From Lachnospiraceae bacterium (GTDB taxonomy: Bacteria > Bacillota > Clostridia > Lachnospirales > Lachnospiraceae), in assembly GCA_017521605.1 (NCBI GenBank), contig JAFXCD010000023.1, positions 1-64,000 of the forward strand: a stretch of 64,000 bases of DNA. Direction: 5' to 3'. The notes under the pieces were generated by a model. The model saw nothing but the letters and a program-made list of their open reading frames with translations. It was not told the DNA's origin and did not search any database. Below, piece after piece: positions 1-64,000 of the stretch. A program made the translations under genes and the position numbers. How positions within the stretch are numbered: position 1 is the first letter of the stretch; every line of letters begins with the position of its first letter.

Positions 1-90
1 GGGGTCACAAAAATGTGCCTCAAGAGTGGTGACGCACACCTCTATCTATTACAGGATAATTGTGATATAGGAATAAAGAATAAGCAATAG
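1..90 (+). CDS. Possible C-terminal tail of a gene entering from the left edge
   Basis: Frame 1 is open from the first base to a TAG at 88-90, giving 29 residues ending in GIKNKQ. There is no start inside the window, so if real this is only the tail of a longer gene. It is not recognisable. It lies 26 bases before a toxin-like small gene, so it could be the end of a larger toxin or secretion-related gene, but it could equally be chance open sequence. Confidence 0.25.
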   Translation, partial: GVTKMCLKSGDAHLYLLQDNCDIGIKNKQ

Positions 91-116
91 ATAGAATAAG
101 ACTGCTTGGAATTCCT

Positions 117-452
117 ATGTGTTTAGCATACCAGAGTGGTACAGCTTCTATATTTAGAAACGGAGAATTGTATGAAGATTTCATAGAAGTAGATGGACAT
201 AGAATAGAGGCATTGGCAGAAATAGAAATAGATGGAGATAGACTAATTTTAAGAGATATTGCTATTTATTCAAATGAAGGAGATATTCCTAATAGGATTG
301 GGGCAAGTGCAATGAAAAAATGGCTTGATTCAGTAAAGGAAGCAGCAAGAAGTCAAGGATTTAAACAAGTGCAAATAATAGGACAACGTGCCCGGCATTC
401 AACATCGGCGAATCCTGGTAGTATAATCAACCGCGTTTTTAATTTAGAATAG
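117..452 (+). CDS. Small hypothetical protein, possibly an orphan toxin-tip domain
   Basis: A 111-residue protein, predicted soluble, with no signal peptide or membrane segment. The body (about residues 20-75) is acidic and has alternating hydrophobic strands. The C-terminus has a basic, Ser/Asn/Gly-rich patch (QRARHSTSANPGS, about residues 89-101) of the kind seen at the ends of polymorphic-toxin C-terminal domains. That resemblance is by eye only. The ATG at 117 has only a weak ribosome site (TTGGA), and no long upstream toxin gene is fused to it, so it may be a displaced cassette or a pseudogene remnant. The next gene follows after 9 bases, in the order expected for toxin then immunity protein. 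Function not established. Confidence 0.5.
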   Translation: MCLAYQSGTASIFRNGELYEDFIEVDGHRIEALAEIEIDGDRLILRDIAIYSNEGDIPNRIGASAMKKWLDSVKEAARSQGFKQVQIIGQRARHSTSANPGSIINRVFNLE

Positions 453-461
453 AGGTGACAA

Positions 462-710
462 GTGAATACAGAATTTTATGAGCAGTTAAATGATTTAGTG
501 GATATTCATAATAATTGCACTTCAAATGGTGAGGAAATCTTTTGTTTTGATTTGATAAAAAAAATAGTTGATGGTGAAGTGTTAAAGGAAAATATAAATG
601 AGGAACAACGAATATTGGCTCAAAAACAGTTGGTTGAATCACTTGAGTGGTTTCAAATTATAGGTGTAACAATTGAATATCAAGAGGAACTTATGAAAAT
701 TATTAGTTAG
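462..710 (+). CDS. Small acidic hypothetical protein, candidate immunity partner
   Basis: An 82-residue acidic, probably all-helical protein. It starts with GTG at 462, preceded by a good ribosome site (AGAGGTGA, 451-458). No family is recognised. It sits 9 bases after the 111-residue toxin-like gene and is acidic where that protein ends in a basic patch, which fits an immunity protein but does not prove it. An IS110-family element begins within about 100-250 bases downstream, so the locus may have been separated from its original terminator. Confidence 0.6.
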   Translation: MNTEFYEQLNDLVDIHNNCTSNGEEIFCFDLIKKIVDGEVLKENINEEQRILAQKQLVESLEWFQIIGVTIEYQEELMKIIS

Positions 711-957
711 AATTTACAAGGATTTTTGTTAAATATTTAATTATATCTCTACTTAAGGACACCAACCACCTAAAAAATAACCACGGTCTTTAAATTAATC
801 GGAATGGCTCTCACCGAAGGTGAGGTAACCCATGAAGCCTGCAAATAAAAAGTCAAGGATAAATTGAAAAACCTTTGAAAACCTTATATAGGTTAAAAAA
901 TTAGGTGTCAAAATAAGACCACCACGTCAGTGCTGGTCTGAAAATCATAGTGGATAA
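711..957. other. Non-coding stretch: 3' flank and probable right end of the IS110 element
   Basis: No convincing gene is seen. The stretch contains a short hairpin (CTCACC/GGTGAG, 810-824, loop GAA) and a second hairpin at 916-939 next to the transposase stop codon. An 8-base motif ATCGGAAT at 798-805 recurs in inverted orientation at 2344-2351 on the other side of the transposase, which could mark sub-terminal ends of the element. Confidence 0.4.
916..939 (-). terminator. Hairpin just after the transposase stop codon
   Basis: AGACCA (916-921) pairs with TGGTCT (934-939), and an inner CAC/GTG continues the stem. Read on the minus strand the hairpin is followed by TTATTTTGAC, so it could end the transposase transcript. 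Confidence 0.4.
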
Positions 958-2166
958 TTAAGATTTCGGAAGAGATGCAAGATATTCTTTCACTCGTCCG
1001 TAGTAGATTCTTAGAAATTTATTGGCACCTGCGGTCATATAGACATAATAGGGTTTGCCTTGGGCACGCTTCTTGTCTAAGAACTGATATACAGGGTCAT
1101 CTTGTGGATGTGTTTTAATTAAGGCATCCATTACCTGAAATAGTGCTTTTCTAAGGTCAGAAGAACCTCGTTTTGAAGTTGGAACACTCTTTTGTTCATA
1201 GGTTCCGGATTCATTAACACCGGGGTCTACACCGGCAAAGGCAGTAATAGCACCTTTGTGAGTGAAGCGGGAAACATCACCAATCTCAGCCATTAGTTGA
1301 GGACCAAGTGAAGGACCAACCCCTTTCATAGCCATAACAATAGGATACTCGGGGAGTTTAGATGCAGTTTCGTTCATTAAGGTGCGAAGTGATTCAACAG
1401 TTGTAGAGGCACTATTAAGCTGGTCAACAGCCTGCTTGATAATAATCTTTGTAATATCATTCTTAGGAAGTACAGGAACAAGTTCCTTGGCTTTTCCATA
1501 GATTTCTTCAGCTTTGGACTGGCTGAAATTGTACTTCTTACGTTTGCACCAGTTTTGATAATGGTCAACAAAGGCGTTTCGGGACATTTTACGGACACAG
1601 TCCACATGCCAGTATGTAGATGCAAAATCAACCCATTTCTGGCTACCATCACTACGTGCAGGGCTGTCAAAGTAAGCATTAACACCAGGATAGGTTTGAT
1701 CAAGGATACCGATGAGATTATTCTTCATAGCAGTCTTATGCTTCATGTAAAAGCCAAACTGACGGTTCATGGCTTTTAGCTGATTGCGTAATTCATCCAT
1801 AAGACTATACTGTTTGAGACTTTGCCACTTGTCAAGTGCATATCGTGCAATCTTAACAGCGTCAGCTTTATCGGATTTGACTTTACGAAGGGAATCATTA
1901 TCAAAATCCTTGATAAGTTTTGGGTTAATGGCACTGACGAAAAGGTTAGCCTCTGAAAGCTGATGGGCAAGGACTTCATAGTAACGTCCTGTATGCTCCA
2001 TTACGATTCGGGACTCACCTTCAACAGAGTTGATGAGTTCTACAAGTGAATGGATGTCACTGGTTGTGTGTTTGATTTCAAAAGGTGTAGAAACGATTTC
2101 GCCAAAAGGCCGCATAATAGCAACCATACTTTTACCTTTAGAAACATCGATACCTACTGCGTTCAT
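958..2166 (-). CDS. IS110-family transposase (DEDD recombinase)
   Basis: A 402-residue protein of full family length. The N-terminal RuvC-like domain shows the DEDD tetrad: D7 in GIDVSKGKS, E57 in VMEHTGRYYE, and D99 and D102 in KSDKADAVKIARYA. The C-terminal Tnp_20 domain has GVGPSLGPQLMAEIGDV followed by FAGVDPGVNESG and the serine-bearing KRGSSDLRKAL block. IS110 enzymes use both domains and a bridge RNA encoded in the element's own non-coding end for RNA-guided recombination (established for the family). The gene looks intact, with no frameshift. It is on the opposite strand to its neighbours, and its non-coding flank at 2167-2343 is the natural place to look for the bridge RNA if this belongs to the IS110 group proper. 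Confidence 0.93.
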   Translation of the reverse strand: MNAVGIDVSKGKSMVAIMRPFGEIVSTPFEIKHTTSDIHSLVELINSVEGESRIVMEHTGRYYEVLAHQLSEANLFVSAINPKLIKDFDNDSLRKVKSDKADAVKIARYALDKWQSLKQYSLMDELRNQLKAMNRQFGFYMKHKTAMKNNLIGILDQTYPGVNAYFDSPARSDGSQKWVDFASTYWHVDCVRKMSRNAFVDHYQNWCKRKKYNFSQSKAEEIYGKAKELVPVLPKNDITKIIIKQAVDQLNSASTTVESLRTLMNETASKLPEYPIVMAMKGVGPSLGPQLMAEIGDVSRFTHKGAITAFAGVDPGVNESGTYEQKSVPTSKRGSSDLRKALFQVMDALIKTHPQDDPVYQFLDKKRAQGKPYYVYMTAGANKFLRIYYGRVKEYLASLPKS

Positions 2167-2343
2167 AAATTTGTCACTCCTTAAGATTATTGCAATGGAT
2201 AAATACCAGTTTTACTCATTGCCTATTCAATCTACTGTGGTGTGACACGAACGTACCTAAGGCAGTTCAACCTGCATAAAACGAACGCTGCGAATGAGGA
2301 GCTGGTTATCAGTCTACATGGCGGACGTTGAAGTCCAAGATTA
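2167..2343 (-). ncRNA. Candidate bridge-RNA region upstream of the transposase
   Basis: This is the 177-base non-coding segment 5' of the transposase start on its own strand, where IS110-group elements encode the bridge RNA. Short self-complementary stretches are visible, for example GGAC/GTCC around 2329-2342 and GTGT/ACAC near 2240. No target or donor loop can be assigned without knowing the insertion site. If the element is of the IS1111 group, the RNA would instead lie in 806-957. Confidence 0.3.
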
Positions 2344-2543
2344 ATTCCGATATACCAATTGCTCCATACATTCTAACAGCTTAAGCAATAAGATGGATAA
2401 TTCCTTACTGGCTGCAAGGGATATTAACCATAAATATATTGTAGTAGATTAATTTAGAGACCTTAGGGCGAAAATTGCCATTTGGGTGCACATAAGGACA
2501 GCTACAATCAAAACTTACGATTGAGTTCAAAAACGCTGGTTTT

Positions 2544-2596
2544 AACGTACTCTTTTCAAAACAATTAAATGTTTTGGAAGGAGTACGTTTTTTTTC
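2544..2596 (+). terminator. Strong rho-independent terminator
   Basis: AACGTACTC (2544-2552) pairs with GAGTACGTT (2581-2589). The stem continues through four A-U/G-U pairs and CAAAACA/TGTTTTG (2557-2563 with 2570-2576), giving about 20 continuous pairs and a 6-base loop, followed by a T run. It reads on the plus strand although the only gene just before it (the transposase) is on the minus strand. It may be the original terminator of the 117-710 transcript, now separated from it by the IS element. Confidence 0.85.
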
Positions 2597-2614
2597 ATAT
2601 TTTTCCAAAAAATA

Positions 2615-2643
2615 TTGCAAGATTTGCATTTACATGGCATAAT
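2615..2643 (+). promoter_or_regulatory. Promoter of the phosphatase-kinase-surface protein operon
   Basis: TTGCAA (2615-2620) and CATAAT (2638-2643) are separated by 17 bases, a sigma-A type arrangement. It lies 85 bases before the first gene and just after a strong terminator. Confidence 0.55.
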
Positions 2644-2727
2644 GGAATGTGGAGTATTATGGGACAAGTATTGGAAGCCCATAAAATATTTCAAAGAGAT
2701 ATATTTTAGTGAAAGAGAGTACATATT

Positions 2728-3495
2728 GTGGAATATATAGCTTCGGCCAGTACAGATATAGGAATTTCGAAGAAAACGAATCAGGACAGTGCTGCTGTGA
2801 AAGGGATATCAGTAGGAGATAAAAAGTGTGTTCTGGGAATATTGTGTGATGGTGTAGGTGGTTTGCAGATGGGTGAGATTGCAAGTGCCACCATGGTGAA
2901 GGCATTTAGTAAGTGGATGACTGAGAGAATGCCTTATTTGCTTGCCAAAGGTGTTACTGAGGATGATGTGAAGAATGAATGGGCTGCCTTGATTGGAAAA
3001 TACAATGAAAAGATTAAGGTATATGGTGCAGAGAAGAGAGTTAAGATAGGAACTACGCTGGCTGCTGTACTTTTGCTGGAGGATAAATACTATATCGTAA
3101 ATATCGGAGACAGCCGTGTTTATGAGATTGAGAAGGAAATAGAGGTTCTTACCAGAGACCAGACTATCGTGGAGAGGGAGCTGGAGCAAGGGAAGATTAC
3201 TCCCGAGCAGGCCAAGGTGGACCCCAGAAGGAATATTTTGTTACAGTGTATCGGCGTTTCGGATATGGTATATCCGGAGTTCTTTACAGGGGATAGGAAG
3301 CAGAATGCTGTATATATGTTGTGCAGTGACGGATTTAGACATGAGATTGCACCGGAAGAGATATATGAACGTTTCAAACCGGACAATATGACTACAGTAG
3401 AGCAAATGAAAGAAAATGAACTTGCCTTAATAGAGTTGAACAAGCAGAGGCAGGAGCGGGATAATATTTCGGTTATTACCATAAGAACATACTAG
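2728..3495 (+). CDS. PP2C-family Ser/Thr protein phosphatase (PrpC/Stp-like)
   Basis: A 255-residue single-domain metal-dependent phosphatase. The family motifs appear in order: TNQDSA near residue 20, CDGVGG with a metal-binding Asp near 45, NIGDSRVYEI around 125-135, LCSDGFRHEI around 200, and the terminal ERDNISVITI. It is expected to remove phosphate from Ser/Thr in the cytoplasm. The start is GTG at 2728 behind AGAGAG. The kinase gene begins 11 bases after its stop, the usual prpC-prkC order, so the pair probably forms a reversible switch. It is the first gene of the operon that ends with the giant surface protein. Confidence 0.92.
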   Translation: MEYIASASTDIGISKKTNQDSAAVKGISVGDKKCVLGILCDGVGGLQMGEIASATMVKAFSKWMTERMPYLLAKGVTEDDVKNEWAALIGKYNEKIKVYGAEKRVKIGTTLAAVLLLEDKYYIVNIGDSRVYEIEKEIEVLTRDQTIVERELEQGKITPEQAKVDPRRNILLQCIGVSDMVYPEFFTGDRKQNAVYMLCSDGFRHEIAPEEIYERFKPDNMTTVEQMKENELALIELNKQRQERDNISVITIRTY

Positions 3496-3506
3496 CGGAG
3501 GAAGAA

Positions 3507-5204
3507 ATGCTGGAAATAGGCTCACTTGTCGATGGCAAGTATAAGATATTAAGTGAAATCGGTCATGGTGGTATGAGTGTTGTATACATGGCCATCAATG
3601 AAAAAGCAAATAAAACATGGGCGATTAAGGAAGTCCGTAAGGATGGTGTGTTGGATTTTGAGGCAGTGCGTCAGGGACTTATCGTAGAAACGGATATGCT
3701 TAAGAAATTGAAGCATGCATATCTGCCCAGTATTGTAGATGTAATAGAGAATGAGAACTCTTTTTTGATTGTAATGGACTATATAGAGGGAAATGCACTT
3801 TCTACAACCCTCATGGAATACGGACCGTTACCACAGGAATATGTGATTGAATGGGCCAAGCAGTTGTGTGATGTGTTGGGGTATCTGCACTCCAGAACAC
3901 CGGCCATTATATATCGTGACATGAAGCCGGCTAATATTATGTTGAAGCCGGATGGCACCATTACCTTGATTGACTTTGGTACAGCACGTGAGTACAAGGA
4001 AAAGAATCTGGCAGATACTACCTGTCTGGGAACCATAGGATATGCAGCACCGGAGCAGTTTGGCGGTATGGGGCAGACAGATGCCAGAACGGATATTTAT
4101 TGCCTGGGTACCACCCTGTATCATTTGGTGACGGGGCATAACCCTTCGGAGCCACCTTATGAGGTAAAGCCTATCAGAGAAATTAACCCTACTTTGTCCA
4201 GTGGTTTGGAAAATATTATACTGAAGTGTGTACAAAAGGATCCGGAGGAACGTTATCAGTCCTGTGCGGAATTGATGTATGACCTGGAGCATTATGATGA
4301 GATTGATGATATGTATCAAAAGGCTCAGAAGAAGAAGTTGGGTGGTTTCGTGTTGACCCTGTGTATGTCCATTTTGTTTGGAATTGCAGGACTTTTAACC
4401 AATTATGCGTCACAGGAATTGGCTTCCGATGAGTATTTGGAAATCATAGCGGATGCAGAGAAAACGTTGGATTATGATGAGAAGGTCGAGCTGTACCGCT
4501 CCGCCATGCTGGTGTCCAATAAAGCAGGAGAGAAAGAAGCATATCTGGGATTAATCAAGCTTTTTAAAGAGGATAGCAAATATGATATTGGAGAAGAAGA
4601 GATCCTTGTAAAATCCCTCAAGAATAATAAGGAAGAATTGAAGGATAATGTAGAAAGCTTTGTGGAGTCCCATTTTGAAACAGCTAAGCTGTATTGGTAT
4701 TATTACGAGTATGGCGAGGACAGCATGAAGCACATAACAAGAGCCAAGCTGGCTGTCCCATGGTTCCAGGAGGTTATACAGAACGCTTCGGAGGATTATC
4801 CTAATCTGGGTATGGCAAAGGCGTATGCTTTCATTGGTGAATTTTATCGGGATGTGGATGGACTTAAGATGGAAGCCAGTGACCGCGGATTGTATATGCC
4901 ATTTTTCCAGAAGCTTGATGAGTTAATGACAGCGGTATGCGAAGATGATAAAGAAAGTGAGATGGTCAAGCTGGAGATGTTGGAGCTGGCAAGGTTTTCC
5001 ATTCACAAGTATGCTACTGATTTCAAGAAGGATGGCGTAACAGAAGACGAGATACTCTCTTTGTTTGATAGACTGAATAGTTATTTGGAAGGAGTCAGAA
5101 CTACAACAGATATGACAGATACTATGAAGTTAGAGAGCTTGAAGATGATGGTGGAAACACAGAAGGCAATAACAACAGCATACGGAACAAAGGGGGATTC
5201 ATAA
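3507..5204 (+). CDS. Membrane Ser/Thr protein kinase (PrkC/PknB-type, no PASTA repeats)
   Basis: A 565-residue protein. The kinase domain covers about residues 1-265: Gly-rich loop GHGGMSVVY, ATP lysine K41 (WAIKEV), catalytic D138 in YRDMKPANI, metal-binding D156 in IDFGTAREY, and a GTIGYAAPEQ activation segment. One transmembrane helix follows at about 278-299. The remaining 265 residues should lie outside the cell; they are acidic and helical and contain no PASTA repeats, so the sensed signal is probably not muropeptide in the classical way. It follows the phosphatase by 11 bases and precedes a small membrane protein by one base. The co-transcribed giant surface protein suggests that envelope structure is what the kinase monitors or controls (inference). 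Confidence 0.92.
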   Translation: MLEIGSLVDGKYKILSEIGHGGMSVVYMAINEKANKTWAIKEVRKDGVLDFEAVRQGLIVETDMLKKLKHAYLPSIVDVIENENSFLIVMDYIEGNALSTTLMEYGPLPQEYVIEWAKQLCDVLGYLHSRTPAIIYRDMKPANIMLKPDGTITLIDFGTAREYKEKNLADTTCLGTIGYAAPEQFGGMGQTDARTDIYCLGTTLYHLVTGHNPSEPPYEVKPIREINPTLSSGLENIILKCVQKDPEERYQSCAELMYDLEHYDEIDDMYQKAQKKKLGGFVLTLCMSILFGIAGLLTNYASQELASDEYLEIIADAEKTLDYDEKVELYRSAMLVSNKAGEKEAYLGLIKLFKEDSKYDIGEEEILVKSLKNNKEELKDNVESFVESHFETAKLYWYYYEYGEDSMKHITRAKLAVPWFQEVIQNASEDYPNLGMAKAYAFIGEFYRDVDGLKMEASDRGLYMPFFQKLDELMTAVCEDDKESEMVKLEMLELARFSIHKYATDFKKDGVTEDEILSLFDRLNSYLEGVRTTTDMTDTMKLESLKMMVETQKAITTAYGTKGDS

Positions 5205-5205
5205 T

Positions 5206-5709
5206 ATGTCAGTAGAAGTATTGCAGATTATTACCTTAATGTTTTTTGTATTAAGTGGTGCTTTGTTCATTGTATCCATTTGTCTGTTCTTTGCTTTTAA
5301 TATACCGGGTGTCATTGGTAATCTAAGCGGTATCACAGCGAAGAAGGCGATTGAAGATATAAAGGCGAAGAATGATAATGTAGACAAGCTACAAGTAACC
5401 CATTCTCACTTTTTAAAGAATAAGCATACGGAAAAGGTGGCCGGTTCCGGCAATATAGGCCGTATGACAGGACCTTTCCGACATGGGAAGGGAACCAGAA
5501 AGCTGGGCAAGGTATTTGATAAAACGGCCTCCCTGGGAAAGAAGGATTTGGGCGAAACAGTACGTCTGGATACAGTAGAAGTAAGAGAAACAACGATTTT
5601 GTCTGCAAGCATGGAAAATGTGGTATTAATGCAGTGGACCGGCGAGCTGCCGACATTCAGTGTGGATGTAGATATTATCTTGTGTGAATGCACAGAAGCA
5701 ATTGAGTAA
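5206..5709 (+). CDS. Small single-pass membrane protein of the kinase operon
   Basis: A 167-residue protein with one N-terminal hydrophobic helix (about residues 5-28) and a polar remainder. A glycine- and basic-rich linker (about 65-105) resembles a flexible spacer, and the C-terminal 50 residues (ETVRLDTVEVRETTIL and after) look like a small beta domain. No family is recognised. It starts one base after the kinase stop, behind AGGGGG, so the two are translationally linked. A role as partner or substrate of the kinase, or as an accessory to the giant protein downstream, is inference from position only. Confidence 0.75.
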   Translation: MSVEVLQIITLMFFVLSGALFIVSICLFFAFNIPGVIGNLSGITAKKAIEDIKAKNDNVDKLQVTHSHFLKNKHTEKVAGSGNIGRMTGPFRHGKGTRKLGKVFDKTASLGKKDLGETVRLDTVEVRETTILSASMENVVLMQWTGELPTFSVDVDIILCECTEAIE

Positions 5710-5751
5710 AGGGAATTTTGAAAAGTTTGAAAATCAGAAAGGTGTAAGGTT

Positions 5752-8700
5752 ATGAATGAAACAACGCTAAGGATGAGGAAAACATTAGCTTTCATGATGA
5801 TATGGGTCTTATTATTTAATAATATTCCCATGTTGAATTGGGTGGTTAATGCACAGGAAAGTGGGAATGTGTCTGTATCGGATAATGGTTCCGTAACCGG
5901 TGGTGATGTAACCGGTGGAGATTATGAAGTCATCAATAAAGAGTATATCAGTTTTAGTGATGATAAGTTTGCTGTCTCCGTGGGTGATTCAGATTGGCAA
6001 AAGTATGACTACAAGGTATTGACCAGTCCGGTCAAGGCGATTTATGAAGATGGAATGTGGGATATTAGCGATTGTGATTTCCCTTGCAGTTTCGAGGTTT
6101 TGAGAACGGATAAAAACAGTAATGAGGCAAAGCTGTTAAAATTTAAGATTGAAGGATTGCATACAAAACTGGAGTTTACGGCAGTTCCCGGTAAGGAGCA
6201 TATCTATGGTACCGCGAAATCTGTTGAGATTTCCGCAGAGTTTGATGATGATGCCATGAAAAATGGTAGAGAAATAACTTACACTGTTGTAGATCTTGTT
6301 ACTAATGAGTATGGTGAGGAAGTAGAAAGTAACAACAGCCAGATTGCTTATATTAAAAAGGAGAATGGTAAAAACATCCTTGTTTTTAATGACGGTCAAG
6401 TCGGAAAGATCAGAATAAAGGCATCTGTAGGAAAGAGCGGGAAGTATGCTGAGAGTAAAATAGAACATGATGTGCAGATTGTGAATGAGGCGAAGCCGGA
6501 AGAACAACCTAAGTATCATCGTTGGACAGATGCTGATGGCTGGGTAGAGGTTGAGGAAAATGCGATATATGATCATATATTAATGGTAAAGCCGCCTACT
6601 GGTTATGAATTGTTGATGGATAATAAAATAGAGGGTCACGAAAAGAAGACTTATAATAGATATCAAGAGGGGGTATATGAAAAAGCATTTTATTTACGAA
6701 ATAAAACTACCGGCGGAATTACAGAAGCATATAGTGTAGTGGTTGATAAGACCGGACCACAGATAATAAAAGCAGAGTATAGTCAGTGGTTTGGTGGTGA
6801 AAAGAAAAAGAAGGATAATTATGGTAATGAATCTACGGAATATATCTATGGAACATATATTCCGATGACAGAGAAGAATAATGAAGGAAAACCAAAATAT
6901 AATTATGAATATGTAACACTGTACTATAATGAAGCTGTGAATATGACCTTTACTATTGATGAAAGCGATTTGAAAAAGGTTGAGGCTAAGATTTACAGAA
7001 ATGGAAACGAGTGTACAGAAGAGATTCGTGACCAAAATGATAAGAAAGAGATTATTACATATAGTATTCCCTATAATGATAATCCAAATGAATCAGTAAA
7101 TTATTATGTGGTAAAAATAAAACTTACTGATAATGTGGGCAATATAACGAATTATACATCAGAAACTATTTGTTTGTTGCCAAGATTAACATATTTATCG
7201 TCAGGATATTTTGCATATGACGAATTTAAGAATGGTATTCCGAAAAGGGTGGATTATTATGTGTTGGTAGAAGGTGAGAATGGTCAAAAAAAAGAAAGTT
7301 ATAGTTGGGGGGGGGAGCCTAACGCAAAAGTGTATTTTAATGAATCATTTTCCATGTGGTTTCCCAATAGTTTTAATAATCCTAATCTACATATATTAAC
7401 TGCTTCTAAGAATGGTATAGTACATCAACCGATGGGGAGCGGTGTTAATAATGCTTATGGTGTTGTAGGTATAGCAGATGAAGGCGAATATAAAATTACT
7501 ATATATAATACTATAAATAAGGAAAATCAATTAATAGAAACGCTTATATATGATAAGACACCTCCATCAATTGAGGCTACTTATGAAGGCGAACGATATT
7601 TGGTGAAGAAGAACGGTGTAGAGAAAACTTTGCCTAACAATTATGAAAATGGTAAAGATTCAGATTATGAATTCTATTATGAGGGTGATGTGAATCTGAA
7701 ATTTACCATTACAGAACCCAATTTGTCAGAAATAATATTTAAGGATTCATACTATACAGATGACAACCAACCCACAGTGGAATGGACACGGGAAGGTGAT
7801 AAATGGATAGCAGAATATAAGATTGAAGAATCCAAGGAAGGTGACCATCAGATTATAATAACCGCTAAGGATAAGCTTGGTTATGAAACAACTTTTACAT
7901 CTGAACACTTAATGATAGAGAGGGAGAAAGCGAAGTTAGACAGAAAGGTTTATACCCCATGGCTTACGTCAAATGATATTATAGGTGTTCCGGGTTATTC
8001 TGCTCCTGATAAGGATTATGTAGCAGGGGATGATGAAAATGTAAAATTGTATTATAATGGGGATATGGAAATGACATTCTATATCAAAAAGAAAAAGATG
8101 GATACAAATTGTATTACGTTTAAAGATAGTACAAAGGCTGACCCTATTCAATTAGAGTGGACAAAGGTAGGTGACGAAAACAGCGATATATGGAAGGCGA
8201 CCTATAAGATTGCAGAAACAGAATTAGGAGAGCATATCATTACTTTAAAATATCAGTATGATGAAGAATATGATATTAATTGGACTTCAGAAAAAATAAA
8301 TATAATCGATACTACGTTACCAAAGATTAATGAAGTCAAATACTCCGGTATTAAAAGAGTTGAAAATGCAGATGGTTCTGAACCTGAAAATGTGAATGCA
8401 ACTCAAATAAGTGAAGAGATGAAAGTATTTGCTAATGGTGATTTATGGCTATTTTTTGATGTTGAAGAAGCAAATATTGATGATATTAAGAAACTAGTTT
8501 TGGTAGATAATGGAGTTGCAATAGAGCATGAAGTAGATGAATGGTATACGTTACCAGATAATAAGAAAGAGTGGTATAATCCATACAGAATTCCTTCGGC
8601 CCGAAACGAGAAACATAGGATTATCTTAAAATATGTAGCAGAGGATTCCACAGAAACAGTACTTTGGACGTCGGCAGAGATACTTATGGATAATATTGAT

Positions 8701-11700
8701 GCCAATTTGGACAATGTAACATATACAGTAACTGATGGTAATTCCGTTGGAGTTGAACCGGAAAATGATAAAGCACCACATTATTATAATCAAAATGTGG
8801 AAATTACATTTGAGTTAAAAGAAGGTTGTTTCCAAGATAATTACTTGAGTTTAACTGATTCATACCCCTCCAATAGTAGTGAAGGAATAGAATATAGTGT
8901 AAGAACGGATGGGGATAAAAATTATATTACATACTTAATTCCGGAAGAAGCGGAAGGTGTGCACAATGTATCACTATTGTATACAGATAAGGGAAGTAAT
9001 ATAAATGTTACTCATAATACATGTGTAATTATCGATACTACACCACCTGAGGCAGGTGAAATAGCTTATAGTGAGCCAATATTTAGCCTTGATAATACAG
9101 AGTATTTCGCAGCAGATGAGAATAATGCGAAAATTACCTTTGAGATTACAGAAGCCAATTTTCATAAAGAGGGACTGGAACTTCAGGTTTCATTCCTTCC
9201 GGAACATAGTGATGAGTGGGAAACTTACACAATAGATAAAGACCAATTGGTATGTTCCTCTGAAGAAGGCACGGATAAAGTAAGAGTTGTATATACGATA
9301 TCCGCGGGCAATTTTGGTACATTTGTGCTGAGGCTGAAATATGATGATCCATGCAAAAATGGAAATGGAATTCAATTGGTAACAAATAATATTGTAATGG
9401 ACAGAGCAGCTCAAGGTCTTGCTTGGATTTATGATGATAAAACCAATACGGTAGAAAAAGATGAAAAGCTATTCTGTAAGGTGGAAGATGAGGAATTTCA
9501 GGTTGGCATAGCGTTTTCTGAGGATAATTTTGCAGAGACAGGGCTGACTTTTACAGATAGTTTTTATGGAGATGAAAATATTGACTTAGATTGGAATATA
9601 AGTGGAGAAAATTCCAATATTGTATCGGCAGTTTATAAAATTCCTAAGTCAGCAGAGGGAGAACATATTCTGCATTTTAATTATCAGTCCGTTTACGGTA
9701 ATGGTAATATTGATGAGGATTCAAAGCCAATTATTATCGACAGCAAGCCTGCTGAGATAGAGGTTATGGATTATTCAGAAGCTAAGTATATCGATAATGA
9801 GATATTGTACTATAACAAAAAATCAGAGGCTAAGGTTTCCTTCAAAATCAATGAAAAGAATTTTGATAGTACAAACCTAAAAATAATTGATAATTATGAT
9901 GGCCGGGATATTGAGATTGATGCAAATATCGATTATACAAAAGAACCCATAGAGGCAACATGTATAGTTCCTAATGACAAAGAAGGAGTTCATCAATTAA
10001 CCATATCATATAATGCCACCTCCGGTTTGAGTGCTACAATGAAAACCAAAAAGATGATCATTGATAATATTCCGGCAGTAAAAGGAGAAGTTACCTATAG
10101 CGGTTGTACATCAACCGCATCATCTGCGGATGGTACAATCCGTTACTACAAAGGAAGCTCAAATACTAATGATTATGTAGAGGTGACATTTGATATCATT
10201 GAAACAAACTTCCATCAGGCAGGAGTGAAAGTATTGGACAATGGAGTAGAGAATCCTGATATCAATGTGAGAGTTGGAGAGGTTGAGAATGGGAATACTT
10301 ATCCTGTGAAGTGTTATATTCCTAAAACACAGGAAGGTACACATGTGATTACACTGACTTATCAGGACAGATGTGGAAATGGCAGTCCTATTACATTCAC
10401 AACGGATCAGATTGTAGTGGATAGTAATCCTCCTATAATATTAGCATTAGATGCAAAAGAGGCATATGATACCACATCGGCTTCTTTTAAGAGAATGGTT
10501 GATGCTAATGATAATGCTGTTTCTGTTCCGGATGGAACAACCAGATTTATTTATCAGGATGCCATGACCTTCAGACTTGAAATGGAGGAAATAAATTTTG
10601 ATGCCTCAAAAGTAGTTGTAACTGTATACAGGGATGAAGTTGAAGTGAAAAATGGTGACGGATATCAGTATGCTTCTAACAAGAACTGGAATACAGATGC
10701 AAATACCCCGAATATTCATAAATTTAGTTTGGAATTGGGTAAGAAGGACGGTAAATTAATAGACGGTAATTATCAGGTTAAGATGGAGTACACAGACCGG
10801 GCAGGAAATCCAATGGCTGTTTACACCAGTAATGTCATTACCATCGACAGTGACGACCCGGATATCCAAATTACTTATGATAATAATACGGCAAACAATG
10901 GTTCATATTATAACAAGAATAGAGTTGCTACAATTACGATTACAGATAGAAATGTGAATCCGGATGACATTATTGTTAGTGTAACAGCAAAGGATATTGA
11001 CGGTAATGTGGTTCCTTTCAATTTGAAAACAAAGCAGAGTGCTTGGAGTTTCAATAAGTCAACCAATGTATGGACCGGCAAAATTACCTATGATGTGGAT
11101 GCTAATTATGAGGTGGTTATTTCCGGTATTGATATGGCAAGCAATGCATTTGAGAAGAAAGACAGCTTTACAGTTGATAAGACTGCACCCAGTAAAGATA
11201 ACTTTAGATTTGAATATAGTACAGCGATTGCTGATAAGGGCAAATCAAACAATATATTCTATAAAGATAAGGTAACCATTAAGATCATTGCAGAGGATGT
11301 CACCTCTCCTATTGATTATTTTGAATGGGCCTTTATAAAGCAATCAGGGGCAAGTTCGGTTAACAAGGATGCTGAAAACCATATTATAAGAAATAGTGCA
11401 AGTAATTTCACGTATGATGCAAATAAGCGTACAGCAACGGCGGAGATTACTCTGACTGCAGACCAAGTAAAGCAATATCGTGGAAATCTGCGTTTTAAAG
11501 CAACTGATATGGCAGGAAACACCAGTGAGGAGCTTACGGATACAGACAGGATTATTATTGTGGATACAATAGCGCCTACTCGTGCTGTTACATATAGTCC
11601 GGCTAGCCAGATTATCAATGAAAATACATTAAATACTTTGTCAGGATTTGATTATTCATCTGAAAATGCTGGTGTAGTACTTCTGTATAATGCACCGATG

Positions 11701-14124
11701 ACAGTTACTTTTAAGGTGAATGAAGCAAACTTTTATGCAGAAGACATGATTGTCAAAGTAAATGATGCTGAGGTAAAGGTGAATAATTGGTCTAAGGATG
11801 GTGATGAGTGGACAGGCAGCATTAGTTTTGTGGATAATGGAGAGTATGTTGTTAAGTTAAAATATGCAGACCGTTCCACCAACGCAATGGTTGACTATGT
11901 CTCACACAAGATTATCATTGATACTGTAAAACCGCAGATTCAGGTAAGCTATAGCCCGGATGATGTGAAACAGCAATTAGAGGGAATAAAGTATTATGAT
12001 AAGCAGCAGACGGCAAATATTACCATAACAGAGCGTAATTTCAGAGCGGATGACGTTGAAGTGATTGTTAAGGCTAAAGATGTTAACGGTAATGAAATAA
12101 AGGTTACGGATTATTTTGCTTACTTAAAGAATCGAAGCAACTGGTCAAATAACGGAGATGTACATACTGCACAGATTACATTTTCGGCAGATGCGAATTA
12201 TGAATTTGACATACAGTATAAGGATTTGGCGTTGATTTCTGCTGATGATTATGTGAATGATGTATTTACAGTAGATCAGACACCACCTGAGAATGTTACA
12301 GTAAGTTATAGTACACCGGTTGCTGAGAAGAACATGCAGGGAACTGAGTATGAGTATTATAATGAACCAATCGTAGTAACTATTACTGCAGAAGATGGGG
12401 TGAGTGGTATTCATAGCTTTGATTTTAATTACATCAGGGCAGAAGGAACTTCATCAGCAAATGGAGAAAATGTTTCTAATAAGATAGAGGCTCAGAAGAT
12501 TACTTATACGAATGGTAAGAAAACAGCTACTGCTACATTTTTACTTCCTGCTTCAGAGCTGCGTGCAGGAACACAGATTAATGGTAAGGTCGATTATATT
12601 GCATATAATAAGTCATTGTTGTCTACAGAATATAAGGATTCAAAACGTTATATTGTTGATAATCTTTCACCAAATGTAACTGTAGAATTTAACGAAGCTG
12701 TTCAAAATGCAAATAATACTTCTTATTATGCAGACGATATTACGGTTAATATTACTGTTGATGAAGCAAACTTCTATGAAGAAGATGTAAAAGTAAGTGT
12801 TTCAAAAGATGGTGGTGAGCAGAAAGCAGTAGAAGTATCCTGGAGAACTGCATCCGCGGACAGACATGTGGGTACGTTTACATTGTCTGAAGAAGGTGAC
12901 TATAAGATATTTGTTTCTTACCAGGATCCTTCAACAAACCAAATGGGTGATTATGAGTCAAACAAATTGACTATTGATAAAACCAAACCGACTGCAAGAG
13001 TAACCGGTATTAGAAACAAATCAGCTAATAAGAATAAAACAGTTGGATTTGTGGTGACGGTTGAGGATACGAATCTGGATACAGAAGGATTTACTCCTAG
13101 ATTGATGGCAGAAATCAGAGATGACTCAGGCGAAATCAAAGAGGTAGATTGTACGGATATAGGAAAGGTAGAAGTGGTTATGGATGGTCAAGGCTGTACA
13201 TACACGATTACCAATATAGAGCAAGATGGTATCTATCGCTTCAAGAGTTGGGTAACAGATATGTCCGGAAATGTTACAGAGGATATGGTGGTTGAAGGTA
13301 TTGTTGACCAAACAGTATCCGTTCTGGAATTCTCTATAAATCGTAATGGTTCTACCTATGGATTGGATGAGACTACCAAGGCACTGAATAACAGTGTGGT
13401 GAAGGAAGCTAAGGATATTGTTGTATATGAGACCAATCCGGATGAAATTAAGAATATAAAAATTACCTTATTTAAAAACGATAAAACAATCATTTTAGTA
13501 GAAGGTAAGGATTATGTAGTAAATAGGATTTCAGAGGATGGTGAATGGTATAAATATGAATACGTAATATTCGCCAGCAACTTTATAGAGGATGGTACAT
13601 ATCGTATTTCTATTTATTCTGAGGATAAGGCAGGAAATGTTGCAGAGAACAATTTGGATGTAAAGAATGTGGAAATCAATTTTGGTGTTGATAAAACATT
13701 GCCGAATCTGATTGTTACCAATTTGGAAAGTAAAACGACTTATCCCTTGGAGAAACTTAGTGTATTAATGCAGGCAACAGATAATATGAGATTGGTTAAT
13801 GTAACTGTTGAACTGGATGGAAAAGTAATTGCTACCTGGGATGAGGAGCAAATCCGACAGATGAGTAGTAATCTGCAGGATTTTGTGTTTGATATCATGG
13901 GTGATACAACTCAGGCTCATACAGTAATAATTACTTTGACAGATATTGCAGGTAACCAAAGAGTAGAAACAATATCAGATTTTTATGTAACAACAAATCT
14001 TTGGGTACGTTTTATTAACAATAAAGTATTATTCTATGGTTCAATTATGTCTTGCTTATTGGTTGGAGTTTCGATAGTTCCGTTGTGGAAACGAAGAAAA
14101 AAACGTAGAGAAGCAAGAGGATAA
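5752..14124 (+). CDS. Giant cell-surface protein with about 19 Ig-like repeats
   Basis: A 2790-residue protein. A signal peptide (residues 1-34, probable cut after VVNA) leads to a unique N-terminal region. From about residue 332 to 2647 the phrase I/V-D-x-x-x-P followed by a Y-S-type strand recurs 19 times at intervals of roughly 100-160 residues; this is the linker between bacterial Ig-like/Ig_3-type beta-sandwiches. Many repeats end in AGN or DRAGN. The C-terminus has a transmembrane helix (about 2759-2778) and a basic tail (KRRKKRREARG). No LPXTG motif is seen, so anchoring is by membrane helix. Likely role: a long stalk or adhesin projecting from the wall. It is last in the phosphatase-kinase operon, 42 bases after the small membrane protein. 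A run of nine G at 7307-7315 (about residue 519) would truncate the protein on slippage in either direction. Confidence 0.88.
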   Translation: MNETTLRMRKTLAFMMIWVLLFNNIPMLNWVVNAQESGNVSVSDNGSVTGGDVTGGDYEVINKEYISFSDDKFAVSVGDSDWQKYDYKVLTSPVKAIYEDGMWDISDCDFPCSFEVLRTDKNSNEAKLLKFKIEGLHTKLEFTAVPGKEHIYGTAKSVEISAEFDDDAMKNGREITYTVVDLVTNEYGEEVESNNSQIAYIKKENGKNILVFNDGQVGKIRIKASVGKSGKYAESKIEHDVQIVNEAKPEEQPKYHRWTDADGWVEVEENAIYDHILMVKPPTGYELLMDNKIEGHEKKTYNRYQEGVYEKAFYLRNKTTGGITEAYSVVVDKTGPQIIKAEYSQWFGGEKKKKDNYGNESTEYIYGTYIPMTEKNNEGKPKYNYEYVTLYYNEAVNMTFTIDESDLKKVEAKIYRNGNECTEEIRDQNDKKEIITYSIPYNDNPNESVNYYVVKIKLTDNVGNITNYTSETICLLPRLTYLSSGYFAYDEFKNGIPKRVDYYVLVEGENGQKKESYSWGGEPNAKVYFNESFSMWFPNSFNNPNLHILTASKNGIVHQPMGSGVNNAYGVVGIADEGEYKITIYNTINKENQLIETLIYDKTPPSIEATYEGERYLVKKNGVEKTLPNNYENGKDSDYEFYYEGDVNLKFTITEPNLSEIIFKDSYYTDDNQPTVEWTREGDKWIAEYKIEESKEGDHQIIITAKDKLGYETTFTSEHLMIEREKAKLDRKVYTPWLTSNDIIGVPGYSAPDKDYVAGDDENVKLYYNGDMEMTFYIKKKKMDTNCITFKDSTKADPIQLEWTKVGDENSDIWKATYKIAETELGEHIITLKYQYDEEYDINWTSEKINIIDTTLPKINEVKYSGIKRVENADGSEPENVNATQISEEMKVFANGDLWLFFDVEEANIDDIKKLVLVDNGVAIEHEVDEWYTLPDNKKEWYNPYRIPSARNEKHRIILKYVAEDSTETVLWTSAEILMDNIDANLDNVTYTVTDGNSVGVEPENDKAPHYYNQNVEITFELKEGCFQDNYLSLTDSYPSNSSEGIEYSVRTDGDKNYITYLIPEEAEGVHNVSLLYTDKGSNINVTHNTCVIIDTTPPEAGEIAYSEPIFSLDNTEYFAADENNAKITFEITEANFHKEGLELQVSFLPEHSDEWETYTIDKDQLVCSSEEGTDKVRVVYTISAGNFGTFVLRLKYDDPCKNGNGIQLVTNNIVMDRAAQGLAWIYDDKTNTVEKDEKLFCKVEDEEFQVGIAFSEDNFAETGLTFTDSFYGDENIDLDWNISGENSNIVSAVYKIPKSAEGEHILHFNYQSVYGNGNIDEDSKPIIIDSKPAEIEVMDYSEAKYIDNEILYYNKKSEAKVSFKINEKNFDSTNLKIIDNYDGRDIEIDANIDYTKEPIEATCIVPNDKEGVHQLTISYNATSGLSATMKTKKMIIDNIPAVKGEVTYSGCTSTASSADGTIRYYKGSSNTNDYVEVTFDIIETNFHQAGVKVLDNGVENPDINVRVGEVENGNTYPVKCYIPKTQEGTHVITLTYQDRCGNGSPITFTTDQIVVDSNPPIILALDAKEAYDTTSASFKRMVDANDNAVSVPDGTTRFIYQDAMTFRLEMEEINFDASKVVVTVYRDEVEVKNGDGYQYASNKNWNTDANTPNIHKFSLELGKKDGKLIDGNYQVKMEYTDRAGNPMAVYTSNVITIDSDDPDIQITYDNNTANNGSYYNKNRVATITITDRNVNPDDIIVSVTAKDIDGNVVPFNLKTKQSAWSFNKSTNVWTGKITYDVDANYEVVISGIDMASNAFEKKDSFTVDKTAPSKDNFRFEYSTAIADKGKSNNIFYKDKVTIKIIAEDVTSPIDYFEWAFIKQSGASSVNKDAENHIIRNSASNFTYDANKRTATAEITLTADQVKQYRGNLRFKATDMAGNTSEELTDTDRIIIVDTIAPTRAVTYSPASQIINENTLNTLSGFDYSSENAGVVLLYNAPMTVTFKVNEANFYAEDMIVKVNDAEVKVNNWSKDGDEWTGSISFVDNGEYVVKLKYADRSTNAMVDYVSHKIIIDTVKPQIQVSYSPDDVKQQLEGIKYYDKQQTANITITERNFRADDVEVIVKAKDVNGNEIKVTDYFAYLKNRSNWSNNGDVHTAQITFSADANYEFDIQYKDLALISADDYVNDVFTVDQTPPENVTVSYSTPVAEKNMQGTEYEYYNEPIVVTITAEDGVSGIHSFDFNYIRAEGTSSANGENVSNKIEAQKITYTNGKKTATATFLLPASELRAGTQINGKVDYIAYNKSLLSTEYKDSKRYIVDNLSPNVTVEFNEAVQNANNTSYYADDITVNITVDEANFYEEDVKVSVSKDGGEQKAVEVSWRTASADRHVGTFTLSEEGDYKIFVSYQDPSTNQMGDYESNKLTIDKTKPTARVTGIRNKSANKNKTVGFVVTVEDTNLDTEGFTPRLMAEIRDDSGEIKEVDCTDIGKVEVVMDGQGCTYTITNIEQDGIYRFKSWVTDMSGNVTEDMVVEGIVDQTVSVLEFSINRNGSTYGLDETTKALNNSVVKEAKDIVVYETNPDEIKNIKITLFKNDKTIILVEGKDYVVNRISEDGEWYKYEYVIFASNFIEDGTYRISIYSEDKAGNVAENNLDVKNVEINFGVDKTLPNLIVTNLESKTTYPLEKLSVLMQATDNMRLVNVTVELDGKVIATWDEEQIRQMSSNLQDFVFDIMGDTTQAHTVIITLTDIAGNQRVETISDFYVTTNLWVRFINNKVLFYGSIMSCLLVGVSIVPLWKRRKKRREARG
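7307..7315 (+). repeat. G9 homopolymer inside the giant surface protein gene
   Basis: Nine consecutive G in an otherwise AT-rich gene, encoding Trp-Gly-Gly-Glu. Loss of one G leads to TAA at 7397-7399; gain of one G leads to TAA at 7320-7322. Either change would cut the protein to about 520-545 residues and remove its membrane anchor. Confidence 0.8.
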
Positions 14125-14151
14125 AGGAATTAGGTGTTTTAGTAAAATCAA

Positions 14152-14177
14152 GGGGCTGATGTGGAAATGTCAGTCCC
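14152..14177 (+). terminator. Weak hairpin after the giant surface protein gene
   Basis: GGGGCTGA (14152-14159) pairs with TCAGTCCC (14170-14177) with one G-U pair. The tail (TATAAATATG) is A/T-rich but has no T run, so termination would be inefficient or of another type. Confidence 0.45.
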
Positions 14178-14312
14178 TATAAATATGTATAATATTGTTG
14201 CAGGATAATAGGAGGAAAATTCCGTATTTGGAGTGAAATCTACTATTGATAAAAGGGATTATGTGTTACAATAAAAATAGAATAATAGGGGTGATTATTA
14301 AGGAGGGTTACA

Positions 14313-16307
14313 ATGAAAATTTATGTAGATTCGAAAGCAGGTCATGATGGCAACGGTACAAAGGAGATGCCTTTTCGTCGTATTGATGATGCAGCGAAAG
14401 TAGCAGTAGCAGGAGATGAGGTGCTGGTAGCGCCGGGGGTTTATCGTGAGTATGTAAATCCTGTCAATGCAGGTACTGCAGAAGCTCGTATATCTTACCG
14501 TAGTGTGGAGCCTTTGGGGGCAGTTATTACCGGTGCAGAAGCAGTGAAGAATTGGAAGAACTATGAAGGTGATGTATGGGTATGCCGCATTATTAACAGT
14601 ATCTTTGGAGATTACAATCCCTATACCACTTTCGTGTATGGCGACTGGTATTTTGCCAAGGCGGACAAGCATACCGGCTGTGTGTATTTGAATGACAAGG
14701 CTATGTATGAGACCGCTACTTTGGAAGAATGTATGAAGCCGGAAGTATATGAGTATAGTTGGGTACCCGAGGATTCTCTTTATAAATGGTATACCGAGCA
14801 GGATAAGGAAAAGGATGAAACCATTATCTATGCCAACTTCTTGGGAGCTAATCCTAATGAAGAAAATGTAGAAATCAATGTAAGACGTATGTGCTTTTTC
14901 CCTGCAAAAACAGGAGTAAGCTATATTACCGTAAGCGGATTTAATATTAATAAGGCTGCAACTACCTGGGCACCTCCCGCTGCTTTCCAGGATGGTATGA
15001 TCGGACCGCATTGGAGTAAGGGTTGGATTATCGAGGATTGCGATATTTCGAACAGTAAGTGTTCCGGTATTTCTCTGGGCAAGTACTATGACCCGGACAA
15101 CAATCACTATTTTACCAACAAATACGTAAAGAGTCCTACCCAGATGGAGCGTGATGCGGTATGTCGCGGTCAGTTCCATGGATGGAAGAAGGAGAGAATC
15201 GGTAGTCATATCATCCGCCGTAACAATATTCACCACTGCGAACAGGGTGGTATTATCGGCCGTATGGGTGGTGTGTTCAGTATTATTGAGGACAACCATA
15301 TCCATCACATCAACAATATGATGGAGTTGGGCGGTGCGGAGATTTCTGGTATTAAGATTCACGCAGCAATTGACGTAACCATCCGTCGTAACCATATTCA
15401 TCATTGTACTATGGGTGTATGGTGTGACTGGGAAGCACAGGGAACCAGAATCAGCCAGAACCTTCTTCATGACAATCAGAGACCTAAGTTTGCCAAGGCT
15501 CTTCCCGGTGGTATGATGTCTCAGGATATTTTCATCGAGGTAAGTCATGGACCTACTTTGATTGATCATAATATCATGCTTTCCGAAGCAGGTGTAAGAT
15601 TTGCTACCCAGGGTGTGGCAATGGTACATAATCTGGTGTGTGGTGCGCTGACAGATGTAGGCGGCGGTACTACCTGGCGTTATACCCCTTATCATATGCC
15701 TCATCGTACGGAAGTGATGGGCTTTATGACCTTCCTTCATGGCGATGACAGATTCTATAACAATATTTTCGTACAGAAGTATCCTGCACAGGATGTGCTT
15801 ACCCGTCATGATTCTGATGATGGCGTGGATTCTGAGAATCGTGTAGTAGGTACATGGACCTTTGATGAATATCCTACCTTCGAGGAGTGGAGTGCACAGT
15901 TTGATTTCAGCAAGCCTGCTAATATGAAGGCATTGGAGCCTGTGCATTTCGGACATCTGCCGATATGGTCAGAAGGAAACCTGTATCTGGGTGGTGCAAA
16001 GGCATGGAAGAAGGAAGTAAGCGGACAGGTAGTGAATAATACTCCCGATGATATCCGTGTAGAGCTGGTAGAAAAGGATGGAAAGTATTATCTTGACACC
16101 AATGTGTATGAATTCTTAGGTGACTTTGAGGATAGAATGATTAACACTGAGATTTTAGGTAAGGCATTTGAGCCGGAGCAGTATTTCGAGAATCCGGACA
16201 GAACACCGATTACATTTAATACCGACTATTTCGGTGAGCACCGCGGTGTGACTGTTATTCCCGGACCTTTTGCTGATGCAGAAGACTGGAAAGAGAGAGA
16301 AGTATAA
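14313..16307 (+). CDS. GH120-family beta-xylosidase (right-handed beta-helix)
   Basis: A 664-residue protein without signal peptide, so cytoplasmic. The N-terminus (IYVDSKAGHDGNGTKEMPF) and long stretches such as NVEINVRR, GPHWSKGWIIED, HAAIDV, DWEAQGTR and EVSHGP match, from memory, XylC of Thermoanaerobacterium saccharolyticum, the founding GH120 enzyme, which cuts xylose from xylo-oligosaccharides. The catalytic pair of XylC (Asp nucleophile in the DWEAQGTR block, Glu acid/base in the EVSHGP block) is present as D372 and E409. The spacing is 37 residues against 23 in XylC because of an insertion (about RPKFAKALPGGMM). The ribosome site is AAGGAGGG. The gene stands alone, with a strong terminator 14 bases after the stop codon. 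Confidence 0.85.
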   Translation: MKIYVDSKAGHDGNGTKEMPFRRIDDAAKVAVAGDEVLVAPGVYREYVNPVNAGTAEARISYRSVEPLGAVITGAEAVKNWKNYEGDVWVCRIINSIFGDYNPYTTFVYGDWYFAKADKHTGCVYLNDKAMYETATLEECMKPEVYEYSWVPEDSLYKWYTEQDKEKDETIIYANFLGANPNEENVEINVRRMCFFPAKTGVSYITVSGFNINKAATTWAPPAAFQDGMIGPHWSKGWIIEDCDISNSKCSGISLGKYYDPDNNHYFTNKYVKSPTQMERDAVCRGQFHGWKKERIGSHIIRRNNIHHCEQGGIIGRMGGVFSIIEDNHIHHINNMMELGGAEISGIKIHAAIDVTIRRNHIHHCTMGVWCDWEAQGTRISQNLLHDNQRPKFAKALPGGMMSQDIFIEVSHGPTLIDHNIMLSEAGVRFATQGVAMVHNLVCGALTDVGGGTTWRYTPYHMPHRTEVMGFMTFLHGDDRFYNNIFVQKYPAQDVLTRHDSDDGVDSENRVVGTWTFDEYPTFEEWSAQFDFSKPANMKALEPVHFGHLPIWSEGNLYLGGAKAWKKEVSGQVVNNTPDDIRVELVEKDGKYYLDTNVYEFLGDFEDRMINTEILGKAFEPEQYFENPDRTPITFNTDYFGEHRGVTVIPGPFADAEDWKEREV

Positions 16308-16320
16308 AGTAACTGATAAG

Positions 16321-16353
16321 AGACTCACCGTGGTGGACACGGTGGGTCTTTTT
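16321..16353 (+). terminator. Strong terminator of the GH120 gene
   Basis: A perfect 12-pair stem (16321-16332 with 16338-16349, two ends AGAC/GTCT, one G-U pair), 5-base loop GTGGA, then TTTTT. Confidence 0.9.
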
Positions 16354-16356
16354 CGG

Positions 16357-16748
16357 TTCTCCCATAGGGCTGGAAAAAAGTGCCTATAGGGAGAGGATGT
16401 GACTACTTTTCGGGGGACGAACTGTGGAATTCTGCCCATGAGACTGGAATTAGGTGATTGTGAGTAGAAAATATGAGAGTTTTTTGTGGGTTCAAATCAG
16501 AGAATTCTACCCATATGGTTATCATATAGCTTAATGGGTAGAAGAATTTGTATATTTAGGTGGTTTTATGCAGGATATTTCTACCCATAGGACTGGTGAT
16601 AAGCACTTATAGGTAGAAAATTAAGTGGTTTTAGGACAAAAAGTTCTGCCTAAAAGAAGATGAAATGCTGAAAATAGGCAGAAGATTGAGAAATTATAGC
16701 TAGGAAATTCTGCCTATACAAGGTAAAATAGGAGATAATAGGCAGAAG
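16357..16748. repeat. Cluster of six related hairpin repeats
   Basis: This 392-base non-coding stretch holds six inverted repeats in a row, all variants of TTCTRCCYATA paired with TATRGGYAGAA over 15-35 base loops. Positions: 16357-16370/16382-16395; a decayed copy about 16429-16470; 16505-16514/16534-16543 (perfect, 10 pairs); 16578-16589/16608-16619; 16644-16652/16675-16683 (perfect, 9 pairs); 16708-16717/16738-16747 (perfect, 10 pairs). Arms differ between copies (TACCCAT, TACC, TGCCTA) but stay complementary within a copy, which points to selection for pairing. No protein-coding gene is seen. The last hairpin ends 26 bases before the WYL regulator start. Confidence 0.8.
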
Positions 16749-16773
16749 CCATATGAGAGGAAATGAAGATATT

Positions 16774-17682
16774 ATGAAAATTGACCGCTTGATCGGTATT
16801 ATTACCACATTGCAACAGCAGAAGTTTGTGACGGCACCCTATCTGGCAGAGAAATTTGAGGTGTCCAGACGTACTATAAATCGTGATATTGAAGATATTT
16901 GTAAGGCCGGCATTCCCGTTGTAACTACCCAAGGTGCCAATGGTGGGATTTCCATTATGGAGGGCTTCGCTCTGGATACTACTGTATTTACGGAGCAGGA
17001 GTTGTCAGCCATCTTTACAGGTTTAAAGTCGTTAGATAGTGTATCTAATTCTGGAAATGCAGAAAAGCTGGCGCAGAAGATTGGGGGTAGTTCGGTAATT
17101 TCGCTGACAGAGCATATGATGATAGACCTGGCATCTTTCTATAAAGATGATTTGGCAACAAAAATGGATATCATTAAGCAGGCAATTAAAGAATCCAGAT
17201 GCATTTCTTTTCATTATTGCTACAATAAGGGAGAGGCGGACAAGGTTATCGAGCCCTACCTGATTGTGTTCAAATGGTCGGATTGGTATGTGTTCGGTTT
17301 TTGTAAGGAGCAGCAGGATTTTCGCATGTTTAAGCTTCGGCGTTTGTGGGATTTGCGGATGACGGAGGACTGCTTTATTGTAAGAGAGCTACCGGAGGAG
17401 AAAAAGCAGTTTGGAACACATATGGCGGATGACTATGTGATTAAGGCGGTGTATGACGCATCGGTAAAGTTTAGATTGGTAGAAGAATACGGTCCTACTT
17501 CTTTTATAGAGCAAGAAGATGGAAAACTTTATACGGAATGGGGATTTACAAGTCCGGAGATGGCTGTGGAGTGGTTTTTAAGTTTTGGAAGTGAAGTGGA
17601 GATTATCGGACCGGAGAGTTTTAAAGAACGATATATAGTGGAACTTGAGAAGATGCTGCAAATACATAGAAGTAAAATATGA
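16774..17682 (+). CDS. HTH/WYL-domain transcriptional regulator (YafY-like)
   Basis: A 302-residue regulator from the start chosen here. The N-terminal winged helix-turn-helix (LAEKFEVSRRTINRDIEDICKAG, about residues 23-45) is followed by a ligand-sensing WYL-type domain (about 135-215: IKESRCISFHYCYNKGE, VIEPYLIVFKWSDWYVFGFC) and a C-terminal extension. Proteins of this type bind small ligands or nucleic acid and control nearby genes. An upstream in-frame ATG at 16753 lacks a ribosome site; MKIDRLIGII at 16774 is the typical family beginning and has AGAGG upstream, though somewhat far. It lies directly after the hairpin cluster and before a DUF3795-like gene; its target is unknown. Confidence 0.88.
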   Translation: MKIDRLIGIITTLQQQKFVTAPYLAEKFEVSRRTINRDIEDICKAGIPVVTTQGANGGISIMEGFALDTTVFTEQELSAIFTGLKSLDSVSNSGNAEKLAQKIGGSSVISLTEHMMIDLASFYKDDLATKMDIIKQAIKESRCISFHYCYNKGEADKVIEPYLIVFKWSDWYVFGFCKEQQDFRMFKLRRLWDLRMTEDCFIVRELPEEKKQFGTHMADDYVIKAVYDASVKFRLVEEYGPTSFIEQEDGKLYTEWGFTSPEMAVEWFLSFGSEVEIIGPESFKERYIVELEKMLQIHRSKI

Positions 17683-17709
17683 ATCAATGCTAGATGTTGA
17701 TTTGCAATC

Positions 17710-17737
17710 AAACATGACATACAGATGTCATGTTTTG
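17710..17737 (+). terminator. Palindrome between the WYL regulator and the DUF3795-like gene
   Basis: AACATGACAT (17711-17720) and ATGTCATGTT (17725-17734) form a perfect 10-pair stem with loop ACAG, followed by only TTG. It may be a weak terminator or an operator for the downstream genes, possibly of the WYL regulator. Confidence 0.45.
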
Positions 17738-17782
17738 AAGAGTAGAATTTCTACAGAATCACAAAAGAGGAGGAGAAATGAG

Positions 17783-18064
17783 ATGATAGATTCAAGATGC
17801 GGACTTCACTACACCGGATGTGAGTATAAAGAATCCTGCGGTTGTGGTGGTTGTATTGAAACAAATGGACACCCATTTCATGGGGAATGTCCTGTGGCAG
17901 TGTGTTGTCAGAGTAAGGGGGTTGTACACTGTGGAGAGTGTCCGGACATTCCTTGTGGGCTTTTGGTACAGTATTCCTGTGACCCGGAGCATGGCGACAC
18001 ACCACAGGGTGCCAGAATTGAACAGTGTAAAAGATGGTATGCTGAATCGAGAGGAACCAAATAG
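17783..18064 (+). CDS. Cysteine-rich DUF3795-like protein
   Basis: A 93-residue protein rich in cysteine: CGLHYTGCEYKESCGCGGC, then CPVAVCCQSKGVVHCGECPDIPC. The spacing and the PC-G-L-like ending are those of DUF3795 family proteins, small putative metal-binding or redox proteins with no assigned reaction. A longer frame begins at 17645, but the ATG at 17783 has a clear ribosome site (GGAGGAG about 9 bases before), and the added upstream residues look like non-coding sequence. The AlkZ-related gene starts 1 base after the stop codon, so the two are probably co-transcribed. Confidence 0.8.
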   Translation: MIDSRCGLHYTGCEYKESCGCGGCIETNGHPFHGECPVAVCCQSKGVVHCGECPDIPCGLLVQYSCDPEHGDTPQGARIEQCKRWYAESRGTK

Positions 18065-18065
18065 A

Positions 18066-19112
18066 ATGGATAAGAAAATAATATCTCTCCGCATGGAACG
18101 TCAGTGTTTCATAGACAAGGCAAATGAAGAAGAATACATAGAGCTATATCGGGATACCCAGCCCGGACAAAATGTGTATTGGAATGGTTTCGGTCAGCCG
18201 CCTACACTTAGCTTTCGAGCAGATTTTGATGACATAGAGTTTAATGAAGAACGCCAAAGGAAGCGTGAGCTAGTGAAGGGGCGCTTTGCAGGAGGCAATC
18301 TGGGATGGATAGTGCCGGAGGAGATGGAACTGTTTGCGGCACTTTATCGTAAACCTCTAGTCAATCCTACTTGGGAGCAGGAGCAGATACTTCATTTGAT
18401 TGAAAAGGCCGGCCCCTTTACTATTCAGCAGTTAAAAGAAGAAACAGGGATGTTAGTGAAGCAGATTACCCCTATTTTGCACCGTTTGCAGGAAGCTTTT
18501 TTGATTTATGAGGATCAATATGATGGAGAATGGGACCGTGGGTGGTATCGATTTGAGGAGATGTTTCCGGTTGTGAAATTAGACCGATACACAAGGTTAG
18601 AGGCTTTGAAAGTAGTATTGCAACGTTTTGCTTATCGAATGGTTTGGTTTGATACAGTTATGGCTAAGTCATTTTATAAGATACCCGAAAAGGAAATAAA
18701 GTTGGCAGTGGCGGAGTTGGTAGAGGCGGGCTTACTGATGTCTGAAAATGCCGGATATATGTTGGAAAGTGATGTAGAACTCCTGAAAAACTATGAGCCG
18801 GTGGAAATGCACTTTGTATATCCGATCCATAGAAATGATATCTTACACAAAGCGCAGGAGCATATTCTGAAGGAAAAAGCAAAAATATGGACGGAAGGAT
18901 TGGATTATGACCATGAGCCATTGCAGTATTTGTTAATTGATGGGGAGTTTCACGGGGCGTCTGTTGGGCATTTTCGAAATGGCCCATACGATTTGAATGA
19001 TATTGTTTGCGATTTGCCGGATGCGGAGAGCAGAAGAGAGGAAATCATAGAAGCGATTAAAAGTGTTAACTATGGTAAGATGCCGGAACGGTTTATGGGG
19101 AAGAAAATATAA
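18066..19112 (+). CDS. AlkZ-related winged-helix protein
   Basis: A 348-residue soluble protein. It contains several winged-helix-like segments (about residues 110-145, GPFTIQQLKEETGMLVKQ; and 200-235, FYKIPEKEIKLAVAELVEAG) and a C-terminal alpha/beta part with LQYLLIDGEF. The layout recalls proteins described as AlkZ-related in Clostridia; AlkZ/YcaQ enzymes excise alkylated or cross-linked bases. The AlkZ QxQ catalytic motif is not evident here, so glycosylase activity is not claimed. A longer frame opens at 17820 but overlaps the DUF3795-like gene; ATG at 18066 preceded by AGAGGAA is preferred. Terminator follows at 19132. Confidence 0.65.
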   Translation: MDKKIISLRMERQCFIDKANEEEYIELYRDTQPGQNVYWNGFGQPPTLSFRADFDDIEFNEERQRKRELVKGRFAGGNLGWIVPEEMELFAALYRKPLVNPTWEQEQILHLIEKAGPFTIQQLKEETGMLVKQITPILHRLQEAFLIYEDQYDGEWDRGWYRFEEMFPVVKLDRYTRLEALKVVLQRFAYRMVWFDTVMAKSFYKIPEKEIKLAVAELVEAGLLMSENAGYMLESDVELLKNYEPVEMHFVYPIHRNDILHKAQEHILKEKAKIWTEGLDYDHEPLQYLLIDGEFHGASVGHFRNGPYDLNDIVCDLPDAESRREEIIEAIKSVNYGKMPERFMGKKI

Positions 19113-19131
19113 AAGAATAGAAATGCGACTA

Positions 19132-19160
19132 ACGACCGGGTGGATAATCCGGTCGTTTTG
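19132..19160 (+). terminator. Rho-independent terminator
   Basis: ACGACCGG (19132-19139) pairs with CCGGTCGT (19149-19156), 9-base loop, then TTTG. It closes the DUF3795/AlkZ-related transcript. Confidence 0.8.
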
Positions 19161-19259
19161 TTGAGTAATTGGCGAATGGTTTCAAGGAATAGTTGATTGA
19201 GTTTTCTATAAAAATATATTAAAATAAAAATCATGAAATACCCGAAATTCACCAACCTT

Positions 19260-19289
19260 TTGGCGTTTCGGATACTTATATAGTATACA
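19260..19289 (+). promoter_or_regulatory. Promoter of the heterodimeric ABC exporter genes
   Basis: TTGGCG (19260-19265) and TATACA (19284-19289) with an 18-base spacer, 47 bases before the first ABC gene. CCGAAA and TTTCGG flank the -35 region (about 19242-19271), a possible operator. Confidence 0.5.
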
Positions 19290-19335
19290 ATGCAAAAGGT
19301 TCATTAGAGAATAGAATACAACAGGAGAAAAATTC

Positions 19336-21270
19336 GTGAAAAAGAGTGCTGTGAAAGAAGAAAAGAAAAAGAGGAAAACACGTAGGGGTGAGACTGTTTT
19401 ACCGGGAGAACGTGATGAAGAGGGGAAGTTAAAGGTGCCCCATACCAATTATGGGCTGTTTTCCAATATGGCTTACATCGTGAAAAAGATGTGGCAATAC
19501 AAAAGGGTTTGTATCGGGCTTATTTTGATTGGTGCGGTGACCCAGTCCGTGATGCGGTATTTGTGGAGCTATATTGCAAAGTTTGTGATAGATATTGTAC
19601 AGATTCAAGCGGGACAAACGCAGAAGGACTTCAAACCACTTGTAGGGGTGTTGTTAATTGCACTTATTGTGGAAGTGATTTGTATGGGGGCGAACATCAT
19701 TATTAACAGTAAAACATGGTACTTTATCAAGGTGCGTTTTGATTTGATTACAGAGCGTATAGAGAAGGTTTTGTCCATGGACTATCAAACTTTGGAACAG
19801 CCCCATATGTTGAATATGTTTCAAAGAGCCAATAATGCTACCGGAGGAAATAATAACGGTGTAGAGGGTATGATGCACTGTATGAACAATATGAGTACTT
19901 TGATAGTGACCATGATTGTCAGTGCTTCTGCCATAATCGGTTTGGATTGGCGTTTGATTATTGCACTGACGGTGGCTATGCTGACCAATTATGGTTCCTA
20001 TTTACTGTCCGTGAAACAGGACAAGGTAGCCTATTGGGATAAGATGGCGCCTAATTGGCGAAAGATAAGTTATATGGAGCGTTGTACTCAGGATTTTGAT
20101 TTTGCCAAGGATATCCGACTTTTTAACATGAAAAATTGGCTTTTGGGTAAGCAGGCAGAAGTTTTAAGGGATTCCGAGAAGAAATATGCAAAGAGCCGTA
20201 ATTACTGGTTGCGGCATTCTTTTATCTACTCCTTTACCAGTTTATGTTCCGGGGCAATCATGTACTATATTTTGATAGTGGAAGTATTGGAAAAGGGGTT
20301 GGAAATCGGTAATTTTACACTGTTTTTAGGACTGTGCGGAGCCTTTTCTTCCGCTCTTTCGGACTTTTATGCGACAGTAGGAGATATCCAGCGTTGTTCC
20401 ATGCAAACAGATGACTTTAGAACCTTTATGGATTATCCTGCGGAAGAGACAGGGGATTTCCTGGAGCTTTCTAAAGTGTTGGAAGGAAAATCTCCAAGCT
20501 TTGAGTTTAAGAATGTATCCTTCTGTTATGAAGGCGCTGAGCAGTATGCCCTGAAGAATCTGAATTTGAGTTTTCCGGCAGGACAGCGTTTGGCGGTGGT
20601 TGGTTTAAATGGTGCCGGGAAGACCACTTTTATCAAGTTATTGTTGCGTTTATATGATGTGACAGAGGGTGAAATTCTTTTAAATAGTGTGAATATCAAA
20701 CGGTTCAGAAGAAGTGAATATTACAAGGTGTTTGCACCGGTATTCCAGAATGTGGAACTTTTCGCTTTCCCAATGGCGGAGAATGTGTCCATGCAGAGTC
20801 CCGAGAAAACGGACAAGAAAATGGCTGAGGAATGTGTGGCTATGGCAGGTCTGAAGCAGAAGGTAGACAGCTTGGAAAAGGGTGTGGATACAGAACTTTT
20901 AAAGATTGTGCATGAGGATGGTGTAGATTTGTCCGGTGGTGAAAAGCAGAAGCTGGCACTGGCAAGGGCTTTGTACAAAGATGCACCGGTAATTGTGTTA
21001 GACGAGCCCACTGCTGCGTTGGATGCACTGGCTGAATATGAATTGTACCAGAATTTTGACAAGATGATTCTGGAAAAGTCTGCAGTTTATATTTCTCACA
21101 GATTATCCTCCACACGCTTCTGCGATGTGATTGCCATGTTTGTGACCGGTGAAATGGTGGAATACGGTACTCATGAGGAACTGCTTGCGAAGAATGGTTC
21201 TTATGCAGAAATTTTTCGTGTACAGGCACAGTATTACGAAGAACAGGAAGGAGGAGCAGATGAAAGATAA
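19336..21270 (+). CDS. ABC exporter half-transporter, first subunit
   Basis: A 644-residue fusion of a six-helix membrane domain (about residues 50-370) and an ATPase domain. A basic N-terminal tail (about 1-35, KKSAVKEEKKKRKTRRGE) precedes the first helix. The ATPase has Walker A GLNGAGKTT (423-431), signature SGGEKQK, Walker B VIVLDEPTAALD and the ISHRLSS switch histidine, so it looks active. It starts with GTG at 19336 behind AGGAG. It overlaps the second ABC gene by 11 bases, the normal arrangement for a heterodimeric exporter of the lipid/peptide/drug type. The substrate is not evident. Confidence 0.92.
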   Translation: MKKSAVKEEKKKRKTRRGETVLPGERDEEGKLKVPHTNYGLFSNMAYIVKKMWQYKRVCIGLILIGAVTQSVMRYLWSYIAKFVIDIVQIQAGQTQKDFKPLVGVLLIALIVEVICMGANIIINSKTWYFIKVRFDLITERIEKVLSMDYQTLEQPHMLNMFQRANNATGGNNNGVEGMMHCMNNMSTLIVTMIVSASAIIGLDWRLIIALTVAMLTNYGSYLLSVKQDKVAYWDKMAPNWRKISYMERCTQDFDFAKDIRLFNMKNWLLGKQAEVLRDSEKKYAKSRNYWLRHSFIYSFTSLCSGAIMYYILIVEVLEKGLEIGNFTLFLGLCGAFSSALSDFYATVGDIQRCSMQTDDFRTFMDYPAEETGDFLELSKVLEGKSPSFEFKNVSFCYEGAEQYALKNLNLSFPAGQRLAVVGLNGAGKTTFIKLLLRLYDVTEGEILLNSVNIKRFRRSEYYKVFAPVFQNVELFAFPMAENVSMQSPEKTDKKMAEECVAMAGLKQKVDSLEKGVDTELLKIVHEDGVDLSGGEKQKLALARALYKDAPVIVLDEPTAALDALAEYELYQNFDKMILEKSAVYISHRLSSTRFCDVIAMFVTGEMVEYGTHEELLAKNGSYAEIFRVQAQYYEEQEGGADER

Positions 21271-23044
21271 TGTGATTTTTAAAGTGTATAAATATTTCCT
21301 ACCCTCGGCCTGGAAACGTTATAAGGGCTACTTTGTGATTCGCTTATTACGTTTGATTGTGAATACGATTACGCCGTTTGTTCCGATTCTGATGATGCCC
21401 CGTATTGTGGATGAATTATTGGGAAATAGGGATGTAAACAGACTTATTACATATGTGTTAGTGATTATTCTGTCTGAATATGTTTTGGGCATATTAAATG
21501 GACTCTTTGGTAATATTTTGGAGCGCTATAGCTTAAAGTTTGAAAATCACTATACTTCCCTTATGAGTGCCAGAATCATGGAAGTGGATTTTCAACTGAC
21601 AGAGGATAAGAAGGCCTTGGATCAGATTGAGCTGGCAAAGAATGGTATGAGTTGGTATTCCGGAGGCTTAAATGGTATCGTAGAGCCCTTATTTAATATG
21701 GCAACGGCTCTCTTTACAGTGGCTGGTGTGGTGGTGATTATTGCAGGTCAGGCACCGCTTATTTTGTTGATTACATTGGTACTTTTGGTGTTATCTGCAG
21801 CCTTGAATAAAAGAATGAATGAAATCGAACAGAAGCAGTATGCGGATTTATCCAAAATCAACAGAGTTTTTAGTTATATGGGCTGGGAATTGACGGATTT
21901 TCGCTATGGCAAGGATATTCGTCTGTATGGTGCCAAAGAGATGATGTTGAATAAGTGGCGTAACTACAGCGATATGTTTGTGGGGATGTGGGGTGACCTT
22001 TCTCATAAGCTGATATCATTGCGCTTGTTATTGATGATAGTGGATGTCATTCGTGATTTTGGAATCTATTTTTATGTGGGTGTTTTAGCAATATTCGGAA
22101 AAATAACTATCGGTGTAACCACCCAGATGTTTACGGCAGCAGGAACTTTCTATAACTCTATGAGAAATTTGGTGATGGGCTATCAGGATTTGTATAAGAG
22201 AGCCAATTATGCCAATGAATATGTGAAGTTTATGGATTATCCGGCGGCCATTCAGAAAGGCACAAAGCCGGTAGGGGAAGGTCCACATACCTTTGAATTT
22301 AAGAATATGTCCTTTTCTTATCCGGGATCTGATGTAGAAGTACTGAAGAATATCAATTTGACTTTGACGCCCGGAGAACATCTTTCCATCGTAGGTCTTA
22401 ACGGTGCGGGAAAGACGACGCTTGTTAAGCTTTTGTGTCGCTTGTATGACCCTACAGAAGGAGCTATTTATATGGATGGTGTGGATATCAGAGAATATGA
22501 TTACGAGCAATATATGAATGTATTTGCACCGGTATTCCAGGACTTTAAGCTCTTTGCCTTTTCCATGAAGGAAAACGTGCTGATTCAGGACGAGTCTACC
22601 CCGGAGCATGAAAGGGAAGTTGCAGAAGTCTTGGATAAAGTAGGACTTACAGAAAAGCTTGCAACGCTTTCCAAAGGGATGGATACCTATGTATTTAAGC
22701 ACTTTGAGGAGGATGGCATCGAACCCTCAGGTGGAGAACAGCAGAAGATTGCTATTGCCAGGGCATTGCATAAGAATGCACCGGTGGTCATACTAGATGA
22801 GCCTACGGCAGCCTTGGACCCTATGGCGGAGTATGAGATATATCGCCAGTTCAACGATCTGGTGGATGAAAGAACGGCTATCTACATTTCCCACAGACTT
22901 TCCAGCTGTCAGTTCTGTGATCGGATTGCGGTCTTTTCTGATAAGGAAATCAAGGAATACGGCACCCATGCCGAACTGGTAAATAAGAAGAACGGAATTT
23001 ATGCTGAAATGTTTGCCGCGCAGGCACAGTATTATCAAGTATAG
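21260..23044 (+). CDS. ABC exporter half-transporter, second subunit
   Basis: A 594-residue membrane-ATPase fusion, starting at ATG 21260 with GGAGGAG just before it; an upstream frame start at 21149 lies inside the previous gene and is rejected. The membrane domain is about residues 15-320. The ATPase has Walker A GLNGAGKTT (379-387), signature PSGGEQQK, Walker B VVILDEPTAALD and ISHRLSS. Both subunits carry complete catalytic motifs, so unlike some heterodimers neither site is visibly degenerate. The transcript ends near a lone hairpin repeat and a terminator at 23169. Confidence 0.92.
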   Translation: MKDNVIFKVYKYFLPSAWKRYKGYFVIRLLRLIVNTITPFVPILMMPRIVDELLGNRDVNRLITYVLVIILSEYVLGILNGLFGNILERYSLKFENHYTSLMSARIMEVDFQLTEDKKALDQIELAKNGMSWYSGGLNGIVEPLFNMATALFTVAGVVVIIAGQAPLILLITLVLLVLSAALNKRMNEIEQKQYADLSKINRVFSYMGWELTDFRYGKDIRLYGAKEMMLNKWRNYSDMFVGMWGDLSHKLISLRLLLMIVDVIRDFGIYFYVGVLAIFGKITIGVTTQMFTAAGTFYNSMRNLVMGYQDLYKRANYANEYVKFMDYPAAIQKGTKPVGEGPHTFEFKNMSFSYPGSDVEVLKNINLTLTPGEHLSIVGLNGAGKTTLVKLLCRLYDPTEGAIYMDGVDIREYDYEQYMNVFAPVFQDFKLFAFSMKENVLIQDESTPEHEREVAEVLDKVGLTEKLATLSKGMDTYVFKHFEEDGIEPSGGEQQKIAIARALHKNAPVVILDEPTAALDPMAEYEIYRQFNDLVDERTAIYISHRLSSCQFCDRIAVFSDKEIKEYGTHAELVNKKNGIYAEMFAAQAQYYQV

Positions 23045-23093
23045 GCAATAAGTAGTGTGCTGATTATACTTATAGATTCGAATTTGAACTGAA

Positions 23094-23138
23094 GGATTTT
23101 ACCCATAAGAAAGATGGAGATAGTATAGGGCAAAATCC
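23094..23138. repeat. Isolated hairpin repeat related to the 16.4-16.7 kb cluster
   Basis: GGATTTTACCCATA (23094-23107) faces TATAGGGCAAAATCC (23124-23138). The central ACCCATA/TATAGGG part matches the hairpin family at 16357-16748. It lies in the 285-base gap after the ABC pair. Confidence 0.65.
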
Positions 23139-23168
23139 AGGTAGAAAAAAATGAATTGATTTATGGCG

Positions 23169-23194
23169 ACCGGGCGGTAAGCCCGGTTGTTTTG
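23169..23194 (+). terminator. Terminator after the ABC exporter pair
   Basis: ACCGGGC (23169-23175) pairs with GCCCGGT (23181-23187), loop GGTAA, followed by TGTTTTG. Confidence 0.75.
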
Positions 23195-23283
23195 TTGGTG
23201 GGAATTATTATAGTCACTACAGTTATAAAGTTAAGCCGTTTTATAATACTTGTGAAGAGATATAGGGTATGGAAAAGTAGTGC

Positions 23284-23313
23284 TTGACAAACGCTTCTAT
23301 ATATGCTTATATA
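23284..23313 (+). promoter_or_regulatory. Promoter of the methyltransferase gene
   Basis: A perfect -35 TTGACA (23284-23289) and TATATA (23308-23313) with an 18-base spacer. The spacer and -10 are covered by the palindrome at 23294-23327. Confidence 0.7.
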
Positions 23314-23327
23314 TTCATATATAGAAG
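23294..23327. promoter_or_regulatory. Palindromic operator over the methyltransferase promoter
   Basis: CTTCTATATATG (23294-23305) is followed after 10 bases by its exact reverse complement CATATATAGAAG (23316-23327). The 12-base arms cover the spacer and -10 region, the place where a dimeric repressor of the GntR, PadR or MarR kind would block transcription. No regulator gene of those families is in the window. Confidence 0.65.
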
Positions 23328-23351
23328 TGAATGCAAAGGAGGAATCAAGAA

Positions 23352-23993
23352 ATGAGCAAGTTTAAGGACAATAAAAACTTCTGGCAACGATATGCCCCTA
23401 TATATTGGTTATTTGTGAGAAGTGCCGGGAAAGCATATGATGAGATTTCAGAAAGGATCAGTAAATATATAAGTAAGGACAGTAAGATGTTGGAACTGGC
23501 GTGTGGTTCCGGACAATTTACCTTCCGCTTAGCGAGTAAGTGTAAAAACTGGTTGGCGACGGATTTTTCTGAGAATATGATAAAGGAAGCAAAGAACGCC
23601 TATGACAAGAGTGGGAAAAGCATCAAATGCTTACACTTTGAAAGGCAGGATGCAACGAACTTGCCTTATGAAGAGGAAAGCTTTGATGCAGTGATGATAG
23701 CCAATGCTTTACATATTATGCCGGAACCTGGAAAGGCATTGGCGGAGATTCGGCGAGTATTAAAGCCGGGGGGACTATTATTTGCCCCGACCTTTATGTA
23801 TCGGGAGGGGAGCGGATTCCTGATTCGCTCAGGATTCTTTAAGCTTTTCGGATTTAGGGCGTATATGAATCTGCACGGAAAGGAATTCGCAGAGTTTATT
23901 GAAAAACAAGGCTTTCAAGTATTGGAGTGTGATATAATCAAGTGTAAGGTATCACCATTGTGTTGCCTGATAGCAAGAAAGAGAAAGGTGTAG
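23352..23993 (+). CDS. Class I SAM-dependent methyltransferase
   Basis: A 213-residue protein. SAM-binding motif I is LELACGSGQF (about residues 37-46); motif II lies in WLATDFSENMIKEAK; motif IV area AVMIANALHIM; then VLKPGGLLFAPTF. This is the Methyltransf_11 type, acting on small molecules or lipids; the substrate is unknown. The ATG at 23352 follows AAAGGAGG by a good distance, so the upstream ATG at 23331, which lies before the ribosome site, is rejected. A small membrane protein gene follows after 4 bases, and both would be under the palindromic operator upstream, suggesting an inducible detoxification or lipid-modifying unit (inference). Confidence 0.87.
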   Translation: MSKFKDNKNFWQRYAPIYWLFVRSAGKAYDEISERISKYISKDSKMLELACGSGQFTFRLASKCKNWLATDFSENMIKEAKNAYDKSGKSIKCLHFERQDATNLPYEEESFDAVMIANALHIMPEPGKALAEIRRVLKPGGLLFAPTFMYREGSGFLIRSGFFKLFGFRAYMNLHGKEFAEFIEKQGFQVLECDIIKCKVSPLCCLIARKRKV

Positions 23994-23997
23994 AGAT

Positions 23998-24492
23998 ATG
24001 ATTATATTGATAGAATGTGTGGTTTGTTGTGCGCTATTTACTATATTGGCTTTGCGAGCTATTTATAAGGATCCGATAAGTGTGATTATGTCTTATCCTC
24101 CGGCAATTATTAAGAGAGTGGAGGAATTGCCTCAGTACAAGGATACTATAAAGAGGCGGGAAAAAGCTCATGTTTGTAAGAAATTGATATCCATAGTAGT
24201 GTTTGTTGTGGCGTTGGCGGCTTTTGCATATTTTTCCGGCTGCAGAACCTTTGGTACTGTATTTAGACATGTTTTTATATTGTTTTTTGTGGTGAATTTT
24301 TATGATTTTTTGGTACTGGACTGGGGACATTTCTGCCATAGTAAAAAGGTGAGAATTCCCGGTACGGAAGATATGGTGAAAGAATATGAAGACCCATGGT
24401 TTCATTTGAGAGGAGCCTGCAAAGGAATTGTATTAGGAGGGATTGTGGCTTTGTTATCCGCAGGATTGATACAATTAATGTTGATTTTTTGA
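23998..24492 (+). CDS. Small multi-pass membrane protein
   Basis: A 164-residue protein with four hydrophobic stretches: about residues 1-20, 63-80, 88-108 and 140-162. Between the last two is a conserved-looking polar segment (LDWGHFCHSKKVRIPGTEDM) with two His and a Cys. No function is assigned. It follows the methyltransferase by 4 bases and shares its promoter. Confidence 0.75.
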   Translation: MIILIECVVCCALFTILALRAIYKDPISVIMSYPPAIIKRVEELPQYKDTIKRREKAHVCKKLISIVVFVVALAAFAYFSGCRTFGTVFRHVFILFFVVNFYDFLVLDWGHFCHSKKVRIPGTEDMVKEYEDPWFHLRGACKGIVLGGIVALLSAGLIQLMLIF

Positions 24493-24520
24493 TAAAATAA
24501 AAGAAGTTGAAAATTTTTCC

Positions 24521-24545
24521 AACCTTTCCAAAACTCTAGTGTCTA
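24521..24545 (+). promoter_or_regulatory. ECF-type promoter, probably autoregulatory
   Basis: AACCTTT (24521-24527) and GTCTA (24541-24545), with 16 bases between AACC and GTCT. This matches the general ECF pattern (AAC in the -35, CGT/GTC in the -10) and lies 34 bases before an ECF sigma gene. ECF factors often transcribe their own gene. Confidence 0.6.
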
Positions 24546-24578
24546 TATAAGTGAAAGCTTTCAAAGAGGTGAAAACAA

Positions 24579-26240
24579 ATGAACAAACAAGATGCAGAAA
24601 AAGTGATAACAGAATATGTAAAACCGATTTTTGGATTTGCGCTGAAGCGTTGCAAGAGTGAGCAGGATGCAGAAGATTTGGCGCAGGAGATCGTGCTGAA
24701 AGCGTTTAAGGCACTTCTTATCAAGGATAGTATCGTGGATGCAGGTAAATTCATCTGGACCATTGCCCATAACACACTTAGTAATTATTACCGTGGTATG
24801 GCAAAGGCTATGGTGGGAGTATCTATCGACGAAGTAGCAGAGACGTTGGCGGACCCTAATACAGTCGAGGATGCAGATGATGACAGGGAAGTAATAGGCA
24901 AATTGCAAAAGGAAGTTGCCTACCTTTCCAAGTTGCAGAGACGTATTGTCATTGCGTATTATTTTGAAAATCGGAAGCAGGCGGACATTGCCCGGGAACT
25001 GGAAATTCCGGAAGGCACGGTTAAGTGGCACTTGTTTGAGGCAAAGAAAGAGTTGAAAAGAGGTATGGATAAGATGAGAGAAGCAAGTGAATTGAAATTT
25101 AACCCTATTAAGTTTGAAGTATATGGTGTGAGTGGTTCTGTTGGAACAAAATCACCGGATGAGTTCTTACGTTCAGCGCTGTCACAAAATATTTGTTACT
25201 GTATACGCAAAGAAGCAAAGACCATAAATGAGATTGCAGAGAATTTAGCTGTTTCGCCGGTGTTTGTAGAAGGGGAAGTGGAGTTTTTAGAGGAGTATGG
25301 ATTTTTGCTAAAGCAGAAGGACAGGTATATTGCTAACTTCTTGATTGAAGAGTCTACAGAAGCAGAACTGCTTATGTATAATGATTTGAACAAGCAAGTT
25401 GCAGAATTGTTTGCAAATAATCTGTATGAAGATCTGATGAACAGTGGCATTTTGGAGGATTCAGGTATCCTTTGCAATCAAACGGACGACTCCATAGGAG
25501 CAGGCGAGCTGAAAAAAGCGGATAAAAATTATCTTCTGTGGACACTGATTCCCTATATTACGGCTTCTTCCGGAAAGTCCTTGATGGATAAGAAGATTTC
25601 CTTTGAAGAAGTAGCAACCATACGACCGGATGGGGCAGAAAATATCTACCATGCAGAAGTGCTATTAGGGGAAATGAACTTGCCGGAAGAGTTTGCGTTT
25701 TTTAAAAGATTTGGCCCTATGTGGAATGGGATCGGACAACAGATGATGTGGCAGATGGATTCGCCGTGGTCGGATAGGACCAATCCGATGGAAAGAAATA
25801 TCCCCGAGGAACAGGAAAGAGTGATGGCACTATATAACCAGGAGAAAGAGGATAAGCTGTCAAAGCGAGACTACGCATGGCTCGTTGAGCGTGGATATAT
25901 CAAGACGAACGGTGATTATGACGGAGATTTTAAGTCAGCATGGCAGATAGTGATCTTAACCAATCCGGAAATTAAAAACAAGTTACTTTCCGTTGGAGAA
26001 AGAATTAAAGAAAAGTATCAGGCAGAGTTTGAAGCATTGAAGGCTCCTTATGTGGAGGCTGTACTTCGGACCGTTCCTGCACACTTAAGAAAGGTTAAGG
26101 AGTTTGAACTGCAGTTCATTTTTCATTCCGATGGATGGTTTTTGTTACACTGCATTAATGTCCTGTTGGAGAATGGCAAACTTCAGTTGCCTACAGAAAG
26201 TCAGAGGAAGTCCCTGACTACCATAATATGTCCGACATAA
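24579..26240 (+). CDS. ECF-type sigma factor with long C-terminal extension
   Basis: A 553-residue protein. Sigma region 2 is at about residues 12-50 (FGFALKRCKSEQDAEDLAQE) and region 4 at about 105-155 (QRRIVIAYYFENRKQADIARELEIPEGTVKWHLFEAKKEL). ECF factors are normally about 170-200 residues. Here some 390 extra residues follow, opening with a winged-helix-like segment (about 205-245, TINEIAENLAVSPVFVEGEVEFLEEYGFLL) and continuing as a soluble alpha/beta region without membrane helices. No anti-sigma gene is next to it, so the extension may serve as the control or sensor domain. Ribosome site AGAGGTG. The promoter upstream looks ECF-type. Confidence 0.85.
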   Translation: MNKQDAEKVITEYVKPIFGFALKRCKSEQDAEDLAQEIVLKAFKALLIKDSIVDAGKFIWTIAHNTLSNYYRGMAKAMVGVSIDEVAETLADPNTVEDADDDREVIGKLQKEVAYLSKLQRRIVIAYYFENRKQADIARELEIPEGTVKWHLFEAKKELKRGMDKMREASELKFNPIKFEVYGVSGSVGTKSPDEFLRSALSQNICYCIRKEAKTINEIAENLAVSPVFVEGEVEFLEEYGFLLKQKDRYIANFLIEESTEAELLMYNDLNKQVAELFANNLYEDLMNSGILEDSGILCNQTDDSIGAGELKKADKNYLLWTLIPYITASSGKSLMDKKISFEEVATIRPDGAENIYHAEVLLGEMNLPEEFAFFKRFGPMWNGIGQQMMWQMDSPWSDRTNPMERNIPEEQERVMALYNQEKEDKLSKRDYAWLVERGYIKTNGDYDGDFKSAWQIVILTNPEIKNKLLSVGERIKEKYQAEFEALKAPYVEAVLRTVPAHLRKVKEFELQFIFHSDGWFLLHCINVLLENGKLQLPTESQRKSLTTIICPT

Positions 26241-26243
26241 TAT

Positions 26244-26278
26244 AACGGGGCTGTTACACATGGTGTAGCAGCCCCGTT
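26244..26278. terminator. Bidirectional terminator between convergent genes
   Basis: AACGGGGCTG (26244-26253) pairs with CAGCCCCGTT (26269-26278), with further ACAC/GTGT pairing in the loop. It lies between the stop codons of the sigma gene and the opposite-strand CBM2-like gene. Confidence 0.8.
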
Positions 26279-26284
26279 AAAGTT

Positions 26285-26908
26285 CTATTTTGGTATTACC
26301 GTGTAGCTTAAATCACCTGAAAGATCGGAAATGATTAAGCCGAAGTCAATGGAGCCTCCTGCCGGTATTTTGGCATTATGGTCTTCGTTGGTAACAATCA
26401 GAGTGTCGCCGTCCAGACTGTATTTTCCGCGCCATCCGCTGTCGATAGCAGTGCCTTCGCCTACTTTGACACGAAGAGTCCAACCGTTTGTCGCGGTGTC
26501 TGTATTGTTGGTAAGTACCATGTTCATGCGATAAAACTTAGGACTTTCTCCCCAGTTATCATCTGTATTAATGTCCAGGGTAAATGCATCTTTGGGTAAT
26601 TCCGCAGAGGGAGTATCCGGTGCTTCGGTAGCAAACGGTTCTGCTGTGGGTGCCTCTGTTGCTGAAGGGGCACTTGTCGCTACCGGAGCTTCTGACTGGG
26701 GAGCCTCTGTAGGCTCAGGGGTAATGTTCTCCGTAGATGTCTGCAGATTTTCAGAAGTGGCAGGTTCCGGTGTGGATGCAGTAGCAGAAGCATTGTTTGC
26801 AGGAGTACTTTTTCCGGCATTCAGACCAAACATAAATGCAAGTAAAACGAGAAGAATTACTACTGCTATGGAAAGTATCATAATTATCAAATTCTTTTTG
26901 TCTTTCAT
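26285..26908 (-). CDS. Membrane-anchored CBM2-like carbohydrate-binding protein
   Basis: A 207-residue protein. One N-terminal transmembrane helix (about residues 5-27) leads into a Pro/Thr/Ala/Glu-rich linker (about 30-108) and a C-terminal domain (about 110-207). That domain has the CBM2 pattern of cellulose/xylan binders: LTNNTDTATNGWTLRVKV, a conserved Trp in DSGWRGKYSL, and PAGGSIDFGL. No catalytic domain is attached. It would display a single carbohydrate-binding module on the outer face, perhaps tethering the cell to plant fibre or binding its own glycan. ATG at 26908 is chosen because GGAGG lies just upstream; a TTG start at 26920 would overlap that site. Confidence 0.75.
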   Translation of the reverse strand: MKDKKNLIIMILSIAVVILLVLLAFMFGLNAGKSTPANNASATASTPEPATSENLQTSTENITPEPTEAPQSEAPVATSAPSATEAPTAEPFATEAPDTPSAELPKDAFTLDINTDDNWGESPKFYRMNMVLTNNTDTATNGWTLRVKVGEGTAIDSGWRGKYSLDGDTLIVTNEDHNAKIPAGGSIDFGLIISDLSGDLSYTVIPK

Positions 26909-27128
26909 AAGTTCCTCCAAAAGATAATTGTTGATATAGGTATTATGCTATTCCATAATAGAATAAAATGAAAATTCGTTTTTGGCAATAATATACGATT
27001 TATTTTTTAAAATCTTATTCAAAATGACAATGATAAAAGCGTAATTTATATGGAAAAAAGCGGTGTATCATGATAAAATAATAATGATGCGTTAGCACCA
27101 CAGAAAAATAAAAGGATGGGGTATATTT
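26909..27128. other. Divergent intergenic region
   Basis: A 220-base AT-rich gap between the divergent CBM2-like and SGNH genes. Likely promoters for both lie here, but no pair of boxes stands out clearly enough to call. Confidence 0.4.
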
Positions 27129-28076
27129 ATGAAATTAACAAATGAACAATTAAAAGCTATTTATTTCGGGGCATACAGTTTTGCGGAAACAGAGGATGGT
27201 TATCTAAAGTCCTTTCAGTACAATCAGGACCAGATGAATCATTTAAAAGAGGTTTTTGATTTCTGGTTTGAAAGATGTGATGCCGGCAGTGCAAAGACCT
27301 TGGAATTTACCACTACAGCTACAAGCTTTTCTTTTGATTACAAAATCGTATGGATGGGTTCGCCGGATTCCATCGAGCTGGCTGTGGATGGTGTGATTAC
27401 AGATATCCGCTATGTGGCACAAATTGATAAAGAGGGTAAGCTTTCTTTTACATTACCGGAAGGGGAGAAGTCAGTAATCCTATATACACCTGCAGATGCT
27501 ACTATGTGGATTAAGAATTTTGAGATTGACGGAGAGTACACACCTGCAGTAAAGGGAGAAAAGGTGCTTTGGCTGGGAGACTCCATAACTCAGGGCTTTG
27601 GTCCTCTTCGTTCCGCCCAGACCTATGTAAGTGTGGCAAACCGTTTGCTGAATTATGATATTGTAAATCAGGGAATCGGCGGATATATATATGACCCTAA
27701 GATTCTGATGAAAATGGAGGGTTATACCCCTGATAAGATTATTGTAGCACTGGGAACCAATCAGTTTGGTACAGAGACCATGGATGACATTGAAGAGTAT
27801 TATGAGAAGCTGATGGGTATTTATGGAGATACTCCGGTGCTTTGTATCCTTCCTTTGTGGAGAGGGGATGTGGAAGGCGGCGAACCTACATTGATAGAGT
27901 TCTGCGGCAAATTAAAGAAAATTGCAGAAAAGTACGATAATGTAACTATCGTGGATGGTTTTAAACTGGTTCCCCATTTGGAGGAATATTTCCTGGATAA
28001 GCTACACCCCAACTGTCTGGGTTGTGAGTGGTACGGCCGGAATCTGGTGGAAGAAATTCGTAAGAATGGTTTCTAA
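27129..28076 (+). CDS. SGNH/GDSL-family esterase with N-terminal beta domain
   Basis: A 315-residue cytoplasmic protein. The N-terminal 140 residues look like a beta-sandwich, as in SsfX3-like and carbohydrate esterases. The hydrolase part has all four SGNH blocks: GDSITQG with nucleophile S152, GIGGYIYD (Gly block), ALGTNQF (Asn block) and DKLHPN with D290 and H293. It should remove acyl or acetyl groups; carbohydrate acetyl esters are plausible given the nearby xylosidase and CBM2-like genes, but the substrate cannot be read. A PlsY gene follows after 46 bases. Confidence 0.88.
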   Translation: MKLTNEQLKAIYFGAYSFAETEDGYLKSFQYNQDQMNHLKEVFDFWFERCDAGSAKTLEFTTTATSFSFDYKIVWMGSPDSIELAVDGVITDIRYVAQIDKEGKLSFTLPEGEKSVILYTPADATMWIKNFEIDGEYTPAVKGEKVLWLGDSITQGFGPLRSAQTYVSVANRLLNYDIVNQGIGGYIYDPKILMKMEGYTPDKIIVALGTNQFGTETMDDIEEYYEKLMGIYGDTPVLCILPLWRGDVEGGEPTLIEFCGKLKKIAEKYDNVTIVDGFKLVPHLEEYFLDKLHPNCLGCEWYGRNLVEEIRKNGF

Positions 28077-28122
28077 AATATAGATACAAAGGATAAAATG
28101 ACAGAGTACAAAGGGAAAAAGT

Positions 28123-28770
28123 ATGGGAGTGTCTATTACCATTTTGAAATATGTGGGCATTATTTTGGCTGGATATATTATTGGTTCTTCCAGTATGTCC
28201 TTTTACATATCAAAATTCAAGAAGATTAATCTAAAGGAAAAAGGCTCCAAAAATTTAGGAGCTTCCAATACATTAGCCATTATTGGTAAAAAAGCGGCAG
28301 CAGCCGTGCTGGTGCATGATGTACTGAAGTCCTTTTTTGCTATATTGGCAGTGCGCTTGCTTTTTGATATCCCCTACAATAAGGTGGATTGGCTGTTGGC
28401 AGCAGTAGGTGTGGCGGCGGTGCTGGGACATATTTTCCCATTCTATCTGAAATTCAAGGGTGGAAAAGGATTTGCTACATACATAGGATTGATTTTCGGA
28501 TTGGACTGGCGATTGTTTCTGGCTGTGGTGGGAATCATTTTCCTGGTGGCTTTTATTACAGATTATATTGTGGCCGGTACCTTTAGTACAATTACTATTG
28601 GACCATTATACTATTTGGTGATACAACCATCATTAATAGTGGCTGGTATTGTAGCTATCGGCTCACTGGTGATTTTGTGGAAGCATCGTGAAAATATTAT
28701 AAATCTGAAAAACGGTAGTGAAATGAAGATTCGCAGTGCGTTTCAAAATAAATACAAACAAGCAAGTTAA
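28123..28770 (+). CDS. plsY: Glycerol-3-phosphate acyltransferase PlsY
   Basis: A 215-residue integral membrane enzyme with five or so helices. The three PlsY signature loops are visible: GSKNLGASNT (about residues 41-50), the VLVHDVLKS segment, and GHIFPFYLKFKGGKGFAT (about 103-120). PlsY moves an acyl group from acyl-phosphate to glycerol-3-phosphate, the first step of phospholipid synthesis in most Gram-positives. The sequence is more divergent than usual around the N-terminal SSSMSF, so a second, specialised copy is possible. An ABC exporter gene starts 14 bases downstream. Confidence 0.87.
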   Translation: MGVSITILKYVGIILAGYIIGSSSMSFYISKFKKINLKEKGSKNLGASNTLAIIGKKAAAAVLVHDVLKSFFAILAVRLLFDIPYNKVDWLLAAVGVAAVLGHIFPFYLKFKGGKGFATYIGLIFGLDWRLFLAVVGIIFLVAFITDYIVAGTFSTITIGPLYYLVIQPSLIVAGIVAIGSLVILWKHRENIINLKNGSEMKIRSAFQNKYKQAS

Positions 28771-28784
28771 TAGGAGGAAAGAAC

Positions 28785-30608
28785 ATGGCACCAAGAGGTG
28801 GTTCTATGCGAGGGGGATATTTAACAGAAGAGGAAAAGGCTAACATGCCAAAGGTTACCTTGCCCTTATTAAAACGCATTTTTTCTTATTTGGCGCCCTA
28901 CTGGAAGCAGATGGCAGTGGTACTTATCTGTATCATTGTTTCTTCCGCATTTGGTTTATTACCCTCCGTACTGACAGGAAAGATTATTGACGAAGGTCTC
29001 ATTGGGCAGAATATGCGGATGCTGGTGATTCTGATTATCACATCCTTGGGCGTGACGCTGGGAGCAAATTTGATCCGAGTGGCAGAGAGTTATTTGAATA
29101 CCTGGATTGCCCAGCATATTACCTATGATATGCGTAATAAGATGTATAAGCATTTACAGCAGATGTCACAGGGCTTTTTTACTTCCAATAATCAGGGCGA
29201 TATTATAACCCGAATGACCAGTGATATTTCCGGTGTGGAAAGGGTAATTACCAGTACCTTTACCAGTATTTTGTCCAACGTAATTACTCTGGTAGTGGCT
29301 ATGATTATTATGTTTCAAGAAAGCTGGATACTGGCATTGGTGGGTATGCTGGTGATTCCTTTGTTTACCATTCCCACCAGATGGGCAGGTAAGACCAGAT
29401 GGACCCTGACTCAGGAATCCCAGGAATGCAATGATGAAATCAATGGTATTTTAAATGAAACACTGTCTGTCAGCGGTCAGCTTTTGGTAAAACTGTTTGG
29501 CAGGGAGAATTACGAATATGAAAAATACCAAAATGCAAATCAGCGGATGATACGCTTGAATATCAAGGAAAGTATGGCCGGACGCTGGTTCATGGTGATT
29601 ATAAACACATTTTCCAGTGTGGGTCCCATGTTACTTTATCTGGTAGGCGGTATTCTCATGATGAAGTATAATTCCGACCTGACAGTGGGTGACATTACGG
29701 TTTTGGTGACCTTGCTTGGCAGAATGTACGGACCGGTAAACTCTCTTCTGAATATGCAAGTGGAATGGATTCGTTCCATGGCCCTGTTTACTCGTATTTT
29801 TGAGTATTATGATATGCCTGTTGAGATTAAGAATGCAGAGGATGCTATTATACCGAAAAGTACTCAGGGAAATGTGGAATTTAAGCATGTAGAGTTTGCG
29901 TACAATGAAGAACGTAAGATTTTAAAGGATATTAATTTTGAGTTGAAGAGTGGTAACAGTATTGCCATCGTAGGGCCTTCCGGTTCTGGTAAGAGTACCA
30001 TTGTAAATCTGATTCCCAGATTGTATGATGTGTTGGGCGGAGAGGTGACCTTTGATGGCGTGGATGTGCGTAAGCTGGATTTGGAATATCTGCGTAATCA
30101 GATAGGTATAGTATCACAGGAAACATATCTGTTTAATGGTACAATCCGTGAAAACCTGCTTTATGCAAAGCCGGATGCTACGGAAGAAGAGATGATTGAA
30201 GCTTGTAAAAAAGCCAACATCTATGAGTTCGTACAGAAACAGGAAAAGGGACTGGATGCCATGGTAGGTAACAGAGGTCTGAAGCTGTCCGGTGGTGAAA
30301 AACAGCGACTTTCTATAGCTCGTGTACTTTTGAAGGACCCTGTTCTGTTTATTTTCGATGAAGCGACGGCATCCTTGGATTCCATCTCTGAAAGTAAGAT
30401 TCAGGAGGCAATTAATCCGATTATTGAATCCAGAACCAGTATCCTTATCGCCCATCGTCTGTCCACCATTCTGGCTGCAGATGAAATTTTGGTAATTAAG
30501 GATGGTGTAATTGCGGAAAGAGGTGTACATGAAGAGCTGGTAAAAGCCGGTGGAACCTATACTGAGCTCTATGAAACACAGTTTGGAAAAGCTCTGGAAA
30601 AACAGTAA
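28785..30608 (+). CDS. ABC exporter (membrane domain fused to ATPase), likely homodimer
   Basis: A 607-residue MsbA/Sav1866-like exporter. The membrane domain is about residues 35-345. The ATPase has Walker A GPSGSGKST (397-405), signature LSGGEKQR, Walker B VLFIFDEATASLD and IAHRLST. Ribosome site AGGAGG at about 28772-28777. It follows PlsY by 14 bases, so lipid export is conceivable, but family resemblance alone does not give the substrate. The N-terminus (APRGGSMRGGYLTEEEKANMP) is a short polar tail often seen in Lachnospiraceae members. A strong terminator follows. Confidence 0.92.
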   Translation: MAPRGGSMRGGYLTEEEKANMPKVTLPLLKRIFSYLAPYWKQMAVVLICIIVSSAFGLLPSVLTGKIIDEGLIGQNMRMLVILIITSLGVTLGANLIRVAESYLNTWIAQHITYDMRNKMYKHLQQMSQGFFTSNNQGDIITRMTSDISGVERVITSTFTSILSNVITLVVAMIIMFQESWILALVGMLVIPLFTIPTRWAGKTRWTLTQESQECNDEINGILNETLSVSGQLLVKLFGRENYEYEKYQNANQRMIRLNIKESMAGRWFMVIINTFSSVGPMLLYLVGGILMMKYNSDLTVGDITVLVTLLGRMYGPVNSLLNMQVEWIRSMALFTRIFEYYDMPVEIKNAEDAIIPKSTQGNVEFKHVEFAYNEERKILKDINFELKSGNSIAIVGPSGSGKSTIVNLIPRLYDVLGGEVTFDGVDVRKLDLEYLRNQIGIVSQETYLFNGTIRENLLYAKPDATEEEMIEACKKANIYEFVQKQEKGLDAMVGNRGLKLSGGEKQRLSIARVLLKDPVLFIFDEATASLDSISESKIQEAINPIIESRTSILIAHRLSTILAADEILVIKDGVIAERGVHEELVKAGGTYTELYETQFGKALEKQ

Positions 30609-30691
30609 TTTGTAATTTATCGTTTTATCAAATTAGTGCGAGTTAGTAAAATGCCTATAAATAAATTGAATCAATGGTAAAATTTGTATAA

Positions 30692-30724
30692 AAGACCGAA
30701 ATTCAGCTTTCGGTCTTTTTTTTT
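30692..30724 (+). terminator. Strong terminator before the exopolysaccharide locus
   Basis: AAGACCGAAA (30692-30701) pairs with TTTCGGTCTT (30708-30717), 6-base loop, followed by a long T run. Confidence 0.92.
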
Positions 30725-30735
30725 ATGTCGATAAA

Positions 30736-30744
30736 TGTTATAAT
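30736..30744 (+). promoter_or_regulatory. Extended -10 promoter element for the Pel-like operon
   Basis: TGTTATAAT contains a consensus TATAAT with an upstream TGn. No good -35 is present, as expected for an extended -10 promoter. No riboswitch-sized leader lies between it and the first gene at 30799. Confidence 0.45.
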
Positions 30745-30798
30745 TTAGTTGACAATGGGGTACTATGGGGAAAAAGAGAGAAAAAGGAATTGTAAAAA

Positions 30799-31083
30799 AT
30801 GTCGAAAACGATTAAGGAATGGAGCAAACAATATCAGTTACGTTATGCAGCAGGGCGATTTTATCTGCTGGATATGGAACAGACAGGTGTGCCATATAAA
30901 CGTCCTATGGAAATGAATGCAATTGGGACAGAAATATGGAAGATGTTGGTGGAAGGCTATACCACGGAGCAGATTGTACAAAAGCTGGCAAGTGAGTATG
31001 AAGCAGATGCGGAAGATATTGGTGAAGATGTATTACAGTTTCAAAAGAGCTTGATAATGTACGGAGTGAAAATAGGGGAATAA
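30799..31083 (+). CDS. Stand-alone PqqD-like protein
   Basis: A 94-residue protein with the PqqD fold pattern: short beta strands, then NAIGTEIWKMLVEGYTTEQIVQKLASEY and a final helix with LIMYGVKIG. PqqD-like domains (RRE) normally bind leader peptides of ribosomal natural products. Here it is the first gene of a Pel-type exopolysaccharide operon, 3 bases before the PelD fusion, with no precursor peptide next to it. The same domain is fused to a kinase at 56431-57597, where a leader-bearing protein is nearby. Whether this copy binds a peptide or is an adaptor for the polysaccharide machine is open. Confidence 0.8.
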   Translation: MSKTIKEWSKQYQLRYAAGRFYLLDMEQTGVPYKRPMEMNAIGTEIWKMLVEGYTTEQIVQKLASEYEADAEDIGEDVLQFQKSLIMYGVKIGE

Positions 31084-31086
31084 AGA

Positions 31087-33258
31087 ATGAATATTTTATT
31101 AATCGGTGGTTCCGGGAGTTTTATTAACAACCTGATTATTAAGTTAAATAAAGAGGGACACAGAATTTATCTTTTGACCGGTAGCCGCTATAAACAGGCA
31201 CCATATCAGAAGGTATTTGAACGCTATGATTTTACATATGATTGTGCCTGTCTGGATGAGATATTTAAGAGTATAGATCCGGATTTGACATTATTTATGG
31301 GTGCGCATGATACGAATTTCAGGTGGCAGGAGGAAAAGGATGCGGTTCGTTTTTCTGCCAGTCTGATGAATATTCTTATGGCATATTCCATGAATAATGT
31401 GGGTAGATTTATTTATCTGTCATCAGATGAAGTATATGGTTATGATTATGACAGGTTTATTACAGAGGAAAGTCCTACAGCACCTTCAACATTGCGGGGT
31501 ATGGTAATAGCACAGGGAGAGGAATTATGTAGAAGCTTCCGTATGAACAGAGGACTGGATATTCTGACATTGCGTATTGATAATATTTACAGTATTCCCC
31601 AGGAACGAAAGGATGTAAATAACAATATATGCGCACGTATGTGTCTTGAGGCATTGGAAAAGGGAACTATATCCATAACCTATGATCATTTAATGTCATT
31701 CATGTATGAAACAGACGCTGTAGAGTTTATTTATCGTTTTGTGCAGGCAGACAGCCAAAAGTATTCCATCTACAATTTGTCCGTGTCAGAAGCAGTTTCC
31801 GAACAGGAACTGGCACAGATGGTTCGTGAAGCGGTAGGTGGTGAAATTGAAATTAAATATTCCGAAAAACTGGGTCAAAGAAGAGTACTTTCCAATAATC
31901 GTATGTGTGAGGAATTTAATATTCCGTTAAACTGTGACTTGGAAGCCATTATTCAAAGAATGGCAGAGCATATGAAGAAGAATAGTCATATTTTTCTTCG
32001 TGGAGAGCAGGAAAAGTTACCATGGTGGAAAAGACTTATGAATAAAGCCGGATGGTTTATTCATGCCATGATTCCATTTGTAGAGAATTTGATTTGTTTT
32101 GTGCCATTTTTTATGATTAATAATCGTACTGCAGACAGTGCATATTTTGCAAATTTGGATTTGTATTTATTATATGTATTATTGTTTGCTATTATTTATG
32201 GACAGCAGCAGGCTACATTCTCGGCAGTGCTTGCTACAGCAGGTTATTGTTTTAGACAAATGTATGAACGTTCCGGCTTTGAATTAATGCTGGATTCCAA
32301 TACATATATATGGATTGCACAGCTGTTTATTTTAGGATTGACTATCGGTTATATGAAGGATAAATTAAATATTCTGAAGAGAGAAAGTGAAGAAGAACAG
32401 GAATTCTTGTCAGTTCAACTTAGTGATATTCAGGATATTAATAATAGTAATGTACGTGTAAAGGATGCTTTGGAAACCCAGATTGTAAATCAGAATGACA
32501 GTATTGGTAAAATATATAGTATCACATCATCTCTTGACCAATATAGTGCGGAAGAAGTGTTATTCTATGCAACAGAAATCCTGGTACAGCTATTTGGAAG
32601 CAGGGATGTAGCCATTTATACTATTTCCAATAATGAGTATGCCAGATTGTTTTCTGCTACCTCTCAAACCGCAAGAGGAATGGGGAATTCCATTAAATAT
32701 GCAGAAATGGGTGAGTTTTATAGAACCTTAATGGAAAGGAAAGTTTATATCAATAAGGATTTAGATGAAAAATATCCACTTATGGCCAATGCGATTTTTG
32801 AAGGAGAGAAGATGCAGATGATTCTTTGTATCTGGGGGATTCCATGGGAAAGAATGACATTAAGTCAGGCAAATCAGCTAACAGTTGTCAGCGCTCTGAT
32901 TCAAAATGCAGTGTTGCGTGCAAACAGATATCTTAAGGTTTTGGAAAGCGAGAGATATGTGGCAGGAACGCGTATTATGGAAACTAAAGCATTTTCAGCG
33001 TTGTCACATGCATTTATGAATGCAGAAAGTAAGGGATTGACAGATAGTACTTTGCTAAGAGTAAAGTCGGGGTCTAATGATCCGAAACAGGCAGGTATGT
33101 TTTTGGAAGCCAAATTACGAGATACAGATTATATTGGTACTTTAGAGGATGGAAAGCTTTACATATTGTTGTCCAATACCAGCAAAGAGCATTCACTACA
33201 TGTAATTGACAGAATGGCTAATATGGGTGTGGACATCGAGGTGATGGAGGAAATGTAA
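31087..33258 (+). CDS. pelD: SDR-PelD fusion, c-di-GMP receptor of the Pel machinery
   Basis: A 723-residue fusion. Residues 1-290 form an NAD-dependent epimerase/SDR domain (ILLIGGSGSF at the start, YLSSDEVYG). The usual YxxxK catalytic pair is not visible where expected (STLRGMVIAQGEE), so it may only bind nucleotide. Residues about 325-425 hold four transmembrane helices, a short coiled coil follows, then a GAF domain (about 470-610) and a degenerate GGDEF domain. The latter keeps an RxxD inhibitory-site motif (R678-D-T-D681) while the active site reads EDGKL. This is the layout of PelD, which binds c-di-GMP to switch on Pel polymerisation. It is 3 bases after the PqqD-like gene and 4 before the PelE-like gene. 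Confidence 0.85.
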   Translation: MNILLIGGSGSFINNLIIKLNKEGHRIYLLTGSRYKQAPYQKVFERYDFTYDCACLDEIFKSIDPDLTLFMGAHDTNFRWQEEKDAVRFSASLMNILMAYSMNNVGRFIYLSSDEVYGYDYDRFITEESPTAPSTLRGMVIAQGEELCRSFRMNRGLDILTLRIDNIYSIPQERKDVNNNICARMCLEALEKGTISITYDHLMSFMYETDAVEFIYRFVQADSQKYSIYNLSVSEAVSEQELAQMVREAVGGEIEIKYSEKLGQRRVLSNNRMCEEFNIPLNCDLEAIIQRMAEHMKKNSHIFLRGEQEKLPWWKRLMNKAGWFIHAMIPFVENLICFVPFFMINNRTADSAYFANLDLYLLYVLLFAIIYGQQQATFSAVLATAGYCFRQMYERSGFELMLDSNTYIWIAQLFILGLTIGYMKDKLNILKRESEEEQEFLSVQLSDIQDINNSNVRVKDALETQIVNQNDSIGKIYSITSSLDQYSAEEVLFYATEILVQLFGSRDVAIYTISNNEYARLFSATSQTARGMGNSIKYAEMGEFYRTLMERKVYINKDLDEKYPLMANAIFEGEKMQMILCIWGIPWERMTLSQANQLTVVSALIQNAVLRANRYLKVLESERYVAGTRIMETKAFSALSHAFMNAESKGLTDSTLLRVKSGSNDPKQAGMFLEAKLRDTDYIGTLEDGKLYILLSNTSKEHSLHVIDRMANMGVDIEVMEEM

Positions 33259-33262
33259 GAGC

Positions 33263-34153
33263 ATGTTTTGGATAATGCTTATCATTAATTTAATAATTGT
33301 AGTCTGTTATCTGATTTGGAATATTGTGCGTAAAGAGGAAAAACAGAAAGGCTTTATTATTCGTTCGGTTGTGATGTTCTGTTGTCCCATTATCGGTCCC
33401 TGTTTCTTTTTGATAAGTCATGTTCTGTTTTTGGTGGTTTTTTCGGATACGGTGGATTTGGAAGATGTTATCTTTAGTAAGGAGCGTGTAAAAACTTACT
33501 TGCACGCAGATGAAGACAGAGAGCGTAATGTGGTACCCTTGGAAGAAGCTATTGAGATTACGGATAAGGAAAATTTGCGTAATCTTATGATGAACATTGT
33601 TCGTGGAGATATACATCAGTCCTTGGCGAAGGTGGCGATGGCTATGGATGGAGAAGATACGGAAACAGCACATTATGCAGCATCCGTATTACAGGATACA
33701 CTTAATGATTTCAGAAACAGGGTGCATAGTGTCAGAGAAGCTGTTTTAAAGAATGATGAGCATCAGGTTGATTATGCATGTTACCTGATTGAATATATGG
33801 ATAGCTTTTTGAAGCAGAATGTGCTTACGGAACTGGAACAAAAGACCTATGTAAATATTATGGATGAAACCTGTGAGCTGATATATGAGAAGGAACCGCT
33901 TCGTTTGCTGAATGTTCATTATGAAATGGTGGCAATCAGATTACTTGAGGTAAATGAGTTTGAGAAGAGCCAAAAGTGGTGTGAACGTTCCGTGTATCAT
34001 CACCCCAATACCTTGTCCACTTATACCATGCAGCTGAAGTTATATTTTACCAGTAATCAAAAAGAAAAGTTTTTTAGTGTGCTGGATGAGTTGAGAAGTT
34101 CATCGGTGGTTATTGATAAAGAGACATTGGAAATGATACGTATATTTTTGTAA
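33263..34153 (+). CDS. pelE: PelE-like membrane/TPR protein
   Basis: A 296-residue protein. Two N-terminal transmembrane helices (about residues 2-18 and 30-57) are followed by a cytoplasmic helical region of TPR-like pairs (about 100-296). PelE of the Pel system has the same plan and bridges PelD to the glycosyltransferase. Sequence identity cannot be judged by eye; the call rests on architecture and on position between the PelD fusion and PelF/PelG. It starts 4 bases after pelD. Confidence 0.7.
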   Translation: MFWIMLIINLIIVVCYLIWNIVRKEEKQKGFIIRSVVMFCCPIIGPCFFLISHVLFLVVFSDTVDLEDVIFSKERVKTYLHADEDRERNVVPLEEAIEITDKENLRNLMMNIVRGDIHQSLAKVAMAMDGEDTETAHYAASVLQDTLNDFRNRVHSVREAVLKNDEHQVDYACYLIEYMDSFLKQNVLTELEQKTYVNIMDETCELIYEKEPLRLLNVHYEMVAIRLLEVNEFEKSQKWCERSVYHHPNTLSTYTMQLKLYFTSNQKEKFFSVLDELRSSSVVIDKETLEMIRIFL

Positions 34154-34184
34154 AGACTTATTTGTATGAAAGGGAGATGAGAAT

Positions 34185-36533
34185 ATGTCAATGACAACTT
34201 TTATGATATGGCAGATGATTGGCATATTTTGTGCCTATTTTGGAGTGACTCTGATTTTGCCACTGATTGTATTCAGACATCTGTTAAAGGGAAGAACAGT
34301 TATTAATCAGATTCTTTTCAGTTTTTTGATCGGAAATTCTTATATCGTCACAATGGTACAGATATTACAGCTTTTGAAGATTAGTAATGGGGTGACTTTA
34401 ATTGTATCTACTGTGGTACCGGCATATGTAGTTTGGGTAAAGCTGAATAAGGTGCCGGTAGTGAAGGTGGCAGAAGAAATTGGGACGAATGTTAAGAGAA
34501 TAACCTTAAAGCGTCTTGGAACAAAGACTGCAACATATCGTTTGCATAATAGATTTTGGAAGAAAAGTAAGATTGTAGTTAAGAATGTGGGCTATATCAT
34601 AATGCAGAATATTCTGGAGATAATCTTGCAGATTATATTATTGCTTGTATTAATCTATGTATATGGTCAGGGAATAATTTCTGTATATGGTTATACAGCT
34701 TCAGACATACCTGTTCACAATTATTGGATTAACGCATTAAGTGATAATAATATATATGTGGCAGGCGTATATCCCCATGGTTTCCATTGTGTAATTTATT
34801 ATTTACATAAAGTGTTTGGATTTGATACATATATTCTATTGTCTCTATTTGCTTTTGTGCAGGTAGTGTGCATTAATTTTGCACTTTTATATTTTTTAAG
34901 GCTTTGCTGTAAGCAAAAGTATATTGCTTATGCCGGCATATTTTTTTATGCAATAGGCGGGATGTATACACAAGGTACATATTGGCGTTTTTCAAGTTCT
35001 TTGCCCCAGGAATTTGGCATGATTTTCATATTACCGGCAATATATTATGGTTTTGAGTTTTTTCAAGAACGTTATAATGAAGTGAAACAGGAGAAAAAGA
35101 AGGAAAAATCTCTGTATTCGCTGTATGGTTTTGCCATGGCATTCGGATTGACCTTGTCCGCTCATTTCTATAATACAATAATTGCTGCTTTCTTTTGTAT
35201 AGCTATGGCACTGGCTTATATCTTTTTATTGGTTAGAAAGCAGTATTTTGGTAATATTGTTATTACCTGTTTGATTAGTGTGTTGGTTGCTATATTACCT
35301 ATGGGAATTGCATTTGCGACAGGAACGCGATTAGAAGGTTCATTATATTGGGCCAGTAATGTTATAAAAGGTTCCATAAGCGAAGAGCCTTCAGCGAGTA
35401 CAGAGGCGGAAGGAAACATTGATAGTAGTGTAACGGAAATAACAAGCCCAAATGAATTTGAAATCAGTCATAATGATTCAACTATAAAGCAGGAAAACAT
35501 ACAAGAGAATCATGTAGAAAGAGAAGACTTGGAGCAAACGCAAAATCAGAATATTGTACAGGGAAAGAAAAAAAGCTTTAATGAACTAGTAGGAGAAATT
35601 AGTCTGAAGATAAATACAAAATTAACTGTTTTTATATGGAATAGCAATGCTGTGTTACTTAATAGGATATTGTGGCTATCGGTTATTGGTCTTGTGGGAG
35701 CGGGTTGTGTATATTATGTTTTGCGAAAACCTTGTGAGGGTGCAATGCTGTTTACGATATCAATAAGTACAATTATTTTATTGATTGCATTAACGGCAGA
35801 TACACTTGGATTACCTACTCTATTGGATTCCAGCAGATGCTGTATATATGTGGCATATACGATTCCGGTTGCATTGACCGGTGCTTTGGATGCGGTCATA
35901 ACATTGTGTACCGGTGATGGGCGCTGGCGTTTGGTAGGTAATGTATTATCGTGTTTATGTATTGCACTGGTTTGGATAGCTTTAATCAGTAATGATATTC
36001 TTAGAAAACCATATACTCCCAATATGTTTGAACGAAATGAATCAATTACTTCTTTAACAAATATATTGAGGAATAACAAGGATTTTACATGGACAATTTG
36101 TTCGGCTAACGATGAGTTCCGTATGTGCGAAAAGAGAGGATATCATTATGAAATAATAACATTATTAAAGCAGTTAGAGAATATGGATGAAGAAACCATA
36201 GTTACAATACCGACAGAAAAGGTCTTCTTTTTTATTGATAAAATACCTTTGGATTATGCTTCTACATATACAATAGGTGAGGAGAAGGTGTCTGAAGAAT
36301 ATGCAAATATGAACTTGTCTTATGCAGGAGGGCTGGCACCGTATCAAAGTTATGCCCGATTGACAACTATGTCCCGTATGTATTATTGGGCACAGGAGTT
36401 TATGCGTAAGTATCCCAATGAAATGAAGGTTTATTTGGAAACAGACCAGTTTGTTTGTTATGTATTAGAGCAGAATACATATGATTTGTATAATCTGGCG
36501 ATTGATTACGGTTATAATACGAGGGATAAATAA
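34185..36533 (+). CDS. Large multi-pass membrane protein, GT-C-like
   Basis: A 782-residue protein with about 12 transmembrane helices and a large soluble insertion (about residues 405-470, rich in Glu/Ser/Asn/Gln). The first large outer loop has SDIPVHNYWINALSDNNIY and YPHGFHCVIYYLH, an Asp/His-rich loop of the sort that forms the active site in GT-C glycosyltransferases. A C-terminal soluble domain of about 150 residues follows the last helix. It is not one of the classical Pel proteins; in this operon it may act as polymerase or add side groups (inference). The next gene overlaps its stop codon by one base. Confidence 0.7.
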   Translation: MSMTTFMIWQMIGIFCAYFGVTLILPLIVFRHLLKGRTVINQILFSFLIGNSYIVTMVQILQLLKISNGVTLIVSTVVPAYVVWVKLNKVPVVKVAEEIGTNVKRITLKRLGTKTATYRLHNRFWKKSKIVVKNVGYIIMQNILEIILQIILLLVLIYVYGQGIISVYGYTASDIPVHNYWINALSDNNIYVAGVYPHGFHCVIYYLHKVFGFDTYILLSLFAFVQVVCINFALLYFLRLCCKQKYIAYAGIFFYAIGGMYTQGTYWRFSSSLPQEFGMIFILPAIYYGFEFFQERYNEVKQEKKKEKSLYSLYGFAMAFGLTLSAHFYNTIIAAFFCIAMALAYIFLLVRKQYFGNIVITCLISVLVAILPMGIAFATGTRLEGSLYWASNVIKGSISEEPSASTEAEGNIDSSVTEITSPNEFEISHNDSTIKQENIQENHVEREDLEQTQNQNIVQGKKKSFNELVGEISLKINTKLTVFIWNSNAVLLNRILWLSVIGLVGAGCVYYVLRKPCEGAMLFTISISTIILLIALTADTLGLPTLLDSSRCCIYVAYTIPVALTGALDAVITLCTGDGRWRLVGNVLSCLCIALVWIALISNDILRKPYTPNMFERNESITSLTNILRNNKDFTWTICSANDEFRMCEKRGYHYEIITLLKQLENMDEETIVTIPTEKVFFFIDKIPLDYASTYTIGEEKVSEEYANMNLSYAGGLAPYQSYARLTTMSRMYYWAQEFMRKYPNEMKVYLETDQFVCYVLEQNTYDLYNLAIDYGYNTRDK

Positions 36534-38380
36534 TGGATAGAATGGTATCGCGCAGAAGATTAGTCAGCATGACCATGATAATGCTGGTGCTATTGTTTAT
36601 GTTCCAGTTTACACAGGTGATTAAAGATGTTGGCAATGATTATAATGTAAATGAATATGCGGTAGAAACTCCCTTGGACAGAACATCTTCGTGGAAGATG
36701 GGAGATATGGGGAGTACTAAGGATTATGAGTATGTAGCATTTCTTGGAGATACAGGTACTCAATTAGGCAATATTATAGAACAATGGTGTATGTATACTA
36801 AAAGGGAGTTGAAAGAATACTCTTCGGTGGATGAGCTAAAAATATTAGCAGAGGATAAGCCGGAGGTCTTATTGATTGATTCGGGTTTTGTGGATTTTGG
36901 GAAGGATACAAATTCCTTAGGAGCATTGACAAATGAAGAAATATCTATGATATTTTGTAATTTGCCGGATGTGAATGTAATTGCTAAAAATGGCAGATTG
37001 AGAGAACTACTGGGTATAAAAAGCGTGGAAGCATATAAGGTAGAATTGACGGGTGTAAAACTATTTGGTGGATTTTTGCTTGGTGGCGATACCATATATG
37101 CCGTGGAGGAAGAAGAACAGGCTAAAAGACAGGATTTAGATTTAAATATTCCATGGTACGCCGTATTCGGTGGCACAAAATCCTATATGGTAGGAATGCT
37201 GGAAGAAGAACAGTTGGAAAACTATAAGCATAAGAACGAAATGTCTCCTGCTGTTATTTGGAGAAATAGTTATAAAAAAGCTTTTGTTTTTGCTGTAAAC
37301 GGAGATTATATGAGTGACAGCACTGGATTAGGGATACTGGATGCTATGATGTCAGAATTACATCCTTATGAGATATATCCGGTAATTAACGCACAAAATC
37401 TGACAGTTGCAAATTTCCCGGGATTTGCAGAAGAGAATACGGAAGAGATTATGCGACTTTACAGCAGGGATCAAAGTGATCTGTTCAGAGATATTATGTG
37501 GCCCAGTATTAATGCTACCATGAAGCGAAACAGATTGCATGAATCTGTGTTTTTTATGGCACAAGCTGATTATTTGGATAATAATGAGCCTAAAGAAGAT
37601 GAATATGTTTTTTATTTAAAGGAATTAAATGAACAAAGAGCAGAAGCAGGAGTTTCCATAAATTGTAGAGAAAAGAATATTTCGCTTTCTGATAAAATGG
37701 CACGGGACTGCCAGTTTTATGAGAAGGCAAACAATGGATATGTTTTTACAGCTGCTTATGCCGATGATTCCGAAAATGTCAGCGAATTAAGAAGAATTAT
37801 AGAAAAGGAATCGGCATTGAAGGATATAAAAACCATAGTACAGCGATATGATGCTTCTACACCTATAGTATCTTACCTGAATAAGGATATTACATTACAG
37901 AATACCATTACAGATGGTGTATATTATACCTTTTCACAGGACTTGCGAATGAAGAGTTTGCAGACGGCATTAGGATATTCCAATACGCTTTTGGATATGT
38001 ATCCTATAGCATGGCCGGAAAGTGAGAATGATGTATGGGAAAAGATGTATGATGATTACTCCAGAAATGTTGACACCTTCTGGAAAGAGTTTCATGTGTT
38101 TGATAATACTACTGCCTCTGAGAGTGACAGAAGGGTAAGAAGCTTTTTGAGTCTTGATTACGAGCACCAATTAACTGATAATGTTTTGAATTTGCAAGTA
38201 AAAAATATGCAGGAAAATGCCTGGTTCATTTTACGTACCAATGGTCAGAATATTGAAAAGGTTGAAGGTGCTAGTGTTAAAAAGATTGAAGATGAAGCAT
38301 ATTTATTGATGATTAATGAAGCAAATGTAAAGATTTACTTAAAGAACATGGATGAATTATATTATTATATGCCTGAATAA
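36533..38380 (+). CDS. Exported DUF2194/PelA-like protein
   Basis: A 615-residue protein with one N-terminal transmembrane helix (about residues 10-27) and a large extracytoplasmic part. The position, between the PelE-like and PelF genes, and the size match the exported modifying protein (PelA-like deacetylase/hydrolase) of Gram-positive Pel loci; the general layout also recalls DUF2194. The segment KAFVFAVNGDYMSDST (about 249-264) could hold the first Asp of a polysaccharide deacetylase motif, but the full D-H-H set is not clear. Treat deacetylase activity as a hypothesis. It begins on the last base of the previous stop codon. Confidence 0.6.
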   Translation: MDRMVSRRRLVSMTMIMLVLLFMFQFTQVIKDVGNDYNVNEYAVETPLDRTSSWKMGDMGSTKDYEYVAFLGDTGTQLGNIIEQWCMYTKRELKEYSSVDELKILAEDKPEVLLIDSGFVDFGKDTNSLGALTNEEISMIFCNLPDVNVIAKNGRLRELLGIKSVEAYKVELTGVKLFGGFLLGGDTIYAVEEEEQAKRQDLDLNIPWYAVFGGTKSYMVGMLEEEQLENYKHKNEMSPAVIWRNSYKKAFVFAVNGDYMSDSTGLGILDAMMSELHPYEIYPVINAQNLTVANFPGFAEENTEEIMRLYSRDQSDLFRDIMWPSINATMKRNRLHESVFFMAQADYLDNNEPKEDEYVFYLKELNEQRAEAGVSINCREKNISLSDKMARDCQFYEKANNGYVFTAAYADDSENVSELRRIIEKESALKDIKTIVQRYDASTPIVSYLNKDITLQNTITDGVYYTFSQDLRMKSLQTALGYSNTLLDMYPIAWPESENDVWEKMYDDYSRNVDTFWKEFHVFDNTTASESDRRVRSFLSLDYEHQLTDNVLNLQVKNMQENAWFILRTNGQNIEKVEGASVKKIEDEAYLLMINEANVKIYLKNMDELYYYMPE

Positions 38381-38427
38381 GTAAGACAAAAGGAATTTTG
38401 AATTCCCAAATGTACTGGAGGAAACGT

Positions 38428-39879
38428 ATGAGAATCTGTATCGTGGCTGAAGGATGCTATCCTTATGTTATGGGTGGTGTTTCCAGTTGGATTGATAGTA
38501 TGATAAAGTCATTTCCCAACATAGAATTTTGTTTATTGACGATTATCACAGATAGGGAACAGAGCGGTAAATTTCTATATACATTACCGGATAATGTTAC
38601 GGAAGTATATGAGGCTTATCTGAATGATTATGACTGGAGTAAGAAACGGAAATATGGTAGAAGAACAAGGCTGAATAAACAGGAGTACAGAGCTCTGAGA
38701 AGTGTAATTCTGAATGAACAGGTGGATTGGGATACCCTGTTTGATATGTTTCAGAATAAGAAAATCAGTATAGATGATTTACTTATGGGGGCAGATTTTT
38801 TTAATGTGGTACAGGAGTGTTATAATTTAAAGTTTCCGCAGATTGTATTTTCGGATTTTTTGTGGACCATACGTTCTATTTATTTACCGCTATTTCTGAT
38901 AATGCAGACCAATCTTCCCAAAGCAGATTTTTATCATTGTGTAGCTACAGGATATGCAGGTTTGTTGGGAAGTATGGCGCGGTATAGGTATGGCTGCGGT
39001 TTGTTGGTATCAGAGCACGGAATCTATACACGTGAACGTGAAGAAGAGATTATTAAAGCTTTTTGGGTAGAAGGAATTTATAAAAATATATGGATAGACC
39101 AGTTTAGAAAAATGTCTCGTCTGGCATATGAGCGTTCTGATAAGGTGACCAGTTTGTATGAACATGCCAAAGAATTACAGATGGAGTTGGGGTGCCCGGA
39201 ATCCCGAATTATCATTACTCCCAACGGTATTGATATGGAACGTTTTGCTGATTTGCCGGGGAAGACGGATGAAGAGACGGAATGGATTAATATAGGGGCT
39301 GTATTACGTGTTACACCTATTAAGGATGTAAAAACCATGATTCGAGCATTTTCTTATGCAAAAGAGAAGGTACCTAATATAAAATTATGGATTATGGGTC
39401 CTATGGATGAGGATGAGGTATATGCCAATGAATGTTTTGAATTAGTAGAAACATTGAAAATTACAAATGTATATTTTACCGGCAGAGTTGATGTCAGACA
39501 GTATTTAGGAAAAATGGATTTTACCATTTTAACCAGTATCAGTGAAGGCATGCCACTGACTATTTTAGAGAGCTATGCTGCTAAGAAGCCGGTAATTGCA
39601 ACAGATGTGGGTAACTGCAGAGGGCTTATTTATGGTGAAAGTGATGATTACGGAATGGCAGGTATATTGACACATATTATGAATGTTTCGGAGATTGCAG
39701 AAGCAATTGTAAAGCTGGCAGAATCATCGGAGTTGCGTGCGACCATGGGTGAAGTTGGTTATAAACGTGTTCAGAAGAATTATCGTATTGAACAGATGAA
39801 GGCAACCTATGAGGAGATTTATAGGGAACTTGGTGAAAAATATGGATGTAAATGGCCAGAAGGGTTGTTTAGAGTGTAA
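38428..39879 (+). CDS. pelF: PelF-type glycosyltransferase (GT4)
   Basis: A 483-residue cytoplasmic enzyme. It opens with RICIVAEGCYPYVMGGVSSW, a hallmark PelF beginning, and has EHGIYTREREEE in the middle, then the GT4 donor-site region (IGAVLRVTPIKDVKTMI; ILTSISEGMPLTILESYAAKKPVIATDVGNC). PelF uses UDP-sugar to build the Pel chain and works with PelD, PelE and PelG. The ATG at 38428 follows GGAGG by 6 bases; an earlier TTG at 38398 is rejected. PelG follows after 21 bases. Confidence 0.9.
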   Translation: MRICIVAEGCYPYVMGGVSSWIDSMIKSFPNIEFCLLTIITDREQSGKFLYTLPDNVTEVYEAYLNDYDWSKKRKYGRRTRLNKQEYRALRSVILNEQVDWDTLFDMFQNKKISIDDLLMGADFFNVVQECYNLKFPQIVFSDFLWTIRSIYLPLFLIMQTNLPKADFYHCVATGYAGLLGSMARYRYGCGLLVSEHGIYTREREEEIIKAFWVEGIYKNIWIDQFRKMSRLAYERSDKVTSLYEHAKELQMELGCPESRIIITPNGIDMERFADLPGKTDEETEWINIGAVLRVTPIKDVKTMIRAFSYAKEKVPNIKLWIMGPMDEDEVYANECFELVETLKITNVYFTGRVDVRQYLGKMDFTILTSISEGMPLTILESYAAKKPVIATDVGNCRGLIYGESDDYGMAGILTHIMNVSEIAEAIVKLAESSELRATMGEVGYKRVQKNYRIEQMKATYEEIYRELGEKYGCKWPEGLFRV

Positions 39880-39900
39880 AGATATAGTAAGGAGGCATAT

Positions 39901-41364
39901 ATGGCAGGTATTGGTGTTAATTTAAATAAAATATTTTCAAAGAACACAATTACTACCCATATTTATGGTTTTACATATAGTATGGTGGCTACCATCGCAC
40001 CAATGTTTTTGGTAATCGGGGCGATTATCATAATGCAGCTGTTATTAGGATTTTCAAAGGTAGGATATGCTACACGCGAATTATATTCTTGTACAGTTCT
40101 TTATATATTTATCTTTGCACTTCTGACAGCATCACCCTTTAATGCAGTATTGTCAAAATATATGTCAGATGTAATTTACAATGAGACGTATTCGGATATT
40201 CTTCCCTGTTATTATTTTGGATTGATTCTTAATGTTGTATTCAGCTGCTTATGGGGAATTCCTTTTTGTATTTGGGAGCATGTAGTAGGGAATGTGCCGA
40301 TTTACTATGTTTTTACAGGGTATTGCGGCTATATTTCATTGGTTCTTGTATTTTATTCCATGCTTTATTTATCTATTTGTAAGGATTATAAGAAAATATC
40401 CTTGTTTTTTTTCATTGGTATGTCGATAACAATAATACTATCATTAATATTAGTTTATTTATTTAAGGTGGAAGTAACCTATGCCATGTTGTTATCTTTG
40501 GTAGTAGGCTTTGCTATCATAGCTTGTTTAGAATTTGCTTTAACAAAAAGTTATTTTAGAGAGAATAGTGGAAAATATAAAGAGGTTTATCAATATTTTA
40601 AAAAGTATTGGAAGCTTGTTCTAACTAATTTCTTTTATATATTAGGTCTGTATACCCATAATTTTGTGTTTTGGGGAACCGATATGCGGATGGTTGTTGT
40701 AGATAGTTTTGTTTGTATGCAACCTTATGATATGGCGTCATTTATTGCCATGTTTACTAATATTTCAGCAAGTGTATTATTTATAACCAGAGTGGAAATG
40801 CATTTTCATGAAAGATATCGTGCATATTCAGAAGCGGTTATCGGTGGTCGGGGAATGGATATTGAAAATGCGAAGAGACGTATGTTTAGACAATTATCAG
40901 AAGAATTAATGAACATGGTTCGAATTCAGTTCATTTTATCGGTAATAGTCTATTTTATTTGCATTACCTTATTGCCTTATTTGGGATTGGGAGGCTTAGT
41001 AATGAAGATTTATCCATGTCTGGCGGTAGGATATTTTATTCTGTTTACTATGTATGCAGCAATTATTTTCCAGTATTATTATAATGACATGACTGGTGCA
41101 TTGATGACATCTGTGGCATTTTGGTTGGCTACGTTATTGGGAAGCATATGGGCTACGCATTTGCAACCTATATGGTTTGGAATAGGTTTGGTAATTGGTG
41201 CAATGGTTGGATGGATGGTAGCATATGCCAGATTACGATTCATAGAGAATAGTGTGGATACACATATATTCTGTAATGGTAGTATTATGAAGAAAGGTCA
41301 GGGTACAAAACCCACCAATATAGTGTTCAGCAGATATACGATGAAAACAGAACAGAGAAAGTAG
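39901..41364 (+). CDS. pelG: PelG-type membrane transporter
   Basis: A 487-residue protein of about 12 transmembrane helices, belonging to the MATE/polysaccharide-flippase superfamily. The N-terminus (GIGVNLNKIFSKNTITTHIYGFTYSMVATIAPM) and the block RVEMHFHERYRAYSEAVIGG are typical of PelG. PelG forms the membrane channel through which the PelF product is exported. Ribosome site AAGGAGG. It completes the recognisable Pel core. Confidence 0.88.
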   Translation: MAGIGVNLNKIFSKNTITTHIYGFTYSMVATIAPMFLVIGAIIIMQLLLGFSKVGYATRELYSCTVLYIFIFALLTASPFNAVLSKYMSDVIYNETYSDILPCYYFGLILNVVFSCLWGIPFCIWEHVVGNVPIYYVFTGYCGYISLVLVFYSMLYLSICKDYKKISLFFFIGMSITIILSLILVYLFKVEVTYAMLLSLVVGFAIIACLEFALTKSYFRENSGKYKEVYQYFKKYWKLVLTNFFYILGLYTHNFVFWGTDMRMVVVDSFVCMQPYDMASFIAMFTNISASVLFITRVEMHFHERYRAYSEAVIGGRGMDIENAKRRMFRQLSEELMNMVRIQFILSVIVYFICITLLPYLGLGGLVMKIYPCLAVGYFILFTMYAAIIFQYYYNDMTGALMTSVAFWLATLLGSIWATHLQPIWFGIGLVIGAMVGWMVAYARLRFIENSVDTHIFCNGSIMKKGQGTKPTNIVFSRYTMKTEQRK

Positions 41365-41373
41365 GGAAGAAAT

Positions 41374-41772
41374 ATGGAAGTTGCTGATATTTTACGTGCT
41401 TGTATCATCTTAGTGGGATTTGCGTTGTTGTGTATAACAGTTACATCCTTGGCAAAAAGGAGAATGACGGAAACCTTTTGTATTATTTGGGGAGGTGTAT
41501 CCTTTTTAGTAATACTGGCAGGGATTCTGTTAAGACCGGTGCTTTTGAAGAATTATATCAGCATTGCCGGCATGGTGATTTTGTCATTGGCAGGCTTTTG
41601 TATTATTTGCGGAGCTTATTTTTTATCTACTATGATATCGGATTTGACCAGAAAAAATCGCGAATTGGCAATACAGGTATCTTTATTAAAAAGAGAATGC
41701 GAAAAAAACAAAGAGCGATTGGATAAGTTGGAAGGCAATGTAGCAGATGAAGAAGATATTGATTACAATTAA
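41374..41772 (+). CDS. DUF2304-like membrane protein
   Basis: A 132-residue protein with three hydrophobic helices (about residues 7-25, 35-53 and 63-87) and a C-terminal coiled coil (RKNRELAIQVSLLKRECEKNK). DUF2304 proteins are usually found beside GT2/GT4 glycosyltransferases in surface polysaccharide loci and are thought to help recruit them. It overlaps the following GT4 gene by 26 bases, so translation is coupled. Confidence 0.75.
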   Translation: MEVADILRACIILVGFALLCITVTSLAKRRMTETFCIIWGGVSFLVILAGILLRPVLLKNYISIAGMVILSLAGFCIICGAYFLSTMISDLTRKNRELAIQVSLLKRECEKNKERLDKLEGNVADEEDIDYN

Positions 41773-42952
41773 TACATTAGGACTGGCTGGAGCAGAAGTT
41801 GCTTTATTGGGGCTTTTGCAACAATTGGATCCTAAAGAATATGAAGTATCTTTGTATGTGATTACCGGTCAGGGAGAACTTCGGGAGAGACTGCCAAAGC
41901 ATGTAAAACTATTAAATAAATGTTACTGTGACAGTTCGGTTTTAAGTGCTGAGGGACGCAAAGCTTTAATGAAAACAGTCTTAAAGGCTTTGATTGCAAA
42001 AGGGAAGGGGATTATATTGTTCCCGTATTTATTGAAACATTTAATGAAGCAGATTACAAGCGGTAAAATCTGTCCGGACAAGCTTTTGTGGAGAGTATTA
42101 TCTGAAGCGTCAGAACGTTTTGAGGAGACTTATGACTTGGCAATAGCCTATTTGGAAGGTGGTGCTACTTATTATGTGGCAGACCATGTAAAGGCAAAGA
42201 AGAAAGCTACATTTGTACATGTGGATTATTCAGAAGCCGGATACAATAGAAGTCTGGATAGAAATTGCTATTTGAAGTTTGATAAAATATTTACTGTGTC
42301 TGATGAAGTAAAGACAAGCATTCTGGCGGTATATCCAGAGTGTAAAGAAAAGACAGAGGTTTTTCATAATATTCTGAATCAGGAGAATATTCGTGATAAA
42401 GCAAAGGAACCGGGTGGATTTACGGATTTTTATGAAGGATTTCGCATATTAACAGTTGGAAGACTAACTGTTCAAAAAGCCTATGATATATCTATAGAAG
42501 CCATGAAGCTGTTGAAGGATAAAGGGATAGATGCACGTTGGTATGTATTAGGTGAAGGAGACCAAAGAACAATGCTGACTACCAAGATTCAACAGTTGGG
42601 GTTGCAAGAGGATTTTTTGCTTTTGGGTGCAGTGGATAATCCATATCCTTACTATGCACAGACAGATATTTATGTGCATGCTACCCGTTTTGAGGGAAAG
42701 AGCATTGCTATTCAGGAAGCACAGACTTTAGGGTGTCCTATATTGGTTTCAGATTGTAGTGGAAATCGAGAGCAGGTAACTCACGGTGTGGATGGGCTGT
42801 TGTGTGATTTGACCCCGGAGGCTATCTGTGACGGAATCAGGAAGCTTTATGAACAGGAAGATAAGCGAAAAGAGTATGGCGTGAATGCTTCTAAGAAAAA
42901 GCTTACGAATCCGGAAGAAGTGGAGAAATTACTGGTATTGATGAAAGAATAA
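41747..42952 (+). CDS. GT4 glycosyltransferase
   Basis: A 401-residue GT-B fold enzyme. N-terminal acceptor domain starts ILITINTLGLAGAE; the C-terminal donor domain has ILTVGRLTVQKAYDISIEAMKLL, YVLGEGDQ, and HATRFEGKSIAIQEAQTLGCPILVSDCSGNREQV, the EX7E-bearing GT4 block. Its start lies inside the DUF2304-like gene. Part of the exopolysaccharide locus; sugar and linkage cannot be read. Confidence 0.88.
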   Translation: MKKILITINTLGLAGAEVALLGLLQQLDPKEYEVSLYVITGQGELRERLPKHVKLLNKCYCDSSVLSAEGRKALMKTVLKALIAKGKGIILFPYLLKHLMKQITSGKICPDKLLWRVLSEASERFEETYDLAIAYLEGGATYYVADHVKAKKKATFVHVDYSEAGYNRSLDRNCYLKFDKIFTVSDEVKTSILAVYPECKEKTEVFHNILNQENIRDKAKEPGGFTDFYEGFRILTVGRLTVQKAYDISIEAMKLLKDKGIDARWYVLGEGDQRTMLTTKIQQLGLQEDFLLLGAVDNPYPYYAQTDIYVHATRFEGKSIAIQEAQTLGCPILVSDCSGNREQVTHGVDGLLCDLTPEAICDGIRKLYEQEDKRKEYGVNASKKKLTNPEEVEKLLVLMKE

Positions 42953-42972
42953 AGATACAAGGAGGTTAGGAT

Positions 42973-43752
42973 ATGAAGAACAGAAAGAAAATGTTGATTA
43001 TTATTCCGGCCTACAATGAAGAAAAAAATATTGGTGAATTGTTGGATAAGTTAAAGGCGCCATCCATTGCGGAAATAGCTGATGTGTTGATTATGGATGA
43101 TGCTTCTAAGGATAATACTCGGCGTATTGTTTTGGAAAAGGGTATGGAAGTGGTAACCCATGTATTTAATTTGGGGTATGGAAGTGGTTTGCAGGTAGGA
43201 TACAAATATGCCATACGGAATGATTATGACTATATCGTTCAAATGGATGCAGATGGTCAGCATGATGTGTGCAATATATTGAACATATATAATAAATTAA
43301 CAACACCGGATGTGAATGGAAAGTGTCCGGATATTGTATTGGGCTCCAGATTTTTGGAAGGCAGCCAGACATTTTCCATATCAAAAGTAAAAAAGATGGC
43401 TATTGGAATGTTTCGTTTTTTAATTAAGTGTGGAACAGGCCAAAAAATCAAGGATCCCACCACGGGATTACAGGGGTTAAGCAGAAGAGCCATTGATTTT
43501 TATGCCGGATATAATCAGTTTGATGATAAATATCCGGATGCAAATATGATTATGCAAATGATTTTGTTAGGTTACAGAGTAGTGGAGATTCCTGCTGTAA
43601 TGCATGCCAGGGTAGAAGGGGTTAGTATGCATTCGGGGTTGAAGCCCATTGTATATATGCTACGAATGATGTTTTCTATTATAGCAGTTTGGATTCGTAT
43701 CAGAGTGTATAAGGTTGATGTGGGGGCAGCAGATGAAAACACTGTTACATAG
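42973..43752 (+). CDS. GT2 glycosyltransferase, DPM-like
   Basis: A 259-residue GT-A enzyme: LIIIPAYNEEKNIGELL, MDDASKDNTR, QMDADGQHD (DxD metal site) and DPTTGLQGLSRRAI. The form is that of dolichyl/undecaprenyl-phosphate sugar synthases, which make a lipid-linked sugar. It could supply the GT-C-like protein at 34185 or the PMT at 61216. Ribosome site AAGGAGG. The next gene begins inside its 3' end. Confidence 0.88.
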   Translation: MKNRKKMLIIIPAYNEEKNIGELLDKLKAPSIAEIADVLIMDDASKDNTRRIVLEKGMEVVTHVFNLGYGSGLQVGYKYAIRNDYDYIVQMDADGQHDVCNILNIYNKLTTPDVNGKCPDIVLGSRFLEGSQTFSISKVKKMAIGMFRFLIKCGTGQKIKDPTTGLQGLSRRAIDFYAGYNQFDDKYPDANMIMQMILLGYRVVEIPAVMHARVEGVSMHSGLKPIVYMLRMMFSIIAVWIRIRVYKVDVGAADENTVT

Positions 43753-45046
43753 ATTCTTTTCAGAAAAAGAAGAGTGGATTTTACGGAAGGCAGATTTGAC
43801 AGAGACTATAAATAGCTTAGAAAATCCCTCCAGAGGCTGGTATCGGATATACACCTTTTTGGCAGAACAAATGCCGGATTTTCAACCTATGCTATGGTGC
43901 GATATTGAAGGTGATACATTAGTAATGGTGATTATCAATATTGGTGCATATAAGGAAAAAGAATTAGATGAAGCGGCTTTGGAAAATATTCGTACAATTT
44001 TACGTTTTTTTGTGAAAAAACATTATGAAATAGTACTAAGAATTACCTATGACCATGAAGGAAAGGCGTTGGAAAAGGAACCATTTTTCTTTTCAACAGT
44101 AAAAGAGCACTTTCTTCAACTGCTCCCCGTTATTAATGAGTATGCGGAGCATATTTTTGTATATCAGGGGATGTTGATTGGTAATTGGGGTGAGATGCAT
44201 ACTTCACGTTTTTTACAGCCTACAAAGCTGAAGGAATTGTGGAGTATTTTAAAAAGTAATCTGGATGACAGGATTTTTACCGCAGTTCGAAGACCTGCCT
44301 GCTGGCGTATGCTACACATGAATCATGAAACAGACAACATGGGATTGTTTGATGATGCTATATTTGGTTCAGAGAATCACCTGGGAACGTTTGGAAATAT
44401 GCCCAGAGATTCTGTGAGCTGGGATTCATTGTGGTGCAAAACAGATGAATTGAGATTTGAGGATGAATTGTGTCAAAGGGTGCCTAATGGTGGAGAAGCT
44501 ATTTGCGGGGAACAGTATTTAGCAGTGGAGAATCCTGGCAGTACAGTGGAAACTTTGAAAAGGATGCATATTACATATTTAAACAAAGAATATGATAAAA
44601 AGCTTTTAGGGATTTGGAAAGAGTGGAAGTGGGAAGGAACGGGAGTATGGCAGGGGTGCAGCCTATATGATTATATAGGAAATCATTTAGGATATCGTTT
44701 CCTGGTGAGAGATGTGGAGATTGTTGCTACTGATAAAAATGTAAAGGAATTAAAACTGGAAATTATAGTGGAAAATGTTGGATTTGCTTATTTTTATGAT
44801 GATGCAGAAGTGGTTTTAGAGCAAGTGAATGAACATGGAGATAGAAAAGAAAGAGTAGTTAGCTTAAGTAATCTTAATTGGAATGGAGGTAGTATTGAAA
44901 GATATACTATAGATATTTCAATGGAGAAAAGCAGTTTATATGTATTTATGAGACGAAAAAGGGATATGAGAATTTTGTATTTCGCTAATCACATGAAAGC
45001 AGACGGAAAAGTTTGGTTGGGAGAAATAGTTCATAGTGAAGTCTGA
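43733..45046 (+). CDS. DUF4832/DUF4874-like protein, possible glycoside hydrolase
   Basis: A 437-residue protein. Residues 1-300 have the pattern of DUF4874/DUF4832 proteins: ENPSRGWYRIYTF, VLRITYDHEG, then VINEYAEHIFVYQGM and GNWGEMHTSRF, with acidic residues at strand ends as in a TIM-barrel glycoside hydrolase. The final 110 residues look like a beta-sandwich. There is no signal peptide, so it may act in the cytoplasm on glycan precursors or be exported by another route. ATG at 43733 is preferred; in-frame ATG 43718 and TTG 43715 are alternatives. It overlaps the GT2 gene by 20 bases. Confidence 0.7.
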   Translation: MKTLLHRFFSEKEEWILRKADLTETINSLENPSRGWYRIYTFLAEQMPDFQPMLWCDIEGDTLVMVIINIGAYKEKELDEAALENIRTILRFFVKKHYEIVLRITYDHEGKALEKEPFFFSTVKEHFLQLLPVINEYAEHIFVYQGMLIGNWGEMHTSRFLQPTKLKELWSILKSNLDDRIFTAVRRPACWRMLHMNHETDNMGLFDDAIFGSENHLGTFGNMPRDSVSWDSLWCKTDELRFEDELCQRVPNGGEAICGEQYLAVENPGSTVETLKRMHITYLNKEYDKKLLGIWKEWKWEGTGVWQGCSLYDYIGNHLGYRFLVRDVEIVATDKNVKELKLEIIVENVGFAYFYDDAEVVLEQVNEHGDRKERVVSLSNLNWNGGSIERYTIDISMEKSSLYVFMRRKRDMRILYFANHMKADGKVWLGEIVHSEV

Positions 45047-45062
45047 GAAATGAGGAACCGTT

Positions 45063-46067
45063 ATGGTGGTAAAGAAAAATCAATATATTGATTTGTTAAA
45101 GGGAATATCATGCATAATTGTGATTTGCTTGCATTGTCCATTTCCGGGGGTGGTCGGAGATGGCATTATATATGGGTTGCGATTTTCAGTCCCCGTTTTT
45201 TTTATGATATCAGGATATTTCAGTTATAGTAAGAGTGAGGACTGGATAATTGATAAGGCCAGATATATTTTGAAGTTGTTGATATTTACAGAATTGTTTT
45301 ATTGTATTTGGAGATTTATTCAGGGTTGTTTATTTGAAGGTAATACAGTACATCAAATTTTGAAAGAGAATGTTATTAATAAGAACTTAATTCAGGTGTT
45401 ATTTTGTGGGACTTTATTTAATGGTACCCTGTGGTATTTATATGCAATGTTTTGGACCTGGATAATTATATGGTTTTTTCGAAAGAGAAACCTGTTAAAC
45501 AAGATGTTTTTTTTAGTTCCTTTATTGCTGATTATACAGATATTCGGAAGATATTATGTACAGAATAATTATGATATTAACAGGCTTGTAATATTATTTA
45601 GAAATGCGATTACCTTTGGGTTACCCTTTACTATGTTGGGAATATGGATTGCAAAGAATAAAGAAGAACTTCTGCAGAAAATAAGTGTGCCATGTAATTT
45701 GTGTATGGTTTTAGTTGGATTTCTGCTAATTGTGGTAGAATTTTTTGTGGTTGGACAATATATGGATACACATATTAGTACAGTTATTATTGTAGTTGGC
45801 TTGTTTTTATACGCTGTCAGGCAGAATAAAGAAGTGAGTAAATATTTGAAAGTATTTATAAGAATAGGTTCTGTTTGGTATGTATGGATTTATCTGTTAC
45901 ATATTTTTGTGATGGAGGTATTGAAGGTACTATATAGAGTGCTTCAGATAGAAGATAACATACTTGGGCAATATGTATTTCCGATTCTGGTATGTATAGT
46001 TAGTTGCATAATTGCTGAGTTAATAATAAGATTAATTAATTATTTTAACAGTAACGGGAGAAAATGA
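45063..46067 (+). CDS. Acyltransferase 3 family membrane protein
   Basis: A 334-residue protein with about 10 transmembrane helices. It begins with NQYIDLLKGISCIIVICLH, containing the family's early His, and then RFSVPVFFMISGYF. These enzymes O-acetylate or otherwise acylate sugars during or after export. It ends with ATGA shared with the next gene (4-base overlap). Confidence 0.88.
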   Translation: MVVKKNQYIDLLKGISCIIVICLHCPFPGVVGDGIIYGLRFSVPVFFMISGYFSYSKSEDWIIDKARYILKLLIFTELFYCIWRFIQGCLFEGNTVHQILKENVINKNLIQVLFCGTLFNGTLWYLYAMFWTWIIIWFFRKRNLLNKMFFLVPLLLIIQIFGRYYVQNNYDINRLVILFRNAITFGLPFTMLGIWIAKNKEELLQKISVPCNLCMVLVGFLLIVVEFFVVGQYMDTHISTVIIVVGLFLYAVRQNKEVSKYLKVFIRIGSVWYVWIYLLHIFVMEVLKVLYRVLQIEDNILGQYVFPILVCIVSCIIAELIIRLINYFNSNGRK

Positions 46068-47152
46068 TGGTCAAAATTTGTTTCTTTTCCGGGGATATAA
46101 CTAGAAGTGGTGGCACGGAAAGAGTTTCCACTATGATAGCAAATGAATTGGCAAGGCAGGGACAATTTGAAGTCTGCTTTTTGAGTCTTTGTGAGCAAAA
46201 GGATAGCCCCTTTTTTTACATAGATGATAATATAAAACAGTATAAATTAGGGGAGCGGTGGATACAACCCGGACTGGCATATTTACCTATCATTCCTAAG
46301 TTACGTAGATTTCTAAAGGAAAAGGCGATAGATATCATTATTGATATTGATATAGTTTTGGATTGTTTATCCATACCGGCTTCAAGGGGACTAAAGATAA
46401 AGGTTGTTTCCTGGGAACATTTTAACTGTGATTATGAGTTAACAGTTTCATATCGCAGATTTATTTTAAAGAATATTACAAAGCGTGCTGACTATATCAT
46501 TACACTAACAGAAGGGGACAAAGTCCGATATGGTCAGGTAATTGGTTGTGCCGAGAAAATAGAAGCGATATACAATCCTATGAAAGAAAGAATTGTTTCA
46601 TATGAAGGTGAAAAGAAAAAGTGGATTGTAACAGCAGTGAGATTGGTTTATGATAAAGGGATTGATTATTTGACAGAGATAGCTTCCAAGGTATTATTAA
46701 GATATCCTGATTGGAAATGGTTTGTATTGGGTGAGGGAGATGAGAGAAAAAAATTAGAAGCCTGTATTCAAGAGTATGGATTAGAGGGTAGGCTGGTAGT
46801 TCCGGGATTGGTAGATTGTGTGGATGAGTATTTAAGTAAAGCAAAGTTGTTTGTATTGACATCGCGAGTGGAAGGACTACCAATGTGTTTACTTGAAGCG
46901 AAGACTTATAAGCTCCCGTGTATCAGTTTTAATATACCAACCGGTCCGGATGAAATAATAGAAGACGAAATAAGTGGATATTTGGTGGAACCGTTTGATT
47001 GTGAAAAGATGATAAACAGAATCAGTGAACTTGTGGAAAACGAGGTACTGTTAAGCTCTTTTGCTGATAGAACCAAGAATAATATATATAAGTTTCAGAT
47101 GACTAGTATCATGGAAAAGTGGAACAGGGTGTTAAAGGGTCTATGCGAATAA
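46064..47152 (+). CDS. GT4 glycosyltransferase
   Basis: A 362-residue GT-B enzyme. It opens with ICFFSGDITRSGGTERVST, has ISWEH-like VVSWEHFNCDYE in the middle, and VTAVRLVYDKGIDYL, VLGEGDERKKLE and TSRVEGLPMCLLEAKTYKLPCISFNIPTGPDEII in the donor domain. The ending GPDEII resembles family members such as TagE/amylovoran-type transferases. It overlaps the acyltransferase by 4 bases and the flippase by 10 bases. Confidence 0.9.
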   Translation: MMVKICFFSGDITRSGGTERVSTMIANELARQGQFEVCFLSLCEQKDSPFFYIDDNIKQYKLGERWIQPGLAYLPIIPKLRRFLKEKAIDIIIDIDIVLDCLSIPASRGLKIKVVSWEHFNCDYELTVSYRRFILKNITKRADYIITLTEGDKVRYGQVIGCAEKIEAIYNPMKERIVSYEGEKKKWIVTAVRLVYDKGIDYLTEIASKVLLRYPDWKWFVLGEGDERKKLEACIQEYGLEGRLVVPGLVDCVDEYLSKAKLFVLTSRVEGLPMCLLEAKTYKLPCISFNIPTGPDEIIEDEISGYLVEPFDCEKMINRISELVENEVLLSSFADRTKNNIYKFQMTSIMEKWNRVLKGLCE

Positions 47153-48675
47153 AAAATGCTTTTCGAAATAGCTTCTTTAGTGTTATTTCGCAGATATTAT
47201 TAATAATAGTGGGGTTCGTCAGTCAGAGAGTATTAAATCTGAGAATGGGTGAAGAACTGGTAGGTATGAACAGTGTTATATCCAATATTATAGCGCTGCT
47301 ATCTGTTACGGAGTTGGGTATCTCAACAGCGGTGGTTTTTCATTTGTATGGTTATCTGGCGGCTAAGGATGAAGAAAGAATAGCGTCCATAATGAATTTG
47401 TACCGGAAGGCTTATAGTATATTTGCTATTGTTATTTCTCTTTTGGGCTTATGCATTATGCCTTATGTACATTTGTTTTTGAAAGAAAACAGCTTTTCTT
47501 TGGATTATATCAGATTAGTATATATTTTGTGGCTAATTCGAACGGTATGTTCTTATCTGCTTTCCTATAAAAGGTCGGTGTTAATTGCAGACCAACGGGA
47601 ATACGTTATAACAATTGGGGTATTGATTGCCAGTACAATGAATTATCTTGCCATAATCATAATTGTGGAATTTTGGCAAAATTATGTGTTGGCATTGTCT
47701 TTGAATATTGTGATAGAGATTGTTTTAAATCTGTTGATAGCAAGGTATGTGAACAAAAAATATGCCTTTTTGAAGAAAATGCAAAAGGCTCCGTTACAAA
47801 AGGAGATTGTAGATAAGGTTGTATCAGATGTAAAAAATATTTTTGTTTCACGATTATCACTAAAACTATTAGTGTCAACAGATAGTTTGATTATTTCCGG
47901 TTTCATTAGTGTGGGAATAGTAGGATTATATGCCAACTATTGTATGATAACTCAGTCAGTGTCCAATATTTTGCTGACGTTATCCGGAACGCTTCAACCG
48001 ATAGTCGGGAATATGTTTGTAGAGAAAGATCATGAAAAAGATTATGGAGTGCTTAGACAGATTACTTTTATTTTCTTTTGGTTAGCCTCTTTTTGCAGTT
48101 GCGGTTTATTTGCACTAATGACTCCTTTTGTAACGGATATTTGGTTAGGCACCGAATATAGACTGGATACTACCATTATTTTGTGGTGTGTAATCAACTT
48201 TTTTGCCCAGACCATAAGCTTACCATTAAGTATGATGCTGGGTGTTACGGGTATGTTTCAGAAGGAAAAGAAAATATCTGTTTTGGCGGCAGTTACAAAT
48301 TTGGTGATTTCCTTGAGCTTGGTAATACCGCTGGGAATTATTGGTGTACTAATAGGAACTTTTTTTTCTCATTTGTTGCAAATAGCATGTCGAATGAAAG
48401 TACTTATTTGTGAATATATATGCAAAGAGTTAAAACAGTATTTAATGGAGATAATTCAATATATTGCGTTAACAGGTATCGAACTGGGTTTGGTTTACAG
48501 CATTGGTACACAAATGCTCCATAATGGCGGTTGGATATATTTTGTAAAAATGATTTTGGTATGTCTGTTGATACCTAATGCAATCAATCTGCTTATTTAT
48601 TGCAGGAGCTGGCGTTTTCGTAGTATTCTGAATATGGGTCTGGAGTTTATAGGAAAGCCTAAACATCGAACTTAG
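47143..48675 (+). CDS. Wzx-type polysaccharide flippase
   Basis: A 510-residue protein with about 12-14 transmembrane helices of the polysaccharide transport family. The start is RIKNAFRNSFFSVISQILLIIVGF, with RMGEELVGMNSVISNIIALLSVTELGI following. It should move a lipid-linked repeat unit across the membrane, implying a second glycan pathway besides the PelG channel. ATG 47143 lies within the previous gene's end and has AAAGGG before it; an upstream ATG at 47119 is inside that gene. Its 3' end overlaps the convergent minus-strand gene by 17 bases. Confidence 0.88.
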   Translation: MRIKNAFRNSFFSVISQILLIIVGFVSQRVLNLRMGEELVGMNSVISNIIALLSVTELGISTAVVFHLYGYLAAKDEERIASIMNLYRKAYSIFAIVISLLGLCIMPYVHLFLKENSFSLDYIRLVYILWLIRTVCSYLLSYKRSVLIADQREYVITIGVLIASTMNYLAIIIIVEFWQNYVLALSLNIVIEIVLNLLIARYVNKKYAFLKKMQKAPLQKEIVDKVVSDVKNIFVSRLSLKLLVSTDSLIISGFISVGIVGLYANYCMITQSVSNILLTLSGTLQPIVGNMFVEKDHEKDYGVLRQITFIFFWLASFCSCGLFALMTPFVTDIWLGTEYRLDTTIILWCVINFFAQTISLPLSMMLGVTGMFQKEKKISVLAAVTNLVISLSLVIPLGIIGVLIGTFFSHLLQIACRMKVLICEYICKELKQYLMEIIQYIALTGIELGLVYSIGTQMLHNGGWIYFVKMILVCLLIPNAINLLIYCRSWRFRSILNMGLEFIGKPKHRT

Positions 48676-49588
48676 TCAGCCAGTGGTAGAAATCATAGCA
48701 TTGCAGAAGTTCTTTATCATAAGACTTAAAAGGTTTTCCCAAAAATTCCTTTATGATAGGAATAAGGGAGTCATCTATGGTTTCGGGTAGTATTAAAATA
48801 TTATTGGGATGGTAGAAGTCATAGTTTTTGATGTCCTGATTGTTGGTAATCAGTTTTTTGGACATAAAAACGGATTCTAAGACCCGCATAGTAAGAGCTT
48901 GCTGCCCGTTTTGTACAATATCCAACAGCAGACCGCAATGTTTAAGTTCCTTTAAGTATTCCTCATAGGAAAGACTGTGAGAGGTTAGGATATCAGAAAA
49001 TTCCTTTCGGTAGTTGCTATCAGTGTTTTTGGATAAAATACGGATATCACAATCTAGTCCGCTTTGTGTGAGAAGGTCGTTTAAACGTTTAATGAGTGGT
49101 GCCCGGTTTTTGTCAGCACCTAAAAAGAACAATTGATTATTGTACTGTTCAGAGTAGGTCTGAGCATATTCTATTGGATAAAATATATGATTGTATTTCA
49201 GGTTATAGAACCGGCAATCTCCTGGGTCAGTGGAATATATAGTCGATTTATCAGAAAATATGGTGTGGTTTTTATGTGCAGCATCAGCTTTGTTCCACAT
49301 GAACAGAAAAACCTTACAGTCAGGATTCTTTTTGTGGATGTATTGCTCCATGCCACGTTGATATCCATAATCGAAGATAATTACCCTTTTGGCAGTGGGA
49401 ATATATTTTTTCCACCCCCCCCAGAAATAAGAGCAAAGGGGAATACGACATAGATATAGTAGCTTATAAATGATATAGGACAAACTTCTTTCCGATATAT
49501 CATAGGGTTTAAAGGTGATTGCGCTATAATGAGGAAAGAAGTATAAATCCGGTTTTTGAAAGATTAATATAGTCTCTTTGTCTGACAT
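48659..49588 (-). CDS. CgeB-like putative glycosyltransferase with a G8 tract
   Basis: A 309-residue protein, predicted cytoplasmic. It lacks GT4 signatures but has the outline of CgeB/LPS-biosynthesis type transferases: LFFLGADKNRAPLIKRL (about residue 155-170), LLDIVQNGQQALTMRVLESVFMSKKLIT (about 230-257), then NNILILPE. It is the only minus-strand gene inside the polysaccharide locus. ATG at 49588 has GGAGG just upstream; ATG at 49600 lies before that site. Eight consecutive G (coding strand; 49415-49422) encode Trp-Gly-Gly-Trp around residue 56. Loss or gain of one G leads to an early stop, so the gene could be phase-variable. Confidence 0.75.
   Translation of the reverse strand: MSDKETILIFQKPDLYFFPHYSAITFKPYDISERSLSYIIYKLLYLCRIPLCSYFWGGWKKYIPTAKRVIIFDYGYQRGMEQYIHKKNPDCKVFLFMWNKADAAHKNHTIFSDKSTIYSTDPGDCRFYNLKYNHIFYPIEYAQTYSEQYNNQLFFLGADKNRAPLIKRLNDLLTQSGLDCDIRILSKNTDSNYRKEFSDILTSHSLSYEEYLKELKHCGLLLDIVQNGQQALTMRVLESVFMSKKLITNNQDIKNYDFYHPNNILILPETIDDSLIPIIKEFLGKPFKSYDKELLQCYDFYHWLTKFDV
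49415..49422 (-). repeat. G8 homopolymer inside the minus-strand glycosyltransferase
   Basis: C8 on the plus strand, G8 in the coding sense. By hand translation, losing one G gives a stop at 49381-49383, and gaining one G gives a TGA about 32 codons downstream (near 49320). Confidence 0.75.
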
Positions 49589-49696
49589 AACTGCCTCCAT
49601 TTAACTCATACAGGGAACATTTGGTTCAAGGTTTTTATGATTGGTTATAGTGTAACAAAGAAAAATAAAAGAAGCAATAAGGAGTTTGGTATTGAA

Positions 49697-50701
49697 ATGA
49701 AAGGAAAAGTAAGTATTATTGTACCGGTATACAAAGCAGAAGCCTATCTTTCAAGATGCTTGGACAGTATTTTAAACCAGACTTATACCAATATTGAAGT
49801 TATTTTAATTAATGATGGTTCACCGGACAAATCAGGAATGATTTGCGATGAATATGCTCAAAAGGATAGTCGAATAAAAGTTATTCATCAGGAAAATAAA
49901 GGAGTGTCCAGTGCCAGAAATGCCGGTTTGAAGATAGCTGGGGGAGAATATATAGGATTTGTAGATTCGGATGATTTTATAGCACCGGAAATGTATGAGC
50001 AGATGGTACAAAGTTTGAAAAGCGATAGAGATTTGATAATATGTGGGTGTCACCGTTGCAATTCTGATGGGATGAAGCAGATAAAAAAAGCAAAAGCACT
50101 TACATATTACGAATTGCAATGCCCGGAAGAAGCATTGCCAAGTGTGATATATCAACAAGTAACTATGGCTGTATGGAGTAAACTGTTCAGGCGCAATAGG
50201 ATTTTATCAGAAACCGGAGAAGTTGAAATTTTTTTTGACGAAAGCCTGAATAATCACGAGGATTTTATTTTTATTTGTGAATACATTTGTAGATGCAAAG
50301 GAAGGATTTACTTATTACCGGAACGTTTGTATTATTATTGTGACCAAAAAGGTAGTTTATCTAATAGTGAAAAGTCTTTTGATAAAATATTGGAAAGCTT
50401 GTCAGCAATTCTGGAATTACAACAGAAATACGATATTGACGAGCTTAAAAGTACAGAACTCTTTTATGTAGAGAACATTTGGAAATATTGGGTTGTAAAG
50501 GTAATGCAAGGACAGGAGTACAAAAAACCAGAGGATTTTAAAGAGCATGAGAAAATCAAAGATGAAATAAAGAAATACGTAAATGTTTATAATGCTTCAA
50601 AATATGTACGAAAATATAAGAAAGTAATTGTTCATATGTTATTAACACATGAACGGATATTATTTTTTGCTACAAGGTTGGCCGGCAAATTATATAAATA
50701 A
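49697..50701 (+). CDS. GT2 glycosyltransferase
   Basis: A 334-residue GT-A enzyme: VSIIVPVYKAEAYLSRCLDS, INDGSPDKSG, GVSSARNAGLKIAGGEYIGF and VDSDDF (DxD site). A C-terminal region of about 120 residues follows, ending in a basic, hydrophobic stretch. ATG 49697 lies after AAGGAG, and the upstream ATG 49637 has no site. It follows the divergent minus-strand gene and starts a second plus-strand run of the polysaccharide locus. Confidence 0.88.
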   Translation: MKGKVSIIVPVYKAEAYLSRCLDSILNQTYTNIEVILINDGSPDKSGMICDEYAQKDSRIKVIHQENKGVSSARNAGLKIAGGEYIGFVDSDDFIAPEMYEQMVQSLKSDRDLIICGCHRCNSDGMKQIKKAKALTYYELQCPEEALPSVIYQQVTMAVWSKLFRRNRILSETGEVEIFFDESLNNHEDFIFICEYICRCKGRIYLLPERLYYYCDQKGSLSNSEKSFDKILESLSAILELQQKYDIDELKSTELFYVENIWKYWVVKVMQGQEYKKPEDFKEHEKIKDEIKKYVNVYNASKYVRKYKKVIVHMLLTHERILFFATRLAGKLYK

Positions 50702-50720
50702 AACAGGAGAAGATGAAAAG

Positions 50721-51608
50721 ATGAATATTGCAGTTTCGGTTAACAATAAATTTGTTATGCCTTTGAAAGTAATGTTGTTTTCATTAGCCCAAAATACGGA
50801 GCGGGATTTAGTTATATATTTGTTGTATTGTGATTTGGATGAGAATAAAAGAATAGAGATTGAAAAATTTGTACAACAATACTGTCATGGAGTAGTTAGG
50901 AGTATATTAGTCGAACAAGGTATATTCCGGGAACATGATGCTTCTAAGTCAATGTATTCCATAGAGGCATTTTACAGGTTGTTAATTCCTTACATATTAC
51001 CAAATGATGTAGAACGTGTATTATGGTTGGATGCAGACATGGTAGTATATGATGAGATTGATGAGTTTTATGATTCCCAATTTGGAACGTCTGGAGAAGC
51101 TATGCTTGTAGCATGCTGGAATGAGAAAGACAAAGTAAGAATCCCGGAGTATAAGGAAAGGTTAGGGATAAAAACAGATTATTATTTTAACAGTGGTGTT
51201 ATCTTGTTTAATATTCCACAAATAAGGAAGCACATTTCAAAAGAAGAAATAAATGACTTTTGGATAAAAAACCAAAAGATATTGTATTATCCGGATCAAG
51301 ATATACTAAATTGTTTAATGGGAGAGAAGACTGTCTATAAATCAGCAACAGAGTATAATAATCTGAGTCATTTGGAAGAGAATGGGGAAAGAGAATTATT
51401 ACAGGCCAAAATAATACATTATGCATTTTTTATGAAACCCTGGCTTCTGTATTATGAAGGAAAATGCGAGAAGCCCTTTTGGAATTATGCAAAACAATGT
51501 GGTTATAAAATGCATTATATTTTCTATTGTATAATGCATAAACCAACCCTGTTTGTATATAAAATTTATAAGCGAGTTCGATATGGCGAGAAAATAAAAA
51601 AGAGTTAA
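50721..51608 (+). CDS. GT8 glycosyltransferase
   Basis: A 295-residue retaining glycosyltransferase of the LgtC/GspA type. It has NIAVSVNNKFVMPLKVMLFSL, the DxD motif in WLDADMVVYDEID, YFNSGVILFN, and PDQDILN. Family members add galactose or glucose to surface glycans. ATG 50721 follows AGGAGA; an in-frame TTG at 50649 lies inside the preceding gene. Confidence 0.88.
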   Translation: MNIAVSVNNKFVMPLKVMLFSLAQNTERDLVIYLLYCDLDENKRIEIEKFVQQYCHGVVRSILVEQGIFREHDASKSMYSIEAFYRLLIPYILPNDVERVLWLDADMVVYDEIDEFYDSQFGTSGEAMLVACWNEKDKVRIPEYKERLGIKTDYYFNSGVILFNIPQIRKHISKEEINDFWIKNQKILYYPDQDILNCLMGEKTVYKSATEYNNLSHLEENGERELLQAKIIHYAFFMKPWLLYYEGKCEKPFWNYAKQCGYKMHYIFYCIMHKPTLFVYKIYKRVRYGEKIKKS

Positions 51609-51653
51609 TAAAGATAATCGGATTAGTATGCTAATATTAACAAAGGGAGAAAC

Positions 51654-52733
51654 ATGAAAACAAAAATTACAGTAAGTATTATCATTCCTGTTTACAAAAC
51701 AGAAACTTATCTGGCAGAATGTATGAATAGTGTTTTGCAACAGGATTATTCTTATATAGAGATTATTCTGGTGGATGATGGGTCTCCGGATAATTGCCCA
51801 AGATTATGTGATGAATACGCACAGAAGTATGAAAAAGTGAAGGTAATACATCAGACCAATCGGGGATTGGGATTATCACGTAACTCTGGTTTGCAGGTGG
51901 CAACAGGTAAATACATATTTTTCCTGGATTCGGATGATTGTTTGGATGGACAAGGAGTGGTTACAACACTGGTAAAATGTGCGGAGGAAAAGAATGCTGA
52001 TATTGTTACCGGAAGCTTCCGCAGATTTAATGAAAAGAGTGTTAGCGAACCAAATGCACATCATTTAGAGGACGGGCCGGTTACAGAAACGGTTGGTTTT
52101 CGATTCAAAGGCTTTTATATGTATGGGCATTTGGCATATAATTGGGGAAAGTTATATAGAAAAGCCTTTTTGGAAGAGAATGAACTTTATTGCAAGGCCT
52201 ACCCTTTTACGCAGGATAAGGCCCACAATATGGCTTGTTGTGCATATAAGCCTAAATATGCTTTTGTGGATGAGAGTGTGTATTTATACAGGGTCAATGA
52301 GGAATCTGTAACATTTAAGTACAAAGCCAATTTTATGCCTGTATGGATTTCAATAGCGGAGGATTTTGAGACATTTCTGAAGGAACGGAATATAAAAGAA
52401 GATTATTATGATTTGATGTATTTTCACATTTTCTTTGGAAGCTTTTTTCTTGCCAAGCAGGAACTGCAATTTAAAGAAAAGAGAATTCGGGAAGCAGCAA
52501 AGGCGTTAAAGGAATATGGTAAGAATCCTTTTGTAAAGAAAAGTATGAAAGCATTGGCTAAGGGTAAGTATTTGAAGGAGATTGAAGCACTGTCATGGAA
52601 GATAGTAATTAGGGGAGCTTCATTATTGTTTACCATGCGTGGTTATTGGCCAATGGCATTAGGAATTGCACTGCTTAGAAAGATGGAAGTAGATAGTAAA
52701 ATTACGAAATCCAGATATAAGAAGGAGAAATAA
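51654..52733 (+). CDS. GT2 glycosyltransferase
   Basis: A 359-residue GT-A enzyme: VSIIIPVYKTETYLAECMNS, LVDDGSPDNCPRLCDEYA, GLGLSRNSGLQVATGKYIFF, LDSDDC. The C-terminal 130 residues are basic and may contact the membrane. It resembles the GT2 at 49697 in its first 110 residues, so they could be old duplicates. The nucleotidyltransferase gene begins 5 bases after its stop. Confidence 0.88.
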   Translation: MKTKITVSIIIPVYKTETYLAECMNSVLQQDYSYIEIILVDDGSPDNCPRLCDEYAQKYEKVKVIHQTNRGLGLSRNSGLQVATGKYIFFLDSDDCLDGQGVVTTLVKCAEEKNADIVTGSFRRFNEKSVSEPNAHHLEDGPVTETVGFRFKGFYMYGHLAYNWGKLYRKAFLEENELYCKAYPFTQDKAHNMACCAYKPKYAFVDESVYLYRVNEESVTFKYKANFMPVWISIAEDFETFLKERNIKEDYYDLMYFHIFFGSFFLAKQELQFKEKRIREAAKALKEYGKNPFVKKSMKALAKGKYLKEIEALSWKIVIRGASLLFTMRGYWPMALGIALLRKMEVDSKITKSRYKKEK

Positions 52734-52738
52734 TCAGC

Positions 52739-53929
52739 GTGAAGGATATGTTTTCAAGAGAAGAGATAGAGCTGATAAATGTCTTAAGAGTTGCTATAAG
52801 TAATGTATCAAATCAAAAAGAGATGTCGATTGAAAATATAAACAGCGCAAATCTGATAAGTATGGCAAGAAGACATGCTGTTTTATCATTGATATATGAT
52901 GTATTGTGTGAGAATCAACTCTTTTTAGATAAACAACCCTATATAGAACAGGAAACAAGAAAAATTGTACTACAATCCTATCGTTTACTGTTTCTGACCC
53001 GATATGTGGTAGAATTATTAGCGAAACACCATATTGAGACAGTTGTTCTAAAGGGAGTAGCAACGGCAGGCTTTTATTCAGTGCCTGAATTGCGTAAATC
53101 GGGAGATATAGATTTATTGTTACCGAATACAGTAGATGAAAAACAGATTACAGAGATTATGAAAGAGGCCGGCTTCCGGATATCAAAAAACCAACATTCA
53201 AATCATCATATGGTTTATGTATCTGCAGAGGGGATTTCCATTGAACTTCATAGTATGCTGGCAGAACCGTTTGCGTATAAGAAGATCAATAAGGCTATGG
53301 AAAGACAGATGGAAAGGTGTGCTGTACATATACAAAAAGCAGAAATTATGGGGCTGGAACTGCCTGTTTTGGATAAGCCATATCATGCATATGAGTTGTT
53401 GTTACATATGTTGCAGCATTTCATGTATGCGGGTTTTGGTTTAAAGTTATTATGTGACTGGGTAATGATTTGGAAGCAAGACTGGTTAAAGGAAGAGCGT
53501 GAGCAGTTCACCATGTTAACAAAAGAATGCGGTTTAGAGAAGTTTGCAGAAATGCTTTCTGCAGTTTGCATGAAATATTTCGGAATGCCGAAAGATACGT
53601 TTGCATGGAAGGTTAAATGTGATGAGAATACGGATCTATTATTGAGGGAGATTTTAGATTCGGAGGAGTTTGGCAATTCAGATAACAATCGCATGGTGAT
53701 GATGAATGGCACAGGGCTGATGGCTTATATTAAGGAGTTTCATCATCAGATGAGGTTGAATTTTCAAAAGGCAGGGAAGTGCTTTTTGTTATGGCCGGTG
53801 CTATGGGGAGTGACATTGGTAAGGTTTTTGAGAAATAATAAGAGAGTGCGTAATACATCAACGGGTGGTGTATTAAAAGAGGCTAGAAGAAGAAGTGAAC
53901 TGATGAAGGAACTGCGTATTTTTCAGTAG
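52739..53929 (+). CDS. NTP_transf_5-type nucleotidyltransferase
   Basis: A 396-residue protein. The key region VVLKGVATAGFYSVPELRKS-GDIDLLL has the family's LKG and G-D-x-D catalytic block (G122-D123-I124-D125). Such nucleotidyltransferases occur in kinase-containing lasso peptide loci (for example paeninodin-type), where the kinase and this enzyme modify the peptide end, and in polysaccharide loci. Here it sits 5 bases after a GT2 gene, 187 bases before the leader-bearing gene and 2.5 kb from the PqqD-HprK-like kinase. GTG at 52739 with AAGGAG upstream is preferred over ATG 52748. Confidence 0.82.
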   Translation: MKDMFSREEIELINVLRVAISNVSNQKEMSIENINSANLISMARRHAVLSLIYDVLCENQLFLDKQPYIEQETRKIVLQSYRLLFLTRYVVELLAKHHIETVVLKGVATAGFYSVPELRKSGDIDLLLPNTVDEKQITEIMKEAGFRISKNQHSNHHMVYVSAEGISIELHSMLAEPFAYKKINKAMERQMERCAVHIQKAEIMGLELPVLDKPYHAYELLLHMLQHFMYAGFGLKLLCDWVMIWKQDWLKEEREQFTMLTKECGLEKFAEMLSAVCMKYFGMPKDTFAWKVKCDENTDLLLREILDSEEFGNSDNNRMVMMNGTGLMAYIKEFHHQMRLNFQKAGKCFLLWPVLWGVTLVRFLRNNKRVRNTSTGGVLKEARRRSELMKELRIFQ

Positions 53930-54044
53930 TGTTGTGCTAAGAAAATGATATCTGATGTATTGATATAAAATGTACAATGAAGAAAGCTGGAAAAATGTTT
54001 TTAGTAATATTTTTTACAAAAATAACAATAATGTGACGAATCAG

Positions 54045-54073
54045 TTTACAAAAGTGTAAAAATATGGTATGTT
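54045..54073 (+). promoter_or_regulatory. Promoter of the leader-bearing gene
   Basis: TTTACA (54045-54050) and TATGTT (54068-54073) with exactly 17 bases between. It is 43 bases before a start codon with a near-perfect ribosome site (AGGGAGG, 54102-54108). Confidence 0.65.
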
Positions 54074-54116
54074 ATTTATGTAAAAGAGTAAGTTTTGCTA
54101 TAGGGAGGCAAGTATA

Positions 54117-54587
54117 ATGAAAAAGTATGAGAAACCGGTTGTAATGATAAACGAAGAGTTGGCTGAAGGTGTATACGCAGCGAGCGGAATGATGACGGGA
54201 CCTACCGGAACACAGGATTGTTGGTCTTTTGATGTATATCCTGTTCAGGATTGGAATGGTTCACATAGAGTATTTGAAATCAAATTAAGACATCATACCG
54301 GGTTGGAGCATATATCAGATGCTTCTAATGTTAGTGTCACATTTGACAGAGACTTAACAGATGCATATACAGAGTTTGGTGGTGTTTTTGACGGAAGTAG
54401 AACAGTATCTGTATCAAGAGTGCTGTTGGCAGACGCATATAAGGATGGAGATTGGGTTACATATAAGATATGGGCTCAGGCTAGTGATGAGGCAACGACA
54501 AGAACTGTTGGTGTAAGTAATGTGACAGTAACATGTGATAAATCACTTAATGTTCAAGGTGGCGGAGCAAGTGAGATAAATCCATAA
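54117..54587 (+). CDS. Leader-bearing small protein, putative RiPP-like substrate
   Basis: A 156-residue protein. Residues 1-24 look like a leader peptide: charged start KKYEKPVV, acidic NEELAEG, then VYAASG, after which a Gly/Thr/Pro-rich stretch (MMTGPTGTQD) begins. There is no hydrophobic core, so it is not a Sec signal. Residues 35-145 form a beta-rich domain with only two cysteines (C35 and C140) near its ends, which could pair, and the C-terminus is NVQGGGASEINP. It has its own strong promoter and ribosome site and is followed by a terminator hairpin before the exporter gene, the usual way to make substrate in excess over its transporter. Neighbours are a nucleotidyltransferase, a PqqD-kinase fusion and an S26-type peptidase. 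Substrate role is inference; the whole domain might be the exported product. Confidence 0.75.
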   Translation: MKKYEKPVVMINEELAEGVYAASGMMTGPTGTQDCWSFDVYPVQDWNGSHRVFEIKLRHHTGLEHISDASNVSVTFDRDLTDAYTEFGGVFDGSRTVSVSRVLLADAYKDGDWVTYKIWAQASDEATTRTVGVSNVTVTCDKSLNVQGGGASEINP

Positions 54588-54596
54588 GGTAAATAA

Positions 54597-54628
54597 AACA
54601 GCATCATCATTTTGATGATGCTGTTTTT
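54597..54628 (+). terminator. Terminator/attenuator between substrate and exporter genes
   Basis: ACAGCATCATCA (54598-54609) pairs with TGATGATGCTGT (54613-54624), 3-base loop, then TTTTG. It lies 20 bases before the ABC gene start, so downstream expression depends on read-through or on a promoter not seen. Confidence 0.85.
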
Positions 54629-54648
54629 GTGTATGAGGTTGTGGTTAT

Positions 54649-56409
54649 ATGATACATAAGTTAGTGAAAAGAATGCATTTAGTGAATCCTGAAAGGTTGC
54701 AAGAAAGATTTAAGCAGATAAAGTGGATTTATTACTATGCAAAAAAATATTGGATGTCCATGATCCTTTATACTTTAATTGGCATGGCAGGGACTGTTAT
54801 ATCCCTTGTGAGTAGTTGGATTTCAAAAGATTTAGTTGATATTATTACAGGATATGAAACCGGTCGCTTGGTAACTACGTTTTGTATGATGATAGGCATA
54901 AATATTGGAACCGGCTTAATGAGTCAAATTTCCAATTATGTATCCAGTAAGATTAGCATGAAAGTAGATGCAGATGTTAAAGCAGATATTTTTTCTAAAA
55001 TTTTGATCACGGATTGGGAATCACTCAGTAATTATCATACAGGTGATCTGTTGACGCGATGGAGTTCTGATGTTGGTACAATTTCCAGTGGAATATTAAG
55101 TTTTGCTCCGAATTTGATTATATATGTATTTAGATTTGTTTCGGCTTTTGCTATGGTTATATATTATGATGCCACTTTTGCTATATTTGCATTTATAAGT
55201 ATGCCTGTTAGTTTGCTGTTATCAAGAACACTTACAAAACGTATGACCAATAATAATCAGAGAAGTGCTGCAATGGGGGCGAAAATGACGGGATATAATC
55301 AAGAAGCGTTTTCAAACCTTCAGACTATAAAAGCATTTGATTTGGTAGGTCTGTATATAAATAGATTGAAAGAGATTCAAAAAGAGTATATAGATATGCG
55401 TTTGGAATTTCAGAGAATGTCTATAGGAACTTCGCTGTTACTGAGTACAATAGGCCTTTTGGTTTCATATGCCTCTTATGGTTGGGGGATTTATAGAGTA
55501 TGGAGCGGAGCAATAAGTTATGGAACAATGACCATGTTTTTGGGGCTTTCGGGTACATTGACAGGAACAATTAACGGGTTGACTTCATTAATTCCTACAA
55601 CTATTAGGCTTGCTACTTCTGCCGGTCGTCTTATGGATATCGTAGAGATGCCCCGCGAGGATTACAGTAACGATGAATTGGTAAAATCTTTCTATGAAAA
55701 TAATAAAAATCAAGGTATCAGCTTGAAGATGTTTGATGTAAATTACTCTTATAAGACTGGAACAGAAGTTTTTGCCGGTGCGTCATTAGAGGTTAATCCT
55801 CATGAAATTATTGCTTTGGTGGGACCTTCCGGAGAAGGCAAGACGACCATGCTTCGTTTGATCTTGTCGCTTATGCAGACACAGAACGGTACGGCTTATT
55901 TAACAGGCGGAGAAGAGTCTGTTCCGCTTACACCTTCCACTCGTAAACTGTTTTCCTACGTACCACAGGGAAACACCATGTTTTCCGGTACTATCGCTGA
56001 GAATATGCGTAATGTAAATCCGGAAGCTACGGATGAGGATATTATAGAGGCCTTAAAAGGTGCTTGTGCATGGGAGTTTGTGGAGAAATTGCCCGCGGGT
56101 ATTAATAGTGAAATAAAGGAGCGTGGAGGAGGATTTTCTGAAGGACAGGCTCAACGTTTGTCCATTGCCAGAGCATTGCTTAGAGATGCACCTATTTTAC
56201 TTTTGGATGAAGCAACTTCTGCATTGGATGTTGCTACGGAGAGAAGAGTGTTGCGTAATATCATGCAGGATGAGAAACCACGTACCTGTATTGTAACAAC
56301 TCACAGACCTACGGTACTAAGTGTATGTACCAGAGTTTACGCAATTCGTGATAAGAAGTGTGTAGTGTTAAACGAAAAAGAAATTGATGAGATGGTAAGA
56401 GGATTTTAA
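54649..56409 (+). CDS. ABC exporter without peptidase domain, RiPP-like cassette
   Basis: A 586-residue membrane-ATPase fusion. The membrane domain spans about residues 35-330. The ATPase has Walker A GPSGEGKTT (392-400), a signature reading FSEGQAQR instead of LSGGQ, Walker B ILLLDEATSALD and TTHRPTV. It starts directly with the membrane region, so there is no C39 leader peptidase domain. It is the likely exporter of the leader-bearing protein encoded 62 bases upstream. The altered signature SEGQ is also common in RiPP-cluster exporters of this type. Confidence 0.88.
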   Translation: MIHKLVKRMHLVNPERLQERFKQIKWIYYYAKKYWMSMILYTLIGMAGTVISLVSSWISKDLVDIITGYETGRLVTTFCMMIGINIGTGLMSQISNYVSSKISMKVDADVKADIFSKILITDWESLSNYHTGDLLTRWSSDVGTISSGILSFAPNLIIYVFRFVSAFAMVIYYDATFAIFAFISMPVSLLLSRTLTKRMTNNNQRSAAMGAKMTGYNQEAFSNLQTIKAFDLVGLYINRLKEIQKEYIDMRLEFQRMSIGTSLLLSTIGLLVSYASYGWGIYRVWSGAISYGTMTMFLGLSGTLTGTINGLTSLIPTTIRLATSAGRLMDIVEMPREDYSNDELVKSFYENNKNQGISLKMFDVNYSYKTGTEVFAGASLEVNPHEIIALVGPSGEGKTTMLRLILSLMQTQNGTAYLTGGEESVPLTPSTRKLFSYVPQGNTMFSGTIAENMRNVNPEATDEDIIEALKGACAWEFVEKLPAGINSEIKERGGGFSEGQAQRLSIARALLRDAPILLLDEATSALDVATERRVLRNIMQDEKPRTCIVTTHRPTVLSVCTRVYAIRDKKCVVLNEKEIDEMVRGF

Positions 56410-56417
56410 GATAAAAG

Positions 56418-56449
56418 AGAAGTCCGGTATTTAGTCTCCGGACTTCTTT
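56418..56449. terminator. Bidirectional terminator between ABC and kinase genes
   Basis: AGAAGTCCGG (56418-56427) pairs with CCGGACTTCT (56438-56447), 10-base loop. T runs follow on both strands. It overlaps the last codons of the minus-strand kinase gene. Confidence 0.85.
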
Positions 56450-57597
56450 AATTTATCAAGATAACAATCAATATATTTCTTCATAACTTCTGAGGCAGTA
56501 GGTTCCTTCGTACAATGGAGCTTGCATACCATAATCTTTGAAACAATATCTTTCACAATTTTCATGTTTCGATCAAACAAATCTGTCGTCCAAGCAGGAG
56601 AAATCAAGCGTTGGCTTACAAGTAGCTGTTTCTTATCTTCCGGAAGTTTTTCAATTCTATCAGAAGAGGCCTGATTGAGGAGGATGATACCACCTAAAGC
56701 TACCGTCACGGTGGTACAGATTTCAGAGGTACCGCACCAGGGAATTCCGTGTACTACAGGTTGACCGTTTTCAAAGGCTAACAGATTCAAATCCCCATTT
56801 AAAAGAGTAATTTTATAAAGTTTTTTCCATAGGTTGGTATGGGTGGATTTGCCCATACCGGAATGTCCGGAAAACAGCCACGCTTTTTCTTTGTAGAGCA
56901 GAGAGGCAGAATGGAGTGCTACCATGCCCTTCTTTTGTGACAGGTAAAGGTAAGTAAGGCGCAGTGCGTGAAAAATATCATAATGAAAATCCTCGTCATA
57001 AGGGGGCAGACAGTAACACAGAACCTTGGAACCATCAAAGCTTAAATGTATTTCCACAATATGTTTGGCCTGTGGAAAAAGTAGGATATAGCCTTCGGAG
57101 TTTTCCAGTACCATTAATTCATCATTACGAATTAGTAAAGAACCATTTTGACGAGCTGGTGGAAAGCCCGGTTGGAATAATACTTCCTGGTGTATAGCTT
57201 CGCAGCCGGCAGCTTCAAAAGGACAAAACTCCTGTGGAAATGCCTGGGCAGGTCCCAGTAGCTTCACACCTAATCCGGCAATGGAAAGGGTTACGGAATG
57301 AAGGTTTGTATTAACATAGGGTTCATCGATTACAATACCATAAGAGATCAGTTGTTTTACAAACTGGCGGATGTCATTTTGAAATTCTGTCAAATCCTCT
57401 GAGGGAATCTCGTAATATTCCGCACTGCATCTGAATAGCTCCTCCATGGTGCACTCCTGCTCCAGCAATTTCCAAAGATAGGCACCGGTAGCATTGACCT
57501 GCACGCCATGTTTTCTGTCAGCCATCATTTGTCCATAAGGGAGCAGATAGGGGATGTTTGCGATTTCTCTTAATATGAAGCTTTTGTTTTGCCGCAT
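56431..57597 (-). CDS. PqqD domain fused to HprK-like kinase
   Basis: A 388-residue protein. Residues 1-92 are a PqqD-like (RRE) domain: NATGAYLWKLLEQECTMEEL and LISYGIVID. After a middle domain, residues 225-375 form an HPr-kinase/PEPCK-like nucleotide-binding domain with Walker A GHSGMGKST (244-252, K250) followed by HTNLW, and LNGDLNLL and HGIPWCGTSE. In lasso peptide clusters such kinases phosphorylate the peptide's last residue, and RRE domains grip the leader. Fusing both in one chain suggests a self-guided peptide kinase. It is transcribed convergently toward the exporter gene and divergently from the S26 peptidase. Start ATG 57597 behind AAGGAG. Confidence 0.82.
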   Translation of the reverse strand: MRQNKSFILREIANIPYLLPYGQMMADRKHGVQVNATGAYLWKLLEQECTMEELFRCSAEYYEIPSEDLTEFQNDIRQFVKQLISYGIVIDEPYVNTNLHSVTLSIAGLGVKLLGPAQAFPQEFCPFEAAGCEAIHQEVLFQPGFPPARQNGSLLIRNDELMVLENSEGYILLFPQAKHIVEIHLSFDGSKVLCYCLPPYDEDFHYDIFHALRLTYLYLSQKKGMVALHSASLLYKEKAWLFSGHSGMGKSTHTNLWKKLYKITLLNGDLNLLAFENGQPVVHGIPWCGTSEICTTVTVALGGIILLNQASSDRIEKLPEDKKQLLVSQRLISPAWTTDLFDRNMKIVKDIVSKIMVCKLHCTKEPTASEVMKKYIDCYLDKLKKSGD

Positions 57598-57729
57598 GGG
57601 ATTCTCCTTGATTTACTGTAATAGTTTTAGTAGGTAGAATAGACAGAAAGCCATAATTTCTATCACTTTATTTTCCAGTATATCATTTTATGGAAAAAAA
57701 GGCTACTGGAAGGATTATAAAATTGTCAG

Positions 57730-57758
57730 TTGAGATTGCATTACAAACTGTTTATAAT
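57730..57758 (+). promoter_or_regulatory. Promoter of the S26 peptidase-fruK-ptsI run
   Basis: TTGAGA (57730-57735) and a consensus TATAAT (57753-57758) with 17 bases between, 27 bases before the chosen start codon. Confidence 0.8.
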
Positions 57759-57785
57759 AGAAACTGTATAAGGAGAGGAGAGACT

Positions 57786-58253
57786 ATGGAAGATAACCGT
57801 CAGGATATAGAGCAACTCTTGGAACAGGGTAACAATATACAGATAAAGCCCCAGGGGTACAGTATGTATCCTGTATTAGTACCGGGACGGGATGAAGCGG
57901 TTGTAGAGCCTGTGGCAGAGAGAATACTTAAACGTGGAGATGTGGTATTGTATCGAAGAGTAGCAGAGAATACAGGGCATATTTTGGTACTTCATCGTAT
58001 CTGGAAGATAAAGCCGGAGGGGATATATCTGGTAGGAGATAATCAGAGGGAAATCGAAGGACCTCTTATGAGGAGTCAGATGAAGGGTATTATGGCTGGT
58101 ATATACCGTAAGGACAAGTACATATCTGTACGGAATCCATGGTATCGATTGTTTACCGGAGGATGGTTATTACTACGCCCCATACGGCCCATTGTAGCAG
58201 GCATTGCAGCACGAATAAAGGGAATATTTACTAAGAAAGAGGATAAAGACTAA
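57786..58253 (+). CDS. S24/S26-family peptidase, signal peptidase-like
   Basis: A 155-residue protein. The Ser block is KPQGYSMYPVL (S26), then LKRGDVVLYRR, and VLHRIWKIKPEGIYLVGDNQ with H70. The pairing of Ser with His in HRI rather than Lys is that of S26B (SipW/eukaryotic-type) signal peptidases. There is no N-terminal membrane helix; a hydrophobic stretch near the end (GGWLLLRPIRPIVAGIAARI) may attach it to the membrane. Such small peptidases recur beside PqqD-kinase genes, and it is the only protease near the leader-bearing protein, so it may cut after VYAASG (inference). ATG 57786 follows GGAGAGGAG; ATG 57690 would run through the promoter. Confidence 0.8.
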   Translation: MEDNRQDIEQLLEQGNNIQIKPQGYSMYPVLVPGRDEAVVEPVAERILKRGDVVLYRRVAENTGHILVLHRIWKIKPEGIYLVGDNQREIEGPLMRSQMKGIMAGIYRKDKYISVRNPWYRLFTGGWLLLRPIRPIVAGIAARIKGIFTKKEDKD

Positions 58254-58255
58254 TT

Positions 58256-59173
58256 ATGATATATACAGTTACATTGAATCCTTCCTTGGATTATATGGTG
58301 GAGGTGCCTGAATTTCAGTTGGGGAGAACCAATCGTACAGAATGGGAAGAATTGAAAGTGGGAGGAAAGGGAATAAATGTATCACTACTGCTTAAAAATT
58401 TATGCGTGGAAAGTATGGCACTAGGATTTGCAGGTGGTTTTACAGGGGATGAGATTTTGCGTCAATTGGAGGATTTCAACATCTGCAACAATTTTATTAA
58501 GGTGGCTGAAGGGAATTCCAGAATAAATGTAAAGCTAGTGAATGAAGAAGGAACGGAAATAAATGGTCAAGGACCTGTGATTTCAGTAGAGGAAGAAGAA
58601 AGACTATTGGAACAGTTTAAACAAGTACAAGCAGGCGATGTTGTGATATTGTCCGGTAGTATTCCTCCATCTTTATCCCGGGATTGGTATTTAAAGGTTA
58701 TGAAAATATTACAAAAAAGGGAAATTTTGGTAGTACTGGATATGGCAGGGGAAGGATTGTTAAAGGCTGCAGAATATGCTCCTTTTCTAATCAAACCCAA
58801 TCATCATGAGCTGGGCGAATTGTTTGGGACCAGTTTTAGCAGACGAGGGGAAGTAGTGCCCTATGGGTACAAACTGCAGAAGATGGGCTTTCGTAATGTG
58901 TTAATATCACTGGCTGGTGAAGGAGCAGTTCTTTTAACAGAGGATGGACAATTGTTTTCAGCGGCAGCACCGTCGGGTGTTTTGAAAAACAGTGTGGGGG
59001 CTGGAGATGCCATGGTGGCAGGATTTGTGGCAGGCTGGTTGGAACGACAGGATTATGAGTGGGCATTTTTGATGGCTGTAGCTTCCGGAAGTGCCAGTGC
59101 ATTTTCAAAGGCATTTGCTACAAGGCAAGAGATTGAAGAAATGTTAAAAAAGGTGCAAAACTCCAAAGAATAA
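58256..59173 (+). CDS. fruK: 1-phosphofructokinase (PfkB family)
   Basis: A 305-residue sugar kinase. N-terminal MIYTVTLNPSLDYMVEV, the KVGGKGINVS block, LSGSIPPSL, and the C-terminal catalytic NSVGAGDAMVAGF with its Asp base. The opening is typical of FruK and its close relatives (tagatose-6-phosphate kinase). It phosphorylates fructose-1-phosphate to fructose-1,6-bisphosphate. It starts 2 bases after the peptidase gene and is followed after 35 bases by ptsI. No fructose PTS permease (fruA) is in the window. Confidence 0.87.
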   Translation: MIYTVTLNPSLDYMVEVPEFQLGRTNRTEWEELKVGGKGINVSLLLKNLCVESMALGFAGGFTGDEILRQLEDFNICNNFIKVAEGNSRINVKLVNEEGTEINGQGPVISVEEEERLLEQFKQVQAGDVVILSGSIPPSLSRDWYLKVMKILQKREILVVLDMAGEGLLKAAEYAPFLIKPNHHELGELFGTSFSRRGEVVPYGYKLQKMGFRNVLISLAGEGAVLLTEDGQLFSAAAPSGVLKNSVGAGDAMVAGFVAGWLERQDYEWAFLMAVASGSASAFSKAFATRQEIEEMLKKVQNSKE

Positions 59174-59208
59174 TTAGGGTAGTATTACAGAAGAGGAAGG
59201 CGGTTAAC

Positions 59209-60828
59209 ATGCAGATATATCAGGGGAAAAGTGTATATGAGGGAATTGCCATAGGTAAAATACGTGTCTGTAAAAAAGGGGAGCAACAGGCTAGACGCAT
59301 TCCTGTTACGGATATCAATGGTGAGTTGGAACGCTTTCATCAGGCCCAGGAAGCTACTATTGGACAAATAGAGGATTTGTATGGAAAAGCACGAGAAGAG
59401 ATGGGAGAAGGTAATGCTGCTATCTTTGAAATCTATGAAGCGATTTTGACAGATGATAACTATGTAAATGATATTACCACACTTATAAAGAAGAATGGTT
59501 ACAATGCAGAGTATGCGGTGACAGTAATTAAGGAGAAATATTTGCAAATGTTTGCAGCAATGGATGATGAGTATTTAAAGGCCAGAGCTTTGGATATCAG
59601 GGATATTTCAGAAAGATTGCTGGATGCTCTGCAGGGGGGAAAGAAATCCCGGATAGAGGATGAGGAATCCATTATTGTATTATCGGAAGAACTGACACCT
59701 TCAGAAGCATTGCAGTTGAATTTGGAGAAAGTGGTGGGTTTCATTACAGTAGAGGGTTCCTTATATAGCCATACGGCCATTTTTGCAAAAACAAGGGGCA
59801 TTCCTGCGTTGATAAATGTGGATATCGGCATGGATACTTCATTGGATGGAAAGCTTGCTATTGTAGATGGTGTAGGAGGCCATTTTTATGTAGAGCCAAA
59901 ACAGGATGTTTTGCAGGAATGTATGCAAAAGCTAAGAACAGTGAAAGAAGAAAAACAGATACTTTTAAGTCAGCAAGAGTTGAATAGTATTTATGATAAG
60001 TTAAAAATATGTATCTGCGCCAATATTGGTAATATAAAAGATGTAGAAGCGCTAAAGGATTTGAATATTAAAGGAATTGGATTACTTCGTAGTGAGTTTC
60101 TGTTTTTTGAAAGGAAGGATTTTCCTACAGAGGAGGAACAATTTGAATGTTACAAGACAGTGTTGGAAGCTATGCAGGGGAAGCATGTTGTGATACGTAC
60201 ACTGGATATAGGAGCGGATAAGCAGTGCGCATATTTTCACATGGAATCGGAAGAGAATCCGGCATTGGGAATGCGGGGGATTCGCGTCTTATTAGAAAAC
60301 AGGGAGTTATTCTTAACACAAATAAAGGCTTTATTACGGGCTTCTGCATATGGCAATCTGGGGATTTTGTATCCTATGATTACTTCTATGGAAGAGATGA
60401 CGGAAATTAAAGAAGTATTGGAACAGGCTAAAACAGAGCTTACACGTGAGAAAAATTTATTTGGAACTCCGACGCATGGTATTATGATAGAAACACCGGC
60501 AGCAGCATTGATTAGTGATTTGTTGGCGAAGGAGGTGGATTTTTTCAGTATTGGAACCAATGATTTGACACAATACACCTTAGCAATGGACAGACAAAGC
60601 AGTAAGCTGGAAGCTCATTATAATAAATATCACCCTGCTATTTTGCGTATAATAAGGTTGATTACGGAAAATGCTCATAAAGCCGGCATACCGGTATCTA
60701 TTTGTGGGGAATTAAGTGCAGATATTTCACTAACAGAAGAGTTTATTAAGATGGGTGTGGATGAATTGTCCGTAGCCTTTGGCATGATACCGATTTTACA
60801 GAAAAAACTTGTAGAATTAAGTAAATGA
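59209..60828 (+). CDS. ptsI: PTS enzyme I (PEP-protein phosphotransferase)
   Basis: A 539-residue protein, slightly short of the usual 570. It has the phospho-histidine block as GSLYSHTAIFAKTRGIPALI (H188), the PEP-binding GIGLLRSEFLF, RTLDIGADK, NPALGMRGIRV, and DFFSIGTNDLTQYTLAMDR, and the final Cys in VSICGELSAD. It takes phosphate from PEP to HPr to start sugar import. The GGxTSHTAI consensus has changed to GSLYSHTAI, which is unusual but keeps the histidine. No ptsH is next to it. Confidence 0.92.
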   Translation: MQIYQGKSVYEGIAIGKIRVCKKGEQQARRIPVTDINGELERFHQAQEATIGQIEDLYGKAREEMGEGNAAIFEIYEAILTDDNYVNDITTLIKKNGYNAEYAVTVIKEKYLQMFAAMDDEYLKARALDIRDISERLLDALQGGKKSRIEDEESIIVLSEELTPSEALQLNLEKVVGFITVEGSLYSHTAIFAKTRGIPALINVDIGMDTSLDGKLAIVDGVGGHFYVEPKQDVLQECMQKLRTVKEEKQILLSQQELNSIYDKLKICICANIGNIKDVEALKDLNIKGIGLLRSEFLFFERKDFPTEEEQFECYKTVLEAMQGKHVVIRTLDIGADKQCAYFHMESEENPALGMRGIRVLLENRELFLTQIKALLRASAYGNLGILYPMITSMEEMTEIKEVLEQAKTELTREKNLFGTPTHGIMIETPAAALISDLLAKEVDFFSIGTNDLTQYTLAMDRQSSKLEAHYNKYHPAILRIIRLITENAHKAGIPVSICGELSADISLTEEFIKMGVDELSVAFGMIPILQKKLVELSK

Positions 60829-60838
60829 GTCATTAAAA

Positions 60839-60864
60839 CACCGGCCCATGATACAGGGTCGGTG
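60839..60864. terminator. Bidirectional terminator after ptsI
   Basis: CACCGGCCC (60839-60847) pairs with GGGTCGGTG (60856-60864), 8-base loop, one G-U pair. The better T run (TTTTAATG) is on the minus strand, so it chiefly serves the small gene at 60898-61041. Confidence 0.7.
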
Positions 60865-60897
60865 CTTTATGGGAAATAAATTTGTTATGTAATAGTC

Positions 60898-61041
60898 TTA
60901 ATCATATAAGGATTTACCATGTACAAGCTTTCCAATAAATTTCTGGCAAAGAATTACAATCATATAGCCTATGATTACGATGGAAGTACCTACACCAAGA
61001 ATAAATAAAAGTCCTACTAATAAAATGTTAAAAATGTCCAT
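60898..61041 (-). CDS. OadG-like small membrane protein (47 residues)
   Basis: A 47-residue protein: one transmembrane helix (about residues 5-32, LLVGLLFILGVGTSIVIIGY) and a short basic tail (QKFIGKLVHGKSLYD). This resembles the gamma chain (OadG) of sodium-pumping decarboxylases or the small OadG-related transporter subunits. Support for a real gene is strong: ATG, ribosome site GAGGTGA 6 bases before it (61048-61054), promoter TTGAAA-17-TAAAAT and a terminator downstream. No decarboxylase alpha or beta gene is in the window, so its partner is unknown. Confidence 0.8.
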   Translation of the reverse strand: MDIFNILLVGLLFILGVGTSIVIIGYMIVILCQKFIGKLVHGKSLYD

Positions 61042-61075
61042 TGAATGTCACCTCGTTTAAAATTTTGATGATTGT

Positions 61076-61104
61076 ATTTTAACAAGGCATGTTTTACCTT
61101 TCAA
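61076..61104 (-). promoter_or_regulatory. Promoter of the OadG-like small gene
   Basis: On the minus strand TTGAAA (61104-61099) and TAAAAT (61081-61076) are separated by exactly 17 bases, 35 bases before the start codon. Confidence 0.7.
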
Positions 61105-61215
61105 TGGTGGTGGTGGGCTCTTTGCTATATCTTTGCCATGTGTCAAATGTCTTTTACCACATCTTTGCCGTAAACAATGATTAAGGAAACACCACGGGCT
61201 TATATTTCCTATTTG
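61105..61215. other. Gap after the PMT gene
   Basis: No gene or clear terminator seen between the stop of the large minus-strand membrane protein and the promoter of the OadG-like gene. Confidence 0.4.
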
Positions 61216-64000
61216 TTAGCGGATAACAAAGACCCAACTATCCATCCAGCGTAAAAACTTATCAACATACTCATAATGCACTGGCCGGCCTGAAATAACC
61301 GGATAGAACATTAAGAATAGTATAAATGTTGCAAGTGCATAAGCTGATAATACAATATAAAAACTTCTTTTATGTTTTCTAAACCAAGTCCCTTCTTTTA
61401 ACTGCATGAAACAGTAGCCTATGCTTAAAGTAATAAACGGAACACTTGGGAAGTAGTGGTATATAAAGGTACAACGACTAACCAAGGTCCAGGGAAGATA
61501 CTGGGCTAAAAAGCTTACACACAGGAACATGGCGGTTTTCTGTTTCTTTATTATGGCTAGATAAACAGTATAAATAAGTGCAGGGATACCAGCCCACCAC
61601 ACTAAAGGGTTACCAAAGGAACTGATACCCTGTCGGAGTGTTCCTTCCAGCTTATTGGAATAATAGAAAATAGGTCGCTTCATAATAGGCCATTCTATCC
61701 AGGTGGAAGAATAGGGGTGTGTTGCTTCTAAAGCACTATGATATTTAAACATGGTTTCCTGATTTTTTAGCATCTTTTGGAATAAGCCCGGACGATACGC
61801 ATCCACAAAGGGGATGTAGGATAGCAGGTATATAACAAAAGGTATTGCTACAAAGAAAATCATACAAAACAGGATGGTTCGCTTTGTGTGTTGGGGAAAA
61901 GTCTTAATAATGTATTTATGGGAAATACCATTGGAACTTCCTTTGGATGAACGCTTTGCATAGAGATACTCGCGGTAGCGCAAAAGCAGTTGGGCAAAGA
62001 AAATAACGGCTAATCCCGCCCCTGCGTAGGCACCGGTCCATTTGCTGGCGATTCCAAAACCAAAAGCAATGCCGCAGGCACCCAAAGGAAGCCACGTCTT
62101 TTCCAAGGTCTTGTCATAAAAGCTTATATGGATATATCTTTCCATAAAATAATACATTACAATAATAAAGAAGGTAACAAATACATCAATGGTAGTCAGT
62201 CGTGTCTGAGTAAAATGCATAAAATCAAAGGCAAAAAGGAAGCATATAAAGGCTCCTAAAGCCCGATTTCTTGTAATATTTCTGCCTAATAAATACATAA
62301 AGGGCAACATTAGCACACCAAATAATGCTCCGGCAAAACGAAAACCAAAGGGAGTGGTACCAAAAATTCGGGCACTCCAGGAAATCAGTACTTTACCAAA
62401 GGGTGGATGGGTATTTTCATAAGTAGGTAGTCCGTTAATGTATTCATAAGCTGTCCGAGTGTAATAAATCTCATCAAAATAGCAACCGCTTAAGTGGTTG
62501 ATGGTATCAGGATAAGTATCAGCCTCATCAAAAAGAGAAGGATAAGCGGAGGTGTTTTGTACAGGGAGGATTTTACCATTTGCATCCTGAAGTACTAATT
62601 CACCTATATTAGCATCATCAGTAAGATTTGTAATACGAATGGATTTGGCGGGTTCTGCCAGTTCTAGCTTTCCCCAGCTAAATACACTTTTCATGGTAAA
62701 GTCCTGAACATGGACCCATTCATTAGTAGATTCATTTAAAACAGCCAGTGAAAAGTCATTATCCTGTTCATTTAGCAAGTACCAACTTAAACTATTGATA
62801 AGCTCTCCGTTTTCAGTAGTCAAATCTAAATAGGTATAATAAGGCATAGTGTATTCTGTCTTGGGAGCAGTGGTATTACCCAACTGATAAAAAGCTATCA
62901 GAGCATAGAAGAAGGTAATACCAAGCATGGCAATCCAGTCCCACTTGTTGAAAGGTATAGAGGGACGAGAGGCTACGGGCTCTTTAGGGCTAAGTAATTT
63001 TCCTATATTTTCTCCCTTGTTTAGAATTGTATTAGATTGCTTTTGTGGGAGGAGTATGGCAGGAAGCTTACCTGCCCGAATAATGCTGCTATAGTAATAA
63101 ATTGCCGCAACAATCATGAGAAGAGATATCACTATAATAGGTGTTGCTGTTGCGTTGTAATTATGTGGGTCATAATGGTATAGTACATGCCATACATTTA
63201 GCAGGTGGCTAAAGGAAAATGCCAAGTAGCTGTATAACCAGAATTTCTTATGGCTTACAACATAAGCCATAAGAAGTAAAATCATACCCGGAAATAAATA
63301 ACGTTCATGCATACGAACAGAAAACAAGAACATCGTAATGATTAAAAAGCTACCGGTCAAAAAGTAACGTTCAGAATGTTTAATTCTTTTAAGGAATAAT
63401 ACTGCAGAAAGGATGGTAAGTAATATAATAATTAAAGTTCCTAATTGGGCAAAGGTCAAAAAAAGGAAACTCTTTTCCTGTGAAGACCAGTTTAATCCCC
63501 AAAAACTCCAGAAATTGTAGGCATTTACAGAGATATATGGGTAAGAGCCCAGGGTGCTGCCATATTGCTTTATTACTTTATCCAGCCCATAAGGCATAGC
63601 GGCTAAAAGCATACCGGTTACAGCCAGCAAGCCATGAAAAAGATTGATGTAAAAAGTCTTCCATTGAAAATCCTTGTGAAAAACATGCTCATAAATACCA
63701 TATAGGAGTAAGGGCGTAAATACTAAGGTCTGAGGTTTCAATAGGATGCCTAAAGCAAATACATAGTAGGAAGGAATGGTTTTGCCTTGACTAAGTAATA
63801 GACTCATGATGACAATTGTTAAAGTAAATACGGAGTCTACTTGTCCCCACATGGAAGAGTTGATAAATACGGCAGGATTCAATAAGTATAATGCGGAAAG
63901 CAGCAAGGCAGTATAACCAGTAAAATGCTTTTTACTTGTCATATATAAGATACATCCGGTTGCAATATCACAGAGAATGGCAGGGAGGCGCAATAAGAGC
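61216..64000 (-). CDS. GT-C/PMT fusion, protein O-mannosyltransferase-like (5' end missing)
   Basis: At least 925 residues, and the frame stays open to the window edge, so the start lies outside. The N-terminal part (about 340 residues, 8-9 helices) is a GT-C domain with NSSMWGQVDSVFTL and ILLKPQTLVFTPLLL, like alpha-mannosyltransferases using lipid-linked sugar. After a short linker comes a GT39/PMT domain: a helix, a beta-sandwich insertion (about 395-500), then FDEIYYTRTAYEYINGLPTYENTHPPFGK with the PMT acidic pair, and many helices. PMTs transfer mannose to Ser/Thr of exported proteins. The Thr/Ser-rich linkers and Ig-like repeats of nearby surface proteins are possible acceptors (inference). 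Confidence 0.87.
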   Translation of the reverse strand, partial: LLLRLPAILCDIATGCILYMTSKKHFTGYTALLLSALYLLNPAVFINSSMWGQVDSVFTLTIVIMSLLLSQGKTIPSYYVFALGILLKPQTLVFTPLLLYGIYEHVFHKDFQWKTFYINLFHGLLAVTGMLLAAMPYGLDKVIKQYGSTLGSYPYISVNAYNFWSFWGLNWSSQEKSFLFLTFAQLGTLIIILLTILSAVLFLKRIKHSERYFLTGSFLIITMFLFSVRMHERYLFPGMILLLMAYVVSHKKFWLYSYLAFSFSHLLNVWHVLYHYDPHNYNATATPIIVISLLMIVAAIYYYSSIIRAGKLPAILLPQKQSNTILNKGENIGKLLSPKEPVASRPSIPFNKWDWIAMLGITFFYALIAFYQLGNTTAPKTEYTMPYYTYLDLTTENGELINSLSWYLLNEQDNDFSLAVLNESTNEWVHVQDFTMKSVFSWGKLELAEPAKSIRITNLTDDANIGELVLQDANGKILPVQNTSAYPSLFDEADTYPDTINHLSGCYFDEIYYTRTAYEYINGLPTYENTHPPFGKVLISWSARIFGTTPFGFRFAGALFGVLMLPFMYLLGRNITRNRALGAFICFLFAFDFMHFTQTRLTTIDVFVTFFIIVMYYFMERYIHISFYDKTLEKTWLPLGACGIAFGFGIASKWTGAYAGAGLAVIFFAQLLLRYREYLYAKRSSKGSSNGISHKYIIKTFPQHTKRTILFCMIFFVAIPFVIYLLSYIPFVDAYRPGLFQKMLKNQETMFKYHSALEATHPYSSTWIEWPIMKRPIFYYSNKLEGTLRQGISSFGNPLVWWAGIPALIYTVYLAIIKKQKTAMFLCVSFLAQYLPWTLVSRCTFIYHYFPSVPFITLSIGYCFMQLKEGTWFRKHKRSFYIVLSAYALATFILFLMFYPVISGRPVHYEYVDKFLRWMDSWVFVIR

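Follow-up and report, generated by a model that had tools for sequence, protein, structure and literature searches.

The closest described systems are the linear polyphosphorylated peptides (LPPs) of Bacilli, encoded by lppAKBSDN in Paenibacillus alginolyticus (Nat Commun 2026, PMC13381572), and the kinase-type lasso peptides paeninodin and pseudomycoidin. The 2026 description of LPP-type machinery left its function and final product unidentified; the distribution is patchy, cleavage by the SpI-like protease follows T-1, the phosphates are on Ser3 of the core, and deletion of lppN caused no detectable change (PMC13381572).

The window (the whole 64,000-nucleotide stretch of Lachnospiraceae DNA analyzed here) carries a cassette, conserved in Lachnospiraceae, that consists of a leader protein, an exporter, a PqqD-kinase fusion and an S26 protease, often with a nucleotidyltransferase. 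An earlier note on this DNA had read it as RiPP-like, which was borne out. The system does not lie outside the known classes: its genes correspond to those of LPPs (PMC13381572), and the class is therefore not new. We regard the cassette as a Lachnospiraceae branch of LPP-type RiPP machinery that is adapted to protein-sized cargo, with a probability of roughly 0.57.

Cassette layout and exopolysaccharide context

All five open reading frames of the earlier note are intact where it placed them. The NTP_transf_5 nucleotidyltransferase-like protein (LppN/PsmN type, 396 aa, 52739..53929, + strand; PF14907, E = 1.5e-36) is followed by the leader-bearing precursor (156 aa, 54117..54587, + strand), an intact ORF that matches the leader profile and whose conserved 24-residue leader MKKYEKPVVMINEELAEGVYAASG, delimited by alignment of leaders, occupies 54117..54188 (+ strand). 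Next comes an MsbA-like ABC exporter (586 aa, 54649..56409, + strand) with membrane (PF00664) and ATPase (PF00005) domains; both this exporter and the NTP transferase lie in the window. The fused RRE (PqqD)/HprK-like kinase (388 aa, 56431..57597) is encoded on the - strand, and the last gene, on the + strand, encodes an S26B-like (SpI/SipW-type) protease with weak family matches. The presence of the S26 gene was claimed correctly, while its start needed correction: the ORF is open from 57690, but the start is probably ATG 57786 (ORF residue 33), because AAGGAGAGGAG lies upstream of it and 57690 has no such site, which gives a protein of 155 aa at 57786..58253.

The cassette continues a Pel-like exopolysaccharide operon (36533..52733, + strand), the NTP_transf_5 gene starting 5 bases past the last glycosyltransferase of that operon. 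The operon encodes DUF2194, a DUF3492 glycosyltransferase (E = 4e-79), PelG (PF16933, E = 8.1e-146), DUF4874/DUF4832, an acyltransferase, glycosyltransferases and a Polysacc_synt flippase-type protein (PF01943, E = 4.7e-7, 30.0 bits against a cut-off of 28.2); one ORF inside its span (48659-49600) is on the - strand. The flippase-type cluster was found in 10 of 15 fused-kinase loci and DUF4832 in at least 9 of 15 (with the window cut at 46000 for this count). The link to exopolysaccharide suggested before is upheld.

Leader proteins and their linkage to the fused kinase

The leader family shares the motif YxxP-x9-E-G-V-[YF]-x-x-S-G. Y4, P7, E17, S23 and G24 are invariant across 28 aligned leaders (the S23 codon is 54183-54185), and the distance from Tyr/Phe to Ser is 19 in 77 of 81 motif-bearing proteins, a conservation that is partly by construction since the proteins were picked by the leader profile; the exact motif is absent from two of 83 leader proteins (L243 and L244). 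Ser at +19 is fixed in the fused-kinase family; among candidate precursors next to other clostridial kinases, 10 of 37 have it, a count made with no residue filter (an earlier candidate set had required Ser or Cys near +19) on rows of which some are probably spurious ORFs and two are the same ORF read from different starts. The LPP consensus YxxPxVLxHQxIxFETxxS is not matched, and only YxxP plus a similarly spaced Ser is clearly common to both.

Behind this leader the cores are diverse, with lengths of 57-148 residues. At E = 1e-10 in BLAST the leader precedes eight core clusters of at least two members plus singletons (seven at 1e-6, where the two largest merge), and the window precursor belongs to a cluster of 18 members. 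One cluster of five proteins is CBM2-like, its CBM_2 match being above the Pfam cut-off in three of the five. The window precursor matched no Pfam family above cut-off (best, Scramblase, E = 0.028), and when profiles of three core classes were compared with solved structures, the best E was 0.19. Some leader proteins are located away from any cassette.

The leader profile matched 18 of 299 family genomes, window genome included. Outside the family, all matches had E above 1e-4 (in the class 3 of 289 other genomes, not counting G000 and G022; in the phylum 3 of 198 others). Within the genus, the match in G786 spans only the second half of the leader, without YxxP (L247).

To relate leader and kinase, 81 genomes of the genus were sampled, with fused-type kinases counted at E = 1e-85 or better. 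Leader and fused kinase were both present in 35 genomes, the leader only in one, the kinase only in two and neither in 43 (P-value = 2e-19, Fisher test, relatedness not corrected). In all but one of these 35 (34) the two genes share a contig and are at most about 13 kb apart, and since they were searched separately, this linkage puts the arrangement above chance; together with the genus co-occurrence it speaks against coincidental gene neighbours, a reading we reject. Across the Lachnospiraceae the fused kinase is present in 16 of 18 leader-positive genomes and 1 of 281 others, a contrast that is partly circular because the kinase profile (A3) was built from leader-found loci; the genus sample suffers less from this, since among its genomes only G000 and G022 are known to have entered profile building. 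Leader proteins occurring mainly without these genes, which would have spoken against the earlier reading, is thus not the pattern seen, as in the genus, too, 35 of the 36 genomes with the leader have the kinase. One leader-negative genome of the genus (G825) has a weak kinase match (1e-24).

Of 25 leader-centred loci tabulated, 15 have the fused kinase. In these 15 the leader is present by construction, the loci having been fetched around leader matches, and the exporter accompanies it in 15, S26 in 14 and NTP_transf_5 in 11. No S26 and no NTP_transf_5 was found in the fetched DNA (7.7-20 kb each) of the fused-kinase loci L115, L116, L117 and L253, and likewise no exporter in that of L117. 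In one of these genomes, G135, the contig carries S26 and exporter genes at another place (L046). These four loci weaken the case for an LPP-type assignment.

The fused kinase, its partners and possible chemistry

The RRE-kinase fusion noticed earlier is confirmed: a PqqD domain at residues 28-89 (PF05402, E = 4.7e-10; 57331..57516, - strand) precedes the P-loop domain, and the fusion holds in all 15 kinases of A3. Discrete PqqD proteins exist besides the fused kinase in L042, L044 and L048 and, by clustering, in L045. Compared with RRE structures, the fused-kinase profile matched TbiB1 (5v1u, E = 4e-5), LppB (9x8z, E = 9.5e-4) and PbaB1 (9x90, E = 1e-3), and the RRE resembles LppB no more closely than it does lasso B1 proteins. 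LppB residues N33, Y60, D70 and F74, which touch Tyr or Pro of YxxP (PMC13381572), correspond to N35 (conserved in 13/15), Y62 (14/15), D75 (14/15) and F79 (13/15) in the window, while other positions of the pocket are not kept (V35 of LppB corresponds to T37, a Thr in 11/15). From its sequence, the domain is predicted to bind the YxxP leader.

In the kinase part, H229, K250, N267-G268-D269, C288 and C362 are invariant in 15/15, as are the P-loop residues (G247, G249, K250, T252 and H253) and a GxPWCGTS motif. Where the fused kinases carry N-G-D, HprK reads T-D-D and the majority of clostridial relatives N-D-D; the fused kinases sit in a 29-member clade with G before D at every tip. (L056, an unfused protein of 327 aa, is in the 16-sequence kinase set and tagged 'fused' in the clade tree, but excluded from A3.) Of the His-Lys-Asp-Asp residues, defined on lasso-peptide kinases and all four reported essential there (PMC9266682), the first Asp is thus G268 in 15/15, and the fused kinases may therefore not be ordinary Ser kinases. 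Phosphorylation is accordingly less certain than the earlier note implied. The label 'HprK-like' is itself weakly founded, as the profile alignment to true HprK is confined to 41 columns surrounding the His and the P-loop (E = 0.0035, probability 9%).

The S26 protein matched archaeal signal peptidase I (E = 2.2e-6) and the Ni-SOD protease (E = 0.0017), both below cut-off, and its best solved structure was LexA (E = 0.05). S58, H102, D117 and E123 (ORF numbering) are invariant in 15/15 aligned S26 proteins, in keeping with the S26B-like assignment made before. LppS requires S29, H68 and D93 (PMC13381572); the residues point to a Ser/His/Asp S26-like peptidase, although the acid matching D93 is unsure, the spacing differing from LppS. 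A C39 peptidase was not among the 23 families reported for the exporter at E up to 1, and double-glycine leader/C39 export is rejected on this ground. The LKG, GDxD and ExH motifs of NTP_transf_5 are invariant across 12 aligned homologues.

The sequences show directly which genes are present, how far they are conserved and co-occur, how varied the cargo is and how the kinases fall into clades; the chemistry that follows is a proposal. The YxxP of the leader would dock in the kinase-fused PqqD domain, as homology and the conserved pocket residues suggest, and the HprK-like domain would then modify a residue near the point where the leader ends, most likely by phosphorylation. The favoured residue is the invariant Ser23: it may be acceptor rather than leader because its distance from Tyr nearly equals that in LPPs (19 versus 18). 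Cleavage after G24, as formerly suggested, is therefore one possibility only, and the LPP precedent of a cut after T-1 would let Ser23 be the acceptor. Where present, the nucleotidyltransferase homologue may extend the phosphate with a sugar or nucleotide, by analogy with lasso-peptide relatives. By analogy with LppS, the S26 Ser/His protease would cut inside EGVYAASG, the RRE probably presenting the site, and the exporter would release the core into the Pel-like polysaccharide matrix, to which locus context and CBM2-like cargo point.

The kinase-like part might instead no longer be a protein kinase but a leader-binding adaptor or ATP-driven chaperone that feeds the S26 protease and exporter, the system serving mainly Sec-independent secretion of matrix proteins. 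The fixed N-G-D and the glycine throughout the clade would fit, cargo clusters differ as widely as expected of an export tag, and a simple hydropathy scan (insensitive, giving only three windows for the exporter) found no hydrophobic signal-like stretch in the precursor. Against this, the invariant His229, P-loop residues, second Asp and GxPWCGTS motif speak for retained catalysis, and a nucleotidyltransferase accompanies most of the loci, so we consider this reading unlikely. Still less probable is a soluble bacteriocin or signal, peptide or protein, with an incidental exopolysaccharide neighbourhood. It would account for genomes with more than one precursor, divergent and in tandem (L221 and L227 have three each), and for a patchiness within the genus (36/81), both of which resemble antagonistic systems, and LPPs are patchy as well (PMC13381572); the CBM2-like cargo and recurrent flippase-type gene argue against it, as does the finding of an immunity-like gene in 0 of 10 recurrent neighbour clusters scanned.

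A kinase-type lasso cluster that has degenerated by loss of the cyclase and the B2 protease is very improbable. Kinase, NTP transferase, exporter and PqqD are indeed common to paeninodin-type clusters (PMC13381572; PMC9266682), and, as the earlier note had stated, the cassette has the kinase/NTP/exporter set without the lasso cyclase: neither a macrolactam cyclase (looked for at the cassette) nor a B2 leader peptidase is among its ORFs. However, a search for PF13471, the lasso leader peptidase, gave nothing in G000 and exceeded the cut-off in just 2 of 17 cassette genomes, many genomes have the cassette in this same form, and its cores are 57-148 residues long. Phosphorylation of a C-terminal Ser, as in lasso peptides, is rejected, since only 3 of 81 leader proteins end in Ser.

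Within the preferred reading, an LPP-type machinery adapted to protein-sized cargo, one extension is speculative and in our view improbable: the leader would tag various matrix proteins for covalent attachment to exopolysaccharide. The N-G-D kinase would phosphorylate the Ser close to the end of the leader, the nucleotidyltransferase would convert this phosphate into a sugar-phosphate linkage or primer, and S26 cleavage with ABC export would set free a protein tethered by its N-terminus to the Pel-like polymer. If true, bacteria would have an N-terminal phosphoglycan anchor that serves more than one protein of the same cell in trans.

Comparison with known systems

With nickel superoxide dismutase maturation proteases and SipW-type signal peptidases, the protease shares the S26 family and Ser/His catalysis, while sequence matches are weak and the substrate differs. 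The HprK-like kinase, NTP transferase homologue, PqqD RRE and exporter also occur with paeninodin and pseudomycoidin; here the cassette differs in having no macrolactam cyclase/B2 protease, large cores and no conserved C-terminal Ser. Clostridia also hold discrete-RRE kinase/S26 cassettes (L124, L126, L130 and Butyrivibrio fibrisolvens plasmid pNP243), and the first three keep the published order kinase-RRE-S26-exporter-NTP. Such cassettes have a homologous kinase, PqqD, S26, often exporter and NTP transferase, and a YxxP leader, but mostly short precursors, and some of the cassettes have a radical SAM enzyme and Cys for Ser near the leader end. The relatives with Cys and radical SAM enzyme and the fixed N-G-D indicate that the kinase family has diversified and that universal Ser polyphosphorylation should not be assumed.

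The comparison with LPPs rests on the published description and RRE structures, plasmid searches having returned no Bacilli LPP genes. Both systems have the machinery genes, a YxxP leader, an SpI/S26-like protease and RRE guidance; in both, the precursors measure 35-200 aa, with an N-terminus that is conserved and a C-terminus that varies, and the genes lie within or next to polysaccharide loci. LPPs have a discrete RRE, a double-Asp kinase and HQxIxFETxxS as second half of the leader, whereas here the RRE is kinase-fused, the kinase has N-G-D and the leader continues with EGV[YF]xxSG; recurrent protein-sized cores including CBM2-like ones, leader proteins also away from the cassette, the Lachnospiraceae host and the Pel-like locus are further differences. 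With similar machinery in Clostridia, one invariant leader is found on recurrent domain-like proteins, one kind with a carbohydrate-binding fold, beside a Pel-like operon, a combination that gives a concrete hypothesis of matrix protein maturation, and leader-directed export of folded domains could double as a secretion tag. What is new relative to LPPs is the RRE fused to the kinase, the different leader, the protein-sized cores and a kinase clade without one Asp.

Window locus, leader and cargo

The five cassette genes, encoding an NTP_transf_5 nucleotidyltransferase, a leader-bearing precursor, an MsbA-like exporter, an HprK-like kinase fused to a putative leader-binding PqqD domain (RRE) and an S26 protease, are present in the window (52739-58253) at the positions that the earlier note gave. 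Upstream lies a Pel-like operon with genes for a DUF2194 protein, a DUF3492 glycosyltransferase (E 4e-79; DUF3492 is presumably the mark of PelF), PelG (E 8.1e-146), a DUF4874/DUF4832 protein, an acyltransferase, glycosyltransferases and a Polysacc_synt flippase-type protein. Because only 5 bases separate the last glycosyltransferase gene from the nucleotidyltransferase gene, the latter seems to continue this + strand exopolysaccharide operon. The fused kinase gene is on the - strand between the exporter and protease genes, and a strong ribosome-binding site makes 57786 the probable start of the S26 gene. Genes for 1-phosphofructokinase and PTS enzyme I (58256-60828, + strand) follow with a 2-base gap and may be co-transcribed with the S26 gene; clustering of the locus proteins placed neither in any cluster common to other loci.

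The leader motif YxxP...EGV[YF]xxSG was found in 81 of 83 distinct leader proteins. Alignment of 28 leaders revealed invariant Y4, P7, E17, S23 and G24, with V or I at position 19 and Y or F at position 20. The distance from the YxxP aromatic residue to the Ser is exactly 19 residues in 77 of the motif-bearing proteins and 20 in one, and the other three are without the first motif. Three different leader proteins can occur in tandem in one genome (L221, L227), and some are far from the cassette: locus L002 has no cassette within its 16 kb, and its genome (G777) carries a fused kinase plus another leader protein on a different contig. The leader thus acts as a portable tag.

The 81 cores, that is, the cargo after the leader, formed clusters of 26, 18, 12, 5, 3, 3, 2 and 2 plus ten singletons (BLAST E 1e-10), the window core belonging to the 18-member cluster. 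The two largest clusters are probably related, since they fuse at E 1e-6. In one class, all five members matched CBM_2 (bits 30.3, 26.4, 25.0, 22.6 and 19.9; cut-off 24). Each core of the 12-member class (e.g., L038:9866-10210 and L043:8736-9098, both - strand) contains four or five Cys; GCxGC and CGL cysteines are conserved, and most members also have a DNGKR-like stretch ahead of PSWE or PGWE. This class had no match in the solved-structure search or in Pfam (one member scanned), and could bind metal or form disulfides.

From the Pel-like operon context, an EAL/GGDEF protein adjoining fused-kinase locus L041 and the CBM2-like cargo, we infer that the cargo consists of matrix or surface proteins. 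S-layer homology proteins (PF00395, E 7.3e-22 or better) adjoin cassettes with a discrete RRE in four clostridial loci (L127:8066-9676, L128:6430-8046, L130:7621-8778 and L134:11856-13505), which hints at the cell surface.

Distribution and gene content

A 24-residue leader profile built from five sequences matched 18 of 299 family genomes, and a profile built from 15 fused kinases matched 70 of them at E 1e-20 and 17 at E 1e-90. Sixteen of these 17 were also leader-positive (Fisher P-value = 2e-23). The leader-positive exceptions without the fused kinase are G146 (68% complete) and G210, where an unfused kinase relative adjoins a divergent precursor (L056); on the kinase side, a neighbouring protein in G096 retains TAEGIYAGSG and has lost YxxP. 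Because the kinase profile was made from leader loci, the genus sample is the cleaner test. Among its 81 genomes, 35 had both, one the leader only (G779, 330 contigs), two the kinase only (G790, G818) and 43 neither (kinase counted at E 1e-85 or better; P-value = 2e-19, kinship ignored). In 34 of these 35 genomes, leader and kinase sit on one contig no more than about 13 kb apart; in the other (G819), they are on separate contigs. Strong leader matches were found in two of 291 genomes of the class sample, both from the window's genus, and in one of 199 of the phylum sample, the window itself; these samples gave no convincing match outside Lachnospiraceae.

The 15 tabulated fused-kinase loci, in which the leader is present by construction, contain the exporter in 15, S26 in 14 (L041 sits close to the start of its contig), NTP_transf_5 in 11, a flippase-type protein in 10 and a DUF4832 protein in nine. 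Four additional loci were found from the kinase side: L115 has the exporter and a degenerate leader protein, L253 the exporter and a leader protein, L116 (a 7.7-kb contig) the exporter, and L117 a discrete PqqD only, its genome's S26, exporter and leaders being elsewhere on the contig (L046). Neither S26 nor NTP_transf_5 was found in the fetched DNA of these four. The cassette is real and conserved.

A discrete PqqD adjoins a large protein (about 730 aa) with an RmlD/epimerase N-terminal part in L039, L042, L044, L045 and L117, as called by Pfam scan in L042 and L117 and by clustering in the others; the protein is one ORF away in L044 and truncated at the end of the region in L039. This pairing suggests that an RRE guides a second step, one connected with sugar chemistry.

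The fused kinase, its candidate acceptor and the possible cut sites

The PqqD part is similar to solved RREs from lasso and LPP systems, namely TbiB1 (E 4.3e-5), LppB (9x8z, E 9.5e-4) and PbaB1 (9x90, E 1e-3). LppB is the RRE of the linear polyphosphorylated peptides (LPPs) of Bacilli, and its N33, Y60, D70 and F74 touch the Tyr or Pro of YxxP, according to PMC13381572. With that numbering transferred by hand to the RRE alignment, these residues correspond to N35, Y62, D75 and F79 of the window's kinase (conserved in 13, 14, 14 and 13 of 15 fused kinases), and V35 to T37 (Thr in 11 of 15). In the kinase part, H229, G247, G249, K250, T252, H253, N267-G268-D269, GxPWCGTS and C362 are invariant. 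Of 51 kinase relatives from wider loci with a readable P-loop, 34 have N-D-D. A tree of 68 kinases places all 15 fused enzymes together within a 29-tip clade (support 0.98), all tips of which carry G before Asp; the clade also holds Lachnospiraceae discrete-RRE loci (L118, L119), a Butyrivibrio plasmid gene and radical SAM loci, and four other N-G-D kinases fall outside it. All 15 aligned S26 proteins share S58, H102, D117 and E123. A simple, insensitive hydropathy scan, which flagged just three exporter windows, flagged no membrane span in the S26 protein, kinase, nucleotidyltransferase or precursor.

The simplest account would be RRE-guided modification near the leader end, followed by S26 cleavage and ABC export, as in LPPs. 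The fused kinase may perform the modification, although it lacks an Asp important in lasso kinases, whose His-Lys-Asp-Asp residues are reported as essential (PMC9266682). Ser23 is a candidate acceptor, fixed at Y+19 here but rarer beside other clostridial kinases (Ser at +19 in 10 of 37 candidate precursors). As for the cut, alignment on the distance from YxxP to the LPP cut would put it after V19, and alignment on the P3 aromatic residue (LppA F-3) after A22, so that the product would begin with Ser23; cleavage after Y20, or after G24 as the earlier note proposed, is also possible.

Cys occupies +19 or +20 in 11 rows of the 37-row precursor set, all from loci with a FELTxxCNxxCxMC-type radical SAM enzyme. 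Eight clostridial PqqD/kinase loci (L123, L129, L131, L132, L133, L162, L174 and L178) combine radical SAM enzymes with G-D kinases, and their plausible precursors, where found, have Cys 19-20 residues past the YxxP Tyr (or Trp). In a second radical SAM group (L125, L166, L171, L177), the kinases are N-D-D and the small precursors, often in tandem, have leader ends such as EERISGSC, EERMAGSIC and EERIASNC. Plasmid pNP243 of a named strain, Butyrivibrio fibrisolvens D1 (L255, NZ_CP146964.1), encodes, next to pssD/pssE, a kinase annotated as hypothetical protein, a PqqD protein, an S24/S26 peptidase and a precursor of 57 aa, which has EGVYAC in its leader and contains several Cys-Pro/Pro-Cys pairs; this precursor has Cys at +19, and no radical SAM gene is annotated in the 16 kb covered. 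A possible Ser-to-Cys switch would merit a survey.

Comparison with known systems

No report of the fused RRE-kinase or its leader was found in a literature search by title and abstract start, the coverage of which excludes preprints and most subscription papers; as far as these searches show, the cassette has not previously been described as such. The main text of PMC13381572 mentions neither 'Clostridia' nor 'Lachnospir'. As described in that paper, LPPs were first encountered in Bacilli capsule loci, and their set comprises an SpI-like protease, a discrete RRE, an HprK-like kinase, an NTP transferase and an MsbA-like exporter. Phosphates, up to four seen, are on core Ser3, LppS cleaves after T-1 with help from the RRE, lppN deletion has no visible effect, and the role of LPPs is described there as unknown. 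For lasso peptides, PMC9266682 reports that PsmN, an NTP homologue, puts hexoses on the phosphate. The gene order kinase-RRE-S26-exporter-NTP is kept in three clostridial loci (L124, L126, L130), so the cassette can be classed with the LPP machinery. The Ser lies at nearly equal distance from the Tyr, at Y+18 in LPPs and Y+19 in fused-kinase leaders. The cassette is a variant of the LPP type and does not form a category of its own.
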